Shown: in pieces, positions 1-64,000 of the stretch
How positions within the stretch are numbered: the stretch's first letter is position 1
Layout: every line of letters starts with the position of its first letter
Assembly: GCA_030280995.1 (NCBI GenBank)
Contig: JASXTE010000001.1
Coordinates: 3,470,001-3,534,000 of the forward strand
Length of the DNA stretch: 64,000 nt
Source: Hemileia vastatrix
Lineage: Eukaryota; Basidiomycota; Pucciniomycetes; Pucciniales; Zaghouaniaceae
Reading direction: 5' to 3'
Program-made: the position numbers and the translations under genes
Notes under the pieces: generated by a model
The model's database searches: none
Told to the model about the DNA's origin: nothing
The model's input: only the letters and a program-made list of their open reading frames with translations

Positions 1-377
1 TAGCAGTGACATCATCTGGATTGAAGGCCTGTGCACTCCAGTGGATTTTGGTATAAGTAAGGGAGGATTTTGGTGGTTATTGGACATCACTTAATTATGA
101 AAATTCAAATAAACATTATAACACAATTCTTATCATTTAGAAATGTATTATAAAGCCTTTATAAATTGATATTATCTATATATATGCTATAACTATATTA
201 TATTCATCTATTTTCCACCACTAGCACGCATTTAAATCCAAGTATTGTGAGTTTTATTTGAGTATAACTATTTTATTAGTCTTCCCCTAAGATTTAATCA
301 CTAAATAATTTACCAATAAGTAGTAGGAACATTAATAAATACTATTAAATCATACTTATATACTAGATACACTGACA
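1..377 (+). repeat. 5' LTR of element A, 3' part only
   Basis: These bases match the end of the 3' LTR at 8477-8853 nearly base for base, starting at TAGCAGTGACATCATC and ending in CTGACA. The first roughly 800 bases of the LTR lie before the window. Confidence 0.92.
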
Positions 378-888
378 ATTGGGGGTCTTTCCTTAATTTT
401 TACTTATTATTTAGTATATAAGCCTTGGGACGTGATTTTTACTTTAGTATAGCTCAAAACAAACCAAATATTTGGGTCTGCTGCATATTGGTGGGTCATC
501 ATAACTCAGTGATTGCGGAAAAGAACCCTTATAATAATTGTACTAATTTTTTATAATAAAAATTAGGTATTTACAGTAGTAACTGTACCCAATATAAACA
601 CAATTTTACTTGGTATTTGGTCACCAATATAGCATCCAATTAAATTGGTATTTGGTTAAAGCTTGGTAAGCTATTAATTCACCTTTATAAAGGTCTAGTT
701 AAACTTATTATTTTATTTTTAGCATATTTTTTTGAATTTTTATTACATTTTATTTAAATAAATAAAGATTTAAATTCAGGGTAAGCTACAGTGCTTTTTA
801 TAAGTAATAACATTGCTAATACTTTTAATCTACTAATTCCAATAGGTTTTCCTTTCTGTAGATGTGATATATTGTTATTTTTATCAAT
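378..888 (+). promoter_or_regulatory. Leader of element A with primer-binding site
   Basis: Untranslated leader between the LTR and the first ATG. A likely minus-strand primer-binding site, TTGGGGGTC, starts 2 nt after the LTR end (379-387), the same place as in B, C and D. The tRNA that would prime from it was not identified. The leader contains short repeats of TTGGTATTTGG and its partial complement around 590-660 that could fold. Confidence 0.6.
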
Positions 889-1294
889 ATGAGTTCTCCC
901 CAGGACAATGTAAGTGAAAAGCCTGCTTTTAATACCTGGTCTAAAGCTAACAAAAACATTGCTCCAGGACATAACCATGGAGGGTCAGTCATACCCCCAG
1001 GCAGAGCAAATGAGCATAGAGGAAAAAGATGCCCTCTTAAAAAAGATTACCATAAAAAAGATGTCTCCTCCTCTACAGGATCAACTATCCCATCTTGAAA
1101 AACAGGTATTGAAGTTGGAGGAATCAAAGTCCCTCATGCTCAAGGAGGTAGAAAAATTACAGAACAATTGCAAGGTAGGATTCCAGCAGATGAACCAATC
1201 ATTGGCAGAGCTAAAGGAAGGCCAGCCAAGTCAGCAACCCCCTACCTCAGGAGGGTCACATCACTTCCAGGAGAATATACTGGTAGACAAATAA
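889..1294 (+). pseudogene. Spliced small coiled-coil ORF of element A, truncated
   Basis: Start codon at 889 and seven codons (MSSPQDN), then a GTAAGT donor at 910. A CTAAC branch-like site and a CCAG acceptor ending at 967 define a 58-nt intron. Splicing joins the ATG in frame to the alternative reading frame at 968 (DITMEG...). The product has a conserved block (MSIEEKDALLKK), a coiled coil rich in Q, L and E, and would continue to KWKWDW. In this copy the Trp codon after VDK is TAA, so the protein ends early at 1294. It matches the B copy closely. Function is unknown. It is probably a Gag-like or accessory protein of the element. Confidence 0.6.
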
Positions 1295-1437
1295 AAGTGG
1301 GATTGGTTCCATCAACAATGGTCCAGTCACAACTGCAACAAGGATCCTCCTCCTCATCAGACTTCCTCAGTTCACCCCTACAAGGGAAAAAAAAGGCACC
1401 AAAAATCAGGGCTCACACAAAATCCCCTGGTAAGTAG

Positions 1438-3240
1438 ATTACCCTCTCAGATTGAACACAATACTGATAATTACAATGTAGGTAATATTATTGATGTAAA
1501 ATCTGTGCAGAAAATAGAGGAGAACTTAAGAGAATTAGGTTTTAGTGTAGATACACCTGACTTGTATTTTGTCAATAACAACAGTATTATTTATAATGCA
1601 GTTATTACTCAGTTGCCACCACTTACTAGTGAGATGAGAAGTTCACAAGAGAGTGAGAGAATTGAGAAGGAAGACTTGGAGTATTTTAATAATAATCCAA
1701 CTGTGCATAGAATTGTTTCAGCATTGTGGAATAGAATGACTGATTGTGAGGAACAGACAGTTAAGCTCACAATTAATACAATTTCATCCTTAACATTAAA
1801 TATTTCTCAACTGGCAACACATAATAAAGAATTAGGGAATGAACATTTGTCTCTAACTCTTAAATATGATTCATTAAGTAATAAATATAATGAACTTTCA
1901 AACAAATTCTGTGAGTTGGAAAAATTGTATGAAACACATTTATTGAAAACTGAATCAAGAACTAAGTTATCTTTTTCCCAGACAAATCAAAGTGTCTCTG
2001 AGCTACTACAAAGATTGACTAAATTTGAGAATGAAACTGCCAATCTACTAATGAACCAGGATAATCATAAGTATACTCAGTATAATAATAATCCTTTCAT
2101 TGGCAAAAGTGAATCTCATTCCTTCCCTACACCACCACAACTAAAACCATCTGGTGGTAGTGTCAAATCTGAAAATGTAAGTCACAAATCTGTACAGGAG
2201 GAAATACAAGACCATTTATAAAGAGTAAATGAGTTGTTGAATTTACCTAAGATTAGTGAAATAAAATCCAATCAAATGAACTGGCCTAAGATAGATCAGT
2301 ACCCAACGTATGATGGGGAAGCTAGCTCTGATTGGCAACATTTTATCCAAAGAATTGACTACTTGAAATTCTCATATAAGTTACCAGATGAAGAAATAAC
2401 ATCAAAATTGATCTCTTTATTTAAGGATGTTGCTTTATTATGGTTTGAAGCTTTTTTGAGTGAGGGTAAAGATTACTCTTGGGCTGAATGGAAACAACTA
2501 ATTGAAAAACAATTTGGAGGCTCTAAATTCAGGCTCACTCAGCAGAGACTTTATGAGACAACTAGTTATAATCCGTTGAATGGTGAAAAAACTATGGTAT
2601 TTTTAATTAATTTAAATAAAATATTAAAAGCCATTGAGCCTAACATGGATTTTAACTTATGGAAAGATAAGATAATATATAAATTACTTATCTCTGTCAG
2701 AGAAATTGGTGTAGCTAGAACAATTAATGTTACTGAATATTCTGACTTTATTAATATTTGCAATGAAATATTATTAAACCATAAGTATGAATCAAGGTAT
2801 TCCACTTAAAAACAAAATGTTGAACCTGTGAAAAATCAGAATTTAAAAACACTTCAGGAGAAGCAGAAAAAACCTACTGCACCTGTAGTAACAAAAAAGT
2901 ATGAGACAAATACTTGTTATAAGTGTAACAAACCTTGGGTTAAAGGTCACAAATGTGAGAAAAATATAAATATTGTTGAAAATCAACGTGAATCTGAAAC
3001 TGAAACTGAAAAAAGTAAAGAATCAAGTGATTATGACAGCAATATCTCATATAGTGATGAAATTGAAGTCTGTATGTTGGAAGATTAATTGTCCATCTTT
3101 GACAATCCAATATTAAATATGGACTCAAATGAATCTTTAATGAATTTTGAGGATGCTGAAATCATTAAATATATACAAGCTGATAACTTTAGAATGACAC
3201 CTATCATGGTTCCAGCTATCATTTCTGGTGAAAATTTTTA
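1438..3240 (+). pseudogene. gag region of element A (capsid and zinc knuckle), broken
   Basis: Gag part of the polyprotein, which forms the particle that packages element RNA. Open pieces are 1505-2221, 2234-2809, 2828-3088 and 3089-3367, all in one frame. They are separated by single-codon stops that are sense codons in B (TCA to TAA near 2219, TAT to TAA near 2807, GAT to TAA near 3086). The retrotransposon capsid domain lies around 2280-2790 (NWPKIDQYPTYDGEASSDWQ onward). The nucleic-acid-binding knuckle at about 2914-2955 has the spacing CX2CX7HXC, a variant common in Ty3/gypsy elements of plants and fungi. Coiled-coil sequence precedes the capsid. Confidence 0.88.
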
Positions 3241-4054
3241 TATAGTATTGGACACAGGAGCTTCTGGTTCTGTTGTTTCTAATAATACATTGCAGAAATT
3301 GATAGTGAATATAAGTCTAAGCTTGAACCCCTTCAAATTAAAAATTGGAGAGGTTTTGGATCAGTAATACATCCCATTGGTAGATACAAAGCTGCTGTTT
3401 TCTTTAAACATCAACATGGTTATGTAAGAGTAACTTGTGACTTTGTAGTAATGGATAATACTAAGTGTAGTAACTGTTTTATCATTGGAAATGATATTCT
3501 GACTAAGTTTGGTGTAAAATTAGACCCTGCTAATAAAAATTTTACAATTGGCATGAATGGTAAAAGGAAATTTAAAATAAATTCTTTTAACACAGTCTTA
3601 CACATTGAGCCAGTAACAAATATTACATGCAAAGGAAGAGAATCCAATGAGATGGAAATTCTGGAAACAGAAATTTCAAAAGCATCATTTGGCACTCAGA
3701 TAAGTGAAGCTGAGAAAAATAATATTTTGGAATTAATTAAAGCATTTCCAATGGCTTTTTCACATGGTACAAATGAACTTAGCCTTGTAAATAATCATGA
3801 AATAAAGATTAGTTTAACTTGTGATATGGATAATATTCCTGCTAGTCTTAAAAAAACCATACCCTGCTTCACCAATGAAAAGGAAAGACATAGAGAATAA
3901 TATTAAGATGTTATTAAAAATGAAAATTCTTGAAAAGTTTGAAACTAAACCAAAACATTGTGTAATACCACCAGTGCTAATCTCTTATGAACAAGATAAA
4001 GCAAGACTGTGCGGTGATTATGGAGCCTTAAATACATTTACAGTAGTTGATATT
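3241..4054 (+). pseudogene. Protease and start of RT of element A, broken
   Basis: The aspartic protease active site LDTGAS is at about 3247-3264. A 1-nt deletion near 3296 and another frame change near 3850 break the frame relative to B. The N-terminal RT block (RLCGDYGALNTFTV) follows at about 4006-4050, where the coding sequence is interrupted by the solo LTR at 4055. The protease would cut the polyprotein into mature parts. This copy cannot make it intact. Confidence 0.86.
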
Positions 4055-4860
4055 TGTCAGCCAGGCTACTAGACTTAACCAGTAAAATAATTAATTATCT
4101 TACTGAGATGAAGCCACACCTTTTAATCCTTATTAATAATTAGTTATTTACTAACTACTTATGTATTACTTACAACTAACTAGCTAAGTACAATAAGTAA
4201 TGTAAATAATTAATAAAAATAAGTAATTGTCACATCCATTTTTACTCCCTAACACTGTGCTCAATAATACAGATGAGAGGGAATAAAAATAGTATTAAAA
4301 ATGTAAAAAATATAAAAAGAAGAAACTTTTCAAATTCCTTTATTTAGATTTTTTTGAATCTCCATTTTAAATCAAATGTTTTTGTACTAAATGTGACAGA
4401 CCAAGGGATTCTAATTTTTATTTCAAATAAAATGATACCTTTTATTTAAGCACTATTTAGTATATCTTTTATTATTTCACATATACTCTTTATTTAGTTT
4501 CTTTTTTCTCACACCCTTGTATCAGGTGGTGTTAACTCCATGTCTTTATTTCTCACATCTTTGCCTATAAAAAGGCCCTCTCTTTTTGTACTTTTCAGTC
4601 ATTACTCACTTACTTACTTATATTATTAAAACAATTACTGCATTTAAATATTTATTACTATTAATTATTGTTTTTAGTACTTACAACTACGTAGTTCTAA
4701 CTCATTAATTATAAAAATAATTAAAATTCTACCACTTATTATTGAGTAAATAATCTTAAAGATAGGAAAATACGTACCTGAGTTTGAAACCATTAAAAAT
4801 CGTTGTTACCGCCATTGGACTTCCCTATAAAACCTTCTAGACTTGAAAGAGACCCTCACA
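4055..4860 (+). repeat. Solo LTR of the C family inserted in element A pol
   Basis: An 806-bp segment begins TGTCAGCCAGGC, ends CCCTCACA and is flanked by the 5-bp duplication ATATT (4050-4054 and 4861-4865). Removing it restores the RT sequence seen in B. It matches, in opposite orientation, both LTRs of element C (27933-28736 and 35671-36475). It carries a TATAAAAAGG promoter-like motif near 4565. No internal element sequence is present, so it is a recombination remnant. Confidence 0.92.
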
Positions 4861-7559
4861 ATATTTATCCCTTGCCAAGGATTGCCTCTATACATGCTAC
4901 CCTTAAAGGTGCTAAGTATATAAGTTGCTTAGATGGCGATAAAGGGTACCATCAAATTCCTGTTGAAAAGAATTCACAGGACTTTTTGTTGATAACAACA
5001 CACATGGGAGTTTATAAATATTTCAGGATGCCATTTGGACCAAAAAATGCTCCATCAGTATTTCAGAAGTTAATGGATATAAAATTCCATAATGAAATGA
5101 TTGAGGTATGGTTAATGGTATACATTGATGACATCATAGTGTTCTCTAAGACATATGATGAAAACTTAATCCATTTAAAGAAGTTATTTCAGAAAATGGA
5201 TGAAATAAAAATGACCCTTGCATTGAAAAAATGTAAATTTGGGTTTGAATCTTTAAAAGTGCTTGGTCATATTGTATCTGGCTTACAAATATGTGTAGAC
5301 CAAAATAAGGTGGCTGCAATAAAGAATATTGTCATTCCTCAAAATGTAAAGGATGTACAATCTTTTCTTGGTATGTGTGGTTATTATAGACAATATATAA
5401 AAAACTACCAATTAATTGCTGCACCATTGACCACACTGATAAAGAAATAAGAAGCTTTCATTTGAAATAATGAAAGACAACAGGCTTTTGATAAGTTGAA
5501 AGAGAGTTTAATGACAGCTCCTATCTTGGGATTACCAGATTTCCAATAACTTTTTTTATTATATACAGATGCAAGTTTTATTGGTCTGGGTGCTGCTTTG
5601 CATCAAAAACAACTTATTGAAGGAAAAATTTCAGAAGTAGTAATTTGCTATATTTCACATACTCTAAGAAGTAGTGAATTGAAATATGGTGCTACTCAAA
5701 TTAAATGTTTGGCAGTAGTATGGGCTCTTGAGAAGCTACATTATTACCTTGAAGACCAAAAATTTGAGTTAATAACTGACTGTAGTGCAGTTAAGTCACT
5801 ATTAAACATGAAAACTCCTAATAGACACATGTTTAGATGGCAATTAGATGTACAAGAATACAGAGGATGGATGACTATTACACATAGAGCAGGAACATTA
5901 CACTCTAATGTAGATTTTTTATCTAGAGTACCTCTGCCTAATAATGATGATAATCCTGCTTATGTTCCTGAAACAGATATTATTAACATTTATGGCATTT
6001 ATATTGTAGATCTTGAGGATGAATTTATGCAATTAATTTTTGATATGTATGCTTCAGATCCTAACTTGAGTAAACTCACTACAATATTAAATGATCCATC
6101 TAATGCTTCAATGAATGTTTTTATAAAAACATTACCAAATAAGTATAAAGAAGCATTAGAAAAAGGAAAATTTTCCATTGAGGATGGTTTTATATATTAA
6201 AGGAAAAAATTAAGTAATGTAATTGTAATTTCCCCTTCAATGAAGGAGTTAATGTTAAGTATATGTCATGATGATATATTAGCAGGTCATTTTGACTACC
6301 ATAAAACATTAACCAGAGTATAAAACACAGCTTGGTGGATTAACATGTCTGAGGATTTTCAAAAATATGTTGAGACATGTGATTCTTGTCAAAAATCTAA
6401 AAGATTAGCAGGCAAAAGAGCTGGTTTATAACAACAAATTGAACAACCAAAAGCTTCATGGGAAATAATTAACATGGAATTTGTAACAGGTGTGCCAATA
6501 GCAGGGCATAAGAGTTATAACTCCTGCTGGGAAATTGTAGATAGATTTACAAAAATGTGTAAATTTATTCCTACCCACAAAGAGGTTTCTGCAAAGGACT
6601 TAGATTTTTTATGGTGGACACAAATGTTAAATACAGCAGGTTTCCCCAAAGCAATAGTTTCTGACAGAGATCCTAAATTTACGTCTGAGTTCTGGACATC
6701 ACTTATGGATGTTTCAGGGTGTCAATTAAAACTTTCTACAGCACACCATTCACAAACTGATGGGCTAGCAGAAAGAATAATAAAAACTCTGGAAGATATG
6801 ATAAGAAGATATTGTGCTTTTGGTCTTAACTTTAAAGACAATGACAAATTCACGCATGATTGGGTAACCCTTATCCCAGGTTTAGAATTTGCATACAATA
6901 GTACAGTACATTCTGTCATTGGCAAAAAGCCATTTGAGTTATGGTTGGGTTATGTACCTATTACCCCTGCTAAAACTCTTAATAAATTACCTAGATTTGA
7001 TACCCATCCAGGTACTAAATCTTTTCTTCAGATGCAAGAATTATGCATAAAACATGCTCAAGAATGTATAAATAAGGCGTTTGAGTATGAGAAGAAAAGA
7101 TGGGATAAAGCCCATAAAGAACAAATGTTCAAAGAGGATGATGAAATCCTTATTTCTACACTACATTTCAATTTAATTGGTAATGTTAAATTGAAGGATC
7201 CATTCATTGGACCATTTGTAGTAAAAAAGATGGTTGGTAACAATGCTGTTGAGGTTATTCTATATGCACCTGATGATAGAAAACATCCAGTATTTCCTAT
7301 TTCTCTTATAAAACCATACCATTCTAATGATACTGCTATATTTCCAAGAACATCAGGAAGGCATAATAAACAGCAACCTGAAGAAATAGTGGAAAAGGCA
7401 GAAATTGAAAAGATACTTAAAAAGAGACACCTGACTAAAGAAAAGGGAGTTAAGTATCTATTAAGATTTAAAAATAAATCAAGTGAATATGACCAGTGGA
7501 TTCCAGAACATGAAATCTCTGATCTTAAAAATCTCTTGAAAAAATTTAAATCAAAATAA
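4861..7559 (+). pseudogene. RT, RNase H, integrase and chromodomain of element A, broken
   Basis: Open pieces are 4803-5450 (its first codons come from the inserted LTR), 5598-6200 and 6474-7559. RT carries the YIDD catalytic box at about 5120-5131. RNase H begins with YTDAS near 5563. The integrase zinc-binding end (CHDDILAGHF, CDSC) lies near 6267-6390. The catalytic core has Asp near 6475, SDRDPKF near 6660 and the catalytic Glu in AERI near 6769. A chromodomain-like end (AEIEKILKKRHL..LLRFKNK) closes the protein at 7557. Stops at about 5448, 5465, 5549, 6198, 6321 and 6428 are sense codons in B or D. Confidence 0.9.
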
Positions 7560-7677
7560 TACTGTTTAATTCAGTATATGTAAAATAGAAATTTAAAAAA
7601 AATTATTTTTCTATTCACTCCTTACTTTTTAATTAAAATGTCTTAACATTTTCTTATTGTTTTTTTGAATGAGGGAG

Positions 7678-8853
7678 TGTCAGCCTAAGTATCTCCAGGG
7701 CTGAGTAATTCTTATGTTTAAAATAAGATAACCTTAAGTACATTAAGCTTATATCTTAAAAATAAATTTAAAACAATAATATATATGATTATTTTACATA
7801 TATATATAATTATTACTCTATTATATAAATTATAGTAGTTTAAATAGCTTATCCATAGCTTAATAATACTTATTAAGGTGTTAATGGAGTCATAATATAC
7901 TTACCTAAAGTGATATTAAGTAATTATTGACATACATAAGCTTATATGTATACATAAATCTCATATTCAGTGAAATAAGCAGTATATTATGTATATTTAG
8001 GACTATAAGTGGGTTTTAGCCTCTTAATAGCCTATAACCTTTGTTTTTCTGATTATTTTAGGTCATATGGATGTATCCAGTGGACTCACAATGCCCATAG
8101 AAGCATATACATCTATTTCATGTGCATACACTCAGTTTGGACACCTTAATCTGCTTCCTTGGATAGATATTCACAGATTTATGGGTTGGGAGGTCACTGC
8201 TGGGTTAATATGGATGCTTGGAGATGTTTTTGGGGGCTTGTACATTTCATTTGTCTCCCTTATATGCTTTGGGTTTCATTATATTCTCTTTGGATGAGTT
8301 ATTTTACTTTTTTCTTTATGGTATCTGCTTTTATCTGGATTTTCTATTTATGGTATGGGTCTGTGTTATCATTAATTGTGATGGAGGGTCTTTACTGGAG
8401 GTCTGGGTGCTGAATCTGCTTGAATTGGATGCTATAGGGAGGTGATGGGCCCTCACAGTGCTGTAATTGCCGGGGATAGCAGTGACATCATCTGGATTGA
8501 AGGTCTGTGCACTCCAGTGGATTTTGGTATAAGTAAGGGACAATTTTGGCGGTTATTAGACATCACTTACTTACTAAAATTCAAATAAACATTATAACAC
8601 AATTATTATAATTTATAAATATATTATAAAGCCTTTATAAATTGATATTATCTTTATATAAGCTATAACTATATTATATTCATCTATTTTCCACTACTAG
8701 CATGCATTTAAATCCAAGTATTGTGAGGTTTATTTGAGTATAACTATTTTATTAGTCTTTCCCTGAGGTTTAATTACTAAATCATTTATCAATAAGTAGT
8801 AGGACCATTAATAAATACTATTAAATCATACTTATATACTAGATACTCTGACA
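7678..8853 (+). repeat. 3' LTR of element A
   Basis: Starts TGTCAGCCTAAG directly after the purine tract GAGGGAG (7671-7677), itself preceded by a T-rich stretch, and ends CTGACA; 1176 bp. The last 377 bases match positions 1-377. A GC-richer core around 8390-8490 (GGTGATGGGCCCTCACAG) stands out in otherwise AT-rich DNA and is shared with the B LTRs and with the fragment at 63102-63925. Confidence 0.93.
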
Positions 8854-9316
8854 CACAGTCTACTCATCTTTATGAGGTGGGGAACAATCAACCCAACTTA
8901 AAATAATATGATGCAGGGTGGAAGAAAAGAACCTCAGGCTGATGATAATTAGTAGAAAACAAAGATCAATATATACTTAATGTTAGCAAAGTAAAGAGAA
9001 TGTAACATGAAATAATAATAATAATCATTATATAACTTTACCTGAAGATAATTAGGAGCAAACAGAGATGGAAAAATTAATGAGTGTTGCAATCTTTGTA
9101 TACTCTCAACTACCATCAGCATAGTTTAATAATTAATGTATGTTTCAATAAGATTAATGTAATTATTTTCACAGGAAGATGTATTTGTATGTATCCATAT
9201 GTATAAATGTAGCTGAACAAGTGACACAAGAATAATGATGAAAATAGACAAGTTGTCTGAAGGAGACAACTAAGAAAACAGCTTAAAAGCTAACACTCAC
9301 CACTTTTCAAAAATTA
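8854..9316. other. Unassigned spacer between A and H1
   Basis: AT-rich sequence with no open frame of note and no match that I recognise elsewhere in the window. Confidence 0.5.
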
Positions 9317-9616
9317 GGTGGTATCAATGATAAGGGATCCACAATTAACTCAATTGCAGATAAAAATCATTATACCCCAATTATCTTCCACAATTATTTT
9401 TGCTAATAATTGGGTTATTAGGCCTTTTACATGTCAATGTTCACCTCTATCTGACATTTTATCCTCAATTTTTCATAACCACATCTTGAACAACTTTCTT
9501 GATGTGCCAGCCTCCCTACCTTGCTGCACATTCCCATACTGTCCTTCTATTGGATCAGAACCCCTCCCCATCTCATCTGTTTGTTTCTTCTACTTTTCAT
9601 CTTCAAATATCTTAAC

Positions 9617-10110
9617 ATGCCTAGTTGTCATAAATCTTCTCAAAGTCAGCCTTTACCCAGTTTTCTTCAAATCTCATTACTCCCTCTTTCCCCCAATTAG
9701 CTGTGAAATCAACAACTGTTCAACTAAAAAAAGATGATAATCTCATACTTATCAGCTAGCTGAAAATTAATACTAATTATGATTCTTGTTTTGGTACTGA
9801 GAATGCAACTAAAGCAGGATGGCCCCCTGCTTTAAAAGTCAATGGATATCTTCTAATGGCCAATGAATTAAAAAATAATACAAAGGGAAGGATTAATCTT
9901 TTGCCTAAACAGATGTCTGAATGCTTCAAACTCTATCAATCCAAATACAAGAAGGCTAAGACTCTTTCATCTTCCACAGGTTTTGGTATGTTCATATTTC
10001 ATTCCAAACTTTTTTCAAGTCAAAAAATTTACACATCTTACTTGAAAATTTGGAAATACCCCCCCCCTACAACATTACCAAATTTTCATTTTAATTTCAT
10101 TAAAAATTAA
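9617..10110 (+). pseudogene. Harbinger accessory DNA-binding-type gene, H1 remnant
   Basis: Homologous to the first exon of the intact gene at 39525 in H3. The start context (MPSCHKSSQSQP), the block LKKDDNLILIS and the block NELKNNTKGRINLLPKQMSE are recognisable. The frame is broken by stops around 9735-9760, and the sequence ends soon after SSSTGFG, so later exons are missing. In H3 this family has a trihelix/Myb-like N-terminal half; its presumed job is to bind transposon ends or partner with the transposase. Confidence 0.65.
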
Positions 10111-10357
10111 TTTAATCAATTAAAAAAAACAACCAAGTAAAGGAATCTCAAATACTATCTGCCAATTATTTCATGAGCAAAGTCAAAGAAAACATGTGAC
10201 AAGAAAGGTATTATGAACTCATTCATAGAATAAAATTTAATGAATACCTTTATACAGCACAGGGACTTGATGGTACAATACCTAAAGTTAATTTATTATC
10301 TTTAATCACTAATAAATTAAAAGTTTAAGAAAGAAAAATAAAAAATTTGGAAATCCT

Positions 10358-10900
10358 TTAATTACCATATTTAGAACCCCTCCCTAATGTTTTACTAGAC
10401 ATTGACCATTCACCCCTTACTTTACTTACCTGGTTTATCAAGCTTTTATTGATCTGGAAAGAACATCCAAAATGACTAAAATATTGGAAAGATTCAAATC
10501 CAGGAGTCACCTTAGTAGTTTGATGATTATCCCATTTCCTAAACCAAAGTCCATGATACATTTATGATCTGGAAAGTATAGTCCACGGCCTTTTATTTTA
10601 GCTGGTGAAGGGATTAGTCTTCCAGTAATAGGATTGATATAACAGAAAAGCAAAAAAGTAAGCATATTGGAATTGGTTTTGTCAACATGGCTCTGGTTAT
10701 AAAATCCTCCATAGGTGATAATAAAATTAGAATAAAAGATATAATTTTTACTGAGTTCAACCCATTCCATATCCATCCAATTGGGAAGTCCAGCTTTCTT
10801 GGCCAGTTTATGATTAGATTGAAATGCACAAATATATAATTTTTTCAAGAAATAGGCCAAGAAATAATTGAGTGATCCTAAGCTTTGGGAGATAAAAGCC
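10358..10900 (-). pseudogene. Tet-like 2OG-Fe(II) oxygenase remnant, H1
   Basis: Two open pieces on the minus strand, 10860-10507 and 10561-10358, overlap through a frameshift. The first holds the block GGFYNQSHVDKTN, with an HxD pair as expected for the iron ligands of 2-oxoglutarate dioxygenases, then GLYFPDHKCIMDFGLGNGII. The second holds DNHQTTK, a candidate distal His ligand, and FGCSFQI. Family members oxidise methylated bases in DNA. The assignment is from remembered resemblance to fungal Tet-like proteins. The N-terminal region is absent and the frame is broken. Confidence 0.55.
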
Positions 10901-11253
10901 TAGATAATCATCAGATAAGTGTTTCAAAAGCCTTATTCTCTAAATATGCAATATAAAAACATAAAATAAATTAAGTGAAATTCAGAAAAAAAGGCTCAAC
11001 TTTAAAGGTCAATATCTCAGCAACAAATGAAAAAATTCAAATCCTTTTATTGTAGATTAAAGATAGGCTTCAGAAGAAAATTAATCTAAAAGAAAACTAT
11101 ATTTGACTAAACCTAACCCAAATTCTGACTATTCTTTTCAAAATTTCACAAAAACTTGAAAAGTGAAAATGAAAATTCCAACAAAAAGAAGATAAAAGCC
11201 GAAATAAACATCAGATTAGAGTTTTAGAAGCCTTATTCTCTAATTATGCAATA
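10901..11253. repeat. Conserved noncoding spacer of H1, left half
   Basis: AT-rich spacer upstream of the minus-strand Tet-like remnant. It contains the phrase AGGCTCAACTTTAAAGGTCA and TATCTCAGCAAC, which recur at 13390-13620 and 25350-25570. H2 is inserted at its ATGCAATA, and the spacer continues after 25307. Confidence 0.6.
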
Positions 11254-11560
11254 GGGGGTGTCAGTTCTGGCAAATCCGCACTTACAAATCCGCACTTAAA
11301 TTTGACCAAATCCGCACTTAAATAAGTGCGTATTTCCAAAACACACTAGCCCCAATACTGGTGGATTTCAAAATGAAATAAGTCACTTATTTCACTAAAA
11401 TCCTCACTTTCTCAACCAAAAGTGCTGATTTCACCATCAAGTCCCATTTCACTGATTTGTCAGCATCATCCCATTCATACGCAGCACTCCGCAGCATAAC
11501 ACTTCATAACTCAAAACATTGTACATCACTTACATCTTCATATCATATCATATAAGAGTT

Positions 11561-12215
11561 ATGCCTTCCTCACTTTCAAATCGTGATAAATTACATAAAG
11601 CAATGACTTTCATGGCTCTTGAACTGCTCTTGGACTCTGATTGCAATTCTGATTCTGATCTAGAAGAAGATTTTGTCTTTTTATCAAAAATGGCCACGAA
11701 ATGTTACCTTCTTCCCAGAAAGCCTCAAGTACTTCATACCCCCAAGTACACCATCCAAACACTTCTTAAACTATCTACACCCAGTTTTAGACAGCTGTTC
11801 AGGACTTCTCAGGAATGTTTCCTTAAATTTCTTGAGCTTATTCAGGATCATTCCATATTTCACAATAATTCTCAAAAAGAACAGCGACATCCTTCAATTC
11901 AATTGGCCATCACACTATGTTGTTTGGGTTCAAATGGTAATGGAGCCGCTTTGAAATGTTTAGAAAATGTCTTTTATTTAAGGTATTGTTCAGTTAACAC
12001 TTACACCAAACAATGTATCACTGCCATCAACTCCTTGTAATCTCAACTTCTCACCTGGCCAACAAAAGAAGAGCGACTTGAATCATCTCAGGTTATGCAA
12101 GCAGAGGGCTTCCCAGGATGTATTGTTTTTGTTGATGGTACTGCTATTCCTTTGAGCCAGAAACCTGCTCAAGGTTGAAACAATTACTTTCACGTTCTCG
12201 TCAAAAATTTTCACC
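11561..12215 (+). pseudogene. HARBI1-type DDE transposase, 5' half, H2
   Basis: PIF/Harbinger transposase fragment. The start at 11561 aligns with the start of the H3 copy at 46165 (acidic DSDSDLE block, then FRQLFRTSQ, SIFHNNS, LCCLGSNGNGAA). A stop at 12038-12040 is followed in frame by ESSQVMQAEGFPGC and VDGTAIPLSQKPAQ, which holds the first catalytic Asp of the DDE triad. A second stop follows at about 12176 and homology ends near 12205. The other two catalytic residues are missing, so it cannot be active. Confidence 0.8.
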
Positions 12216-12681
12216 AAAATATTTACAAGTCAAAAAAATTCCATATCTGTTTTAAAAAATTTGCAATACTTTATTGAAGCAAGGGGTGGATATCACCAAA
12301 ATTTTTCTAAGTCATCAATTTCACATGTCAGATTTGAAAATTTGGCTATACCCCCCCCTGCATTTTATTGAAGTAAGTGGTGGAAGTCATCTAAATTTAA
12401 TATAATTACATAAATTATTAAATAAATATCTAATATATATCAATTTCCCTAGTTTAAAGTAATGACAATCCCTCAGCCAAAATGCAGATCAAATCTAGAA
12501 ACAAAAGTTTGGGACTTTCCACAGGTATAGGCTAGAGGAACCCCATGAAACAAATAAATGTTATCATGATTACCATTTATACAACACAAGGTCGTGGGCC
12601 CATTACTTTAGTTGAGGAAATTGATACATAAAAAATATTTATTAAAAATTTACGAAAAATATAAAATTTTTGATGACAACT

Positions 12682-13310
12682 CTAATCCCCATACTTTTTG
12701 GATCTAAATAAAGTTTTTTTAAATCGATTAACTTTACCTTCTTTCATTACCTTATTGATTCTTTGAATCAACTTATGACTGATTTGAAATGAGCAGCCAA
12801 AATGTGTTAAATCTTGACAGGATTCCAAACCAGGAGGAGCTTTGGTCGTTTGATGATTATCCTTAGAAGAATTCCAAATAGTTTTGATGATACCATTTCC
12901 CAAACCAAAATCAATGATGCACCGGTGGTCTAGAAAATATAAACCATGTCATTTGATTTTAGCTGGAGATGGTATTGGTTAGCCAGTAATCGGTTTGATA
13001 TATGAGAATATACCAAAAGTAAGAAAATTGGTGTCCTTGGTATCGGTGTGAATTTTATTGTGAAATCCAGAATGAGTGATAATAACATTAGAAAATAAAA
13101 GATATTCGTGGCTGATATCTTCCCATTTGGAGTCACACCAATTTGGTATTCCTACTTTGGTTGCAGGTTCATGATTTTTTTCAAATGCTTTATTACAGTG
13201 CTTTTTGAGTCGAAGAGCAAGAAAAGAGTTAAAGGAAGGTAGAGTGTCCCATAAGCAAAAATCTTCATCTTTTTGAGCTTTAGTGATATTCTTGAGCAAC
13301 GGATACATGC
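12682..13310 (-). pseudogene. Tet-like 2OG-Fe(II) oxygenase remnant, H2
   Basis: Minus-strand pieces 13308-12979 and 12903-12682 are joined through a stop or frameshift near 12950. Order of blocks: WDTLPSFNSFLALRLKK, VGIPNWCDSKWED, SGFHNKIHTDTKD with the HxD pair, TFGIFSYIKPITG, DFGLGNGIIKTIW, DNHQTTK with the candidate third His, and THFGCSFQI, ending KKYGD. About 85-90% similar by eye to the H3 copy at 41811-42430. The family resemblance to fungal Tet-like proteins is from memory. No intact start is seen here. Confidence 0.58.
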
Positions 13311-14536
13311 CTAGATAATAATCATATAAGAGTTTCAGAATCCTTATCCTCTAAATATGCAATATAAAAATGTGAAATAAGACAAGTGAAATTTGGAAAA
13401 AAGGCTCAACTTCAAAGGTCAAAATCTCAGCAACCACTGAACCTAATTCAAACCTGTTTGTGGGAAATAAAAGATATTCTTTAGTAGAATCTTCAGTTAA
13501 AGGACATGTGATTTAAATAAACCTAACCCTAATTTGTTACATAAAAAAATGAAATAAAAATTTAAATTGGGAAAAAAAGGCTCAACTTTAACAGTCAATA
13601 TCTCAGCAACCACTGAACCAAATTCAAATATGTTTGTAGGAAATGAAAGGTAGCCTTTAGGAGAATCTTCAGTAAAAAGAACATTAGATTTGAATAAACC
13701 TAACCCTAATTCCGAGCCTGATTTTCAAAATTTTACAAAACCTTGAAAAGTGGTAATGAAGATGAGATCAAAAGGAGTTTTATAAGTTCACTGTTATCCA
13801 GATAAGAGTCATACATATATTTAAGTATGAACTTTTCATAAATGGAATGAGATATCATATAGGCATGAAAAAAAGGAGATGAAACTTACCTTGATTGAAA
13901 AGTAGGAAAAATAGAGTGAGAAAGATTGATGTTGGAATTGTGGGGAAATTGAATATGGAGTAAGTGAAATGAATAAAGAATGTGCAATGTATGTGTTTCA
14001 ATGAAATGGAGCCAAAAAAAAGTGAAATAAGGGAAAGGGGGGATAATGACCATGGCAAGGAGGGATGAAGAGTAGGGTGATGGAGCTAAAAAAGAAAGTA
14101 AAGAGGGAGAGAAAAAAAAGTTTAATTATACCATTGAAATCCAAAATAACCACTTACAAAAAAATTTAGATAAAAAAAATAAAATAAACAGAAAAAAACA
14201 AAAAAAATTATAATTAGTAATCAAAAAATAAAAAAAAATAATAAAGTGACTTACCTGGAGAGATGAGATGACAAAATGAATGAAACCAAATTGTTTGAGG
14301 GATGTTGGAGGAGAATAGGAAAAGGATATGAGGGATGAATGAAAAAAAAAAAATCACTGACAAAATATGCAATTTCAGAAAATATGCGATTTCATGTTGA
14401 GCTGGTGAAAGAAAACCAATGAGCCATCCAAAAAAAAATTTTCACCGTAAATTCCAAAAAAATGAATATGCAACAAACCAAAATACCAACCCAAGTGAAT
14501 GAAGTACACAAAGAGGACATTTGGAGAGTACAAAAT
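13311..14536. repeat. 1.2-kb spacer, direct repeat of 25308-26490
   Basis: Noncoding spacer found in the Harbinger-like elements between the Tet-like gene and the transposase gene. It matches 25308-26490 in the same orientation over its whole length, including the two AGGCTCAACTT blocks, CTTACCTTGATTGAAAAGTAG near 13890 and the A-rich run. The ending CATTTGGAGAGTA at 14517 also occurs at 44878 in H3. Confidence 0.7.
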
Positions 14537-15698
14537 TGTCAGCCTAAATATCCTTAGGACTGAGTATGTCTTATGCTTAAAATAAGATAACCTTAAGTAG
14601 ATTAAGCTTATATCTTAAAAATAAGGTTAAAATATTAATATACATTATTTTATTATATATATATATAATTATTATTCTATTATATAATTTATAATAGTTT
14701 AAATAGCTTATCCATGGCCTAATAATACTTATTAAGGTGTTAATGGAGTCATAATATACTTATCTTAAGTGATATGAAGTAATTATTGACATACATAAGC
14801 TTATATGTATACATAAATCTCATATTCAGTGAAATATGCAGTATATTATGTATATTTAGGTATATAAGTGGGTTTTAGCCCCTTAATAGCCTATAACCTT
14901 TGTTTTTCTGCTTATTTTAGGTCATATGGACGAAATCAGTGGACTCACAACGCCTACAGAAGCATAGACACCTATATCAGGCGCATACACCCAGTTTGGA
15001 CAACTAAAATTACTTCCTTGGATGGTTATTCACGGATTTATGGGTTGGAAGGATGTTTCTGGGTTAATATGGATGCTTGGGGATGTTATTGGGGGCTTGG
15101 ACATTTTATTTGTTTCTTTATATGCTTTTAGTTTCATTAAATCTCTTTTTGATTATTTATTTTACCTGTTTCTTTATGGTATCCGCTTTTATCTGGGTTT
15201 TCTATTTATGGTATGGATCTGTGTTATTATTAATAGTGATGGAGGTCTGGGTGTTGAAACTGCTTGAAGTGGACGCCATGGGGAGGTGATGGGCCCTCAC
15301 AGTGCTGTAATTTCCAGGGATAGCAGTGACATCATCTGGATTGAAGGTCTGTGCACTCCAGTGGATTTGGGTATAAGTAAGAAGGGATTTTGACGGTTTA
15401 TTATCATCATTCAATTACTACAATTCAAACAACCACTACAATACAATTATTAGCATTCAGAAATATATTAAAAATCCATTATAGATTGATATTATCTTTA
15501 TATAAACTATAACTATATTTTATTCATCTATTTTCCACCACTAGCACGCATTTAAATCCAAGTATTGTGAGTTTTATTTGAGTATAACTATTCTATTAGT
15601 CTTGCCCTGAGATTTAATCACTAAATCATTTATCAATAAGTAGTAGGACCATAAAATAATACTATTATATTATACTTATATACTAGACTATACTGATA
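14537..15698 (+). repeat. 5' LTR of element B
   Basis: Starts TGTCAGCCTAAA and ends CTGATA, a one-base change from the expected CTGACA; 1162 bp. Compared with the 3' LTR it lacks 14 bp (GGTCCTTACTGGAG region, near 15243) and has 18 bp extra near 15430 between two copies of ACTACAAT. A TATATAAG motif lies near 14862. Confidence 0.93.
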
Positions 15699-16209
15699 AT
15701 TGGGGGTCTTTCCTTATATTTTACTTATTATTTAGTATAAGCCTTGGGACGTGATTTTTACCTTAGTACAGCTCAAAATTAACCAAATATTTGGGTCTTC
15801 TCCATATTAGTGGGTCATCATAACTCATTGATTGCGGAAAAGAACCCTTAAAATAATTGTACTAATTTTTTATCATAAAAATTAGATATTTACAGTAGTA
15901 ACTGTACCCAATATAAACCCAATTTCACTTGGTATTTGGACACCAATATAACACCCAATTAAATTGGTATTTGGCTAAAGCTTGGTAAGCTAATTATTCA
16001 CCCTTATAGAGGTCTAGTTAAACTTATTATTATATTTTTAACAGATTTTTTCAAATTTTTCTTTCATTTTATTTAAATAAATAAAGATATAAATTCAGGG
16101 TAAGCTCCATTGCTTTTTTATTAGTAATATAATTGCTAATATTATTTGTCTACTAATTCCATTGAGTTTTTTCCTTTTGTAGACGTAAAATATTGTCATT
16201 CTGAACAAT
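15699..16209 (+). promoter_or_regulatory. Leader of element B with primer-binding site
   Basis: TTGGGGGTC at 15700-15708 sits at the position of the primer-binding site in A. The rest of the leader is colinear with that of A and has no reading frame of its own. Confidence 0.6.
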
Positions 16210-16756
16210 ATGAGTGCTCCCCAGGATAGTGTAAGTTAAAAGCCTGCTTATAATACCAGGTCTAAAGCTAACAAAAACTTTCCAGGACATCACCATGGAG
16301 GGACAACAGTACCCCCAGCCAGAAAGCATGAGTATAGAGGAAAAGGACGCCCTCTTAAAAAAGATAACTATAAAAAAGACCTCTCCTCCTCTTCAGGATC
16401 AACTGTCCCACCTGGCCAAACAGGTTCTGAAGTTGGAGGAATCAAAATCTCTCATGTTCAAAGAAGTAGAGCAGTTGCAAAACAATTGCAAGGTAGGGTT
16501 TCAGCAGATGAATCAGGCAATGGAAGAATTAAAGGGAGGCCAGCCCAGTCAATCAAATCAGCAACCCCCTACCCAAGGAGGGTCCACTCACTCCCAGGAG
16601 AAAATCCTGGTAGACAAATGGAAATGGGACTGGTTTCACCAACAGTGGACAAGCCACAGTTGCAACAGGGATCCACCCCCTCATCTGACTTCCTCAGCTC
16701 ACCCTTACAAGGGAAAAAAGCGCCAAAAATCAGGACTGGAAACCATCCCTTGGTAA
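16210..16756 (+). CDS. Spliced small coiled-coil protein of element B
   Basis: Predicted join of 16210-16230 and 16286-16756. Exon 1 encodes MSAPQDS; the donor GTAAGT is at 16231, a GCTAAC branch-like site at about 16266-16271, and the CCAG acceptor ends at 16285 (55-nt intron). Exon 2 continues DITMEGQQYPQ and runs open to TGG TAA at 16756, about 163 aa in total. Blocks: MSIEEKDALLKK, coiled coil to about residue 95, a Gln/Pro linker, VDKWKWDW, then a Lys-rich end. Without splicing the same ATG meets TAA at 16237, so in this copy only the spliced message gives a protein from this start. Function is unknown. Confidence 0.62.
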
Positions 16757-18580
16757 GTAACTTACCCTCTCAGATTGGACATAATACTGATAATTACAAT
16801 ATAGGTAATTCTATTGATGTTAAATCTGTACAAAAAATAGAGGAGGATTTAAGAAATTTAGGTTTTAGAGTAGATACACCTGACTTGTCTTTTTTCCACA
16901 ATAACAGTACTATATACAATGATAATACAGTTAATCCTCAGTTGCAACCACCTACTAGTGAGATGAGAAGTTCACAGGAGAGTGAGAGAATTAAAAAGGA
17001 GGACATGGGATATTTTAACAATAATCCAACTGTCCATAGAATTGTTTCAGCATTGTGGAATAGAATGACTGATTGTGAGGAACAGACAGTTAAGCTCACT
17101 AGTGATACAATTTCATCCTTGACATTAAACATTTCTCAATTAGCAACACGTAATAAAGAATTAGAGAAAGAACATTTGTCTCTAACTCTTAAATATGATT
17201 CATTGAGTAATAAATATAATGACCTTTCAAATAAATTTTGTGAGTTAGAAAAATTATATGAAACACATTTATTAAAAACTGAATCAAGAACAAAGTTATC
17301 TTTTGCCCAGACAAATCAAAGTGTCTCTGAGTTGCTACAAAGATTAGCTAAAGTTGAGATTTAAACTGCCAATCTACTGATGAACCAGGATAATCATAAG
17401 TATAATCAATATAATAATAATCCTTTCATTGGCAAAAGTGAATCTCATTCCTTCCCTATACCACCAAAATTAAAACCATCTGGTGGTAGTGTCAAATCTG
17501 AAAATGTAAGTCACAAATCTGTGCAGGAAGAAATACAAGACCATTTATCAAAAGTGAATGAGTTGTTGAATTTACCTAAGATTAGTGAGATAAAATCCAA
17601 TCAGAAGAGCTGGCCTAAGATAGATCAGTACTTAACTTATGATGGGGAAGCCAGCTCTGATTGGCAACATTTTATTCAAAGAATTGACAACTTGAAATTC
17701 TCATATAAGTTACCAGATGAAGAGATAACATCAAAATTAATTTCTTTATTTAAGGATGTTGCTTTATTATGGTTTGAAGCTGTCTTAAGTGAGGGTAGAG
17801 ACTACTCTTGGGCTGAATGGAAAAAACTTATTGAAAAACAATTTGGAGGTTCTAAATTCAGGCTTACTCAGCAGAGACTCTATGAGAAGACTAGGTATAA
17901 TCCGTTGGATGGTGACAAACCTATGGTATTTTTAATGAATTTAAACAAAATATTAAAAGCCATTGAGCCTCATATGGATTTTAACTTATGGAAAGATAAG
18001 ATAATATACAAATTACCTATATCTGTCAGAGACATTGTTGTAGCTAGAACATTAAATGTTACTGAATATTCTGACTTTATTAATATTTGCAATGAAATAT
18101 TATTAAACCATAAGTATGAATCAAGGTATTCCACTTATAAGCAAAATGTTGAACCTGTAAAAACTCAGAATTCAAAAACACTTCAGGAGAAGCAGAAAAA
18201 ACCTACTGCACCTGTAGTACCTAAAAAGTATGAAACAAATACTTGTTATAAGTGTAACAAACCTTGGGTCAAAGGTCACAAATGTGAGAAAAACTTAAAT
18301 ATTGTTGAAAATCAATGTGAATCTGAAACTGAAACTGAAAAAAGTAAAGAATCAAGTGATTATGACAGCAATATCTCATATAGTGATGAAAATGAAGTCT
18401 GTATGTTGGAAGATGATTTGTCCATCTTTGAAAATCCAATATTAAATATGGACTCAAATGAATCTTTAATGAATTTTGAGGATGCTGAAATCATTAAATA
18501 TATACGAGCTGATAACTTTAGAATGACACCTATCACGGTTCCAGCTATTATTTCTGGTGAAAGTGTTAATATAGTATTGG
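16486..18580 (+). pseudogene. gag region of element B, two pieces
   Basis: Open pieces 16486-17364 and 17380-18580 in one frame pattern, separated by GAG ATT TAA near 17362 (GAG AAT GAA in A). The region upstream of 16486 is open back to 16240. It holds a long coiled coil, the capsid domain near 17600-18120 (SWPKIDQYLTYDGEASSDWQ onward), the knuckle CYKCNKPWVKGHKC near 18244-18285 and an acidic linker. The frame is cut in the protease just before DTG by the reversed solo LTR at 18581. Confidence 0.88.
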
Positions 18581-20080
18581 TGTCAGGCTAAGATCAAGTA
18601 CAAGGACGTGAACTAGCTTGAATAGTCAGTTGTCTAGAAGATTTTAATGGTCCTATATGAATACTGTAGATTTAATCCACTAAGTTGTAAAATATAATCA
18701 AATATAAAGGTCTCAGTAATATAATTCTCACTATTCTTATATATGGCTTACAATCTTTATAGTTGGTAGAAAAATAGATTATATAAATTCAGATACTATT
18801 CAAAAGTCTTATAAAAGTACTAATTGATATGTATTGTAATTGGTTTGGTTATATTGGTTAAATTTTAATGATAAAGAATGAAGAAATACAACCCAAAAAA
18901 CTCCTCCTTTTATACACACTGAGTTCCCCAATGATTCCCTTGATGTACCACCCAATACACAGTTAATCACGCCTCTAAACAACTAATAGACATTCCAATC
19001 AACATTCCCAGTGACCCATGACATAATTAGAAGAGTAATAACCGCCAAAATCCTGAAATAATAAGGGAAATCCATCAAAATTAAAGAAAAAGACAAAAAG
19101 AGAGTATATGCTTATAAAACAATAATATTAAGGACTAAAGGAGACTTTTTAAGGTTAATAATAGCTTAATAATAAGGGGGATTGACTGTAGAAATAATGG
19201 GGCTAATCCTGACATTATACTACGTGAAATTCCCATTCAAAAATAACCAAAATTGACTGAGAAACCACCCAAAAACTTAAAAAAGAGCGTGAGATGTGGG
19301 GTAACTACATGCAGTTCTTGGCATGCGCTTGCACGGGTAAATCCTTGACTAAAATTAGGCGAATTTAAGCGTGGTGATGAAATAAAGTGCCAAGAGTGAG
19401 GTTATTAATGAAATTAGTGCATATAAACAAGGTCAATGCATTATTAATTAAGCTAGGACACTAAATAAGCGCCTGTCGCCTATTTTAGTGTGTTTCCCCA
19501 CAGTGGGCGTAGAATGTGGGGTAATTATAGTGTGAAAAAGCTAACTTTGCTAAAAATGAAGCTATTCACATGGGAAAAAAGCAGGCAGTATGTGGCCAGT
19601 ACACAGAAGCCATTTCTGGCATAAAAACACCAAATTTGAAAAGTGTTATTTTTATGCATTTAAATAGCCAAATCAATAGTTCTAAATGAGCCCAATTGAT
19701 CTGTCAAAGCGCAATTTTGATATTCTCAATTTTATAGCGCATATAGTCAACTTTTAAGTGAAATAAAGTGCATTTCTTGTTTTTTGCATAAAACAATGAA
19801 TATAACAGCTTTAAGTGTACTTAAAAATTATGTAGCCTTATACTTAAGGTTCTTAAGATTACCCTAACATATTCCAACTTAATATTAAGTACATAAGACC
19901 TATAAAAGGTGGATATATGCGTGTATATAAGGTGTTATAATGGCATTTTTTGTGTATTATCATAATTTTACTTATGTATACTATTTGTGTACTCTTATTT
20001 ATTATTCCCATGTATAGTTCATGTGTTTAACATAACTTATAATTACTTTTTACTCAGTCCTGGAGATATACAGGCTGACA
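18581..20080 (-). repeat. Solo LTR of the D family inserted in element B protease
   Basis: A 1500-bp segment begins TGTCAGGCTAAG and ends GGCTGACA. It matches the D LTRs (49471-50961) in reverse orientation and is flanked by the duplication ATTGG (18576-18580 and 20081-20085). Deleting it restores VLDTGAAGS of the protease. Its small differences from the D LTRs show that it is an independent, somewhat older insertion of that family. Confidence 0.94.
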
Positions 20081-20081
20081 A

Positions 20082-21797
20082 TTGGACACAGGAGCTGCTG
20101 GTTCAGTTGTTTCCACTAATACATTACAGAAAATTGATAGTGAATATAAGTTTAAGCTTGAACCACTTCAAAATAAAAATTGGAGAGGTTTTGGATCAGT
20201 ACTACACCCCATTGGTAAATACAAAGCTGCTGTTTTCTTTAAACACCAACATGGTTATGTAAGGGTAACTTGTGACTTTGTAGTAATGGATAATACTAAT
20301 TGTAGTAACTGTTTTATCATTGGAAATGATATTCTGACTAAATTTGGTGTAAAATTAGACCCTGCTAATAATAATTTTACAATTGGCATGAATGGTAAGA
20401 GGAAATTTAAAATAAATTCTTTTAACACAGTCTTACACATTGAGTCAGTAACAAATTCCCCGTCTAAAGGAAGAGAATCCAATGAGATGGAACTTCTGGA
20501 AACAGAAATTTCAAAAGCATCATTTGGCACTCAGATAAGTGAAACTGAGAAAGATAATATTTTGGAATTAATTAAAGATTTTCCAATGGCTTTTGCACAT
20601 GGTACAAATGAACTTGGCCTTGTAAAAGATCATGAAATGAAGATTAGTTTAACCTGTGATATTGATAATATTCCTGCTAGTCTTAAAAAGAAACCATACC
20701 CTGCTTCACCAATGAAGAGGAAAGACATAGAGGATAATATTAAGATGTTATTAAAAATGAACATTCTTGAGAAGGTTGAAACTACACCAAAATATTGTGT
20801 AACATCACCAGTGCTAATTTCTTATGAACAAGATAAAGCAAGACTGTGCGGTGATTATAGAGCATTAAATACATTTACAGTAGATGATATTTATCCCTTG
20901 CCAAGGATTGCCTCTATACATGCTACCCTTAAAGGTGCTAAATATATAAGTTGCCTAGATGGAAATAAAGTGTACCATCAAATTCCTGTTGAAAAGAATT
21001 CACAGAACTTTTTGTTGATAACAACACACATGGGAATTTATAAGTATGTCAGAATGCCATTTGGACCAAAAAATGCTCCATCAGTATTTCAGAAGTTAAT
21101 GGATATAACATTCCATAATGAAATGATTGAGGGATGGTTAATGGTATACATTGATGACATCATAGTGTTCTCTAAAACTTTTGATGAACACTTAATCCAT
21201 TTAAGGAAAGTATTTCAGAAAATGGATGAAATAAAGATGACCCTTGCATTGAAAAAATGTAAATTTGGGTTTGAATCTTTAAAAGTGCTTGGTCATATTG
21301 TATCTGGCTTACAAATATGTGTAGACCAAAATAAAGTGGCTGCAATAAAGAATATTGGCATTCCACAAAATGTGAAGGATGTACAATCTTTTCTTGTAAT
21401 GTGTGGTTATTATAGACAATATATAAAAAACTACCAATCAATTGCTGCACCACTGACCACACTGATAAAGAAATCAGAAGCTTTCATTTGGAATAATGAA
21501 AGACAACAAGCTTTTGATAAGTTGAAAGAATGTTTAATGACAGCTCCTATCTTGGGATTACCAGATTTTCAATTACCTTTTGTATTATATACAGATGCAA
21601 GTTTTATTGGACTGGGTGCTGCTTTACATCAAAAACAACTTATTGAAGGTAAAATGTCAGAAGTAGTAATCTGCTATATTTCACGTACTCTGAGAAGTGG
21701 TGAATTGAAATATGGTGCTACTCAACTTGAATGTTTGGCAGTAGTATGGGCTCTTGAAAAGCTACATTATTACCTTGAAGACCAAAAATTTGAGTAA
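20082..21797 (+). pseudogene. Protease, RT and RNase H start of element B
   Basis: Starts in the protease at DTGAAGSVVS right after the solo LTR and stays open for 571 codons. RT blocks: CGDYRALNTFTVDDIYPLPR near 20850-20905, YIDDIIVFS near 21148-21174. RNase H: YTDASFIGLGAAL near 21590. Ends at TAA 21795 where A and D read Leu (FELITD), so RNase H is cut in two. In an intact element this part makes cDNA from element RNA and removes the RNA strand. Confidence 0.9.
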
Positions 21798-21833
21798 ATA
21801 ACTGACTGTAGTGCAGTTAAGTCACTCTTAAAC

Positions 21834-22364
21834 ATGAAAACTCCTAATAGACACATGTTTAGATGGCAATTAGCTGTACAAGAATACAGAGGCCGGATGA
21901 CTATTACACATAGAGCAGGAACCTTGAACTATAATGTAGATCTGTTATCTAGAGTACCTCTGCCTAATAATGATGATAATCCTGCTTATGTTCCTGAGTT
22001 AGAGATTATTAACATTTATGGCATTTATATTGTAGATCTTGAGGATGAATTTATGCAATCAATTCTTGATAATTATAATTCAGATCCTGACTTAAGTAAA
22101 TTAACTACAATATTAAAAGATCCATCTAATGCTTCAATGAATTTTTTAATAAAAACATTACCAATTAAGTATAAAGAGGCATTAGAAAAAGGAAAATTTT
22201 CCATTGAGGATGGTTTTATATATTACAGGAAAAAATTAAGTAATGTAATTGTAATTCCCCCTTCAATGAAGGAGTTAATGTTAAGTATATGTCATGATGA
22301 TATATTAGCAGGTCATTTTGACTACCATAAAACATTAACCAGAGTAAAAAGCACAGCTTGGTGA
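21834..22364 (+). pseudogene. RNase H end and integrase N-terminus of element B
   Basis: Same frame as the preceding piece after the stop at 21795. Contains FRWQLAVQEYRGRMTITHRA of the RNase H end, an acidic linker and the integrase zinc-binding His pair (CHDDILAGHF). Ends at TGA 22362-22364, where D has TGG (TAWWIN), so the integrase is split before its CDSC pair. Confidence 0.87.
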
Positions 22365-22370
22365 ATTAAC

Positions 22371-23582
22371 ATGTCTGAGGATGTTCAGAAATATGTTGAA
22401 ACATGTGATTCTTGTCAAAAATCTAAAAGATTAACAGGAAAAAGAGCTGGTTTATTACAACAAATTGAGCAACCAAAAGCTCCATGGGAAATCATTAACA
22501 TGGACTTTGTAACAGGTTTGCCAATAGCAGGGCATAAGAGTTATAACTCCTGCTGGGTAATTGTAGAAAGATTTACAAAGATGTGTAAATTTATTCCTAC
22601 CCACAAAGAGGTTTCTGCAAAGGACTTAGCTTTTTTATGGTGGACACAAATGTTAAATACAGCAGGTTTCCCCAAAGCAATAGTTTCTGACAGAGATCCT
22701 AAATTTACTTCTGAGTTCTGGACGTCACTTATGGATGTTTCAGGGTGTCAATTAAAACTTTCTACAGCACACCATCCACAAACTGATGGGCTAGCAGAAA
22801 GAATGATACAAACCTTAGAAGATATGATAAGAAGATACTGTGCTTTTGGTCTTAATTTTAAAGACAATGACAAATTCACGCATGATTGGGTAACCCTTAC
22901 CCCAGGTTTAGAATTTGCATATAATAGTACAGTACATTCTGTCACTGGCAAAAAGCCATTTGAGTTATGGTTGGGTTATGTACCTAATAACCCTGCTAAA
23001 ACTCTTAATAAACTACCTAGATTTGATATCCATCCAGGTACTAAGTCTTTTCTTCAGATGCAGGAATTATTCAGAAAACATGCTCAAGAATGTATAAATA
23101 AGGCTTTTGAGTATGAAAAGAAAAGATGTGATAAAGCCCATAAAGAACAAATGTTCAAAGAGGGTGATGAAGTCCTTATTTCAACGCTACATTTCAATTT
23201 AAATGGTAATGTTAAATTGAAGGATCCATTCATTGGACCATTATTAGTGAAAAAGATGGTTGGTAATAATGCTGTTGAGGTTATTCTATATGCACCTTAT
23301 GATAGAAAACATCCAGTATTTCCTATTTCTCTTATAAAACCATACCATTCTAATGATACTGCTCTATTTCCAAGAAGATCAGGAAGGCATAAACAGCAAC
23401 CTGAAGAAATAGTGGAAAAGGCAGAAATTGAAAAGATACTTAAAAAGAGACACCTTACTAAAGAAAAGGGAGTTGAGTATCTATTAAGATTTAAAAATAA
23501 ATCAAGTGAAGATGACCAGTGGATTCCAGAGAATGAAATCTCTGATCTTAAAAATCTCTTGAAAAAATTTAAATCTAAATAA
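22371..23582 (+). pseudogene. Integrase and chromodomain of element B
   Basis: Open for 403 codons to the natural stop. CDSCQKSKRLTG completes the zinc site. The catalytic triad is D in NMDFVTG (about 22499), D in SDRDPKF (about 22688) and E in LAERMIQ (about 22796). A basic linker and a chromodomain-like end (EIEKILKKRHL, LLRFKNK, QWIPENEI) follow. Such chromodomains usually steer insertion towards modified histones. The initial Met is internal, so this is a fragment of the polyprotein and not a separate gene. Confidence 0.9.
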
Positions 23583-23699
23583 TACTGTTCATTCAGTATA
23601 TGTATTATAAAAAATTATTTTTTTATTTTATTATTTCACTCCTTAGTTTTAATTAAAATGTCTTAACATTTTTTTATTGTTTTTTTTGGGGTGAGGGAG

Positions 23700-24858
23700 T
23701 GTCATCCTAAATATCCTTAGGACTGAGTATTTCTTATGCTTAAAATAAGATAACCTTAAGTTGATTAAGCTTATATCTTAAAAATAAGGTTAAAATATTA
23801 ATATACATTATTTTATTATATATATATATAATTATTATTCTATTATATAATTTATAATAGTTTAAATAGCTTATCCATGGCCTAATAATACTTATTAAGG
23901 TGGTAATGGAGTCATAATATACTTATCTTAAGTGATATGAAGTAATTATTGACATACATAAGCTTATATGTATACATAAATCTCATATTCAGTGAAATAT
24001 GCAGTATATTATGTATATTTAGGTATATAAGTGGGTTTTAGCCCCTTAATATCCTATAACCTTTGTTTTTCTGCTTATTTTAGGTCATATGGACGAAATC
24101 AGTGGACTCACAACGCCTACAGAAGCATAGACACCTATATCAGGTGCATACACCCAGTTTGGACAACTAAAATTACTTCCTTGGATGGTCATTCACGGAT
24201 TTATGGGTTGGAAGGATGTTTCTGGGTTAATATGGATGCTTGGGGATGTTATTGGGGGCTTGGAAATTTTATTTGTTTCCTTTATATGCTTTTAGTTTCA
24301 TTAAATCTCTTTTTGATTATTTATTTTACCTGTTTCTTTATGGTATCCGCTTTTATCTGGGTTTTCTATTTATGGTATGGATCTGTGTTATTATTAATAG
24401 TGATGGAGGGTCCTTACTGGAGGTCTGGGTGTTGAAACTGCTTGAAGTGGACGCCATGGGGAGGTGATGGGCCCTCACAGTGCTGTAATTGCCGGGGATA
24501 GCAGTGACATCATCTGGATTGAAGGTCTGTGCACTCCAGTGGATTTGGGTATAAGTAAGAAGGGATTTTGACGGTTTATTATCATCATTCAATTACTACA
24601 ATACAATTATTAGCATTCAGAAATATATTATAAATCCATTATAGATTGATATTATCTTTATATATGCTATAACTATATTTTATTCTTCTATTTTCCACCA
24701 CTAGCACGCATTTAAATCCAAGTATTGTGAGTTTTATTTGAGTATAACTATTCTATTAGTCTTTCCCTGAGGTTTAATCACTAAATCATTTATCAATAAG
24801 TAGTAGGACCATAAAATAATACTATTATATCATACTTATATACTAGACTATACTGACA
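23700..24858 (+). repeat. 3' LTR of element B
   Basis: Begins TGTCATCCTAAA right after the purine tract GGGGTGAGGGAG (23688-23699) and ends CTGACA; 1159 bp. Nearly identical to the 5' LTR apart from two small indels and scattered substitutions, so B is older than D but not ancient. Confidence 0.93.
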
Positions 24859-24863
24859 AAAAT

Positions 24864-25307
24864 GGTATAGGAAAGAAAGGGATGATGTGGCCAACATGTG
24901 GTTTTAAAAAAAAAATCACAAAAAAAGTGCTGATTTGAGGTCAGAACTGACACCCATAGAAAAAAGATTAAGAAGTAGAAGAAATAAGTAAAAAAGAATG
25001 TAGACATGCCTGGTCAAAATATTGAAAATGTCAGGAAGGGGTGTGTGCCGAGGATTGATGGGTAGGTAGCGAGGAAGGTCAGTGTGTCACATGTGACAGG
25101 GATGGGGTAAGAAAGGAAGGGATGTTTTGTGGCCAAAATGTGGATGTGAAAAAAAACGGGAAAAAAGTGCTGATTTGAGGTCATAACTGACACCCTTTTT
25201 TGAAATAAGTGACTTTTTTGCAAAATTTATGTGCTGATTTGTAAGTGCTGATTTGGTTTGAAATCTGCACTTAAGTTAAGTGCGGATTTGCCAGAACTGA
25301 CACCCCC
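24864..25307. repeat. Right subterminal region of H2 with tandem duplication
   Basis: Two diverged copies of a roughly 95-bp unit (24864-24955 and about 25099-25195) share AAGTGCTGATTTGAGGTCA followed by ACTGACACCC. After these come repeats of GTGCTGATTT and the inverted end. No coding potential is evident. Confidence 0.65.
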
Positions 25308-26500
25308 TAATATATAAACATAAAATAAATTAAGTAAAATTTGGAAAAAAAAAGCTTAACTGTAAAGGTAAAAATATCAGAAACCACTGAACCAAATTCA
25401 AACCCGTTTGTGGGAAATGCAAGAGTGGCTTCATGAGAGACTTCAGTTAAGGGACATGTGATTTAATTAAACCTAACCTTAATATGTTACATAAAAACAT
25501 AAAGTAAAAAGACTCAAATTGGGAAAAAAGGCTCAACTTAAAAGGTAAATATCTCAGCAACCACTGAACCAAATTCAAATCCCTTTGTGTGAAATAAAAT
25601 GTAGCTTTCAGGAGAATCTTCATTTAAAAGGACATTAGATTTGAATAAACCCAACCCAAATTCTGACTCTTATTTTCAAAATTTTACAAAAACTTGAAAA
25701 GTGGTAATGGAGATGAGAACAAGAAGAGTTTAATAAGTCCACTGTTATCCAAATAAAATTCATACATATATTTAAGTATGAAATTTTCATAGAAGAATGA
25801 GATATAATATAGGCATGAAAAAAAGGAGATGAAACTTACCTTAATTGAAAAGTAGAAAAAATAGAGTGAGAAAGATTGATTTTGGAATTTGGGGGAAATT
25901 GAATATGGAGTAAGTAAAATACATAAAGGATGTGCATTGTATGTGTTTTAATGACATGGAAGAAAAAAAAGTGAAATATGGGAAAGGGAGGATAATGACC
26001 ATGACAAGGAGGGATAAAGAGTAGGGTGATGGAGTTAAAAATGAAAAAAAGAGGGAGAGAAAAAAAGGTTAATTTTACCATTAAAATTAAAATAACCACT
26101 TACAAAAAAATTTAGATACAAAAAAGAAAAAAAAAACAGAAAAAAAAATTAAAAATTAAAATTAGCAAACAAAAAAGTTAAAAAAATGAATAAAATGACT
26201 TACTTGGAGAGATGAGATGAGAAAATAAATAAAACCAAATTGATTGAGGGATGTTTGAGGATAGGAGGAAAAGGATATGAGGGATGAATGAAGAAAATAA
26301 AAAGTGAAAAATTATGTGATTTCAGAAAATATGCAATTTCATGTTGAGCTGGTGAATGAGAAAAAATGAGACATCAAAGAAAGAGACATTCACAGTAAAT
26401 TCAAAATAAAAATGAATATGAAAAAAACCAAAACACCAAACCAAGTGAATAAAGCACACAAGTTGAACATTTGGAGAGTATGAAAAAAATTAGAATGGTT
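25308..26500. repeat. 1.2-kb spacer of H1, right half
   Basis: Continuation of the H1 spacer after the H2 insertion; direct repeat of 13311-14530. Noncoding and A-rich towards 26100. A polypyrimidine or splice-like CTTACCTTAATTG near 25835 is shared with the other copy. Confidence 0.65.
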
Positions 26501-27140
26501 GTGTTTCAAAATGTTGGAGTGGATTGAAATAATAACAGAGAATATTCTGGTGGAAAGAATGTTTTGTGATTCAAGGGAGGGGGGAGCTTGCGCAGGTTTA
26601 GGATCCTCTTCTTCATAAAGATCATTGAAAATAAATATAAGATAAAGTGTCTTCCAAAACCAAGTCAGAATCAGAGTCAGCTGCTAAATTTAAAGTGATA
26701 TCATTCATAGCTGAGTGAGTTTTCTTCCTAGTAGAGAGGTGCTTCACTATTGTTGGTAGAAAAGATTGTCAGTAGAAGGGCTAGGTGATGAGTGGGAACT
26801 GGGAATTTGCCACAAAATGAGAAGGTGGGGCGTGTATATAGAAAAAAATTTATGTGTTCACCACCAAAATTAAGTAGAATAGAGTGAGGAGAGAAATAAG
26901 GATGGCATCTGAAATTATATGTCATGTGACTTTCTGACAAATCAATCATGGATGTGATGAGTTTGGGATCAGGAATTAAGAATGGAAATTGGGGTATAAG
27001 AGTTGGGATAATACATTAATGTGCATTCCTTATCCACTTTCCCTAGGGCTAGTGGATACGAATCTTCCACAATTAATAATGTCTGATCCTGGAAAAAAAT
27101 CCTGATCCCTAATTGTGGATCCCTGAACATGGATACCTCC
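26501..27140. repeat. Right end of H1 with decayed palindrome
   Basis: Matches 44930-46542 of H3 at both sides of a deletion near 26640 that removed most of the transposase gene. At 27031-27058 lies a decayed version of the 28-bp palindrome that is perfect in H3 (46431-46458), about 82 bp from the element end. Confidence 0.65.
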
Positions 27141-27932
27141 TATTTAATTGACTTCAAATAATCATGACTTAAGCAACCTAAGATCTCTCAATGTGACCAA
27201 TTCATAGCCCTAGAGTCATAATATCATATTGATGATATAAAAATTGATAATACTTTTCATAGCATTAAATCACAATAAAAAATGTGAATTTACAGTTGAG
27301 TGATACATTAGCATAAAAAAAGCTTAACCGCATGTCAAATATTTTGACAAAAAATAAATATTTTCCAATTATTTCTCAACTATATTTCATCAGAAAAAAA
27401 GAGCTGGTACCTGCTAGCAGGTGCCAACATTTTTTTCCTGGTGTTCAACCATCTCATTTTTCTACAATTACGATTTTCACCACAAAAAAACACCTGGAAC
27501 CTGTGAGAAGGTAAAAATCCCTCAATTCATCTCTGATTGAAGAGTAACTCAGATTTGGTGCTGTGAAAGCTATTTTACTTAATTTTTATTGGCCAGTCTT
27601 TGCAGAAAAATTACAACTAGGCTGAAACTAAGGGAAATTAAATATAGGAGTTGGCACCTGCAATCAGGTGCCCACATTTTTTTCTGGTGTGTTAAATTTT
27701 AAATTCCCAATTTTTAATGAAATTTGGTTCCATGAAAACAATATTCAATATTTTAATTTTTTTTGATATGACATTATAAATTTAGGGCTAAAAATTTATC
27801 ATAATGATAGTTTTAATGTCATTTGACTCATGATTTTGATTCCAAAAAATATTTAAAAAGTGATAAGGATTTATTTCTGGATACTTTACACTTTCTAGAA
27901 AAGTATTTTTGTCACCACATAATATGGGGTAT
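27141..27932. other. Unassigned AT-rich spacer with two palindromic motifs
   Basis: No reading frame. Two direct copies of a motif near 27403-27446 and 27655-27692 contain the near-palindrome GGCACCTGCTAGCAGGTGCC or a diverged form, followed by ACATTTTTTT and CTGGTGT. The same motif occurs near 38090. They may mark ends of small nonautonomous DNA elements. Confidence 0.45.
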
Positions 27933-28736
27933 TGTCAAGGGGGCTTTCAGGTCTAGAAGATTTTTTATGGCAGTCCAATGGTGGTAACAACAGGAATTTA
28001 GGATCTCAAATTTTCAGAGTATGTTTATCTATCTTTCATTTATTTTACTCAATTTTAAGAGGTAAGGATTTTTTAATTATTATTATAAATTAATGAGATA
28101 GTATTACGTAAATGTAATTACAAAATACAATAATGGATAGTAATAAATAATTATATAGAATATTTTTTTGTTAATTTAGTAAGTAATGGATATCCCAAAA
28201 CAACCAAAAAGAGAGGCCTTATATAGGCAAAGAAGAGACAAAAAACGGTAGTAAAATTCTAAATACAGGAGTATGAGAGAGGAAAAAGGAATATTCCAGA
28301 AGGAATATTCTCATATAATAAAGTTGTTCCAAAAATAAGGCAGCAAAAAGTGTTTTTACAGAATATGACAGGAATAAATTAATTTATTTAATACTTACTG
28401 TAAAGGTCAATTCTAAATAATAAATTTGAATTTTTTGTATATATTTAATTTTATTTCAATATTAAATCTTTATTTTAATTTAAAATATATTTTAATACAA
28501 ACTTTTATTTCTTTCAACCTGTCATTGAGCATGGTGTTAGAAAATAAAAATATATGAGACATTTTAATATTAATTTTAATTATTCACTAACTTTACCATT
28601 TTTTAATTAGTTAATTTATTATAGGTAAATTTAATGTAAATAAATTATAATTAATAAAATAAAAATAATAAGGTGTGGCTTTATCCTAGTAAATAATTAA
28701 TTATTTTACTGGGTAAGTCTAGCAGCCTGGCTGAAA
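27933..28736 (-). repeat. 3' LTR of element C
   Basis: Forward strand runs from TGTCAAGG to GGCTGAAA, the last bases being a decayed CTGACA. Next to it, at 28737-28747, the forward strand CTCCCTCACTC is the complement of the purine tract that primes plus-strand synthesis. A TATATAAGG-type motif on the minus strand lies near 28222. About 95% similar by eye to 35671-36475. Confidence 0.92.
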
Positions 28737-28819
28737 CTCCCTCACTCTAAAAAACAATAAAAAAAATGCTGTGATTTTTTCTTTTTATATTTCTTTAGCA
28801 CAGTAGGAAGATTAGATAT

Positions 28820-30090
28820 CTACTTCCCAGGTATCCAAGAATTATATTCAGAAGATTTATTCTTGAATCTCAATAAGTATTCTGTACCTTTTTCAGCAGT
28901 AACTATTCTTTCATCTAGAATCTTATCAATTTCTGCTGTCTCAGTGATTTCAGTAGGGGTCTTTTTTGGTCTTCCCCTACTTTTGGGAAATAATTCACTA
29001 TTGGATGTGTAGGGTTTCAAAAGAGATATTGGAAAAAAAGGATGTTTTCTGTCATATGGAGAATAAAAAATAACTTCAACTGCATTCAAACCAACCATTC
29101 TTCTGACAACAAATGGACCTACAAATGGGTCTTTTAATTTGTTGTTACCTAGTAAATTGAAGTGGACTGTAGAAATCAGTACTTCATCACCCTTTTTAAA
29201 AGTTTATTCTTTATGGGATTTGTCCCATCACTTCTTCTCATACTCAAAGGATTTTTCAATAAAGTTTTGAGCATGACTTCTGCAAAGTTTTTGCATTTGA
29301 AGAAAATATTTTACGCCAGGATGTAAATCCAATTTAGGTATTTTATTATTGAGAATTTGGGCAGGAGTATTAGGAACATATCCCAGCCAGAGCTCAAAAG
29401 GCTTTTTCTGAGTAACAGAATGAACAGTGCTATTATAAGCGAATTCAAACCCAGGGAGTAGGGTAACCCAATCATGAGTAAATCTGTCATTGACTTTGTA
29501 CTCAAGGCCAAAGGCACAATACCTTCTTATCATGTCCTCTAAAGTCTGAATCATTCTTTCAGCTAATCCATCAGTTTGAGGGTGATGGGCAGTAGAAAGT
29601 TTCAGATCACAACCACAAACATCCATCAGAGACATCCAAAATTCAGAAGTAAATTTAGGGTCTCTGTCAGAGATTATGGCTTTAGGAAAACCTGCAGTAT
29701 TAAAAATATGAGACCACCATAAGAAGGCTAATTCTTTAGTGGAAGCATCCTTGCATATGGGGATAAATTTACACATCTTTGTGAATCTATCCACAATAAC
29801 CCAACAAGAGTTATAATTGTCTTTCCCAGAAATGGTTAGTCCTTTTACAAAGTCCATGTTTATTATCTGCCTTGGTGCATCAGGAGATTCAATATGTTGC
29901 ATTAATTTAGCTCTTTTACCAGTCAATCTTTTTTATTATTGGCAAGAATCACAGGATTCAACATATAGTTTGGCGTCTTCAGACATATTAACCCACCAAG
30001 CAGTGTTTTTAATTCTGATCATTGTTTTTTCAAGATCAAAATGTCAAGCCAATATGTCATCATGACAAATTTTCAAGGTGATCTCTTTCA
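28820..30090 (-). pseudogene. Integrase and chromodomain of element C, broken
   Basis: Minus-strand pieces 29926-29228 and 29098-28820. The integrase core is recognisable: NMDFVKGL, ISDRDPKFTSEFW, GLAERMIQTLEDMIRRYC. The zinc-binding CDSC near 29945 is followed by two stop codons. The chromodomain-like end (EIDKILDERI, LLRFKNKSSE) stops early at WIPGK. At least one frameshift lies between 29228 and 29098. Confidence 0.88.
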
Positions 30091-30352
30091 TAGAAGGAGG
30101 AATAACAATGACATTACTCAACTTTCTTCTATAATAGAGGTAGCCTTCATCAATTGAAAATTCACCTTTTTCCAAAGCTTTCTGGTACTTTGGTGGAAGG
30201 GTTTTAATTAATGCCTTTATTGAAGCATTCTTTGGATCATTTAATATGGTACATCACTTTTTTAAGTCAGTGTCCTTATCATATGAATCCAGAATAAGAT
30301 GTAATAGCTCTTCCTCCATATCAACCACATATATCACATGAATATGAACAAT

Positions 30353-31867
30353 TTAATCTTCAGGAACATATGCAGGGTCTGAGTCATCATTTGGAAAAGG
30401 TAATCTTGATAACATATCCACATTTGAGTGAACAATAACAGCCCTATGAATTATTGTCATTCTCCCTCTATATTCTTGAACAGCCAGTTGCCATCTGAAC
30501 ATATGTCTGTTAGGTGTTTTCAAGTCTAGTAGGGATTTAACTGCACTGAAGTCAGTGATAAGTTCAAATTTCTGGTCATCCAGGTAATAATGTAGCTTCT
30601 CCAGAGCCCACACTACTGCTAAACATTCTAGTTGAGTGGCACCATATTTCAATTCACTATTTCTCAAGGTTCTTAAAATATAACAAATTACTACTTCTGA
30701 TACTTTATCATTCATCACTTGTTTCTGATGGAGGGCAGCACCAAGACCAATAAAACTGGCATCAGTGTATAAAACAAATGGTTGATTAAAGTCAGGTAAA
30801 GCAAGAATTGGTGCTGACAATAAACAATGTTTCATAGTTTCAAAAGCTCTTTGTCCTTCACTGTTCCAGACAAAAGCAACATCTTTCCTAGTCAGTTGGG
30901 TAAGGGTTAATGCTATGACTTGGTAATTTTTAATTTACTGTCTATAGTATCCACACATTCCCAGAAAACTCTGTAGCTCTCTAACTGTGGTAGGAGCCTT
31001 CACCTGTTGTATGGCTGCCACTTTGTTTTTGCCAACACATATCTGTAAGCCTGAGACAGCATGACCAAGCACTTTTAAGGAATGAAAACCAAATTTTCAT
31101 TTCTTCAAAGCCAGTGTAATATTTATCTCATCCATTTTATGGAAAACTTTACACAGGTGGTTAAGGTGGTCCTCAAATGTTTTAGAGAATATAATGATAT
31201 CATAAATATAAATCTTCAGCCATCCTTCAATTATTTCTTGATGGAATGTGTTATCCATAACTTTTTGAAAAACTGAAGGGGCATTTTTAGGGCCAAATGG
31301 CATCCTAATATACTTATAAATACCCATATGAGTAGAAATAATCAGAAAATTCTGAGAGCTCTTCTCAACAGGTACCTGGTGATATCCCTTATTACCATCC
31401 AAGCAGCTGATTTATTTATCACGTTGTAGGGTAGCATGTATTTAGCTAATTCTGGGCAAAGGATAGATATCATCAACAGTATAAGTGCTCAACGCTCTAT
31501 AGTCACCACATAACCTGGCCTTATCTTTCTCATAAGAAATTAGGACAGGTGAGATAATAAAATGTATAGATGTTTCAACTACCTTTTCAATAATATTCAT
31601 TTTTAAAAGGGTGGAGATATTGTCTTCAATATCTTTTCTCTTTGTGGGAGAAGCTGGATAAGGCTTCTTTTTTAAACTAGGTGGTATTTCTGTAAATGGG
31701 AAAGATAATGAAAGCTTCATTTCTTCTTTTACCAATCCTAATTTATGTGATCCATGAGCAAAGGCCATAGGAAAAGATTTGATCAATTTAATGTTTGAAT
31801 CTTTATCCTCACCAGAAAGTTGTTCTCCAAAAGAAGCATTGTCAATTTCAGACACAAGGGCAGGCAT
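30353..31867 (-). pseudogene. RT and RNase H of element C, broken
   Basis: Pieces 31867-31442 (RT start, ARLCGDYRALSTYTVDDIYP), 31402-31097 (RT core; the YIDD box reads YIYDI, so a key Asp position is altered) and 30835-30353 (RNase H, LYTDASFIGLGAAL). Several stops lie between them. The protease region near 32200-32290 is also broken, with GAGGS readable just past a stop. Confidence 0.86.
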
Positions 31868-32278
31868 TTTTTTTGTAGATCTTCCTTTATATTGAACTAC
31901 AGAATGTCATGTGTTCAATCCTGGTGTTAATAATTTCTTGGGGGAGAAAATTTTAAATTTTTATCTTCCCATTCATCCCCATTGTGAAGCATTAGTTTGA
32001 AGGATCTAATTTTATTCCATATTTGGTTAAAATGTCATTTCGCACAATGAACCAACTACTCAAGTTATCATTTTTCATGACAACAAAATTACATATAGCT
32101 CTTACAAAACCATGGTTATATTTGAAAAATACTGTGGCTTTTTATTTACCAATGGGGGACAAAGCAGAGCCATAACCTCTCCAATTCTCAGAAATGATAG
32201 GCATAAGTTTTTATTTATAATCTTGGTCCACTAAACCAAGTGCTTTTTCAGATACTACACTTCCTCCAGCTCCAGAAT

Positions 32279-34105
32279 CTAAGACACCTCAATGTTATTT
32301 CCATTGATCAAGACTGGTGCCTTGAGAGGGGAAAAAATAATAGAGATTTCCTTAAGGTCTTTTATGATCTCAGCATCCTCTACTGTAGATAAATCATTAT
32401 TCTTAATATCAATATTATTTAAATAATGAATATTCTCTTCCAGAATTAATATTTCCCGGTGAGATTCATATGAGATATTTCTGGCACAATCACTTGAAGT
32501 TTCATCCAGTGCTATTGTGTCATCAGCATGTTCCTCTGTCTTCTCAACAAGATGTATCTTCTTGTCACAAACATGGACTTTCTTCCAAGGCTTACTGCTT
32601 TTGGAGTAAGTATTTGTTGCATACTTTTTGGGTGCAACAGGGGCAGAATGTTTACCAACTTTTTCCAGAGGTTTTTGTTGGTAATTGGAGGTTTTCTTTA
32701 ATGAAAATCTAGAAATGAATCTTCTAGAATCATACTTGTTGTTAAGAAGGATCTCATTACAAGTATTAATGAAAGAAGAAGGTTCATTTGAGAACTCAGT
32801 TCTAGCAACTATTAAGTCTCTCAGAGACATAGGTAATTTATAGAGGATCCTGTCCTTCCATGACTCAAACTCCATATCTGGGTCCATTGCCCTTAAGATT
32901 TTCACAAGTTTCATCAAGAACTCAATAGGTTTTTCAGTAGAAGAGCTATATCTGGTTTCTTCATAGTGCCTTTGTTGAGCTAATCTAAACTTGGAGCCAC
33001 CAAATTGTGCTTTAATTAATTTTTTCCAATCTTTCCACGAGTAGTCATTTTTATCCAAGAGAAAAGATTAATACCACATTAGGGCTATATTGGTAAATAA
33101 AGAAATTAATTTTGACACAATTTCCTCATCTGGGAGTTTGTGAGAATTTTTTAGATTATCAATTCTGCAAATGAACTGTTGCCAATCAGAGGAAGAGTCA
33201 CCATCAAATTTTGGATACTGGTCAAGTTTTGGCCAATTCTTTTGATTTGAAGTAGTCTCCTTGTTACAAGCTTGTTTCTGAGTGAGAAGGAGCTGTAACT
33301 TCTCCAATTGGGCAGTAATTTCATTGTTTAATCCTTCTGTGGATGATCCAGGTACATCATCAATTTTTGATGGAAACTCAGTGATATCAACAGGTATTTC
33401 AGGAACTAATTTTTCTTTAGATGAACTAGGAACAGGTAAAATTGGGGTATCGTGCTCATCAGATTCTTTCAAAGAAATTTCAGAAAACTTTTGATTATAT
33501 AACAATGAATTCATTATCTCCTCAATGGTTGTTAACCTAGTCTTTACTCTTGGAATACTAGATAAATTCTCATTGATGGTTGCAAAAGATAATTGATTTT
33601 TATTTTGTAAAGATGAATAATAATTACCCAATCTTTCTAAGTTTATCTTATGTCTCTCTAGCTCCTGGAAACATATGGACACAGTATCTTTTAATTTAGA
33701 CAAATCATTCTTGATATTTTACCATAAAGCAACTTTCTTTTCATGAGTTACTTTGTAATGAAACAAATCATCAGAAACTCTCTGTAACTCACTCCTCAAT
33801 GCTTGATAAACCTGTTCTGTTATCAAACTATTATATTTCTGAGTCAATTGCATGTTTTTCATTATATGATTTTGTTTAGCAATAATATCCCTCAAATATT
33901 CATCATTAATGTTAGCTACATCTGGAGTATTTCTCAATAGTGAAACAGAATAACTTTCCAGATTCTCATAAAACTCAGGATCAAGTGTCTCATCAATAAT
34001 AGCCATATCTGAATTTATCATTGAAGTACCAATTAAAACCAAAGGATTAGATACATTAGAATATTGAGCAATTTGTCTACTGTTCTCAGCCTCTACTGGT
34101 CTCAC
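32279..34105 (-). pseudogene. gag region of element C, broken
   Basis: Pieces 34105-33719 and 33703-33068 (coiled-coil and linker, then NWPKLDQYPKFDGDSSSDWQ of the capsid) and 33058-32279 (rest of capsid, then the knuckle). The knuckle reads TYSKSSKPWKKVHVC; its first two Cys are lost, so the zinc site is dead. The stop between the last two pieces interrupts the capsid at MWY. Confidence 0.86.
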
Positions 34106-34185
34106 AGTCTCATCTCCTCTTCTAGAATTACCTGAAGGAACTGAATCAGTTACAAGAAATGGTAATTGAGATTAAATAGAGGGGC

Positions 34186-34807
34186 TTACAATGGCTTGGG
34201 AAAGACTTTGATGTGGTTTTTTTCCCCCCTTCTTCCTCCTTGGTAGGGATGAGGAGGTGTTGGGTTGAACTGATTTTTTCTTGAAAGACCTGCCTGAGGT
34301 ACTTGTTGCTGTGGCTGTTGGGACAGATAATCCCACTGGGTGTTCAGCCAATCCCACTGCCATTTTGAAACTTCCACCTTTTCTTGTTGCTGGGGGGCCA
34401 GTTGTGGAAGGGCTTTTGGAGGAGGAGGTTTCTTTTTCTCTTGAAGAAAGGACTCTATTTTTCTTACCTTGTCCTCTAGAGAGTCTATTTTTGACCTCAG
34501 CTTGAGGTTTTCTGACCTCAACTCCTTGATGTGAGTGGAGAGATTTTTGACTTGCTGATTTAAGGGCATCTTTTTTATCTTGAAGCCTTTAGGAAGCTCT
34601 TCTGGGGGGTTGATAGAAGGCTTTTGTTCCTGAGCAGTTGTCTCCACTAATATTTCCATCTCCTGCATTTCTACATCCTGATTGGTCCAGTAATTGATTA
34701 ATTTGAGCTAGTTTTTTAGTAAAAGGAGAACTTACCTAAGAAGCTTCATCATAATAAATTAAATCTAGCTCCTCATCACGGCCAGAAGAGGCACCTTGAT
34801 CATTCAT
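34186..34807 (-). CDS. Spliced small coiled-coil protein of element C
   Basis: Exon 2 on the minus strand, 34677-34186, is open for 163 codons from GAT GTA GAA ATG. The predicted 58-nt intron is 34735-34678 (GTAAGT donor, AATCAG acceptor), and the acceptor joins at the codon matching that in A, B and D (DxxM). Exon 1 would be 34807-34736 (MNDQGASSGRDEE...), but its last codon is TAG in this copy, probably a decay event. Exon 2 has IKKMPLNQQ, a coiled coil of about 55 residues, a Pro/Gln linker, VSKWQWDW and PHPYQGGRRG. The protein is far diverged from B and D but keeps the same order of blocks. Confidence 0.55.
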
Positions 34808-35670
34808 AGTTGTGATTAACCTGAACTGAGAGGAAGAAATATTTAATCAGTTATTATGTTTTCATTGTTTAAAGAAAAATAAGGAAAAGAAAAAAAATTA
34901 TATAAGTAATTCTCAGGACTTTAAAATCAACTGGAATAATTAAAATAAAATGTTTATCAGGACAAAAAATCAACTGAAATAATAATCACCATTTTATTAA
35001 TTTTAAGGTAATTTTATAACCAGGATTTAAAATAAATCAACTGAAATAATAAAATAATTTAATAATTAGTAATATTTTGATAATTATCAGGACTAGAAGT
35101 CAACTGAAGAATTTAATTACCAGGACTTAATGTCAACTGAAATAATTTGATATAATTAATTTAATTAAATTATAATATTATTAATTTACTGCCAGGACAA
35201 TTTGTCAACTGAAACAATAATATAAAATTCTAATTATCTGGACCAAAATCAACTGAAATAATTAAAAAAATAATATAATTAATTTAATTTTTATATTACT
35301 TCTAGGACTAAGAACAATATAGTTCTATCTTGGTCAACTAGGAAAAACAAAATTATTTTTCCAGACACCTCCCCCTGTAAAATGAGCAAGTTAATTCCAC
35401 TTTACAGTGTGCTGAGTAAAAAAAGATGTACGTGTACAATGAAATGTGTAAAATGACCCACAAATAGTAATCAAATAATTACCAAAAATATATATGACTA
35501 TTGTCATTATATGAACTTAAATTTTTGAGCGTGGTTCAATTTCCGGTTGCATCAAAAAAGTAAGTCACATGACTGATGACATTTGTCATCTTTGTGGTTT
35601 ACTCATCCTATTGGCACCTCATCATTGATGGTCCCTTGGTCACCATCAACAATTCAGAAAGGTCCTCAAT
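34808..35670 (-). promoter_or_regulatory. Leader of element C with eight-unit repeat array and primer-binding site
   Basis: The primer-binding site lies at the LTR edge (forward GGTCCTCAAT at 35661-35670). The leader holds about eight spaced copies, near 34914, 34958, 35021, 35088, 35121, 35192, 35238 and 35302, of CAGGAC(T) followed 6-25 nt later by TCAACTGAAATAAT. Many copies contain GGAC..GTC that could form a short stem. A and B lack this array. It may matter for RNA folding or packaging. Confidence 0.6.
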
Positions 35671-36475
35671 TCTCAAGTGGGCTTTCAGGTCTAGAAGGCT
35701 TTTTACAGCGGTCCAATAGCAGTAAGAATGGGAAACCAGGATCTCAAAGTTTCAGAGTATGTTTATCTATCTTTTATTTATTTTACTCAATTTTAAGAGG
35801 TAAGTATTTTTTAATTATTATTATAAATTAATGAGATAGTATTACATAAATGTAATTAATAAAAACAAGAATGGATAGTAATAAATAATTAAATAGAATA
35901 GGTTGTTTGTTAATGTAGTAAGTAATGGATATCCCAAAACAACCAAAAAGATAGGCCTTATATAGGCAAAGGAGAGACAAAGCACAGTAATAAAATTCTA
36001 AATACAGGAGTATGAGAGAGGAAAAAAGAATATTCCAGAAGGAATATTTTCAAATAATAAAGTTGTTCCAAAAAGAAGGCGTCAAAAAGTGTATTTACAG
36101 AATATGACAGGAATAAATTAATTTATTTAATATTTACTGTAAAGATAAATTCTAAATAAGAAATTTGAATTTTTTGTATATATTTAGTTTTATTTAAATA
36201 TTAAATTTTTATTTTAATTTAAAATTTATTTTAATATAAATTTTTATTTCTTTCAACCTGTCATTGAGCATGTTGTTAGAAAATAAAAATATATGAGACA
36301 TTTTAATATTAGTTTTAATTATTCACTAACTTTACCATTTTGTAATTAGTTAATTTATTATAGGTAAATTTAATGTATATAAATTATAATTAATAAAATA
36401 AAAATAATAAGGCATGGCTTTATCCCAGTAAATAATTAATTATTTTACTGGGTAAGTCTAGCAGCCTGGCTGACA
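35671..36475 (-). repeat. 5' LTR of element C
   Basis: 805 bp from TCTCAAGTGG (decayed TGTCAAG) to GGCTGACA, followed by the target copy GGTAT. Matches the 3' LTR and, inverted, the solo LTR at 4055-4860. Confidence 0.92.
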
Positions 36476-36840
36476 GGTATCAAGGTACTGGTTTCAATCA
36501 TTAAGAATTCATTCTTTTTTTTCCTAGATCTGACATTAGGGGGTATCAATGTTAGAATATCTGAAATTAATTTAATTTCAGATAAAAATTCTTATACCCC
36601 AATTATTTTTTTCAATTTCAAAAATAATTTCATTATTAAACATTTTACATGTCAATGTTCACCTCTTATCTCACATTTTAATCCTCAATTTTCCATAACC
36701 ATATCTTGGATAACTTTCTGGATGTGCAAGCCTCCCTACCTAGCTGTGCACTCCCATCTTTTCTATTTCTTCTATGCATTCATATTCCTTCCCATCTCAT
36801 CTGCTCTTTGCTGCTCCTTTTCATCATCAAATATCTTAAC

Positions 36841-37010
36841 ATGCCTTGGTGCCACATATCTTCTCTAAAGCAGCCTTCTCCCAATTTTTCTTCAAATCCA
36901 ACTACCACCTCTTTCCCCCACTCAGCTAAGAAATTAAAGACCATTCAACTAAAAAAAGATGATCAAATCATACTTATCAGCTTAAAAAATACTAAAACTA
37001 ATTATGATTC
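36841..37010 (+). pseudogene. Harbinger accessory gene of H4, first fragment
   Basis: Starts MPWCHISSLKQPSPNFSSNP and runs through TIQLKKDDQIILISLK, homologous to exon 1 of the H3 gene. At NYDS it is cut by the TIR element; the sequence continues at 48355 with CTTGTTTTGGTATTGAG. Confidence 0.65.
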
Positions 37011-37059
37011 ACAACACAATATTTGGGGGAGACTTTCTAGCAAGTCCTTAACTTGAACT

Positions 37060-39147
37060 CAGGTGGAACTTAGACTGAACTCTTCTTCAACATCAACCTG
37101 AGCTTTTCAGCAAAGATGGATGAATCTATACTGAAAAAATAGTGAAAATTCCATGAAAACAGAATAAAAGTTCAAATAAGGAAATCTTAACATGCTGCTG
37201 AATTGAATGTTGTTTTAATAAAATATATTTGGATTATCTTTTTGAATGCTATTTTATTAATTGAAAGATAGACATTTACATTACTTATTTCTAAAGTGTC
37301 ACTTTTAATTAATTTAATGATTTAACAGAATATTTTTTAAAACATAGAAGACTCAATCAGTTCCTTTTCCATGCCAAAAACCAATTTATTAAAAATTTAA
37401 AAGGGTAATTTTATAATGGAAAAAATATAGGCTGAAGTTTTCTATGATGTCCTATAAAAAACTTTTCATTAAAAAATATTATTTTTTGAACTTACATGAG
37501 ATATATGGAAGCACATCAAACCATAAAAACTCTTAAGTTTTGATTTCTAGAAAACAGTACAAAACACACAAAACTCAGAAATTGTGCATAGTAACATGTT
37601 AGTTGCTAATTTTTAGCTCAATGAAGAACTTTACAAGTTTCTTTGCACTAATTACTAATAAATGAAAAACATTTAATTTTATATTTTTAAAAAATTTATA
37701 ATTTTTGAAGTGGTATATTCCAATCCTGTTTTTTAAACTTTTAAATGTAAAAAAATTACAAAAGAGAAATGAAAGCAGTTTTTTTCTTTTTATAGCTATG
37801 CTGATTGCTCAAATACTTATCAATATGCAATAATTCCTTTTTAGATACAATACATAGCTCAAATTTTAAATCTTGTTTGTATTTTTTCAGAAATATTATG
37901 TAGGATAATACACCAGAAAAAAAACATGGATAACTGATATCAGGTGCCAATCCCTATCTTTGACTTAACTCAATTTCAGCTCAGCTGTAATTCTTCTGGA
38001 AATACTGCACACTGAAAAATGAGCACACTAGCTTGGGCAAATTCAAATCAAATTTACTCTTAAATCAAAAATAAATATAGGGATAGGCACCTTCTAGCAG
38101 GTGCCACTTGATTTTTTGTGGTGATATTGAGCAGTATAGTGATCTCAAAAACTCACAAAAATGAAACACCAATAAGTTAAATTTTATTTTTGAAAAAATG
38201 AAAATTAAGAAGAATTTAAAATTTTGAAGTAGATATTATAATAAACCCATAAATATTGCTTGAAAATTTACTTTGAATGTTATTTTGTGTGTGAAATTCA
38301 TTTTTTGTGAAAAAAATAGTGTTCACCTTTGAATTCACACCACAACATTTACAAAGTGTATCCATGTGAAAAAAGGTAATTTGAAGCTGAATTTTTTTGA
38401 AGTATTATTTTTCAGTTACAATTCTTAATGAGAAGAGGTGGCATTTTTTAAAAAATTCTACCAGTTTATTTATCTGAAAATTGAATATAATATTTTGTTT
38501 AAAACACAGAGACAATAAGTATTTTTAGTTACTCCCATATAAAATGCACATTGCAATATTTATACTGAAATTAATATAAATTTAGGAAAACATATTGAAT
38601 GCATATCTAAAATATCTCAATATGTTTCTTTTGTACTTTAAATAGAGTAAAAAGTTTCTGGTGCACACTTTTGTTTTCTGGAACAAAATTTTACACAAGA
38701 TTAACATACTTAAGTGAAAAAATAAGTATTAAGGATTTATTAATGTTCTATCAGCAATAAGATACTTAAATCAATAACCAAAAAAAACAAATTTCTATTC
38801 CAGTTAAAAAGTAAATCTATAAAATAAAATATATTTCATAATCTATTAACAAAAAATGACTTCATATATCTCCTAAGTTATTTATCTTATCATATAGCAA
38901 TACTTGAATGAGTTTATTTTAAATAAAATTCATTTCAAAAAAAAGTATTTTCACTATTTTGAAATAAAAAGTAAGTTTATGAGTTCATTTCATAATAAAA
39001 TTTCAATTAAAGACAAAAAATATTTTATTTTTGAAATTAAACTACTTAGACCCTTGATGTTTGATTTAAAATTAGATATATGAATCTGAAAAAAGTAATG
39101 TGATACTCAGAAGGAGTTTAAAGTGATGGATTCATCTTGCAGGTATT
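37060..39147. other. Noncoding interior of the TIR element, left part
   Basis: AT-rich with no credible gene. A small inverted unit lies at about 37936-38110: GGTGCCAATCCCTAT on the left and ATAGGGATAGGCACC on the right, the latter followed by CTAGCAGGTGCC. This may be a separate miniature element. Confidence 0.5.
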
Positions 39148-39189
39148 GATATTATTAGGGGGTATCAATTTTGACCAATCCACAATTAA

Positions 39190-39240
39190 ATTTATTGCGG
39201 AAAATAATCTGCATACCCCAATTATCTTCCGCAATAATTT
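39190..39240. repeat. Left subterminal hairpin of H3
   Basis: TTATTGCGGAAAATAAT is followed by a short loop containing ATACCCC and then ATTATCTTCCGCAATAA, a near-perfect inverted repeat about 40 bp inside the transposon end. A decayed form is present at about 9350-9400 in H1. Confidence 0.65.
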
Positions 39241-39524
39241 TTGCTAATAATTGGGTTATTAGACACTTTACATTTCAATGTTCACCTCTTATCCAACATT
39301 TATTTACTCAATTTTTTATAACCACATCTTGGACAACTTTCTGTCATAACCACATCTTGACCTACTTTCTGCCATAACCACATCTTGGACTACTCTCTGG
39401 ATATGCCTTCTACCTTGCTGCACACTCACATTTTCATCCCATCCTGTCCATTCTATCAGCTCAGAACCCCTCACCATCTCATCTGCTTGTTTTTGCTCCT
39501 TTTCATCTTCATTTATATTTTAAC

Positions 39525-40868
39525 ATGCCTCGTCGTCCTAGATCTTCTCAAAGGCAGCCATCACCCAGTTGTTTTTCAAATCCCACTACTCCTTCTTTCC
39601 CCTGCTCAGCTGAGAAATCTAAGACCGTTCAATTAAAAAAAGATGATCATCTCATTCTTATCAACTGGCTGAAAACCAAATTTAACTATGATTCTTGCTT
39701 TGGTACTGAGTATGCAACTAAAGTAGGACGGCCCCCAGAATCAAAAGTTAATGGCTATCTTCTAATGGTAAATGAATTACGGAATAAGACCAAGGGAAGG
39801 ATTGATCTTTTTACAAAGCAGATTGCTGAATGCTTCAAGAATTATCAATCCAAGTACCAGAAGGCAAAGACTCTTTCATCTTCTACTGGTTTTGGTATTA
39901 ATGACCTCAATATCAGTAAGGGCATCAAATCCATAGATGATAAACTTGATTCTTTATGTCGTTACTTTAAAGAGATAGATGCAATTTTTGGAGAGCAAGC
40001 CGATGTTAATCCTGTAAACATGTTGGATGGAGAAGATCCTATCTCCAAACATGATGTTGAAGCAAATCTTTTCCCATCCTCTTCCTCCACTCAAGCCTCC
40101 CCTCATTTGAATGAGACAAATCTAGATAGCTTTTCTGTAGATCCTATTGGTGATTTAACCCAACCAAATCTAAATCAGGTCTTTTTCTTTTTTCTTTTAT
40201 CTTATCAATTCTATTTTTTATTTACTTATTTCTTTCTTATTTCTTAAAAGGCTGACAAACAAACCCAGGATCCTCAATCATCTGAGTCTGAAGGTAGTGA
40301 CAATGATGAGGAGGGAAATATGACCTTGAACAAGAAGCGTAGGGCTTCATGTAGTCTAAATTTCTACTCCCAAAGAAGACAAAAAAGTGATACTTCATCA
40401 CAAACCCCTTTTTTGTCTATGGAACAATTTTTAGAGAAACATGATTCTGGTAATTGATACAATACCTCTTATTACTTTACTCTACTTTTCTTCTACTTTA
40501 TATTAATTTTTATTATCACTCTAGAACAAGTAGAAATTGCTAAAGAGACTCTAAGCTTTGAAAAGAAGAAATATGAGCTCTCTTTAAGGAGGGATAATAG
40601 GCTACAAGATTTGGAAGAGAGGAAGTACAAGCTCTCTTTACAGAAGGATGATTGGGCCCAAGATTTGGAGGAGAGGAAGTACGAGCTCTCTTTACAGAAG
40701 GATGGTCGGGCCCAATATTTCGAGGAGAAGAAGTCTGAGTTAACTCTAAGTATTGAAAAATTAAAAAAAGAGGAGAAAACACTTGAACATCAAAACCTAT
40801 TAGAGCAGATGAAATATAAGTTTGACCATAAAGAAAATTCCAAAAAGAAATATTTCTTGATAGAATGA
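39525..40868 (+). CDS. Harbinger-associated DNA-binding-type accessory protein, intact, three exons
   Basis: Predicted join 39525-40178, 40251-40449 and 40525-40868. Introns of 72 and 75 nt have GT..AG ends, T-rich 3' parts and phases that keep the frame, giving about 398 aa. Residues 35-150 form a helix-rich trihelix/Myb-like region (LKKDDHLILINWLK, TKVGRPPESKVNGY, KQIAECFKNYQSKYQKAK), typical of the second protein of PIF/Harbinger elements. A Ser/Asp-rich acidic middle follows. The last exon has four tandem units of about 21 residues (DLEERKYELSLQKD type), a charged coiled coil. The presumed role is to bind transposon ends and bring in the transposase. The exact family was not checked by search. 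Confidence 0.7.
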
Positions 40869-41810
40869 GTTAAAGCTAATAAATCTGTTGAGGAAATTGA
40901 ACGTTTAAAGAAATTGTTGGATGACTACTTTGTTTTATTTCTCTCACACTTCAACTGTTCATATTTATTTGTGCATAAAATTTACAATAATTTCCTGTAT
41001 TTCATTACTCTATCAATCATTACTTGAATTTTTGTATTTTAATGTTAAATATTCTTTTTTTAAATAAAATTTTCATGTATCCTTTGAAAGTTTGACGATC
41101 CCCCACCCCTGGATATTTTTGAAGTAAGGCGTGGGTATCATTAAAATTCTTTCATGTCATGAATCTTGAAAGTCTCATATGAAACTTTGGCTTTACTACC
41201 CCCTGAATTTTACGGGTATCCCCAAAATTCTTACATGTCAAGAATTTCACAAGTCTTATAAGAAATTTTTGCAAAACCCCCCGTGGATTTTATTGAAGTA
41301 AGGGATGGGTATCACCAAAAAATTTTCACCAAAATATTTACAAGTAAAAAAAATTCTATATCTGTTTTAAAAAATTGGCAATAATCTCCCCTGCATTTTG
41401 TTGAAGCAAGGGGTGGGTATAACCAAAATTTTTCTAAGTCATCAATTTCACATGTCAGATTTGAAAATTTGGAAATACCCCCCACTGCATTTTATTGAAG
41501 TAAGGGGTGGAAGTCATCTAAATTTAATATAATTACATAAATTATTAAATAAATATCTAATATATATCAATTTCCCTAGTGTAAAGTAATGACAATTCCT
41601 CAAGCCAAAATGCAGATCAAGTCTAGAAACAAAAGTTTGGGACTTTCCACAGGTATAGGCTAGAGGAACCCCATGAAACAAATAAATGTTATCATGATTA
41701 CCTGTCATACAAGCAAAGTTTGTTACCTCATCACTTTACTTGAGAAAATTGATATATAAAAAATATTTATTAAAAATTTATGAAAAAATATATAATTTTC
41801 AATGACAACT
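40869..41810. other. Spacer between accessory and Tet-like genes of H3
   Basis: Contains four or five diverged direct repeats of a roughly 90-bp unit with CCCC..TGCATTTTATTGAAGTAAGG and GTATCACCAAAATTTT (41095-41520). The same unit is found at 12200-12380 and 62110-62250. No coding frame. Confidence 0.55.
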
Positions 41811-43167
41811 CTAATCCCCATACTTTTTAGATCTATATAAAGTTTTTTTAAATCGATTAACTTTACCTTCTTTCTTTACCTTGTTGATTCTTTGAATCAA
41901 CTTATGACTGATTTGAAATGAGCAACCAAAATGTGTTAAATCTTGACAGGATTGCAAACCAGGAGGAACTTTGGTTGTTTGATGATTATCCTTAGAAGAA
42001 TTCCAAATAGTTTTGATGATACCATTTTCCAAACTAAAATCAATGATGCACCGGTGTTCTGGAAAATATAAACCATGTGCTTTGATTTTAGCTGGAGATG
42101 GTATTGGTTGGCCAGTTATCGGATTTATATATGAGAATATACCAAAAGTAAGAAAATTGGTGTCATTCCTATCAATATGAATCCTATTGTGGAATCCAGA
42201 ATGAGTGATAATAACATTAGAAAATAAAAGATATTCGTGGGTGATATCTTCCCATTCGGAGTCACATCAATTTGGTATTCCAACTATGGTTGCAAGTTCA
42301 TGATTTTTTTCAAATGCTTTATTACAGAGCTTTTTGAGTCGAAGAGCAAGAAAAGAGTTAAAGGAAGGTAGAGTGTCCCATAAGCAAAAATCTTCATCTT
42401 ATTGAGTTTTAGTGATATTCTTGAGCAGTGAATATATGACTATATAAATTAAAAAAGTGAAATGATATTAAGAATGAAAAAAAAATTATTAGAGATACCA
42501 AGAGAATATCCTTTAACAAATTCTGGTCTCCAAAATAATCCAATCATGATACCACCCAACAAATATGTATTCCTTATAGGTAATCGAACCAAAGCCATTT
42601 GATAAAGAGTTATGATAAGATCCAATAGTTGATTAAAATATTCATCTTTTACATCATCAAATGAATGAATTTCCAAAATGAATTGAGTCTTATAAGTATT
42701 ACTGATAACTGCAACAACTCAATCATCTCCAAATTCAGTTAGATATTTGATATCCTCTGGTAATTTTTTTGGATATTGATTTTTTATCTACTTTAGTTTT
42801 ATGAAAAAAAATGTTTGGGATATGATGAATATAACCTTCACAGATAATTTTTTTTTTCAGATATCTTTTCTTCTGATGAGACTTATTTTTTTTATTTTTT
42901 TTTTGATAATTTAGATGATGAATTTTTTTTTCAGATATCTTTTCTTCTGATGAGACTGATTATCTTTAATTTTTTTGGATGATTTAGAAGAAGAATTTTT
43001 TTTTTCAGATATCTTTTATTCTGATGAGACTGATTATCATTAATTTTTTCTGACGTTTTAGAAGATGATTGTATTGAAGTTGATTTTGAAGAAGATGATA
43101 GAGATGATAAAGAGGATAAAGTTGAAGATGATAGAGAAGTAAGGGGTGAATCTGAAGAAGAAGACAT
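41811..43167 (-). pseudogene. Tet-like 2OG-Fe(II) oxygenase gene of H3, decayed
   Basis: Minus-strand gene with a Ser-rich start (MSSSSDSPLTSLSSS, 43167). Three near-identical 60-70-bp repeats follow (42850-43050), then a block at 42676-42470 (LLGGIMIGLFWRPEF) and the catalytic domain at 42430-41811. That domain has SGFHNRIHIDRNDTN with an HxD pair, TFGIFSYINPITG, CIIDFSLENGIIKTIW, DNHQTTK and THFGCSFQI, ending KKYGD. This order resembles fungal Tet-like dioxygenases that oxidise 5-methylcytosine; the identification is from memory. A stop in the catalytic part (IPN*CDSEWED), another upstream and frame changes make it a pseudogene. Confidence 0.58.
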
Positions 43168-43639
43168 TTTTTTGATCTGAAAAAAATTTAAATTTAAAAA
43201 AAAAAATTCAACACATATTTTTTTAAAAAAAACTCATGTAATAATATCTTTTAAAATAAAATTTAAAGCAATATCCTTTTAAAAAAAATTTTAAAAAATT
43301 TAAAACAAAAAAAATTTTTTAACATTTTCAGTAAAAATTATTTCAAAAAAAAAATACAAAAGAAAACCTGAAGTTTGGTTATAAAAAACCTTCACAGAAA
43401 ATTCTGTCAAAATAATTTAAAAAAAAAATAAAAAATAAAAAAATCAGTAAAAGAAAAATCAGAACAAATAAATTAAAAAAAAAATTAATTCAGTAAAATT
43501 ATTTGTAAGAAAAATTAAAAATTAAAATCTAAACCTTTTTTGTTTCGTAATTTACAGGGAAAGACCTTAACAGAATGTAATAGTTTTTTTTTTCTAAAAT
43601 TCTGCCAAAAAAAAAAATTACATTTTAGTATGTTTTTTA

Positions 43640-44400
43640 AAAAATAGGTAACCCCTCTTTAACTCCCATAAAATTCCCCTTTCCCCCCTTTATTTCTCTG
43701 AAATCACCTCTAAAATCCCTCCCTCCTTGCCTCAAAACCACCCTCAAATCCCCTCCTTGCCTGTCCCAAAATCCCCCTGAAACCCCTTCCTTAATTGCCA
43801 CAAATCCCCCCAAAATCCCCCCTTAGTTACCTTAAACCCCCCCCTCACCCCTCTTCAAATGTTCCAAACCCCCCCTTTCCCCTCCCTCTTTAGCTGCTTC
43901 AAACACCCCCCCCTTCCACTCCCCTTAAGCCTCCTCTAGCCCCCCCTCCTCCTTAACAAACGATCACTAACAATCGTTTGTTAAGTAAACAAATCGCTAA
44001 TGATTTTTTTACTTAACAAAAAATTGTTAGCAATTGTTTGTTAAGAAGGAGGGGGGTAGAGGTGGCTAAAGGGGAGGGGACCTAAAAGGGGGGAAGGGGG
44101 GTTTTGAGATGGGTAAAGAGAGGAGAAGGGGGGGAGTTGAGGCACCTAAAGAGAGGGGAAGGGGGGGTGATGAGGCACCTAAAGAGAGGGGAAGGGGGGG
44201 TGATGAGGCACCTAAAGAGAGGGGAGGGGGGGTCATGAGGCACCTAAAAAGGGGGTAAAGGGGCGATTTGGGACAGGCAAGGAGGGTGAAATAAGGGGGA
44301 CTTGAGGAAGGTAAAGAGGGGGGAGAAGGAGTGACTTGAGGCAGGTAAAGAGAGAGTAAAGGGGTGAAATGAGGCAGCTAAAGAGGGTGAAGGAGAGAAA
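43640..44400. repeat. Pyrimidine and purine arms around a palindromic centre
   Basis: 43640-43960 is almost pure C/T with C runs. 43955-44045 is a cluster of TTGTTAAG/CTTAACAA palindromes such as AACAAACGAT..ATCGTTTGTT. 44045-44400 is almost pure G/A with G runs of 5-8. The purine arm includes four tandem copies of a roughly 32-bp unit (GAGGCACCTAAAGAGAGGGG type, 44139-44250). The two arms are roughly complementary, so the region could form a long hairpin, triplex or G-quadruplexes. An A-rich tract follows to 44590. Confidence 0.7.
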
Positions 44401-44896
44401 AAAAAAGAGAAAAAAAGAGAAAAAAGAGAAGAAAAAAAAAGTTAGTCTAACCTTGAAAATAAAAAAAAGGACTTACAAAAAAAAAAGCAAAAAACAAAAA
44501 AAAAAAAAAAAAACAAACAAACAAAAAACAAAAAAAAAAACAAAAAAAAACAAAAAATAAAAAAAAGCAAAATAAAAAAATTCATGATTAGAAAATGAAA
44601 AACAAGAAAAAAGAAAAATAGAGACTTACCTGGTGAGATGAGTTGAGAAAATAAAAGTAACGAAAATATTTGAGTGATTTTTGAGGAGAGGATGAAAAGG
44701 ATATGAGTGATGAATGAAAAAAAAAATCACTGACAAAATATCTGATTTTATGTTGAGCTGGTGAAAGAAAACCAATGAGCCATCCAAAAAAAAGATATTC
44801 ACCATAAATTCCAAAAAAAAAATGAATATACAACAAACCAAAATACCTAATTAAGCAAATAAAGTACACAAAGAGGACATTTGGAGAGTAAAAAAA

Positions 44897-46165
44897 AGTA
44901 ATTTTAAAGGGTGGTGAAGAGAAATGTTGGAGAGTGATAGGCATAATGACAGAGCATATGCTGGTTAAATGAATGTTTTGTGAATCAAGGGAGGGGAGAG
45001 CCGGTGCTGATTCAGGATCCTCTTCTTCATAAAGATCATTCCACTCATCCTTTAAATCAGCTAAGATATTGTGGAGTATAATGCAAGTCATGATACAATG
45101 ATTTGCAGTTTTGATCTCCAATTTTTTTTGAAATTGGATTCTGAGCTCCCAAAGACTAGAAAATTGTCCCTTTAAAATACCTATAGCATGTTCAATTTTT
45201 ACTCTTGATTGGGAAAGGTGATAATTGAATTTAGTTTTGGGGTCATTTTCTAAGGTTGCACCACGGAAAGCAGGTATAATGTACTTCCCACTTGCATATT
45301 CTGAGTCTGAAAGGAGGTACTGAGATTTGTCAAAGTATGAGTCAGGGGTTTGAGAAATCCTCATTCTTTGGAAGATGGAAGAGTCATGAAATGATCCAGG
45401 GCAGCCACTATGAAAAGCAATAAATTTTTTATTGACTTCACATACAAGTTGAACGGTAATAGAGTATCTAGAAAGAAGATAAAAAGTTAGTTTATGAAGG
45501 ATGAGAAATTGAAGAAGATTTTGAAGAAACCTTTTTTTGAAATCAAAATAATGGTTGCCATCATGAGCAGGCTTTTGACTCAAAGGTATAGTTGTGCTAT
45601 CAACAAAACCTACACAGCCAGGGAAACCTTTGGCTTGCATTAATTGAGAGGATTCAAGTTGCTGTTGTGGATTTGGCCAAGCAAGTGTTTTATACTTGAG
45701 GGAAAGGATAGCAATCATACAGCGCTTGGTGTATAATATCATGGTGCCATATCCTATGTTAAAGAGATTATCCAAACGTCTTACAGCAGCACCGTTTTCA
45801 TTTGAGCCAAAGCAACATGGTGCAACAGCAAGTTGGATGGCAGGATTACGCTGTTTGTTATGGGAATTGTTATGAAAGATAGGATGATTGGAGATGAGTT
45901 GATAAATTTTGAAGAAAGAATTGGGGGAAGTTCTAAAAAGTTGGGTGAAGTTTAAATGAGGAATGTTGAGAATGGAGGCCAGATCATATCAGGGATCATG
46001 ATAAAGATTTGGCCCCCTGGTGATGATGTAACGCTTTTAGGAAAGAAAACACATATAAGCTAAAGCATCTTCCAAATCAGAGTCAGATTTATAGTAAAGA
46101 ACTAAAAGAAAATTAATGGCATTCATTGTTGAGTGAAGTAGCTTCCTAGTAGAGAGGTGTTTCAT
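44897..46165 (-). pseudogene. HARBI1-type DDE transposase of H3, near-complete
   Basis: PIF/Harbinger transposase on the minus strand. The start at 46165 (MKHLSTRKLLHSTMN) aligns with the H2 copy. Stops near 46040 and 45990 break the N-terminal part, after which 45775 onward is open. The catalytic triad is visible: D in GFVDSTTIPL, D in LLSDSEYASG, and E in SRVKIEHAIGILKGQF; PGSFHDSSIF and TACIILHN-like (CIMTCIILHNIL) blocks are also present. An intron at 45530-45468 (63 nt, ACTAAC branch site, TTTCTAG acceptor, but donor GTTTCT) would join FKK-R-YSITVQ. Homology ends near 44900. The open frame past that point is noncoding read-through. Confidence 0.85.
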
Positions 46166-46430
46166 TGTTGCTGGTGGAAGGTTTATGTGATGAGGGAAGT
46201 GGGAATTCACCGCCAAATGAGCAGTTGGGGTGTGTAGATAGAAAAAAAACTTAAGTGTTCCCCACCAAAATTAAGTAGCATAGAGTGAGGAAAGACTTAA
46301 GGATGGCATCAGCAATTATGAGTCATGTGACTTTCTTGCAAATCCATCATGGATGAGATGAGTTTGGCATCAGGAATTAGGAATGGAAATTGGGTTATAA
46401 GAGGCAGGATAATGAATTATTGTGGATCCT

Positions 46431-46458
46431 TATCCACTAGCCCCGGGGCTAGTGGATA
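46431..46458. repeat. Perfect 28-bp palindrome near the right end of H3
   Basis: The arm TATCCACTAGCCCC is followed directly by its exact complement, centred at 46444/46445, 84 bp inside the transposon end. A decayed version is at the same distance in H1 (27031-27058). This looks like a binding site for a dimeric protein such as the transposase or its partner. Confidence 0.8.
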
Positions 46459-46544
46459 TGAATCTTCTGCAATTAATAATGTCTGATCCCAGAAAAAAAA
46501 TTCCTGATCCCTAATTGCAGATCCCTGAACATTGATACCCCCTA

Positions 46545-46619
46545 TTAGCTCAATGGTAGAGCAGCCAGCATTTATTAGGTGGTCATGGGTTCAACCCTCA
46601 TATTTGACAGTATTCTTTT
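46545..46619 (+). other. tRNA-like repeat, 5' end cut by H3
   Basis: Begins TTAGCTCAATGG at the H3 border and is followed by a B-box-like GGGTTCAACCCTC; about 85% like the copy at 46729-46799, and the similarity continues into TATTCTTTTCCACCTTAACA. The acceptor stem's 5' strand is missing because the transposon end takes its place. Confidence 0.5.
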
Positions 46620-46728
46620 CCACCTTAACAGGTTATGGGCCCAGTGCTATGAGAGCCTTGAGTTAGGGTACTTGCATGGGATTCTCAGTTCATGGGGGGG
46701 GTGTAATGGATGCACCTCACATGTATTG

Positions 46729-46799
46729 GTCTGATTAGCTCAGTGGTAGAGCAGCTAGCATGTATTAGGTGGTCATGGGTTCAACCTCCATATTGGACA
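46729..46799 (+). other. tRNA-like sequence with pol III boxes
   Basis: 71 nt that fold as an acceptor stem (GTCTGAT with ATTGGAC, two G-T pairs), D arm (GCTC-AGTGGTA-GAGC) and T arm (ATGGG-TTCAACC-TCCAT). A-box TAGCTCAGTGG and B-box GGGTTCAACCTCC are good. The anticodon stem is weak and the loop CATGTAT lacks the usual T33, so no anticodon can be assigned. A tRNA pseudogene or the head of a tRNA-derived SINE is more likely than a working tRNA. Confidence 0.5.
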
Positions 46800-48310
46800 G
46801 TATTCTTTTCCACCTTAACACTTTATAATGTGTATTTAAAAAAGATTTTTTCATTACAAGTAGTTCAAATATAAGCCAAATATTTGACATATTTTTGTAT
46901 TTAATATAGATCTAAAAAACTACATTTAGATCTGTTTGTAATTTATAAAATTGAAAAGAATCATATCAAAGTATGCAAAATTAAACACACAAAATCTTTT
47001 AAATTAAAATTATTTTAAAACTATCCCAAGCTTTATTTATTTCCAGAGCTTCATGTAATATTAAATATAAATCTTGTTGATTAATAAATATGCCATTTTA
47101 AAGATTAAAAAATTCCAATATTAAATTTAAAAAAATTAAAAAAAATTCTCATGGTTTAACTTAACTTAAAAAACAATCAGAAGCTAGATGACATTGGGAG
47201 TTCAATCTAAGTTCCATAAAAACTTAGATATATATATATATTTAATTTTTATATTCATTTGCATAAACAATTTCAAATGATAAAGAGCATTAAAATAGTT
47301 TTTACTTCTATTAAATAAATAATAATCTATGTATTAAAACATATAATTTATATTATTATCTTAAATTTGAAATTATTACACTTATCTTTTCAGATATGTA
47401 TAACAATGTGAAAGTAAAAAAGGAAGCTAAGACGTGAGATATATAAATGGATTTTGTGTTGAAATTTTTTTTGAATTATATGATGCATATCAAAGCTGTT
47501 CTTCAGCTCACCAATAGATCTGAAATTTAAATTTCAAGCTAAGGTAGTTCACCTCATTATATCAATAGCGATAATTTAAATTTTAAGATTGGTTTTTTTT
47601 GCTCAAAACTTTTTCTAAAAGTTATCAAAAATATTTGGTTTTTCATTATACACATAAGTATTCCCCATATTTCAAGAAATAATTTTTTAGATATGTGTAC
47701 TATTATTTTCATTAATAATTTTTATATTTGAGTATTTAATAGGCTTTAAAAGTCAGTTTTTTTAAAAATAAAAAATTACAGCTGTATTTTGATTAGATAA
47801 ATGTGTATATAAAGCATTACACTGGAATATGCCATCATTTTACATGTAAAAATTATTATGTAGCTGTATGTGCACAAGGTTATAAATTTATAGCTATAAA
47901 TAAGTGATTAATATTTCTTGAACTTAAAAATCATTCTTGAATGATTCTTCATAATATTTTATAATTTATATATATATTACAGCTAAAAAACCTGTATTAT
48001 TATGTAAAGTGAAGTTTGATTCAATCTAAATGGAGGAGTTCTTTATTTTGATGGAATTAAACCAAACCAAAGAAGTTTTTTGAATCTTATGTGTTTACCA
48101 GCCTGGTTTAGTTATGGGGCACAAAGAATTGAACATTTTATCAAAAAATCATATTAGTCACACTTCAAGATATTTTTACATACTGGTTTTCTAGGCTCCA
48201 AAAAATACTCAAGTTGGCTTAACCGGAAGCTCATTAGTGTATCACCTTTATTTTGTGGTTGCTTCATCAAAAACTAAATTAGCATTCAATCTTTGATGAA
48301 TTTGGACTCA
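46800..48310. other. Noncoding interior of the TIR element, right part
   Basis: Very AT-rich, with many short A and T runs and no credible reading frame. No repeat shared with other parts of the window was recognised. Confidence 0.5.
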
Positions 48311-48354
48311 AGGTTGTGGACTTGCTAGCAAGTCTTCCCCCCATATTCTGTGGT

Positions 48355-49470
48355 GAATCTTGTTTTGGTATTGAGAATGCAACTAAAGTAGGATGCCCCC
48401 AGCATCAAACTTCAATGGCTATCTTCTAATGGCCAAAAAATTAAGAAATAAGACAATGTGAATAATTGATCTTTTTCAAAAACAGATTTCTTGATGTTTC
48501 AAGCACTATCAAGCAAAAAAAAATAAGGCTAAGACTCTTTCATCTTCCACCATTTTTGGTATTTCTGATGTTGATATCAGTAAGGGCATTAAATCTATTA
48601 ATTATAACCTTGATTATTTATGTCCTTACTATAAAAAGATGTAATCTATATCTGGAGAGAAAATTGATGTTAATCCTGAAAACATGTTTGATGGAGAAGA
48701 TGCTATCTCCAAACATGATATTGAGAGAGATATTTTTGAATCCTCTTCCTCCACTCAAGCCTCCCCTCTTTTTAATTCAAAAAATTAAGATATCTTTTCC
48801 ATAGATCCTTATGGTGATATAAACCAAACAAATCTAGCTCCAGTGAGTTTCTTTCTTGTATCTAGTCAATTTATTTATTCATATTTACTTCTCTTTGTCT
48901 TATTTCTATAAATTCTAATGAAAAAACCCAGGAGCTAAAATCAAATGACTCTGAAACTAGAAAAAATGATAATGATGACCAAAATATACTAAATTCCTTC
49001 AAAAAAAATAAAAGACATTGAACTACTCTGAATTAAAGCAGTCAAAGAAAATGAAAAAGAGATAGTACTTCTCAAACCCCTATTACTTCTATAGAATATT
49101 TTTAGACAAACATGATTCTTTTAAGCGATAATATACCTCTTAATAATTAATTGTACTTTTGTTTTAATATTTTTTAATATTTCTTAACACTCTAGTTAAA
49201 GTCAAAGTTGCACAAGTGACTCATAACTTTCAAAAGAAACAATATGACCTCTCTTTACAGCGGGATGATAGAGCACAAGACTTGGAGGAGAAAAAATATG
49301 AGCCCTTTTTATGTATTGATGATAGGAAAAAAGACTTTTAGCAGAAGTAATTTGAGATAATTCTAAGTATTGAAAAATCAAAGAAAGAGGACAAAGGTCT
49401 CAAGTACACACAGGATGAAAAAAAGACAGCTGGTAGGAAAGTTGTTTTTTGTCTCCCAGACTACCCTCAG
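48355..49470 (+). pseudogene. Harbinger accessory gene of H4, second fragment
   Basis: Continues the gene cut at 37010. Recognisable blocks are ENATKVGCPQHQT, an SSSTxFGISDVDISKGI-like stretch near 48560-48600, an intron-like region at 48842-48920, and coiled-coil units near 49230-49400 (DLEEKKYEP). Numerous stops and frameshifts. It ends at the target site of retroelement D. Confidence 0.65.
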
Positions 49471-50961
49471 TGTCAGCCTGTATATCTCCAGGACTGAGTA
49501 AAAAGTAATGTTAAACACATGAACTATACATGGGAATAATAAATAAGAGTACACAAATAGTATACATAAGTAAAATTATGATAATACACACAAAATGCCA
49601 TTATAACACCTTATATACACGCATATATCCACCTTTTATAGGTCTTATGTACTTAATATTAAGTTGGAATATGTTGGGGTAATCTTAAGAACCTTAAGTA
49701 TAAGGCTACATAATTTTTAAGTACACTTAAAGCTGTTATATTCATTGTTTTATGCAAAAAACAAGAAATGCACTTTATTTCACTTAAAAGTTGACTATAT
49801 GCGCTTTAAAATTGAGAATATCAAAATTGCGCTTTGACAGATCAATTGGGCTCATTTAGAACTATTGATTTGGCTATTTAAATGCATAAAAATAACACTT
49901 TTCAAATTTGGTGTTTTTTATGCCAGAAATGGCTTCTGTGTACTGGCCACATACTGCCTGCTTTTTTACCGTGTGAATAGCTTCATTTTTAGCAAAGTTA
50001 GCTTTTTCACACTATAATTACCCCACATTCTACGCCCACTGTGGGGAAACACACTAAAATAGGCGACAGGCGCTTATTTAGTGTCCTAGCTTAATTAATA
50101 ATGCATTGACCTTGTTTATATGCACTAATTTCATTAATAACCTCACTCTTGGCACTTTATTTCATCACCACGCTTAAATTCGCCTAATTTTAGTCAAGGA
50201 TTTACCCGTGCAAGCGCCTGCCAAGAACTGCATGTAGTTACCCCACATCTCACGCTCTTTTTTAAGTTTTTGGGTGGTTTCTCAGTCAATTTTGGTTATT
50301 TTTGAATGGGAATTTCACGTAGTATAATGTCAGGATTAGCCCCATTATTTCTACAGTCGATCCCCCTTATTATTAAGCTATTATTAACCTTAAAAAGTCT
50401 CCTTTAGTCTTTAATATTATTGTTTTATACGCATATACTCTCTTTTTGTCTTTTTCTTTAATTTTGATGGATTTCCCTTATTATTACAAGATTTTGGCGG
50501 TTGTTATTCTTCTAATTATGTCATGGGTTACTGGGAATGTTGATGGGAATGTCTATTAGTTGTTTAGAGGCGTCATTAACTGTGTATTGGGTGGTACATC
50601 AAGGGAATCATTGGGGAACTCAGTGTGTATAAAAGGAGGAGGTTTTTGGGTTGTATTTCTTCATTCTTTATCATTACAATTTAACCAATATAACCAAACC
50701 AATTACAATACATATCAATTAGTACTTTTATAAGACTTTTGAATAGTATCTGAATTTATATAATCTATTTTTCTACCAACTATAAAGATTGTAAGCCATA
50801 TATAAGAATAGTGAGAATTATATTACTGAGACCTCTATATTTGATTATATTTTACAACTTAGTGGATTAAAACTACAGTATTCATATAGGACCATTAAAA
50901 TCTTCTAGACAACTGACTATTCAAGCTAGTTCACGTCCTTGTACTTGACCTTAGCCTGACA
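49471..50961 (+). repeat. 5' LTR of element D
   Basis: 1491 bp from TGTCAGCCTGTATATC to TTAGCCTGACA. It contains a hairpin-forming CCCCAC..GTGGGG pair near 50021-50047 and the promoter at 50628. Other copies: 57602-59092 and, reversed, 18581-20080. Confidence 0.95.
50628..50635 (+). promoter_or_regulatory. TATA box of element D 5' LTR
   Basis: TATAAAAG is followed by GGAGG and then a pyrimidine-rich stretch where transcription may start; 334 bp before the LTR end. The same motif is at 58759-58766 in the 3' LTR. The position fits a U3 promoter driving genomic RNA. Confidence 0.6.
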
Positions 50962-51546
50962 ATTGGGGACTTTTCCTCAAGAATTCTGTTATAATCCTGT
51001 AAGTGAAATTTTCAAAAGAAGGTGCACCTAAATAATATCCCTATAGAAATATTTGGATAATTACAACAGGTTGGGGTCACTTATTTAGTGATTTCAGAAA
51101 AAGAAGCCCTGTTATATAATAAAATTGTGATATTGAATCATCAATTTTACCACTAATTTAACATATAATTGTTCTTAGTGGGAGTCTGTCAATAGACCAA
51201 TTAAATTTGTGATCTTTGCAGATAATAACCAATTAAACTGATTAATTGTTTTCTTTTTACAGGACTCTTAATCCCTTTTTATTGGTTTGTAAAATTCATT
51301 TAATATTTAGAAAGAATCTTACTAACAAATTTTGTTTTTTAAATATAAATACACGGCTACATATTGTAGACCAGTTAAATCAAGTGACCACATAAAAGCA
51401 TATTTGACTTTTGGCACTTAAAAATTCACTTAATACCAATAAGTAAGCAATAAAATTGTCTTCAGTGGTAATAGAAAATACTGATTAAACTCCTTTTTGA
51501 AGTTTTTCAAATCTAAACTTTCAATTCTCTAAAATTCCACGTAAAA
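50962..51546 (+). promoter_or_regulatory. Leader of element D with primer-binding site
   Basis: ATTGGGGACTTTTCC (50962-50976) directly after the LTR is the likely primer-binding site, sharing TTGGGG with A and B. The remaining 570 nt are AT-rich with short inverted repeats and no long upstream ORF. Confidence 0.6.
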
Positions 51547-52084
51547 ATGTGTGACAACAATGACATTGTAAGTAATAAGGCAAAACCTTATAACTTAAGA
51601 ACTAGAGCTGAAAGACCTGTTACAGGACATCCAAATGGAGGGTCAAGAATCACCAGTAACAATAAACAACACCCCACCAATGTCCATGGAGGAAAAGGAA
51701 AAGCTCTTAAAACAAATGTCAATAAAGAAGTCCAAAAACACCTTACAAGAGCAAATTCACTCCCTCTCAACCCTACTGAATACACTAACAATAAGAGTAA
51801 ACAATATGTTAGACCAGATCAACAATCTGGAGAAAAGGGCAGCACAGGGCTTTATAGAAGTCAACCAGGCTCTAGTGGATATAAGGTCTCATCAACAACC
51901 AGTGGCACCAAATACCACAGCAACACCTCCAGTCCCAGAAGAGGACCAAAAGATAACTGTAAGCAAATGGAAGTGGGATTGGTATGCCCAAAACTACAAC
52001 AGTCCTCCTCAACAGGGATCCAGCAGTCACCCTTACAGGGGAAAGCCAAGGAGAGGCAGGGGAAATGGAATAAGACCGTGGTAA
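51547..52084 (+). CDS. Spliced small coiled-coil protein of element D, about 159 aa
   Basis: Predicted join 51547-51567 and 51626-52084. MCDNNDI from exon 1 joins DIQMEGQESP of exon 2 in the frame that overlaps gag-pol. Exon 2 alone is open from ATG 51635 for 149 codons. Blocks in order: MSMEEKEKLLKQMSIKK, coiled coil (about residues 35-95), Pro/Thr linker, VSKWKWDWYAQ, and an Arg/Gly-rich end (HPYRGKPRRGRG) that could bind RNA. It is conserved in block order with B and, distantly, with C. A Gag-like RNA-binding or assembly role is an inference; no known family is recognised. Confidence 0.62.
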
Positions 52085-55000
52085 GTCATCCATCTTCTCA
52101 AGATCAATTATATAATCCTAACAATGAATTACTTATAGATAATGAAATTGATAGAGAGTTATTGGATATAATTGATAAGGATTTAAAAAATTATTCATTT
52201 GAAAATAACATGTTAGACTTGTCATTACATGAGGACAATGTACATAGTTTTATTGATCACCAGGAAAATACTATTAATATAAAAATGGAATCAAATGAAG
52301 GAAAAATTGACCCTGATGAAGAATCTTCTGAATTGGAAACAGACAAAATTGAATATTTTCTGAAAGAAAATCCAATGGAATCAAAAATAATTAGTAAATT
52401 ATTATTGAGAATTGAAAAATTGGAAGAATTCTCTAGAGAGTCCAACAATAATACAGAAAGTGTATTATTAAACATCACACAATCATTGAGTACAACAGCC
52501 AATAAGTTAAAAATTATTGAGAATTCAAATAATGAATTGATCAATGAAAACAAAAGATTAAATTCTGAGATTAAAAATTTAGAAATTAAATTAGAACATT
52601 CTCAGAATATTATGGCCACCATAGAGGGACGTGTAAAATTGTCTTTTTCAAATGTAAATGATACTTTAACTCATGTACCTGTAATAAAAGATAGGTTACA
52701 AAGAGTAGAAATTGAGGTAGCCAACATTTTGAAAAATACTGAAACAATAAAGGATAATACCTCTTATGTAGAAAGAGTACCAGTTTTTATGAAACACTCT
52801 GATGATAAACCAATGATGGAACATGAACATAGTGTCATGGGCTCTGAGAATATAAAATCAGTAAAAGATGAAATTAATGATCATCTTTCTAAAGTGAGTG
52901 AATTACTCAATATTCCTCAGGTTAGGGAAGCTAAAACTAGCCAAAAGAACTGGCTTAAGTTAGATCAGTACCCTTCTTTTGATGGGGATTCAAAATCTGA
53001 TTGGCAACAATTCATACAAAGAATTGATAACTTAAAATTTTCATATAAATTACCTGATGAAGAAATTACTTCAAAGTTAATATCTTTATTTACAGATGTG
53101 GCCTTATTATGGTTTGAATCTGTATTGAGTGAGGGAATTAATTACTCCTGGAATGAATGGAAGGCACTAATTGAAAGGCAATTTGGTGGCCCAAAATTTA
53201 GAATCACTCAACAAAGACTGTATGAAAGGGCCAGATATAATCCAAATGCTGGAGATAAACCCATGGTCTTCTTAATGAATTTAATAAAAATCATGAAAGC
53301 TATGGATCCAAAAATGGATTATGAAGAGTGGAAAGAAAAAATAATATACAAGTTGCCTATATCAGTTAGAGACATTATTGTAGCTAGAACTGAGACTGTC
53401 AGAGACACCTCTGGATTCATTAATATATGCAATGAGATATTATTAAACCACAAGTATGAAACCAAGTATAGTAATTACAGACAAAGTGTTGACGTGGTAA
53501 AACCTACTACAAGTAAGTTACCAGTGGAAAAGAAAAAACCTTCAGCTCCCCTTGTCCTTAAGAGACAAGAAAATAACACTTGTTACAAATGTAATGAACC
53601 TTGGGTTAAAGGTCACACGTGTAAGAAAAGAATAAATGTTATTGAAACCTCACAAAATTCTGAACCTAGTAATCATGAAGATGAGAATGTGGAATCCAGT
53701 GAGGATTGCAAGAGTAACATATCTTACAGTGATGATGAAAATGAGATATTTGTATTAGAACAGGATATAATGTTCCTGAATGATGCTATACCTCATACAG
53801 ACACATCTTTAACTTCCATAGAGGAAGCTGAAATAATTAAAGATGTATCTCATGACACTTACAAAATAACACCTATCAGAGCACCTATTATCATATGTGG
53901 AAAAGAAAAGAATGCCATTCTTGACACTGGGGCTGCAGGTAGTGTAGTTTCACTTAATGCATTAATGAAACTTGATAGTAAGCACCAGGAAAAACTAGAA
54001 CCTGTTCAGACAAAGAACTGGAGGGGTTTTGGTTCAGTATTAAATCCAATTGGCAAATACAAAACTGCTGTATTCTTTAAATATAATAATGGATATGTTA
54101 GAGCAGTTTGTGAATTTGTAGTAATGGATAATAATAATTGTAGTGATTGGTTTATTATTGGCAATGATTTATTGACAAAATTTGGCATTAAACTAGATCC
54201 TGCAAACAGTTGTTTCACCATAGGGGTGAATGGTAAAAGGAAATTCAAAATATGTTCTGAAAATTCAGTATATGCCATTTCTCCTAGAGAAGAACAACTG
54301 CAAGGTGGAAGAACCACCAATGAAGTGGGTGAATTGGAAAATGAAATCCAAAAGGCCTCTTTCAGTCCTCAACTCTCAAAAATTGAACAAGAAGACATTT
54401 TGAGATTGATTAAATCATATCCTATGGCATTTGCTCATGGATCAAATGAACTAGGATTGGTCAAAGACCATGAGATGAAAATCTCTCTAAGCTGTGATCT
54501 GGATAATATTCCTGGCAGCTTAAAAAAGAAACCTTACCCAGCATCTCCTGCAAAAAGGAAAGATATTGAAGACAATATAAAATTGTTGTTGGAAATGGGT
54601 ATTGTTGAAAAAGTGGACACAACACCTAAGTATTGTGTCATTTCACCAGTATTAATATCTTATGAAAAAGATAAGGCAAGATTATGCGGTGATTATAGAG
54701 CTCTGAATACATATACAGTAGATGATATTTACCCTCTACCAAGGATAGCTTCTATCCATGCTACCTTACAAGGAGCAAAATATATTTCCTGTCTGGATGG
54801 GAACAAGGGTTACCACCAGATTCCTGTGGAAAGAAATTCTCAAAATTACTTATTAATAACCACACATATGGGTATATATAAGTATGTGAGAATGCCATTT
54901 GGCCCAAAGAATGCCCCTTCAGTCTTCCAAAAATTGATGGATAGTGTTTTTCATCAGGAAATGGTTGAAGGATGGCTATTGGTCTATATTGATGACATCA

Positions 55001-57420
55001 TAGTGTTTTCAAAAACATATGATGAACATTTAAATCACCTGAAAAGAGTCTTTCAAAAAATGGATGAAATCAATATGACTATTGCATTAAAGAAATGTAA
55101 GTTTGGATTTCAATCCTTGAAAGTACTTGGACATGTTGTATCTGGATTACAAATTTGTGTTGACCAGAATAAAGTGGCAGCAATTAAAAAAATTGGGATA
55201 CCTAAAAATGTAAAAGAGGTTCAGAGTTTTTTGGGTATGTGTGGATATTATAGACAATATATTAAAAATTACCAATCCATTGCAGCCCCTTTAACAACAT
55301 TAATCAGGAAGAATGAAGCTTTCATTTGGAATAATGAAAGACAACACGCCTTTAATAAATTAAAGGAATGTTTAATGTCAGCTCCAATATTGGGACTGCC
55401 AGATTTCACCCTACCTTTTATCTTGTACACTGATGCAAGTTTCATAGGTTTGGGTGCTGCTTTACAGCAAAAACAGATAATAAATGGAAAATTATCTGAA
55501 GTAGTTATCTGTTATATATCCAGAACCTTAAGAAAAACAGAATTAAGGTATGGTGCCACACAGCTAGAATGTTTAGCCGTGGTGTGGGCTTTGGAGAAAC
55601 TTCATTACTATCTGGAAGACCAGAAGTTTGAACTTATAACAGATTGCAGTGCAGTAAAATCATTACTAAACATGAAAACACCTAATAGGCACATGTTTAG
55701 ATGGCAACTAGCTGTACAAGAGTACAGAGGAAGAATGACAATCACTCACAGAGCAGGAACATTGCATTCAAATGTGGATTTATTATCCAGAAGTCCTTTG
55801 CCAAATGATGCTGACAACCCAGCTTATGTGCCTGAAAATGAGGTTATACATATATTTGGGATTTATATAGTGGATTTAGAAGAAGAGTTTATGCAAACTA
55901 TATTGGAAAATTATTCATCTGATACAGATTTGTCTAAACTATCTACCATTCTTAATGATCCAACAAATGCCTCCATGAGTGCATTAATTAAAACCTTGCC
56001 TCCAAAGTATAAAAATGCGTTGGAAAAAGGTAAACTATCAATTGAAGATGGATATATATATTACAGGAAAAAGTTAAGCAATGTAATAGTAATACCACCT
56101 TCTATGAAAGAGTTAATGTTGAGTACTTGTCATGATGACATCTTAGCTGGTCATTTTGACTTTAACAAAACATTAACCAGAGTTAAAAATACAGCCTGGT
56201 GGATAAACATGAGAGAGGATGTACAAAAATACATTGAAACATGTGACTCTTGTCAGAAATCTAAAAGATTAACTGGGAAGAGAGCTGGGTTGTTACAACA
56301 AATAGAGCAGCCAAAAGCTCCATGGGAAATTATAAACATGGATTTTGTAACTGGCTTGCCATTAGCAGGAAAAGAAAGTTTCAATTCTTGCTGGGTAATA
56401 GTGGATAGATTAACAAAAATGTGTAAGTTTATCCCTACCCATAAAGAGGTATCTGCAAAAGACTTGGCATTACTATGGTGGACTCAGATGATGAATACTG
56501 CTGGGTTCCCCAAAGCCATAATCTCTGACAGAGACCCTAAATTTACTTCAGAGTTCTGGACATCTTTGATGGAAGTATCAGGTTGTCAATTAAAATTGTC
56601 TACAGCACACCATCCACAAACTGATGGGCTGGCTGAGAGGATGATACAAACTCTAGAAGACATGATCAGAAGATATTGTGCCTTTGGATTAGAATACAAA
56701 GACAATGAGAAATTCACACATGACTGGGTAACATTAATTCCTGGCCTTGAATTTGCTTATAACAGCACAACTCATTCTGTAACAGAGAAGAAACCATTTG
56801 AACTCTGGCTGGGATATGTACCAAATACCCCAGTAAATCATTTAAATAAACTACCAAGGTTGGATATACACCCTGGCACTAAATCCTTTATTCATATGCA
56901 ACAAATGTGTAGAAAGCATGCAGAAGAATGCATCCAAAAAGCATTTGAATATGAAAAGAAAAGGTGGGACAAATCTCATAAAGAATTTGAATTTAAAAAG
57001 GGAGATGGAGTCCTCATATCAACACTACATTTTAACTTACAAGGTAATGTTAAATTAAAGGATCCCTTTGTAGGACCTTTTGTAGTAAATAAAATGGTTG
57101 GGAATAATGCAGTGGAAGTCATATTATATGCTCCATATGAAAGGAAACATCCAGTTTTCCCTATCTCATTATTGAAACCTTACCATGCAAATGATCCTGA
57201 CTTATTTCCTAAAAGAAGGGGAAGGCCTAAAAAGCAACCTGAAGAAATTGTGGAAAAAGCAGAGATTGAAAAAATACTCAAGAAAAGAATCCTTACTAAA
57301 GAAAAAGGAACTGAGTATTTACTAAGATTTAAAGGGAAATCAAATGAATTTGATAAATGGATACCTGAAAAAGAAATTTCTAATTTATCCACCCTTCTTA
57401 AAAAATTTAAACAGAAATAA
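51547..57420 (+). CDS. Gag-Pol polyprotein of element D, 1957 aa
   Basis: Single open frame for all retrotransposition functions. Approximate residues: 1-180, low-complexity region overlapping the small ORF; 260-440, coiled coil; 465-650, capsid domain; 679-692, zinc knuckle (CYKCNEPWVKGHTC); 793, protease DTGAAGS; 1000-1250, RT with YIDD at 1147-1150; 1290-1420, RNase H (YTDAS); 1525-1570, integrase zinc site (H..H, CDSC); 1598, 1660 and 1697, the integrase D, D, E residues; 1905-1957, chromodomain-like end. No frameshift is needed between gag and pol if the ATG at 51547 is used on unspliced RNA. That ATG is immediately followed by an intron-like segment, so unspliced and spliced messages would give different proteins. 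Confidence 0.93.
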   Translation: MCDNNDIVSNKAKPYNLRTRAERPVTGHPNGGSRITSNNKQHPTNVHGGKGKALKTNVNKEVQKHLTRANSLPLNPTEYTNNKSKQYVRPDQQSGEKGSTGLYRSQPGSSGYKVSSTTSGTKYHSNTSSPRRGPKDNCKQMEVGLVCPKLQQSSSTGIQQSPLQGKAKERQGKWNKTVVSHPSSQDQLYNPNNELLIDNEIDRELLDIIDKDLKNYSFENNMLDLSLHEDNVHSFIDHQENTINIKMESNEGKIDPDEESSELETDKIEYFLKENPMESKIISKLLLRIEKLEEFSRESNNNTESVLLNITQSLSTTANKLKIIENSNNELINENKRLNSEIKNLEIKLEHSQNIMATIEGRVKLSFSNVNDTLTHVPVIKDRLQRVEIEVANILKNTETIKDNTSYVERVPVFMKHSDDKPMMEHEHSVMGSENIKSVKDEINDHLSKVSELLNIPQVREAKTSQKNWLKLDQYPSFDGDSKSDWQQFIQRIDNLKFSYKLPDEEITSKLISLFTDVALLWFESVLSEGINYSWNEWKALIERQFGGPKFRITQQRLYERARYNPNAGDKPMVFLMNLIKIMKAMDPKMDYEEWKEKIIYKLPISVRDIIVARTETVRDTSGFINICNEILLNHKYETKYSNYRQSVDVVKPTTSKLPVEKKKPSAPLVLKRQENNTCYKCNEPWVKGHTCKKRINVIETSQNSEPSNHEDENVESSEDCKSNISYSDDENEIFVLEQDIMFLNDAIPHTDTSLTSIEEAEIIKDVSHDTYKITPIRAPIIICGKEKNAILDTGAAGSVVSLNALMKLDSKHQEKLEPVQTKNWRGFGSVLNPIGKYKTAVFFKYNNGYVRAVCEFVVMDNNNCSDWFIIGNDLLTKFGIKLDPANSCFTIGVNGKRKFKICSENSVYAISPREEQLQGGRTTNEVGELENEIQKASFSPQLSKIEQEDILRLIKSYPMAFAHGSNELGLVKDHEMKISLSCDLDNIPGSLKKKPYPASPAKRKDIEDNIKLLLEMGIVEKVDTTPKYCVISPVLISYEKDKARLCGDYRALNTYTVDDIYPLPRIASIHATLQGAKYISCLDGNKGYHQIPVERNSQNYLLITTHMGIYKYVRMPFGPKNAPSVFQKLMDSVFHQEMVEGWLLVYIDDIIVFSKTYDEHLNHLKRVFQKMDEINMTIALKKCKFGFQSLKVLGHVVSGLQICVDQNKVAAIKKIGIPKNVKEVQSFLGMCGYYRQYIKNYQSIAAPLTTLIRKNEAFIWNNERQHAFNKLKECLMSAPILGLPDFTLPFILYTDASFIGLGAALQQKQIINGKLSEVVICYISRTLRKTELRYGATQLECLAVVWALEKLHYYLEDQKFELITDCSAVKSLLNMKTPNRHMFRWQLAVQEYRGRMTITHRAGTLHSNVDLLSRSPLPNDADNPAYVPENEVIHIFGIYIVDLEEEFMQTILENYSSDTDLSKLSTILNDPTNASMSALIKTLPPKYKNALEKGKLSIEDGYIYYRKKLSNVIVIPPSMKELMLSTCHDDILAGHFDFNKTLTRVKNTAWWINMREDVQKYIETCDSCQKSKRLTGKRAGLLQQIEQPKAPWEIINMDFVTGLPLAGKESFNSCWVIVDRLTKMCKFIPTHKEVSAKDLALLWWTQMMNTAGFPKAIISDRDPKFTSEFWTSLMEVSGCQLKLSTAHHPQTDGLAERMIQTLEDMIRRYCAFGLEYKDNEKFTHDWVTLIPGLEFAYNSTTHSVTEKKPFELWLGYVPNTPVNHLNKLPRLDIHPGTKSFIHMQQMCRKHAEECIQKAFEYEKKRWDKSHKEFEFKKGDGVLISTLHFNLQGNVKLKDPFVGPFVVNKMVGNNAVEVILYAPYERKHPVFPISLLKPYHANDPDLFPKRRGRPKKQPEEIVEKAEIEKILKKRILTKEKGTEYLLRFKGKSNEFDKWIPEKEISNLSTLLKKFKQK
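51568..51625 (+). other. Predicted 58-nt intron at the start of gag in element D
   Basis: GTAAGT donor after the seventh codon, a possible CTGAA branch site near 51608, acceptor TTACAG. The length is not a multiple of three, so retention or removal decides which of two reading frames is translated. The same layout occurs in A (910-967, 58 nt), B (16231-16285, 55 nt) and C (34735-34678, 58 nt). Confidence 0.65.
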
Positions 57421-57590
57421 ATTTCTGTTCAACCAGCTGAGGGGTTAAAAAAACAGTACTCATAATATGTTATTATGTTTTATTTCTTTAAAGTTGAATC
57501 TTTAATGCTACAGATTTATTCTGAATACCTGAAAATTACAAATTAATAAAATAAAATGTATAACTTATCATTTTTTTTATTGTTTTTTTT

Positions 57591-57601
57591 GGGTGGGTGA
57601 G
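57591..57601 (+). promoter_or_regulatory. Polypurine tract of element D
   Basis: GGGTGGGTGAG directly before the 3' LTR, after a T-rich stretch. It would prime plus-strand DNA. It is interrupted by two T residues, unlike the cleaner tracts of A and B. Confidence 0.75.
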
Positions 57602-59092
57602 TGTCAGCCTGTATATCTCCAGGACTGAGTAAAAAGTAATGTTAAACACATGAACTATACATGGGAATAATAAATAAGAGTACACAAATAGTATACATAA
57701 GTAAAATTATGATAATACACAAAAAATGCCATTATAACACCTTATATACACGCATATATCCACCTTTTATAGGTCTTATGTACTTAATATTAAGTTGGAA
57801 TATGTTAGGGTAATCTTAAGAACCTTAAGTATAAGCCTACATAATTTTTAAGTACACTTAAAGCTGTTATATTCATTGTTTTATGCAAAAAACAAGAAAT
57901 GCGCTTTATTTCACTTAAAAGTTGACTATATGCGCTATAAAATTGAGAATATCAAAATTGCGCTTTGACAGATCAATTGGGCTCATTTAGAACTATTGAT
58001 TTGGCTATTTAAATGCATAAAAATAACACTTTTCAAATTTGGTGTTTTTTATGCCAGAAATGGCTTCTGTGTACTGGCCACATACTGCCTGCTTTTTTAC
58101 CGTGTGAATAGCTTCATTTTTAGCAAAGTTAGCTTTTTCACACTATAATTACCCCACATTCTACGCCCACTGTGGGGAAACACACTAAAATAGGCGACAG
58201 GCGCTTATTTAGTGTCCTAGCTTAATTAATAATGCATTGACCTTGTTTATATGCACTAATTTCATTAATAACCTCACTCTTGGCACTTTATTTCATCACC
58301 ACGCTTAAATTCGCCTAATTTTAGTCAAGGATTTACCCGTGCAAGCGCCTGCCAAGAACTGCATGTAGTTACCCCACATCTCACGCTCTTTTTTAAGTTT
58401 TTGGGTGGTTTCTCAGTCAATTTTGGTTATTTTTGAATGGGAATTTCACGTAGTATAATGTCAGGATTAGCCCCATTATTTCTACAGTCAATCCCCCTTA
58501 TTATTAAGCTATTATTAACCTTAAAAAGTCTCCTTTAGTCTTTAATATTATTGTTTTATACGCATATACTCTCCTTTTGTCTTTTTCTTTAATTTTGATG
58601 GATTTCCCTTATTATTACAAGATTTTGGCGGTTGTTATTCTTCTAATTATGTCATGGGTTACTGGGAATGTTGATGGGCATGTCTATTAGTTGTTTAGAG
58701 GCGTCATTAACTGTGTATTGGGTGGTACATCAAGGGAATCATTGGGGAACTCAGTGTGTATAAAAGGAGGAGGTTTTTGGGTTGTATTTCTTCATTCTTT
58801 ATCATTACAATTTAACCAATATAACCAAACCAATTACAATACATATCAATTAGTACTTTTATAAGACTTTTGAATAGTATCTGAATTTATATAATCTATT
58901 TTTCTACCAACTATAAAGATTGTAAGCCATATATAAGAATAGTGAGAATTATATTACTGAGACCTCTATATTTGATTATATTTTACAACTTAGTGGATTA
59001 AAACTACAGTATTCATATAGGACCATTAAAATCTTCTAGACAACTGACTATTCAAGCTAGTTCACGTCCTTGTACTTGACCTTAGCCTGACA
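57602..59092 (+). repeat. 3' LTR of element D
   Basis: 1491 bp, the same length as the 5' LTR and differing from it at about eight bases that I could find by eye. Ends CCTGACA, followed by the target copy CTCAG. Confidence 0.95.
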
Positions 59093-59097
59093 CTCAG

Positions 59098-60540
59098 AGT
59101 AACCTCAGTAGTAACTCCAGTAGTTTCACAAGGAGTGTGAGACTCACTAAAATCATTTTCAAAATTTATTTAGACACATTGGAGAAAGGACCTTACCAGT
59201 ATTTGACCTACTTTTGGTGTTTCAAACAAGGGTAGGACCACTATCTTAAATCCAATCACTTAGAATTCCTGATTCCACTTAATCTGATAGCTCTTGTTTT
59301 CCTGTTTCATCACTCTTCCAATTTTTCAAACCCATGATATTGGCTGGACCCTCTCCTATCAACCTAAATACTCTTTTGCTCTCATATTTAACTCTGCATC
59401 CATGCACTGTGACTCTCCTTTCCAAACACAAGCCTGAAAAAAATAAATGGCAGTTTTAGCTTATCTAGATTTTTTGATTTTTCTATATTTTTATGTTTGT
59501 TGAATTTAAAAGACATTAATTGGAAATTTAGAATAACCTAGATATTTTCAACTTTTTAATTTTTGATCTTTTAATTTTTTAAAAAAATAAAATGGTAGTT
59601 TTAACTAATTTTGTTATTGCTACTAAAATTTTATTTTATAAATTTTACAGAATTACTAATTAGATGTTTAAACTTCTCTATATTTCTTTTATTCTCTTAT
59701 TTACTTTTCTTATTTATCATTTTTTTCCTTTCTTGAATTTTGATCAGTTTTATCAACATAATCAATTGAAAGTTTAAAATTTTTAAGATTATTTTTTTTC
59801 TTTTTTGCCTTTACTTACTAGTTTGTTTTTAAGATAAATTATTGAAGCCTCAAGATATGTCTTATATTTAATTCTTTTTGATTAGGGGAATATTCAAAAT
59901 ATGGGAAGAGAGAAAGAATGAAAAAATGATGTGCAAGAAGTAAGACAGGAGAAGAAAGAGGAAAGGAAAGTATGAAGAGGTGGAGAGAAGAATGTACATA
60001 TATATATATGTATATAAGAAGAAGAAAAAAGTAACAAGATCTAATGGGATCCAGCACTAGTTCATATTCTGAAAAAATTCTGTGTCTTTTCAGCACATGA
60101 CCTAGTGCTTTCTCAAATTAACCCTTGTGTGAGATGGATCACAAGTTGCTTCACTTGTGATATATTTGACCTGAGGCCTGAAAGCTTCATCCTCTAGTCA
60201 AATGCTTAAAAGATGCTGCATTTTTTCAGCATGTGACCTGGTACTGGCTCTCATGAAACCTTGTGTCATATGGACAACAAGCTTCTTGACTTTTGATCCA
60301 TTTGATCCATTGCCTGACACCCCCACTCTCAGGATCATGTGCTGAAGTGACACAGCATCTTTTTAGAATGAGACCTGAAATGGGAGGCATGAGGTCATGG
60401 CTCAAATGAATCAAAAGTAGTAGTGACATTTGATTCATTTCACCTAAGGGTGCAGAGGAGGCATCCACTAGGTCATATTCTGAAAGGATGAAGTGTCCTT
60501 TCTGGCACATTCTCAAAAAGAAAAATTGTGCAAGACACCA
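59098..60540. other. Unassigned region after D
   Basis: No credible gene. From 60050 to 60500 there are loose repeats, including CTAGTTCATATTCTGAAA (60056) and CTAGGTCATATTCTGAAA (60469), and several CAGCA(C/T)(A/G)TGACCT phrases, suggesting an old composite repeat. Confidence 0.45.
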
Positions 60541-60785
60541 CACTATATGGGGGGAAGACTTGCTTGTAAGTCCGCAACCTTGGACCCAAACTCACCACAG
60601 ATTGAACACACATTGAGCTATTGATAAAGGAACCATAAAATCAGGGATGAACACCACTCAGAAGAACAGTTTTAGGTGGGTGTTCAAGTAGAGTTCAGTA
60701 TGGGTTAAGTATGAGTTCAGTCTGAGTTCCATCTGAGTTCAGGTTGAGGACTTGCTAGCAAGTCCACCCCCTATATTGCATAGTG
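60541..60785. mobile_element. Miniature element (MITE) sharing ends with the TIR element 37011-48354
   Basis: About 245 bp. The left end CACTATATGGGGGGAAGACT leads into a GCAACCTTGGA block; the right end has GGACTTGCTAGCAAGTCC, then ACCCCCTATATTGCATAGTG. The inside has tandem GAGTTCAGTCT/GAGTTCCATCT units. It carries no gene, so it would depend on a transposase supplied elsewhere. Confidence 0.7.
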
Positions 60786-62100
60786 AGAGGAGGGGATTAT
60801 TAGAAGTGAGGAACATTGGAAGTGTCCTAAAGAAGTATGGGGTATTGAGCTGAATCCATGAGTGTGAAATAAAGCTCAGGAAATATTGGGTGAGGGGAAT
60901 GGCTGAGTAGAGCACACAAGGAGCTACATGGTGAGAATTTGGACACAAAAGACACACACAAAGTTAGCTCTGAAGGCCCTTCTGAGTAACCAGGGGGACT
61001 CAAATGGGGCACCTCTAGGGGCCAAACAATGGCTATATAAGGGAAACAGAAAAGTTTTCAATGGGTTTTCAAATATAGTTTCCTTTGTTTTTTATTTGAA
61101 GGGCTACATTACATGATGGAATTATTAAATAAAAATTCAACATACATATTTTACTTTAATGAATTTACTTGTACTTTGATAGAACATGTCAGGTTTTAGA
61201 AAAAGTAATCTTTAATTATTTAAATCAAAATTTAAAAAAATCCCACTTTACTTTAGCTCTGGCTTCTGTATTGCGACAGGAGTGCTGTGTCCTTCAGAAG
61301 GAAGATCATCCTCATTGAGGACATGGAACTGTGGATTAGAAAGTGCTATTGAGTAAAAAATAATTTGCCTATCTGAAGAATTAAGAGATGAATTAGAGCA
61401 CAAAATTTTAAGAATGTTTTGAATAAGATAGAGGTCAAAAATTTATAATATATAACTCATCATACACTTGAGACACAGTTTTCTGACCACCTTATAAATA
61501 ATGATTACATTATTATTAAATATATGAAGTTTATAAAATGGATACAGAACTAAACCAGCCAACAAGCCCTTGAGAATATGATCAGATGCATTTATCAGCA
61601 TTAAAAATTATTCAATAATTCAACCATCATAATATATAATCAAGTATTTTATTTGAGTGATAATTATCTTGATATAACTGCACCAAAAATGCTCTCATAA
61701 TACATGTTTAAAATTTTAATCACTTAATTTATACTTGACTAGCATTATTGCAAGTCAAATATAAAATTATTTTAATGGTTATAAAATAGAGACAATATCA
61801 AAAGCATAAAAAATAAAATATCAATATTAATAATATTAAAGAATAATAACAAGACTTGGAATTCAGTATGTGAGCTGAAACTGAGGTCTGTTTGCCACTT
61901 TTTTCCCCTGTGTTCATGATTTTGGAAGGGGGTGGGAGCAAAGATATCTGCAAGTGTTTCCAAAATATCTTTACTTGTCATATTTCTACTCATATACCCT
62001 GAAAAAATGTTCCTCAAAGATCACTTCATGGGTTACTCTAAGGTTTATGAAAGACATTTTGCCTACCTGTTGTCTTTTTCTTCACCCTGTGATAGCTGTT
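60786..62100. other. Unassigned AT-rich region
   Basis: No credible gene and no recognised repeat. Open frames here are short and look like chance. Confidence 0.45.
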
Positions 62101-63101
62101 TTGAAAATTTGACAATACCCTCCCATGAATTTTATTGAAGGGGTGAGTATCACCAAAATTTATTCAAGTCATCAATTTTGAATGTCTGATTTGGAAATTA
62201 AGCAATATCCTTCACTGCATTTTCTTGAAGTATGGGGTGCAAGTCACCAAATTGTATTAGAATTACATAAATCAGTAAATAAATAAATAATATATTTCAA
62301 TTTTACTAGTTTTTTAATAATGGTAATTCTTCTAGCCAAAATTCAGGTAAATCTAGAGTTAATTTTAGGACTTTCCAGAGGCATAGGTTAGAGGAGCCCC
62401 ATGAAACAAAACTAATGTTGTCATGATTTCCATTTATACAACACAAGGTTGTTGGCCCATTACTTTAGTTAATTAAATTAAAATATCAGATTTATTTACT
62501 TAAAGTTTATGAAAGAATAATAAATATTTTGCGACTCAATTAATTCCCATACTCTTTTAATCCACCTAAAATTTTATTAAGTTTATTACCTTTTTCTTCT
62601 TTTTTTACCTTGTTTATTTTTTGAATTAATCTTTGACCTACTTGAAACAAGCAACCAAAAAGTGTGAATTCTTGAAAAGATTGCAAAGATGGAGGAGCTT
62701 TTGTCATTTTTTAATTATTGTGATAATATTTCCAAAAGGATTTTATGATTCCATTTCCTAAACTGAAATTGATTATATTTTATGATCAGGAATTCAAAGC
62801 TATGAGCTTTGATTTTGGCAGGTTTTCATATAGCTTTTCAAGTGATAGGATCAATATAAGAGAATATTCCCAAAGTAAGATGATTTGAATCATTTGAATT
62901 GGTATGATTCTTGTTATGAAAAACAGAAAAAGTAATTATAAAATTTGAAAATAAAAATTATTTGTTTCTAATTTCTTCCTATTTTGAATTACACAGATTT
63001 GGTATTCCTACTCTAGTCTCAAATTCATGATTTTTTTTGAAAAGCTTTATTGCAGAGTTCTTTAAGCCAAAGAGCTTTAAAAGAATTAAAGGAAGGTAAG
63101 G
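62101..63101 (-). pseudogene. Tet-like oxygenase remnant of H4
   Basis: The spacer 62101-62530 and minus-strand remnant 63101-62530 are colinear with 41280-42380 of H3 (for example the shared phrase AGAGTTAAAGGAAGGTA-like at 63080, and TTCATGATTTTTTT). Traces such as PSFNSF and the IPN region are visible, but stops are frequent and the HxD site is not intact. It is cut at 63101 by an inserted LTR. Confidence 0.55.
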
Positions 63102-63925
63102 TGTCAGGCTGAAGAACTAATACGTGCTCAGAAGGATTATTTTCTAGAAGTATTTATGGCTCAGTATGAATATTAGTTGTCCACAATTCCAATTTAAAGT
63201 AAAATAATATATCAACTCAAATATTAGTAATCTGTATATCAAATAATCTCACTAACATAAATATAAAAGGCGCTAAAAATTGATAGAAAAATAGAATAGA
63301 AATTATATTTAAAAGGCTAATGATTTTAACCAGATAACTATATTATATATAATAACATTGTGTTGTGTATTGTATAAAATAATTGAATTAAATGACTAAA
63401 TATCCACCAAACTCCCCCTATATATATACCCAAAATCCCTGGAATACAATCCCCTGATTCCCAGACCCATTACACTGCTATCCCCAGCCATTAAAGCACT
63501 TTGAGGGTGCTCATCTCCCCATAGTGTCCACTTCAAGCAGTTTCACAGGCCCAGTTACCAAGAAAACTTCCTCCTCACAAAAGAAGATACCAGTACACAT
63601 CATTATAACCCCAAAAGAAGGAATAAACCCCAAATAAGAATGTCTGGTGCCCAGAGCACTGATTGTGCATGACTACAAGTAAAGGAAAAAATTAAAAACA
63701 ACCTGTAAAGGAACCAAATAAAAACATCATTAAAGGATAACCATAAAAATTAATAATGGAACCAATATTACTGATTCCCCACACAAAGAATACCATTCCC
63801 ATGCCCAACCATTGACCCAATACCCAGATCCAGAGACCAGAAGAGGTGTGGTAAGTGCAGGGAGTTTTCCCATAGCCTTGAAAGGTGGTTGACAGCGTGA
63901 ATTCTTGATCTTTTAGGTTTATATA
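63102..63925 (-). repeat. Reversed LTR fragment distantly related to A/B LTRs
   Basis: The forward strand begins TGTCAGGCTGAAG, the complement of an LTR end. The core at 63470-63560 is the complement of the GC-richer LTR core of A/B (compare TCCACTTCAAGCAGTTTCAC with the complement of 15250-15280). The other end is not found before the next LTR begins. Confidence 0.6.
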
Positions 63926-64000
63926 TATCAGCCTAGGTATCTCCAGAACCGAGTAATTCTTATGTTTTAACTATGATAACCTTAAATACATTAAGCTTAT
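63926..64000 (+). repeat. Start of an A/B-type LTR, cut by window end
   Basis: TATCAGCCTAGGTATCTCCA and the following 55 bases match the first 75 bases of the element A LTR at 7678, with the terminal TG changed to TA. Confidence 0.75.

What the first reader, a model, noticed from the sequence alone, without database searches (positions are those of the whole stretch)
51547..52084. Start codon shared by two proteins: a 58-nt intron switches gag-pol to a small coiled-coil protein
The polyprotein ATG is followed after seven codons by a GTAAGT donor. Removing 51568-51625 joins that ATG in frame to a different 152-codon frame overlapping gag. Retention gives a 1957-aa Gag-Pol; splicing gives a protein of about 159 aa with KWKWDW and an Arg/Gly-rich tail. 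I know of no described Ty3/gypsy element whose Gag-Pol start is an intron-controlled choice between two overlapping frames. Ty3/gypsy elements usually use one ORF or a -1/+1 frameshift.
Basis: partly seen in the sequence, partly recalled or inferred. Interest (0 to 1): 0.88.

Follow-up and report, generated by a model that had tools for sequence, protein, structure and literature searches.

The report
Retrotransposon start codon shared by splicing
A Ty3/gypsy retrotransposon appears to use one start codon for two proteins, its Gag-Pol polyprotein when a 58-base intron is kept and a small coiled-coil protein when it is spliced out, and sister elements carry genomic copies with exactly that intron missing.

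Summary
The window element (LTRs 49471-50961 and 57602-59092, chromodomain Ty3/gypsy pol) has ATG 51547, GTAAGT donor 51568, CAG acceptor 51625 and two overlapping open frames. The layout recurs in two diverged families of the same genome (small protein 30-37% identical to the window's), with donor, acceptor and phase kept. The small frame is under purifying selection; the Gag-Pol frame across it stays free of stops while its amino acids drift. Decisive: in sister family C, 43 genomic places match the spliced junction (up to 3 mismatches) against 4,637 with the intron; the 11 spliced copies examined need 11 separate changes on a tree, so spliced RNA was repeatedly reverse transcribed. The window's own family shows no spliced copy (0 against 2,806), so splicing there is inferred by homology; no RNA data were available. 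There is precedent: Cer1 of C. elegans makes CERV by the same logic, and CERV is needed to export unspliced RNA. I propose a CERV/Rev-like role here (untested). New variant of a known kind.

The parts
49466..49470 (.). 5-bp target site duplication CTCAG (matching 59093-59097)
   Evidence: read from the flanks
49471..50961 (+). 5' LTR, TGTCAG...CTGACA; 99.46% identical to 3' LTR
   Evidence: self-blastn (49469-50961 v 57600-59092); ends trimmed to TG..CA
50999..51262 (+). possible 5' leader intron (GTAAGT ... TTTTTACAG); consensus match only, untested
51547..51567 (+). exon 1: shared start codon plus six codons (MCDNNDI); no ATG between about 50655 and 51547
51547..57420 (+). gag-pol ORF, 1957 aa (RVP, RVT_1, RNase H, Integrase_H2C2, rve, Tf2-1-like SH3, Chromo)
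51568..51625 (+). intron 1, 58 nt, GTAAGT...CAG, phase 0; retained = gag-pol, removed = small protein
   Evidence: exact removal in relatives
51626..52084 (+). exon 2 small frame, 152 codons plus TAA; coiled coil, KWKWDW, Arg/Gly-rich tail, C-terminal PW
51635..51637 (+). second ATG, in the small frame, 9 nt after the acceptor; same place in families B and C
51743..51889 (+). codons of the long predicted helix (exon-2 residues 40-88; pLDDT 89-96 in the blocks 41-80, 74 in 81-90)
51965..51982 (+). KWKWDW codons; KW[K/Q]WDW in all 11 rows of the alignment
52081..52138 (+). intron 2, 58 nt, GTAAGT...CTAAC...TTATAG; small stop TAA lies in the donor
   Evidence: its homologue exactly absent from L095
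57591..57601 (+). purine-rich tract GGGTGGGTGAG before the 3' LTR
57602..59092 (+). 3' LTR
889..7556 (+). relative A (family B type, decayed): ATG 889, donor 910, acceptor 967, small frame interrupted
16210..23579 (+). relative B: ATG 16210, donor 16231, 55-nt intron, acceptor 16285, small frame 16286-16756; its gag-pol frame has a stop two codons into the intron
28796..34807 (-). relative C: ATG 34807, donor 34735, 58-nt intron, acceptor 34678, small frame from 34677; its exon 1 ends in an in-frame TAG

Best explanation
The element encodes two proteins from one start codon by optional splicing. Unspliced RNA is the genome and the Gag-Pol message; the Gag-Pol frame runs through intron 1, the small exon and intron 2. 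Removing intron 1 (51568-51625) shifts the reading frame and gives a 159-residue protein (seven shared residues plus a coiled coil, KWKWDW and a basic Arg/Gly-rich tail). Shown: the two frames, selection on the small frame, upkeep of the Gag-Pol frame and of the splice signals, and, in sister family C, genomic copies that lack exactly intron 1 (43 places match, 11 read) and in one case intron 2 as well. Inferred: that the window family splices the same way, and that the small protein is translated. Proposed function (untested): a multimerising RNA-binding protein that acts on unspliced element RNA, most likely its retention or nuclear export, as CERV does for Cer1 and Rev for lentiviruses, so that early spliced RNA makes the protein that later lets unspliced RNA through to Gag-Pol synthesis and packaging.
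For: Layout kept in three families: exon 1 phase 0, GTRAGT donor, 55-58 nt, CAG|GA acceptor, D-x-x-M at the exon 2 start. In five between-family pairs the acceptor CAG|GA is the same and the donor is GTAAGT in both (3 pairs) or GTAAGT v GTGAGT (2 pairs); the intron interior is no more alike than shuffles in 3 of 5 and somewhat above the shuffle mean in 2 of 5 (68 of 500 reach it); exon 1 is unremarkable in 4 of 5. Between subfamilies C1 and C2 the donor changed GTAAGT to GTGAGT while the intron took 6/58 fixed differences v 14/492 in exon 2. Small frame selected: synonymous share 40/63 for E v E2, expected 0.263, p 7e-10; 11/14 for C1 v C2 and 32/49 for B v L078. Gag-Pol frame open across it, p about 0.0015 or less per copy. 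Spliced junction: 22+21 places at up to 3 mismatches, control 0 v 2258+2379 unspliced; 11 distinct copies read, of which 5 (L087-L091) were aligned to intron-bearing relatives and each lacks 58 nt at the junction; the 11 need 11 changes on the tree, 10 forced by supported branches. L095 lacks intron 2 as well. Four C copies checked have 4-5 other ATGs between the two starts, against leaky scanning. Precedent: Cer1/CERV.
Against: No spliced genomic copy in the window's own family at up to 3 mismatches. No RNA, ribosome or peptide data. ATG2 is kept in all families, which splicing does not require. A CTRAY scan finds no branch point inside intron 1 of the window copy, so it may splice weakly. 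Between E and E2 the intron is not the faster part: 2 near-fixed differences in 58 v 64 in 459 in exon 2, unlike C1 v C2. Family B was not tested for spliced copies (tool unavailable). No homologue of the small protein was found to hint at function; its model is confident only in the helix. Only 11 of the 43 spliced places were read, and four of the 43 (on C348 and three short contigs) have the same matched string and may be repeats of one place.
Confidence: 0.8

Rival explanations
1. No functional splicing in the window family: the small protein is made from its own ATG (51635) by leaky scanning past ATG1 or by re-initiation on the unspliced message.
For: ATG2 is conserved in all three families; in the two family B copies checked no ATG lies between ATG1 and ATG2; 0 spliced genomic copies in the window family.
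Against: ATG1 has A at -3 in the E, B and C copies listed, a strong context by general knowledge; four C copies checked have 4-5 further ATGs in between and two E copies have one; does not explain preserved donor and acceptor in diverged families or the 43 spliced C places.
Confidence: 0.13
2. Splicing is real but the intron serves mainly to lower Gag-Pol or to couple RNA export to splicing; the small protein is a by-product.
For: The Gag-Pol sequence over the overlap is unconstrained in amino acids, so the region may be mainly regulatory.
Against: The small frame is under clear purifying selection in three comparisons and 24 of 175 alignment columns are invariant across families.
Confidence: 0.05
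3. The spliced C copies are genomic deletions or a separate intronless lineage, not reverse-transcribed spliced RNA.
For: Of the five spliced copies, three have lost the ATG at the exon 1 start and two have early stops; the first tree, which lacked intron-bearing members of one lineage, showed a clade of seven spliced copies.
Against: With unselected intron-bearing copies added, the 11 examined copies need 11 changes, 10 forced by supported branches; the loss is exact at GT...AG, and the ends share only one base of homology by inspection of the sequences; a second exact loss exists at intron 2 in L095.
Confidence: 0.03
4. The two open frames and the GTAAGT are coincidental in a young, near-identical family.
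For: Copies in the window family are nearly identical, so within-family conservation says little.
Against: Same layout in families whose small proteins are 30-37% identical and permutation tests.
Confidence: 0.01

Closest known systems
Cer1 / CERV (C. elegans, Gypsy/Ty3-related LTR retrotransposon; PMC10309623, PMC3315495)
   Same: Single gag-pol ORF without stop between gag and pol; unspliced RNA makes Gag-Pol; a spliced mRNA makes a second protein that shares the Gag N-terminus and then uses another frame; possible leucine zipper; no obvious homology outside nematodes reported.
   Different: CERV is 517 aa from five exons with a cysteine-rich loop and a G-protein-like domain; here about 159 aa, two or three exons, coiled coil plus KWKWDW plus basic tail. 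CERV function is shown by mutants; here untested. No sequence comparison between the two proteins was made here. Different host; thousands of copies here.
EVD and other Arabidopsis Ty1/copia elements (shGAG; passages of PMC8892269)
   Same: One retrotransposon RNA, spliced or not, gives different products; retention gives the polyprotein.
   Different: Splicing there is coupled to early polyadenylation and yields Gag itself; Copia, not Ty3/gypsy.
Lentiviral Rev / deltaretroviral Rex (Rev as described in PMC10309623; the rest recalled)
   Same: Small protein from spliced RNA, basic RNA-binding stretch and multimerisation, acting on unspliced RNA (here only proposed).
   Different: Rev uses exons far apart and does not share the gag start (recalled); no export signal or response element was tested here.
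Additional ORFs of plant LTR retrotransposons and spliced transcripts of Bagy2 (passages of PMC7264820)
   Same: Extra proteins from LTR retrotransposons, sometimes through splicing.
   Different: Most often between pol and the 3' LTR, sense or antisense; sharing of the gag-pol start is not mentioned in the passages seen.

Membership tests
Ty3/gypsy (Metaviridae), chromodomain lineage | Domain order PR-RT-RNase H-IN, chromodomain at the C-terminus | tested here: met
   Pfam on five pieces, the first (capsid part) without a hit: RVP, RVT_1, RT_RNaseH_2, Integrase_H2C2, rve (31.7 bits v cut-off 32.6), SH3_Tf2-1, Chromo
Ty3/gypsy (Metaviridae), chromodomain lineage | LTRs with TG..CA ends, target duplication, purine tract | tested here: met
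Spliced shared-start accessory system (Cer1/CERV type) | Second protein shares the Gag-Pol start and enters another frame by splicing | tested here: met
   sequence layout in three families; exact spliced copies in family C; not seen in the window family
Spliced shared-start accessory system (Cer1/CERV type) | Spliced RNA and protein seen in cells of this host | not testable with these tools
   no RNA-seq or proteome at hand
Spliced shared-start accessory system (Cer1/CERV type) | Accessory protein required for export of unspliced RNA | not testable with these tools
   needs mutants
CERV protein family | Sequence homology to CERV | not tested
   no direct comparison was run; no relative at E 0.01 in three protein database searches, but whether that database holds CERV was not checked
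GT-AG spliceosomal intron | GTRAGT donor, YAG acceptor, exact removal from RNA | tested here: met
   donor and acceptor; exact removal seen as genomic copies in family C; not seen in the window family
GT-AG spliceosomal intron | CTRAY branch point before the acceptor | tested here: inconclusive
   CTAAC in elements A and B; the CTRAY scan of the window copy finds none inside intron 1

The most novel reading that the evidence does not exclude
These elements, whose KW[K/Q]WDW signature occurs at more than 9,000 places in one genome, run a retrovirus-like two-step programme: fully spliced RNA, with a stop codon re-created by splicing of intron 2 (TG^GTAA), makes a small multimerising RNA-binding protein that then licenses retention or export of unspliced RNA; an export or splicing-control protein evolved here apart from CERV and Rev.
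Probability: 0.35. Interest if true: 0.85.

Novelty: new variant of a known kind. Interest (0 to 1): 0.72.

Why it matters
It extends the retroviral strategy (one RNA, spliced for a regulator, unspliced for Gag-Pol) to an abundant retrotransposon group beyond Cer1, with a compact dual-coded design and a protein without a relative in the searches made. Genomic copies of spliced RNA give a way to show splicing of a transposon without RNA data, and the clean split (small frame selected, Gag-Pol frame only kept open) makes an evolution-of-overlapping-genes case that can be tested directly.

Tried and rejected
Leads that gave nothing: Pfam on the small proteins (only hits below the curated cut-offs, mostly coiled-coil-like); three protein searches for homologues; Foldseek against viral models (29 matches at E <= 10, none at E <= 0.001). 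Small-frame homologues outside this genome were therefore not found. A first E v E2 count compared sequences of equal length without gaps and was misaligned (190 'differences'); it was discarded and redone on a codon alignment. Its companion count of 0 fixed differences in leader, exon 1 and intron was also unsafe: one search shows that the leaders differ by insertions and deletions and cannot be compared that way, that exon 1 is identical, and that intron 1 has 2 near-fixed differences. Splicing of intron 2 as a way to fuse the small frame to Gag was considered and rejected: joined or not, the small frame ends TGG TAA, except that the window copy, if spliced there, would end TGA one residue earlier. 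An intronless C lineage was considered after (spliced clade of 7) and rejected when unselected intron-bearing copies of the same lineage were added. The second tree uses 11 of the first tree's 17 intron-bearing rows plus 19 new ones; L067, L068 and L079-L082 were not carried over. L097 is the same place as L087 and was left out of the trees. L090 has an LTR-like end directly upstream of exon 1 and was kept.

Full report
What was checked. At 49471-59092 there is an LTR retrotransposon: two LTRs 99.46% identical, TG..CA ends, a CTCAG target duplication and a purine-rich tract, and one ORF of 1957 aa whose pieces match RVP, RVT_1, RNase H, Integrase_H2C2, rve (just under its cut-off), a Tf2-1-like SH3 and Chromo; the capsid piece had no Pfam hit. 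Two things were not mentioned: the second frame has its own ATG at 51635, and a second GTAAGT sits on its stop codon (52081).

The two frames are not chance. With the small protein held constant, synonymous codons were permuted: the Gag-Pol frame stays open in 0-0.15% of 4,000 permutations for each of 8 copies of three families (mean 4.8-7.3 stops), while the third frame of the real sequences has 11-15 stops. So both frames are kept.

Relatives in the same window. Three other elements in the window have the same architecture: A (889-7556, decayed), B (16210-23579) and C (34807-28796, minus). Their small frames align to the window's over nearly the whole length; on an alignment of 11 members of E, E2, B and C, B is 37% and C 30-32% identical to the window protein, with 24 invariant columns of 175, among them K-W-x-W-D-W and the last two residues PW. 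A DNA pattern for KWxWDW occurs at 4597+4682 places in the genome against 0+1 for the reversed control. The window copies of A, B and C are themselves damaged: the Gag-Pol frame from ATG1 stops after 69, 9 and 23 codons.

The splice signals are kept. Loci fetched by small-frame similarity: family E (window family) 30 loci, one being the window copy: donor GTAAGT 29/30, CAG 30/30, 58 nt in 29/30. Family B 30 loci, one not anchored, one the window copy: GTAAGT 27/29, CAG 29/29, 55 nt in 29/29. Family C 12 loci, two not anchored by the script: GTRAGT 7/10, CAG 9/10, 58 nt in 9/10. Gag-Pol is open from ATG1 to the end of the fetched stretch in 12/30 E, 15/29 B and 4/10 C, the rest broken by stops. 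These sets are biased toward copies with an intact small frame. In 20 loci taken without regard to the intron (the first 20 C-type KW motifs listed for contig C2), 19 could be read: all 19 keep the intron, donor GTRAGT 17/19, CAG 18/19. In five between-family pairs, exon 1 is no more alike than shuffled sequence in four and more alike in one (B v C1, 12 of 500 shuffles reach it); the intron interior is no more alike in three and somewhat above the shuffle mean in two (68 of 500 reach it); the acceptor is the same in all, and the donor is GTAAGT in both members of three pairs and GTAAGT v GTGAGT in two. Between C1 and C2 the intron carries 6 fixed differences in 58 and exon 2 carries 14 in 492; one of the intron changes turns GTAAGT into GTGAGT, still a donor. 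Between E and E2 it is the other way round: 2 near-fixed differences in the intron against 64 in 459 in exon 2, so the intron is not always the faster part.

Which frame is selected. Fixed differences in exon 2: E v E2, 40 of 63 classified changes are synonymous in the small frame (expected 0.263, p 7e-10) and 8 of 63 in the Gag-Pol frame (expected 0.277); C1 v C2 (4 v 4 copies), 11 of 14 and 0 of 14; B v one copy L078, 32 of 49 and 8 of 49, that single copy including its private changes and a small frame that is broken near its end. The small protein is the conserved product. The Gag-Pol chain over the overlap changes freely yet stays free of stops in the intact copies, which makes sense only if Gag-Pol really starts upstream, at ATG1.

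Splicing is recorded in the genome. If spliced RNA is reverse transcribed, copies without the intron should exist. In family E none was found: the spliced junction with up to 3 mismatches has 0 matches against 2,806 for the donor neighbourhood. In family C there are 22+21 matches (5, 11, 11 and 16 with 0, 1, 2 and 3 mismatches), control 0, against 2258+2379 for the intron-bearing form, about 0.9%; four of the 43 carry the same string on C348 and three short contigs and may be one place repeated. Twelve regions were read, one place twice, so 11 distinct copies of the 43. Five (L087-L091) were aligned to intron-bearing relatives: sequence continues on both sides and 58 nt are missing at the junction. 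On a tree of 41 C copies, the 11 spliced ones need 11 changes, 10 of them forced by well-supported branches; an earlier tree of 28 copies, without intron-bearing members of one lineage, had needed 5, 4 of them forced. So these are separate events. L095 lacks intron 2 as well, again 58 nt; L092, L093, L094, L096 and L088 keep it in the printed alignment, and L087, L089, L090 and L091 align through it without a gap of that size; L098 was not examined there.

Intron 2. At the small stop codon: E, GTAAGT...AG^GTAAT, 58 nt in 29 of 31 rows, the two others being the window copy counted twice (as window and as L019), which reads AG^ATAAT; B, 52 nt in 26 of 31 rows, 51 nt in L041, and four rows without the signal (L048, L057, L058 and A) where the small frame is broken; C, 58 nt in 11 of 11. 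Where exon 3 begins GTAA, the small protein ends ...W-stop whether intron 2 is removed or not. In one C lineage the donor reads GTACGT, so the unspliced frame has no stop there and splicing alone creates TGG TAA.

How it most likely works. Unspliced RNA serves as genome and Gag-Pol message; removal of intron 1 gives the small protein. Leaky scanning to ATG2 is the main rival: ATG1 has A at -3 in the copies listed and four C copies have 4-5 other ATGs in between, but ATG2 is conserved, two B copies have none in between, and minor use cannot be excluded. The damaged window copies of A and C also have ATGs upstream of ATG1, while E, B and the C copies checked over 320 nt have none. The model of the small protein is a long helix (residues 40-88) and a short one over KWKWDW, the rest uncertain (mean pLDDT 66); the tail is basic (sequence). 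A multimerising, RNA-binding protein made from spliced RNA fits a role on unspliced RNA. This step is inference.

Comparison with what is known. Cer1 of C. elegans is the close parallel. From PMC10309623 I saw the abstract, sections 6, 9 and 15 and passages, and of PMC3315495 passages: CERV comes from a spliced five-exon mRNA, shares its N-terminus with Gag, exon 4 has another frame, Cer1 has a single gag-pol ORF, and CERV is required for export of unspliced RNA. So the kind is known; this is a compact variant with a different-looking protein and another host. Copia EVD (passages of PMC8892269) splices to make Gag. Listings showed no title on such a switch in another Ty3/gypsy element, but only titles and abstract starts were seen there, and the library lacks most subscription journals.

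Limits. No RNA data; window family itself without spliced copies; family B untested; host unnamed; function untested.

Noticed in passing
G000:C2:35490804-35515673 and G000:C84:15397751-15414084 (coordinates): Copies of family E spaced exactly 8141 bases (four in a row) and of family B spaced 7933 bases (three in a row): head-to-tail arrays of elements, probably sharing LTRs.
   Followed up: no
L073-L076 against L001-L030: Subfamilies E and E2 are identical in exon 1 and have 2 near-fixed differences in the 58-nt intron 1, but 64 fixed in 459 nt of exon 2; L030 (family E) carries one of the E2 intron states. This may hint at recombination near the intron 1 / exon 2 border; the leaders differ by indels and were not compared.
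   Followed up: partly
window 35300-34900 (minus strand): The leader of element C is a run of repeated units, most with a TTTCAG acceptor-like site followed by TTGA and a GTCCTG or GTCCAG.
   Followed up: no
window 50999-51262: A further donor/acceptor pair (GTAAGT ... TTTTTACAG) in the untranslated leader between the LTR and the shared ATG; may be another intron. L088 (family C), which lacks intron 1, shows no loss of that kind in its leader against the window C copy.
   Followed up: partly
window 52139: The window copy has A where the 29 other family E loci have G at the first base after intron 2, so splicing there would end the small protein one residue earlier.
   Followed up: partly
window 44588-45775 (minus strand): An open frame with a DDE_Tnp_4 transposase domain (E 4.9e-23).
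   Followed up: no
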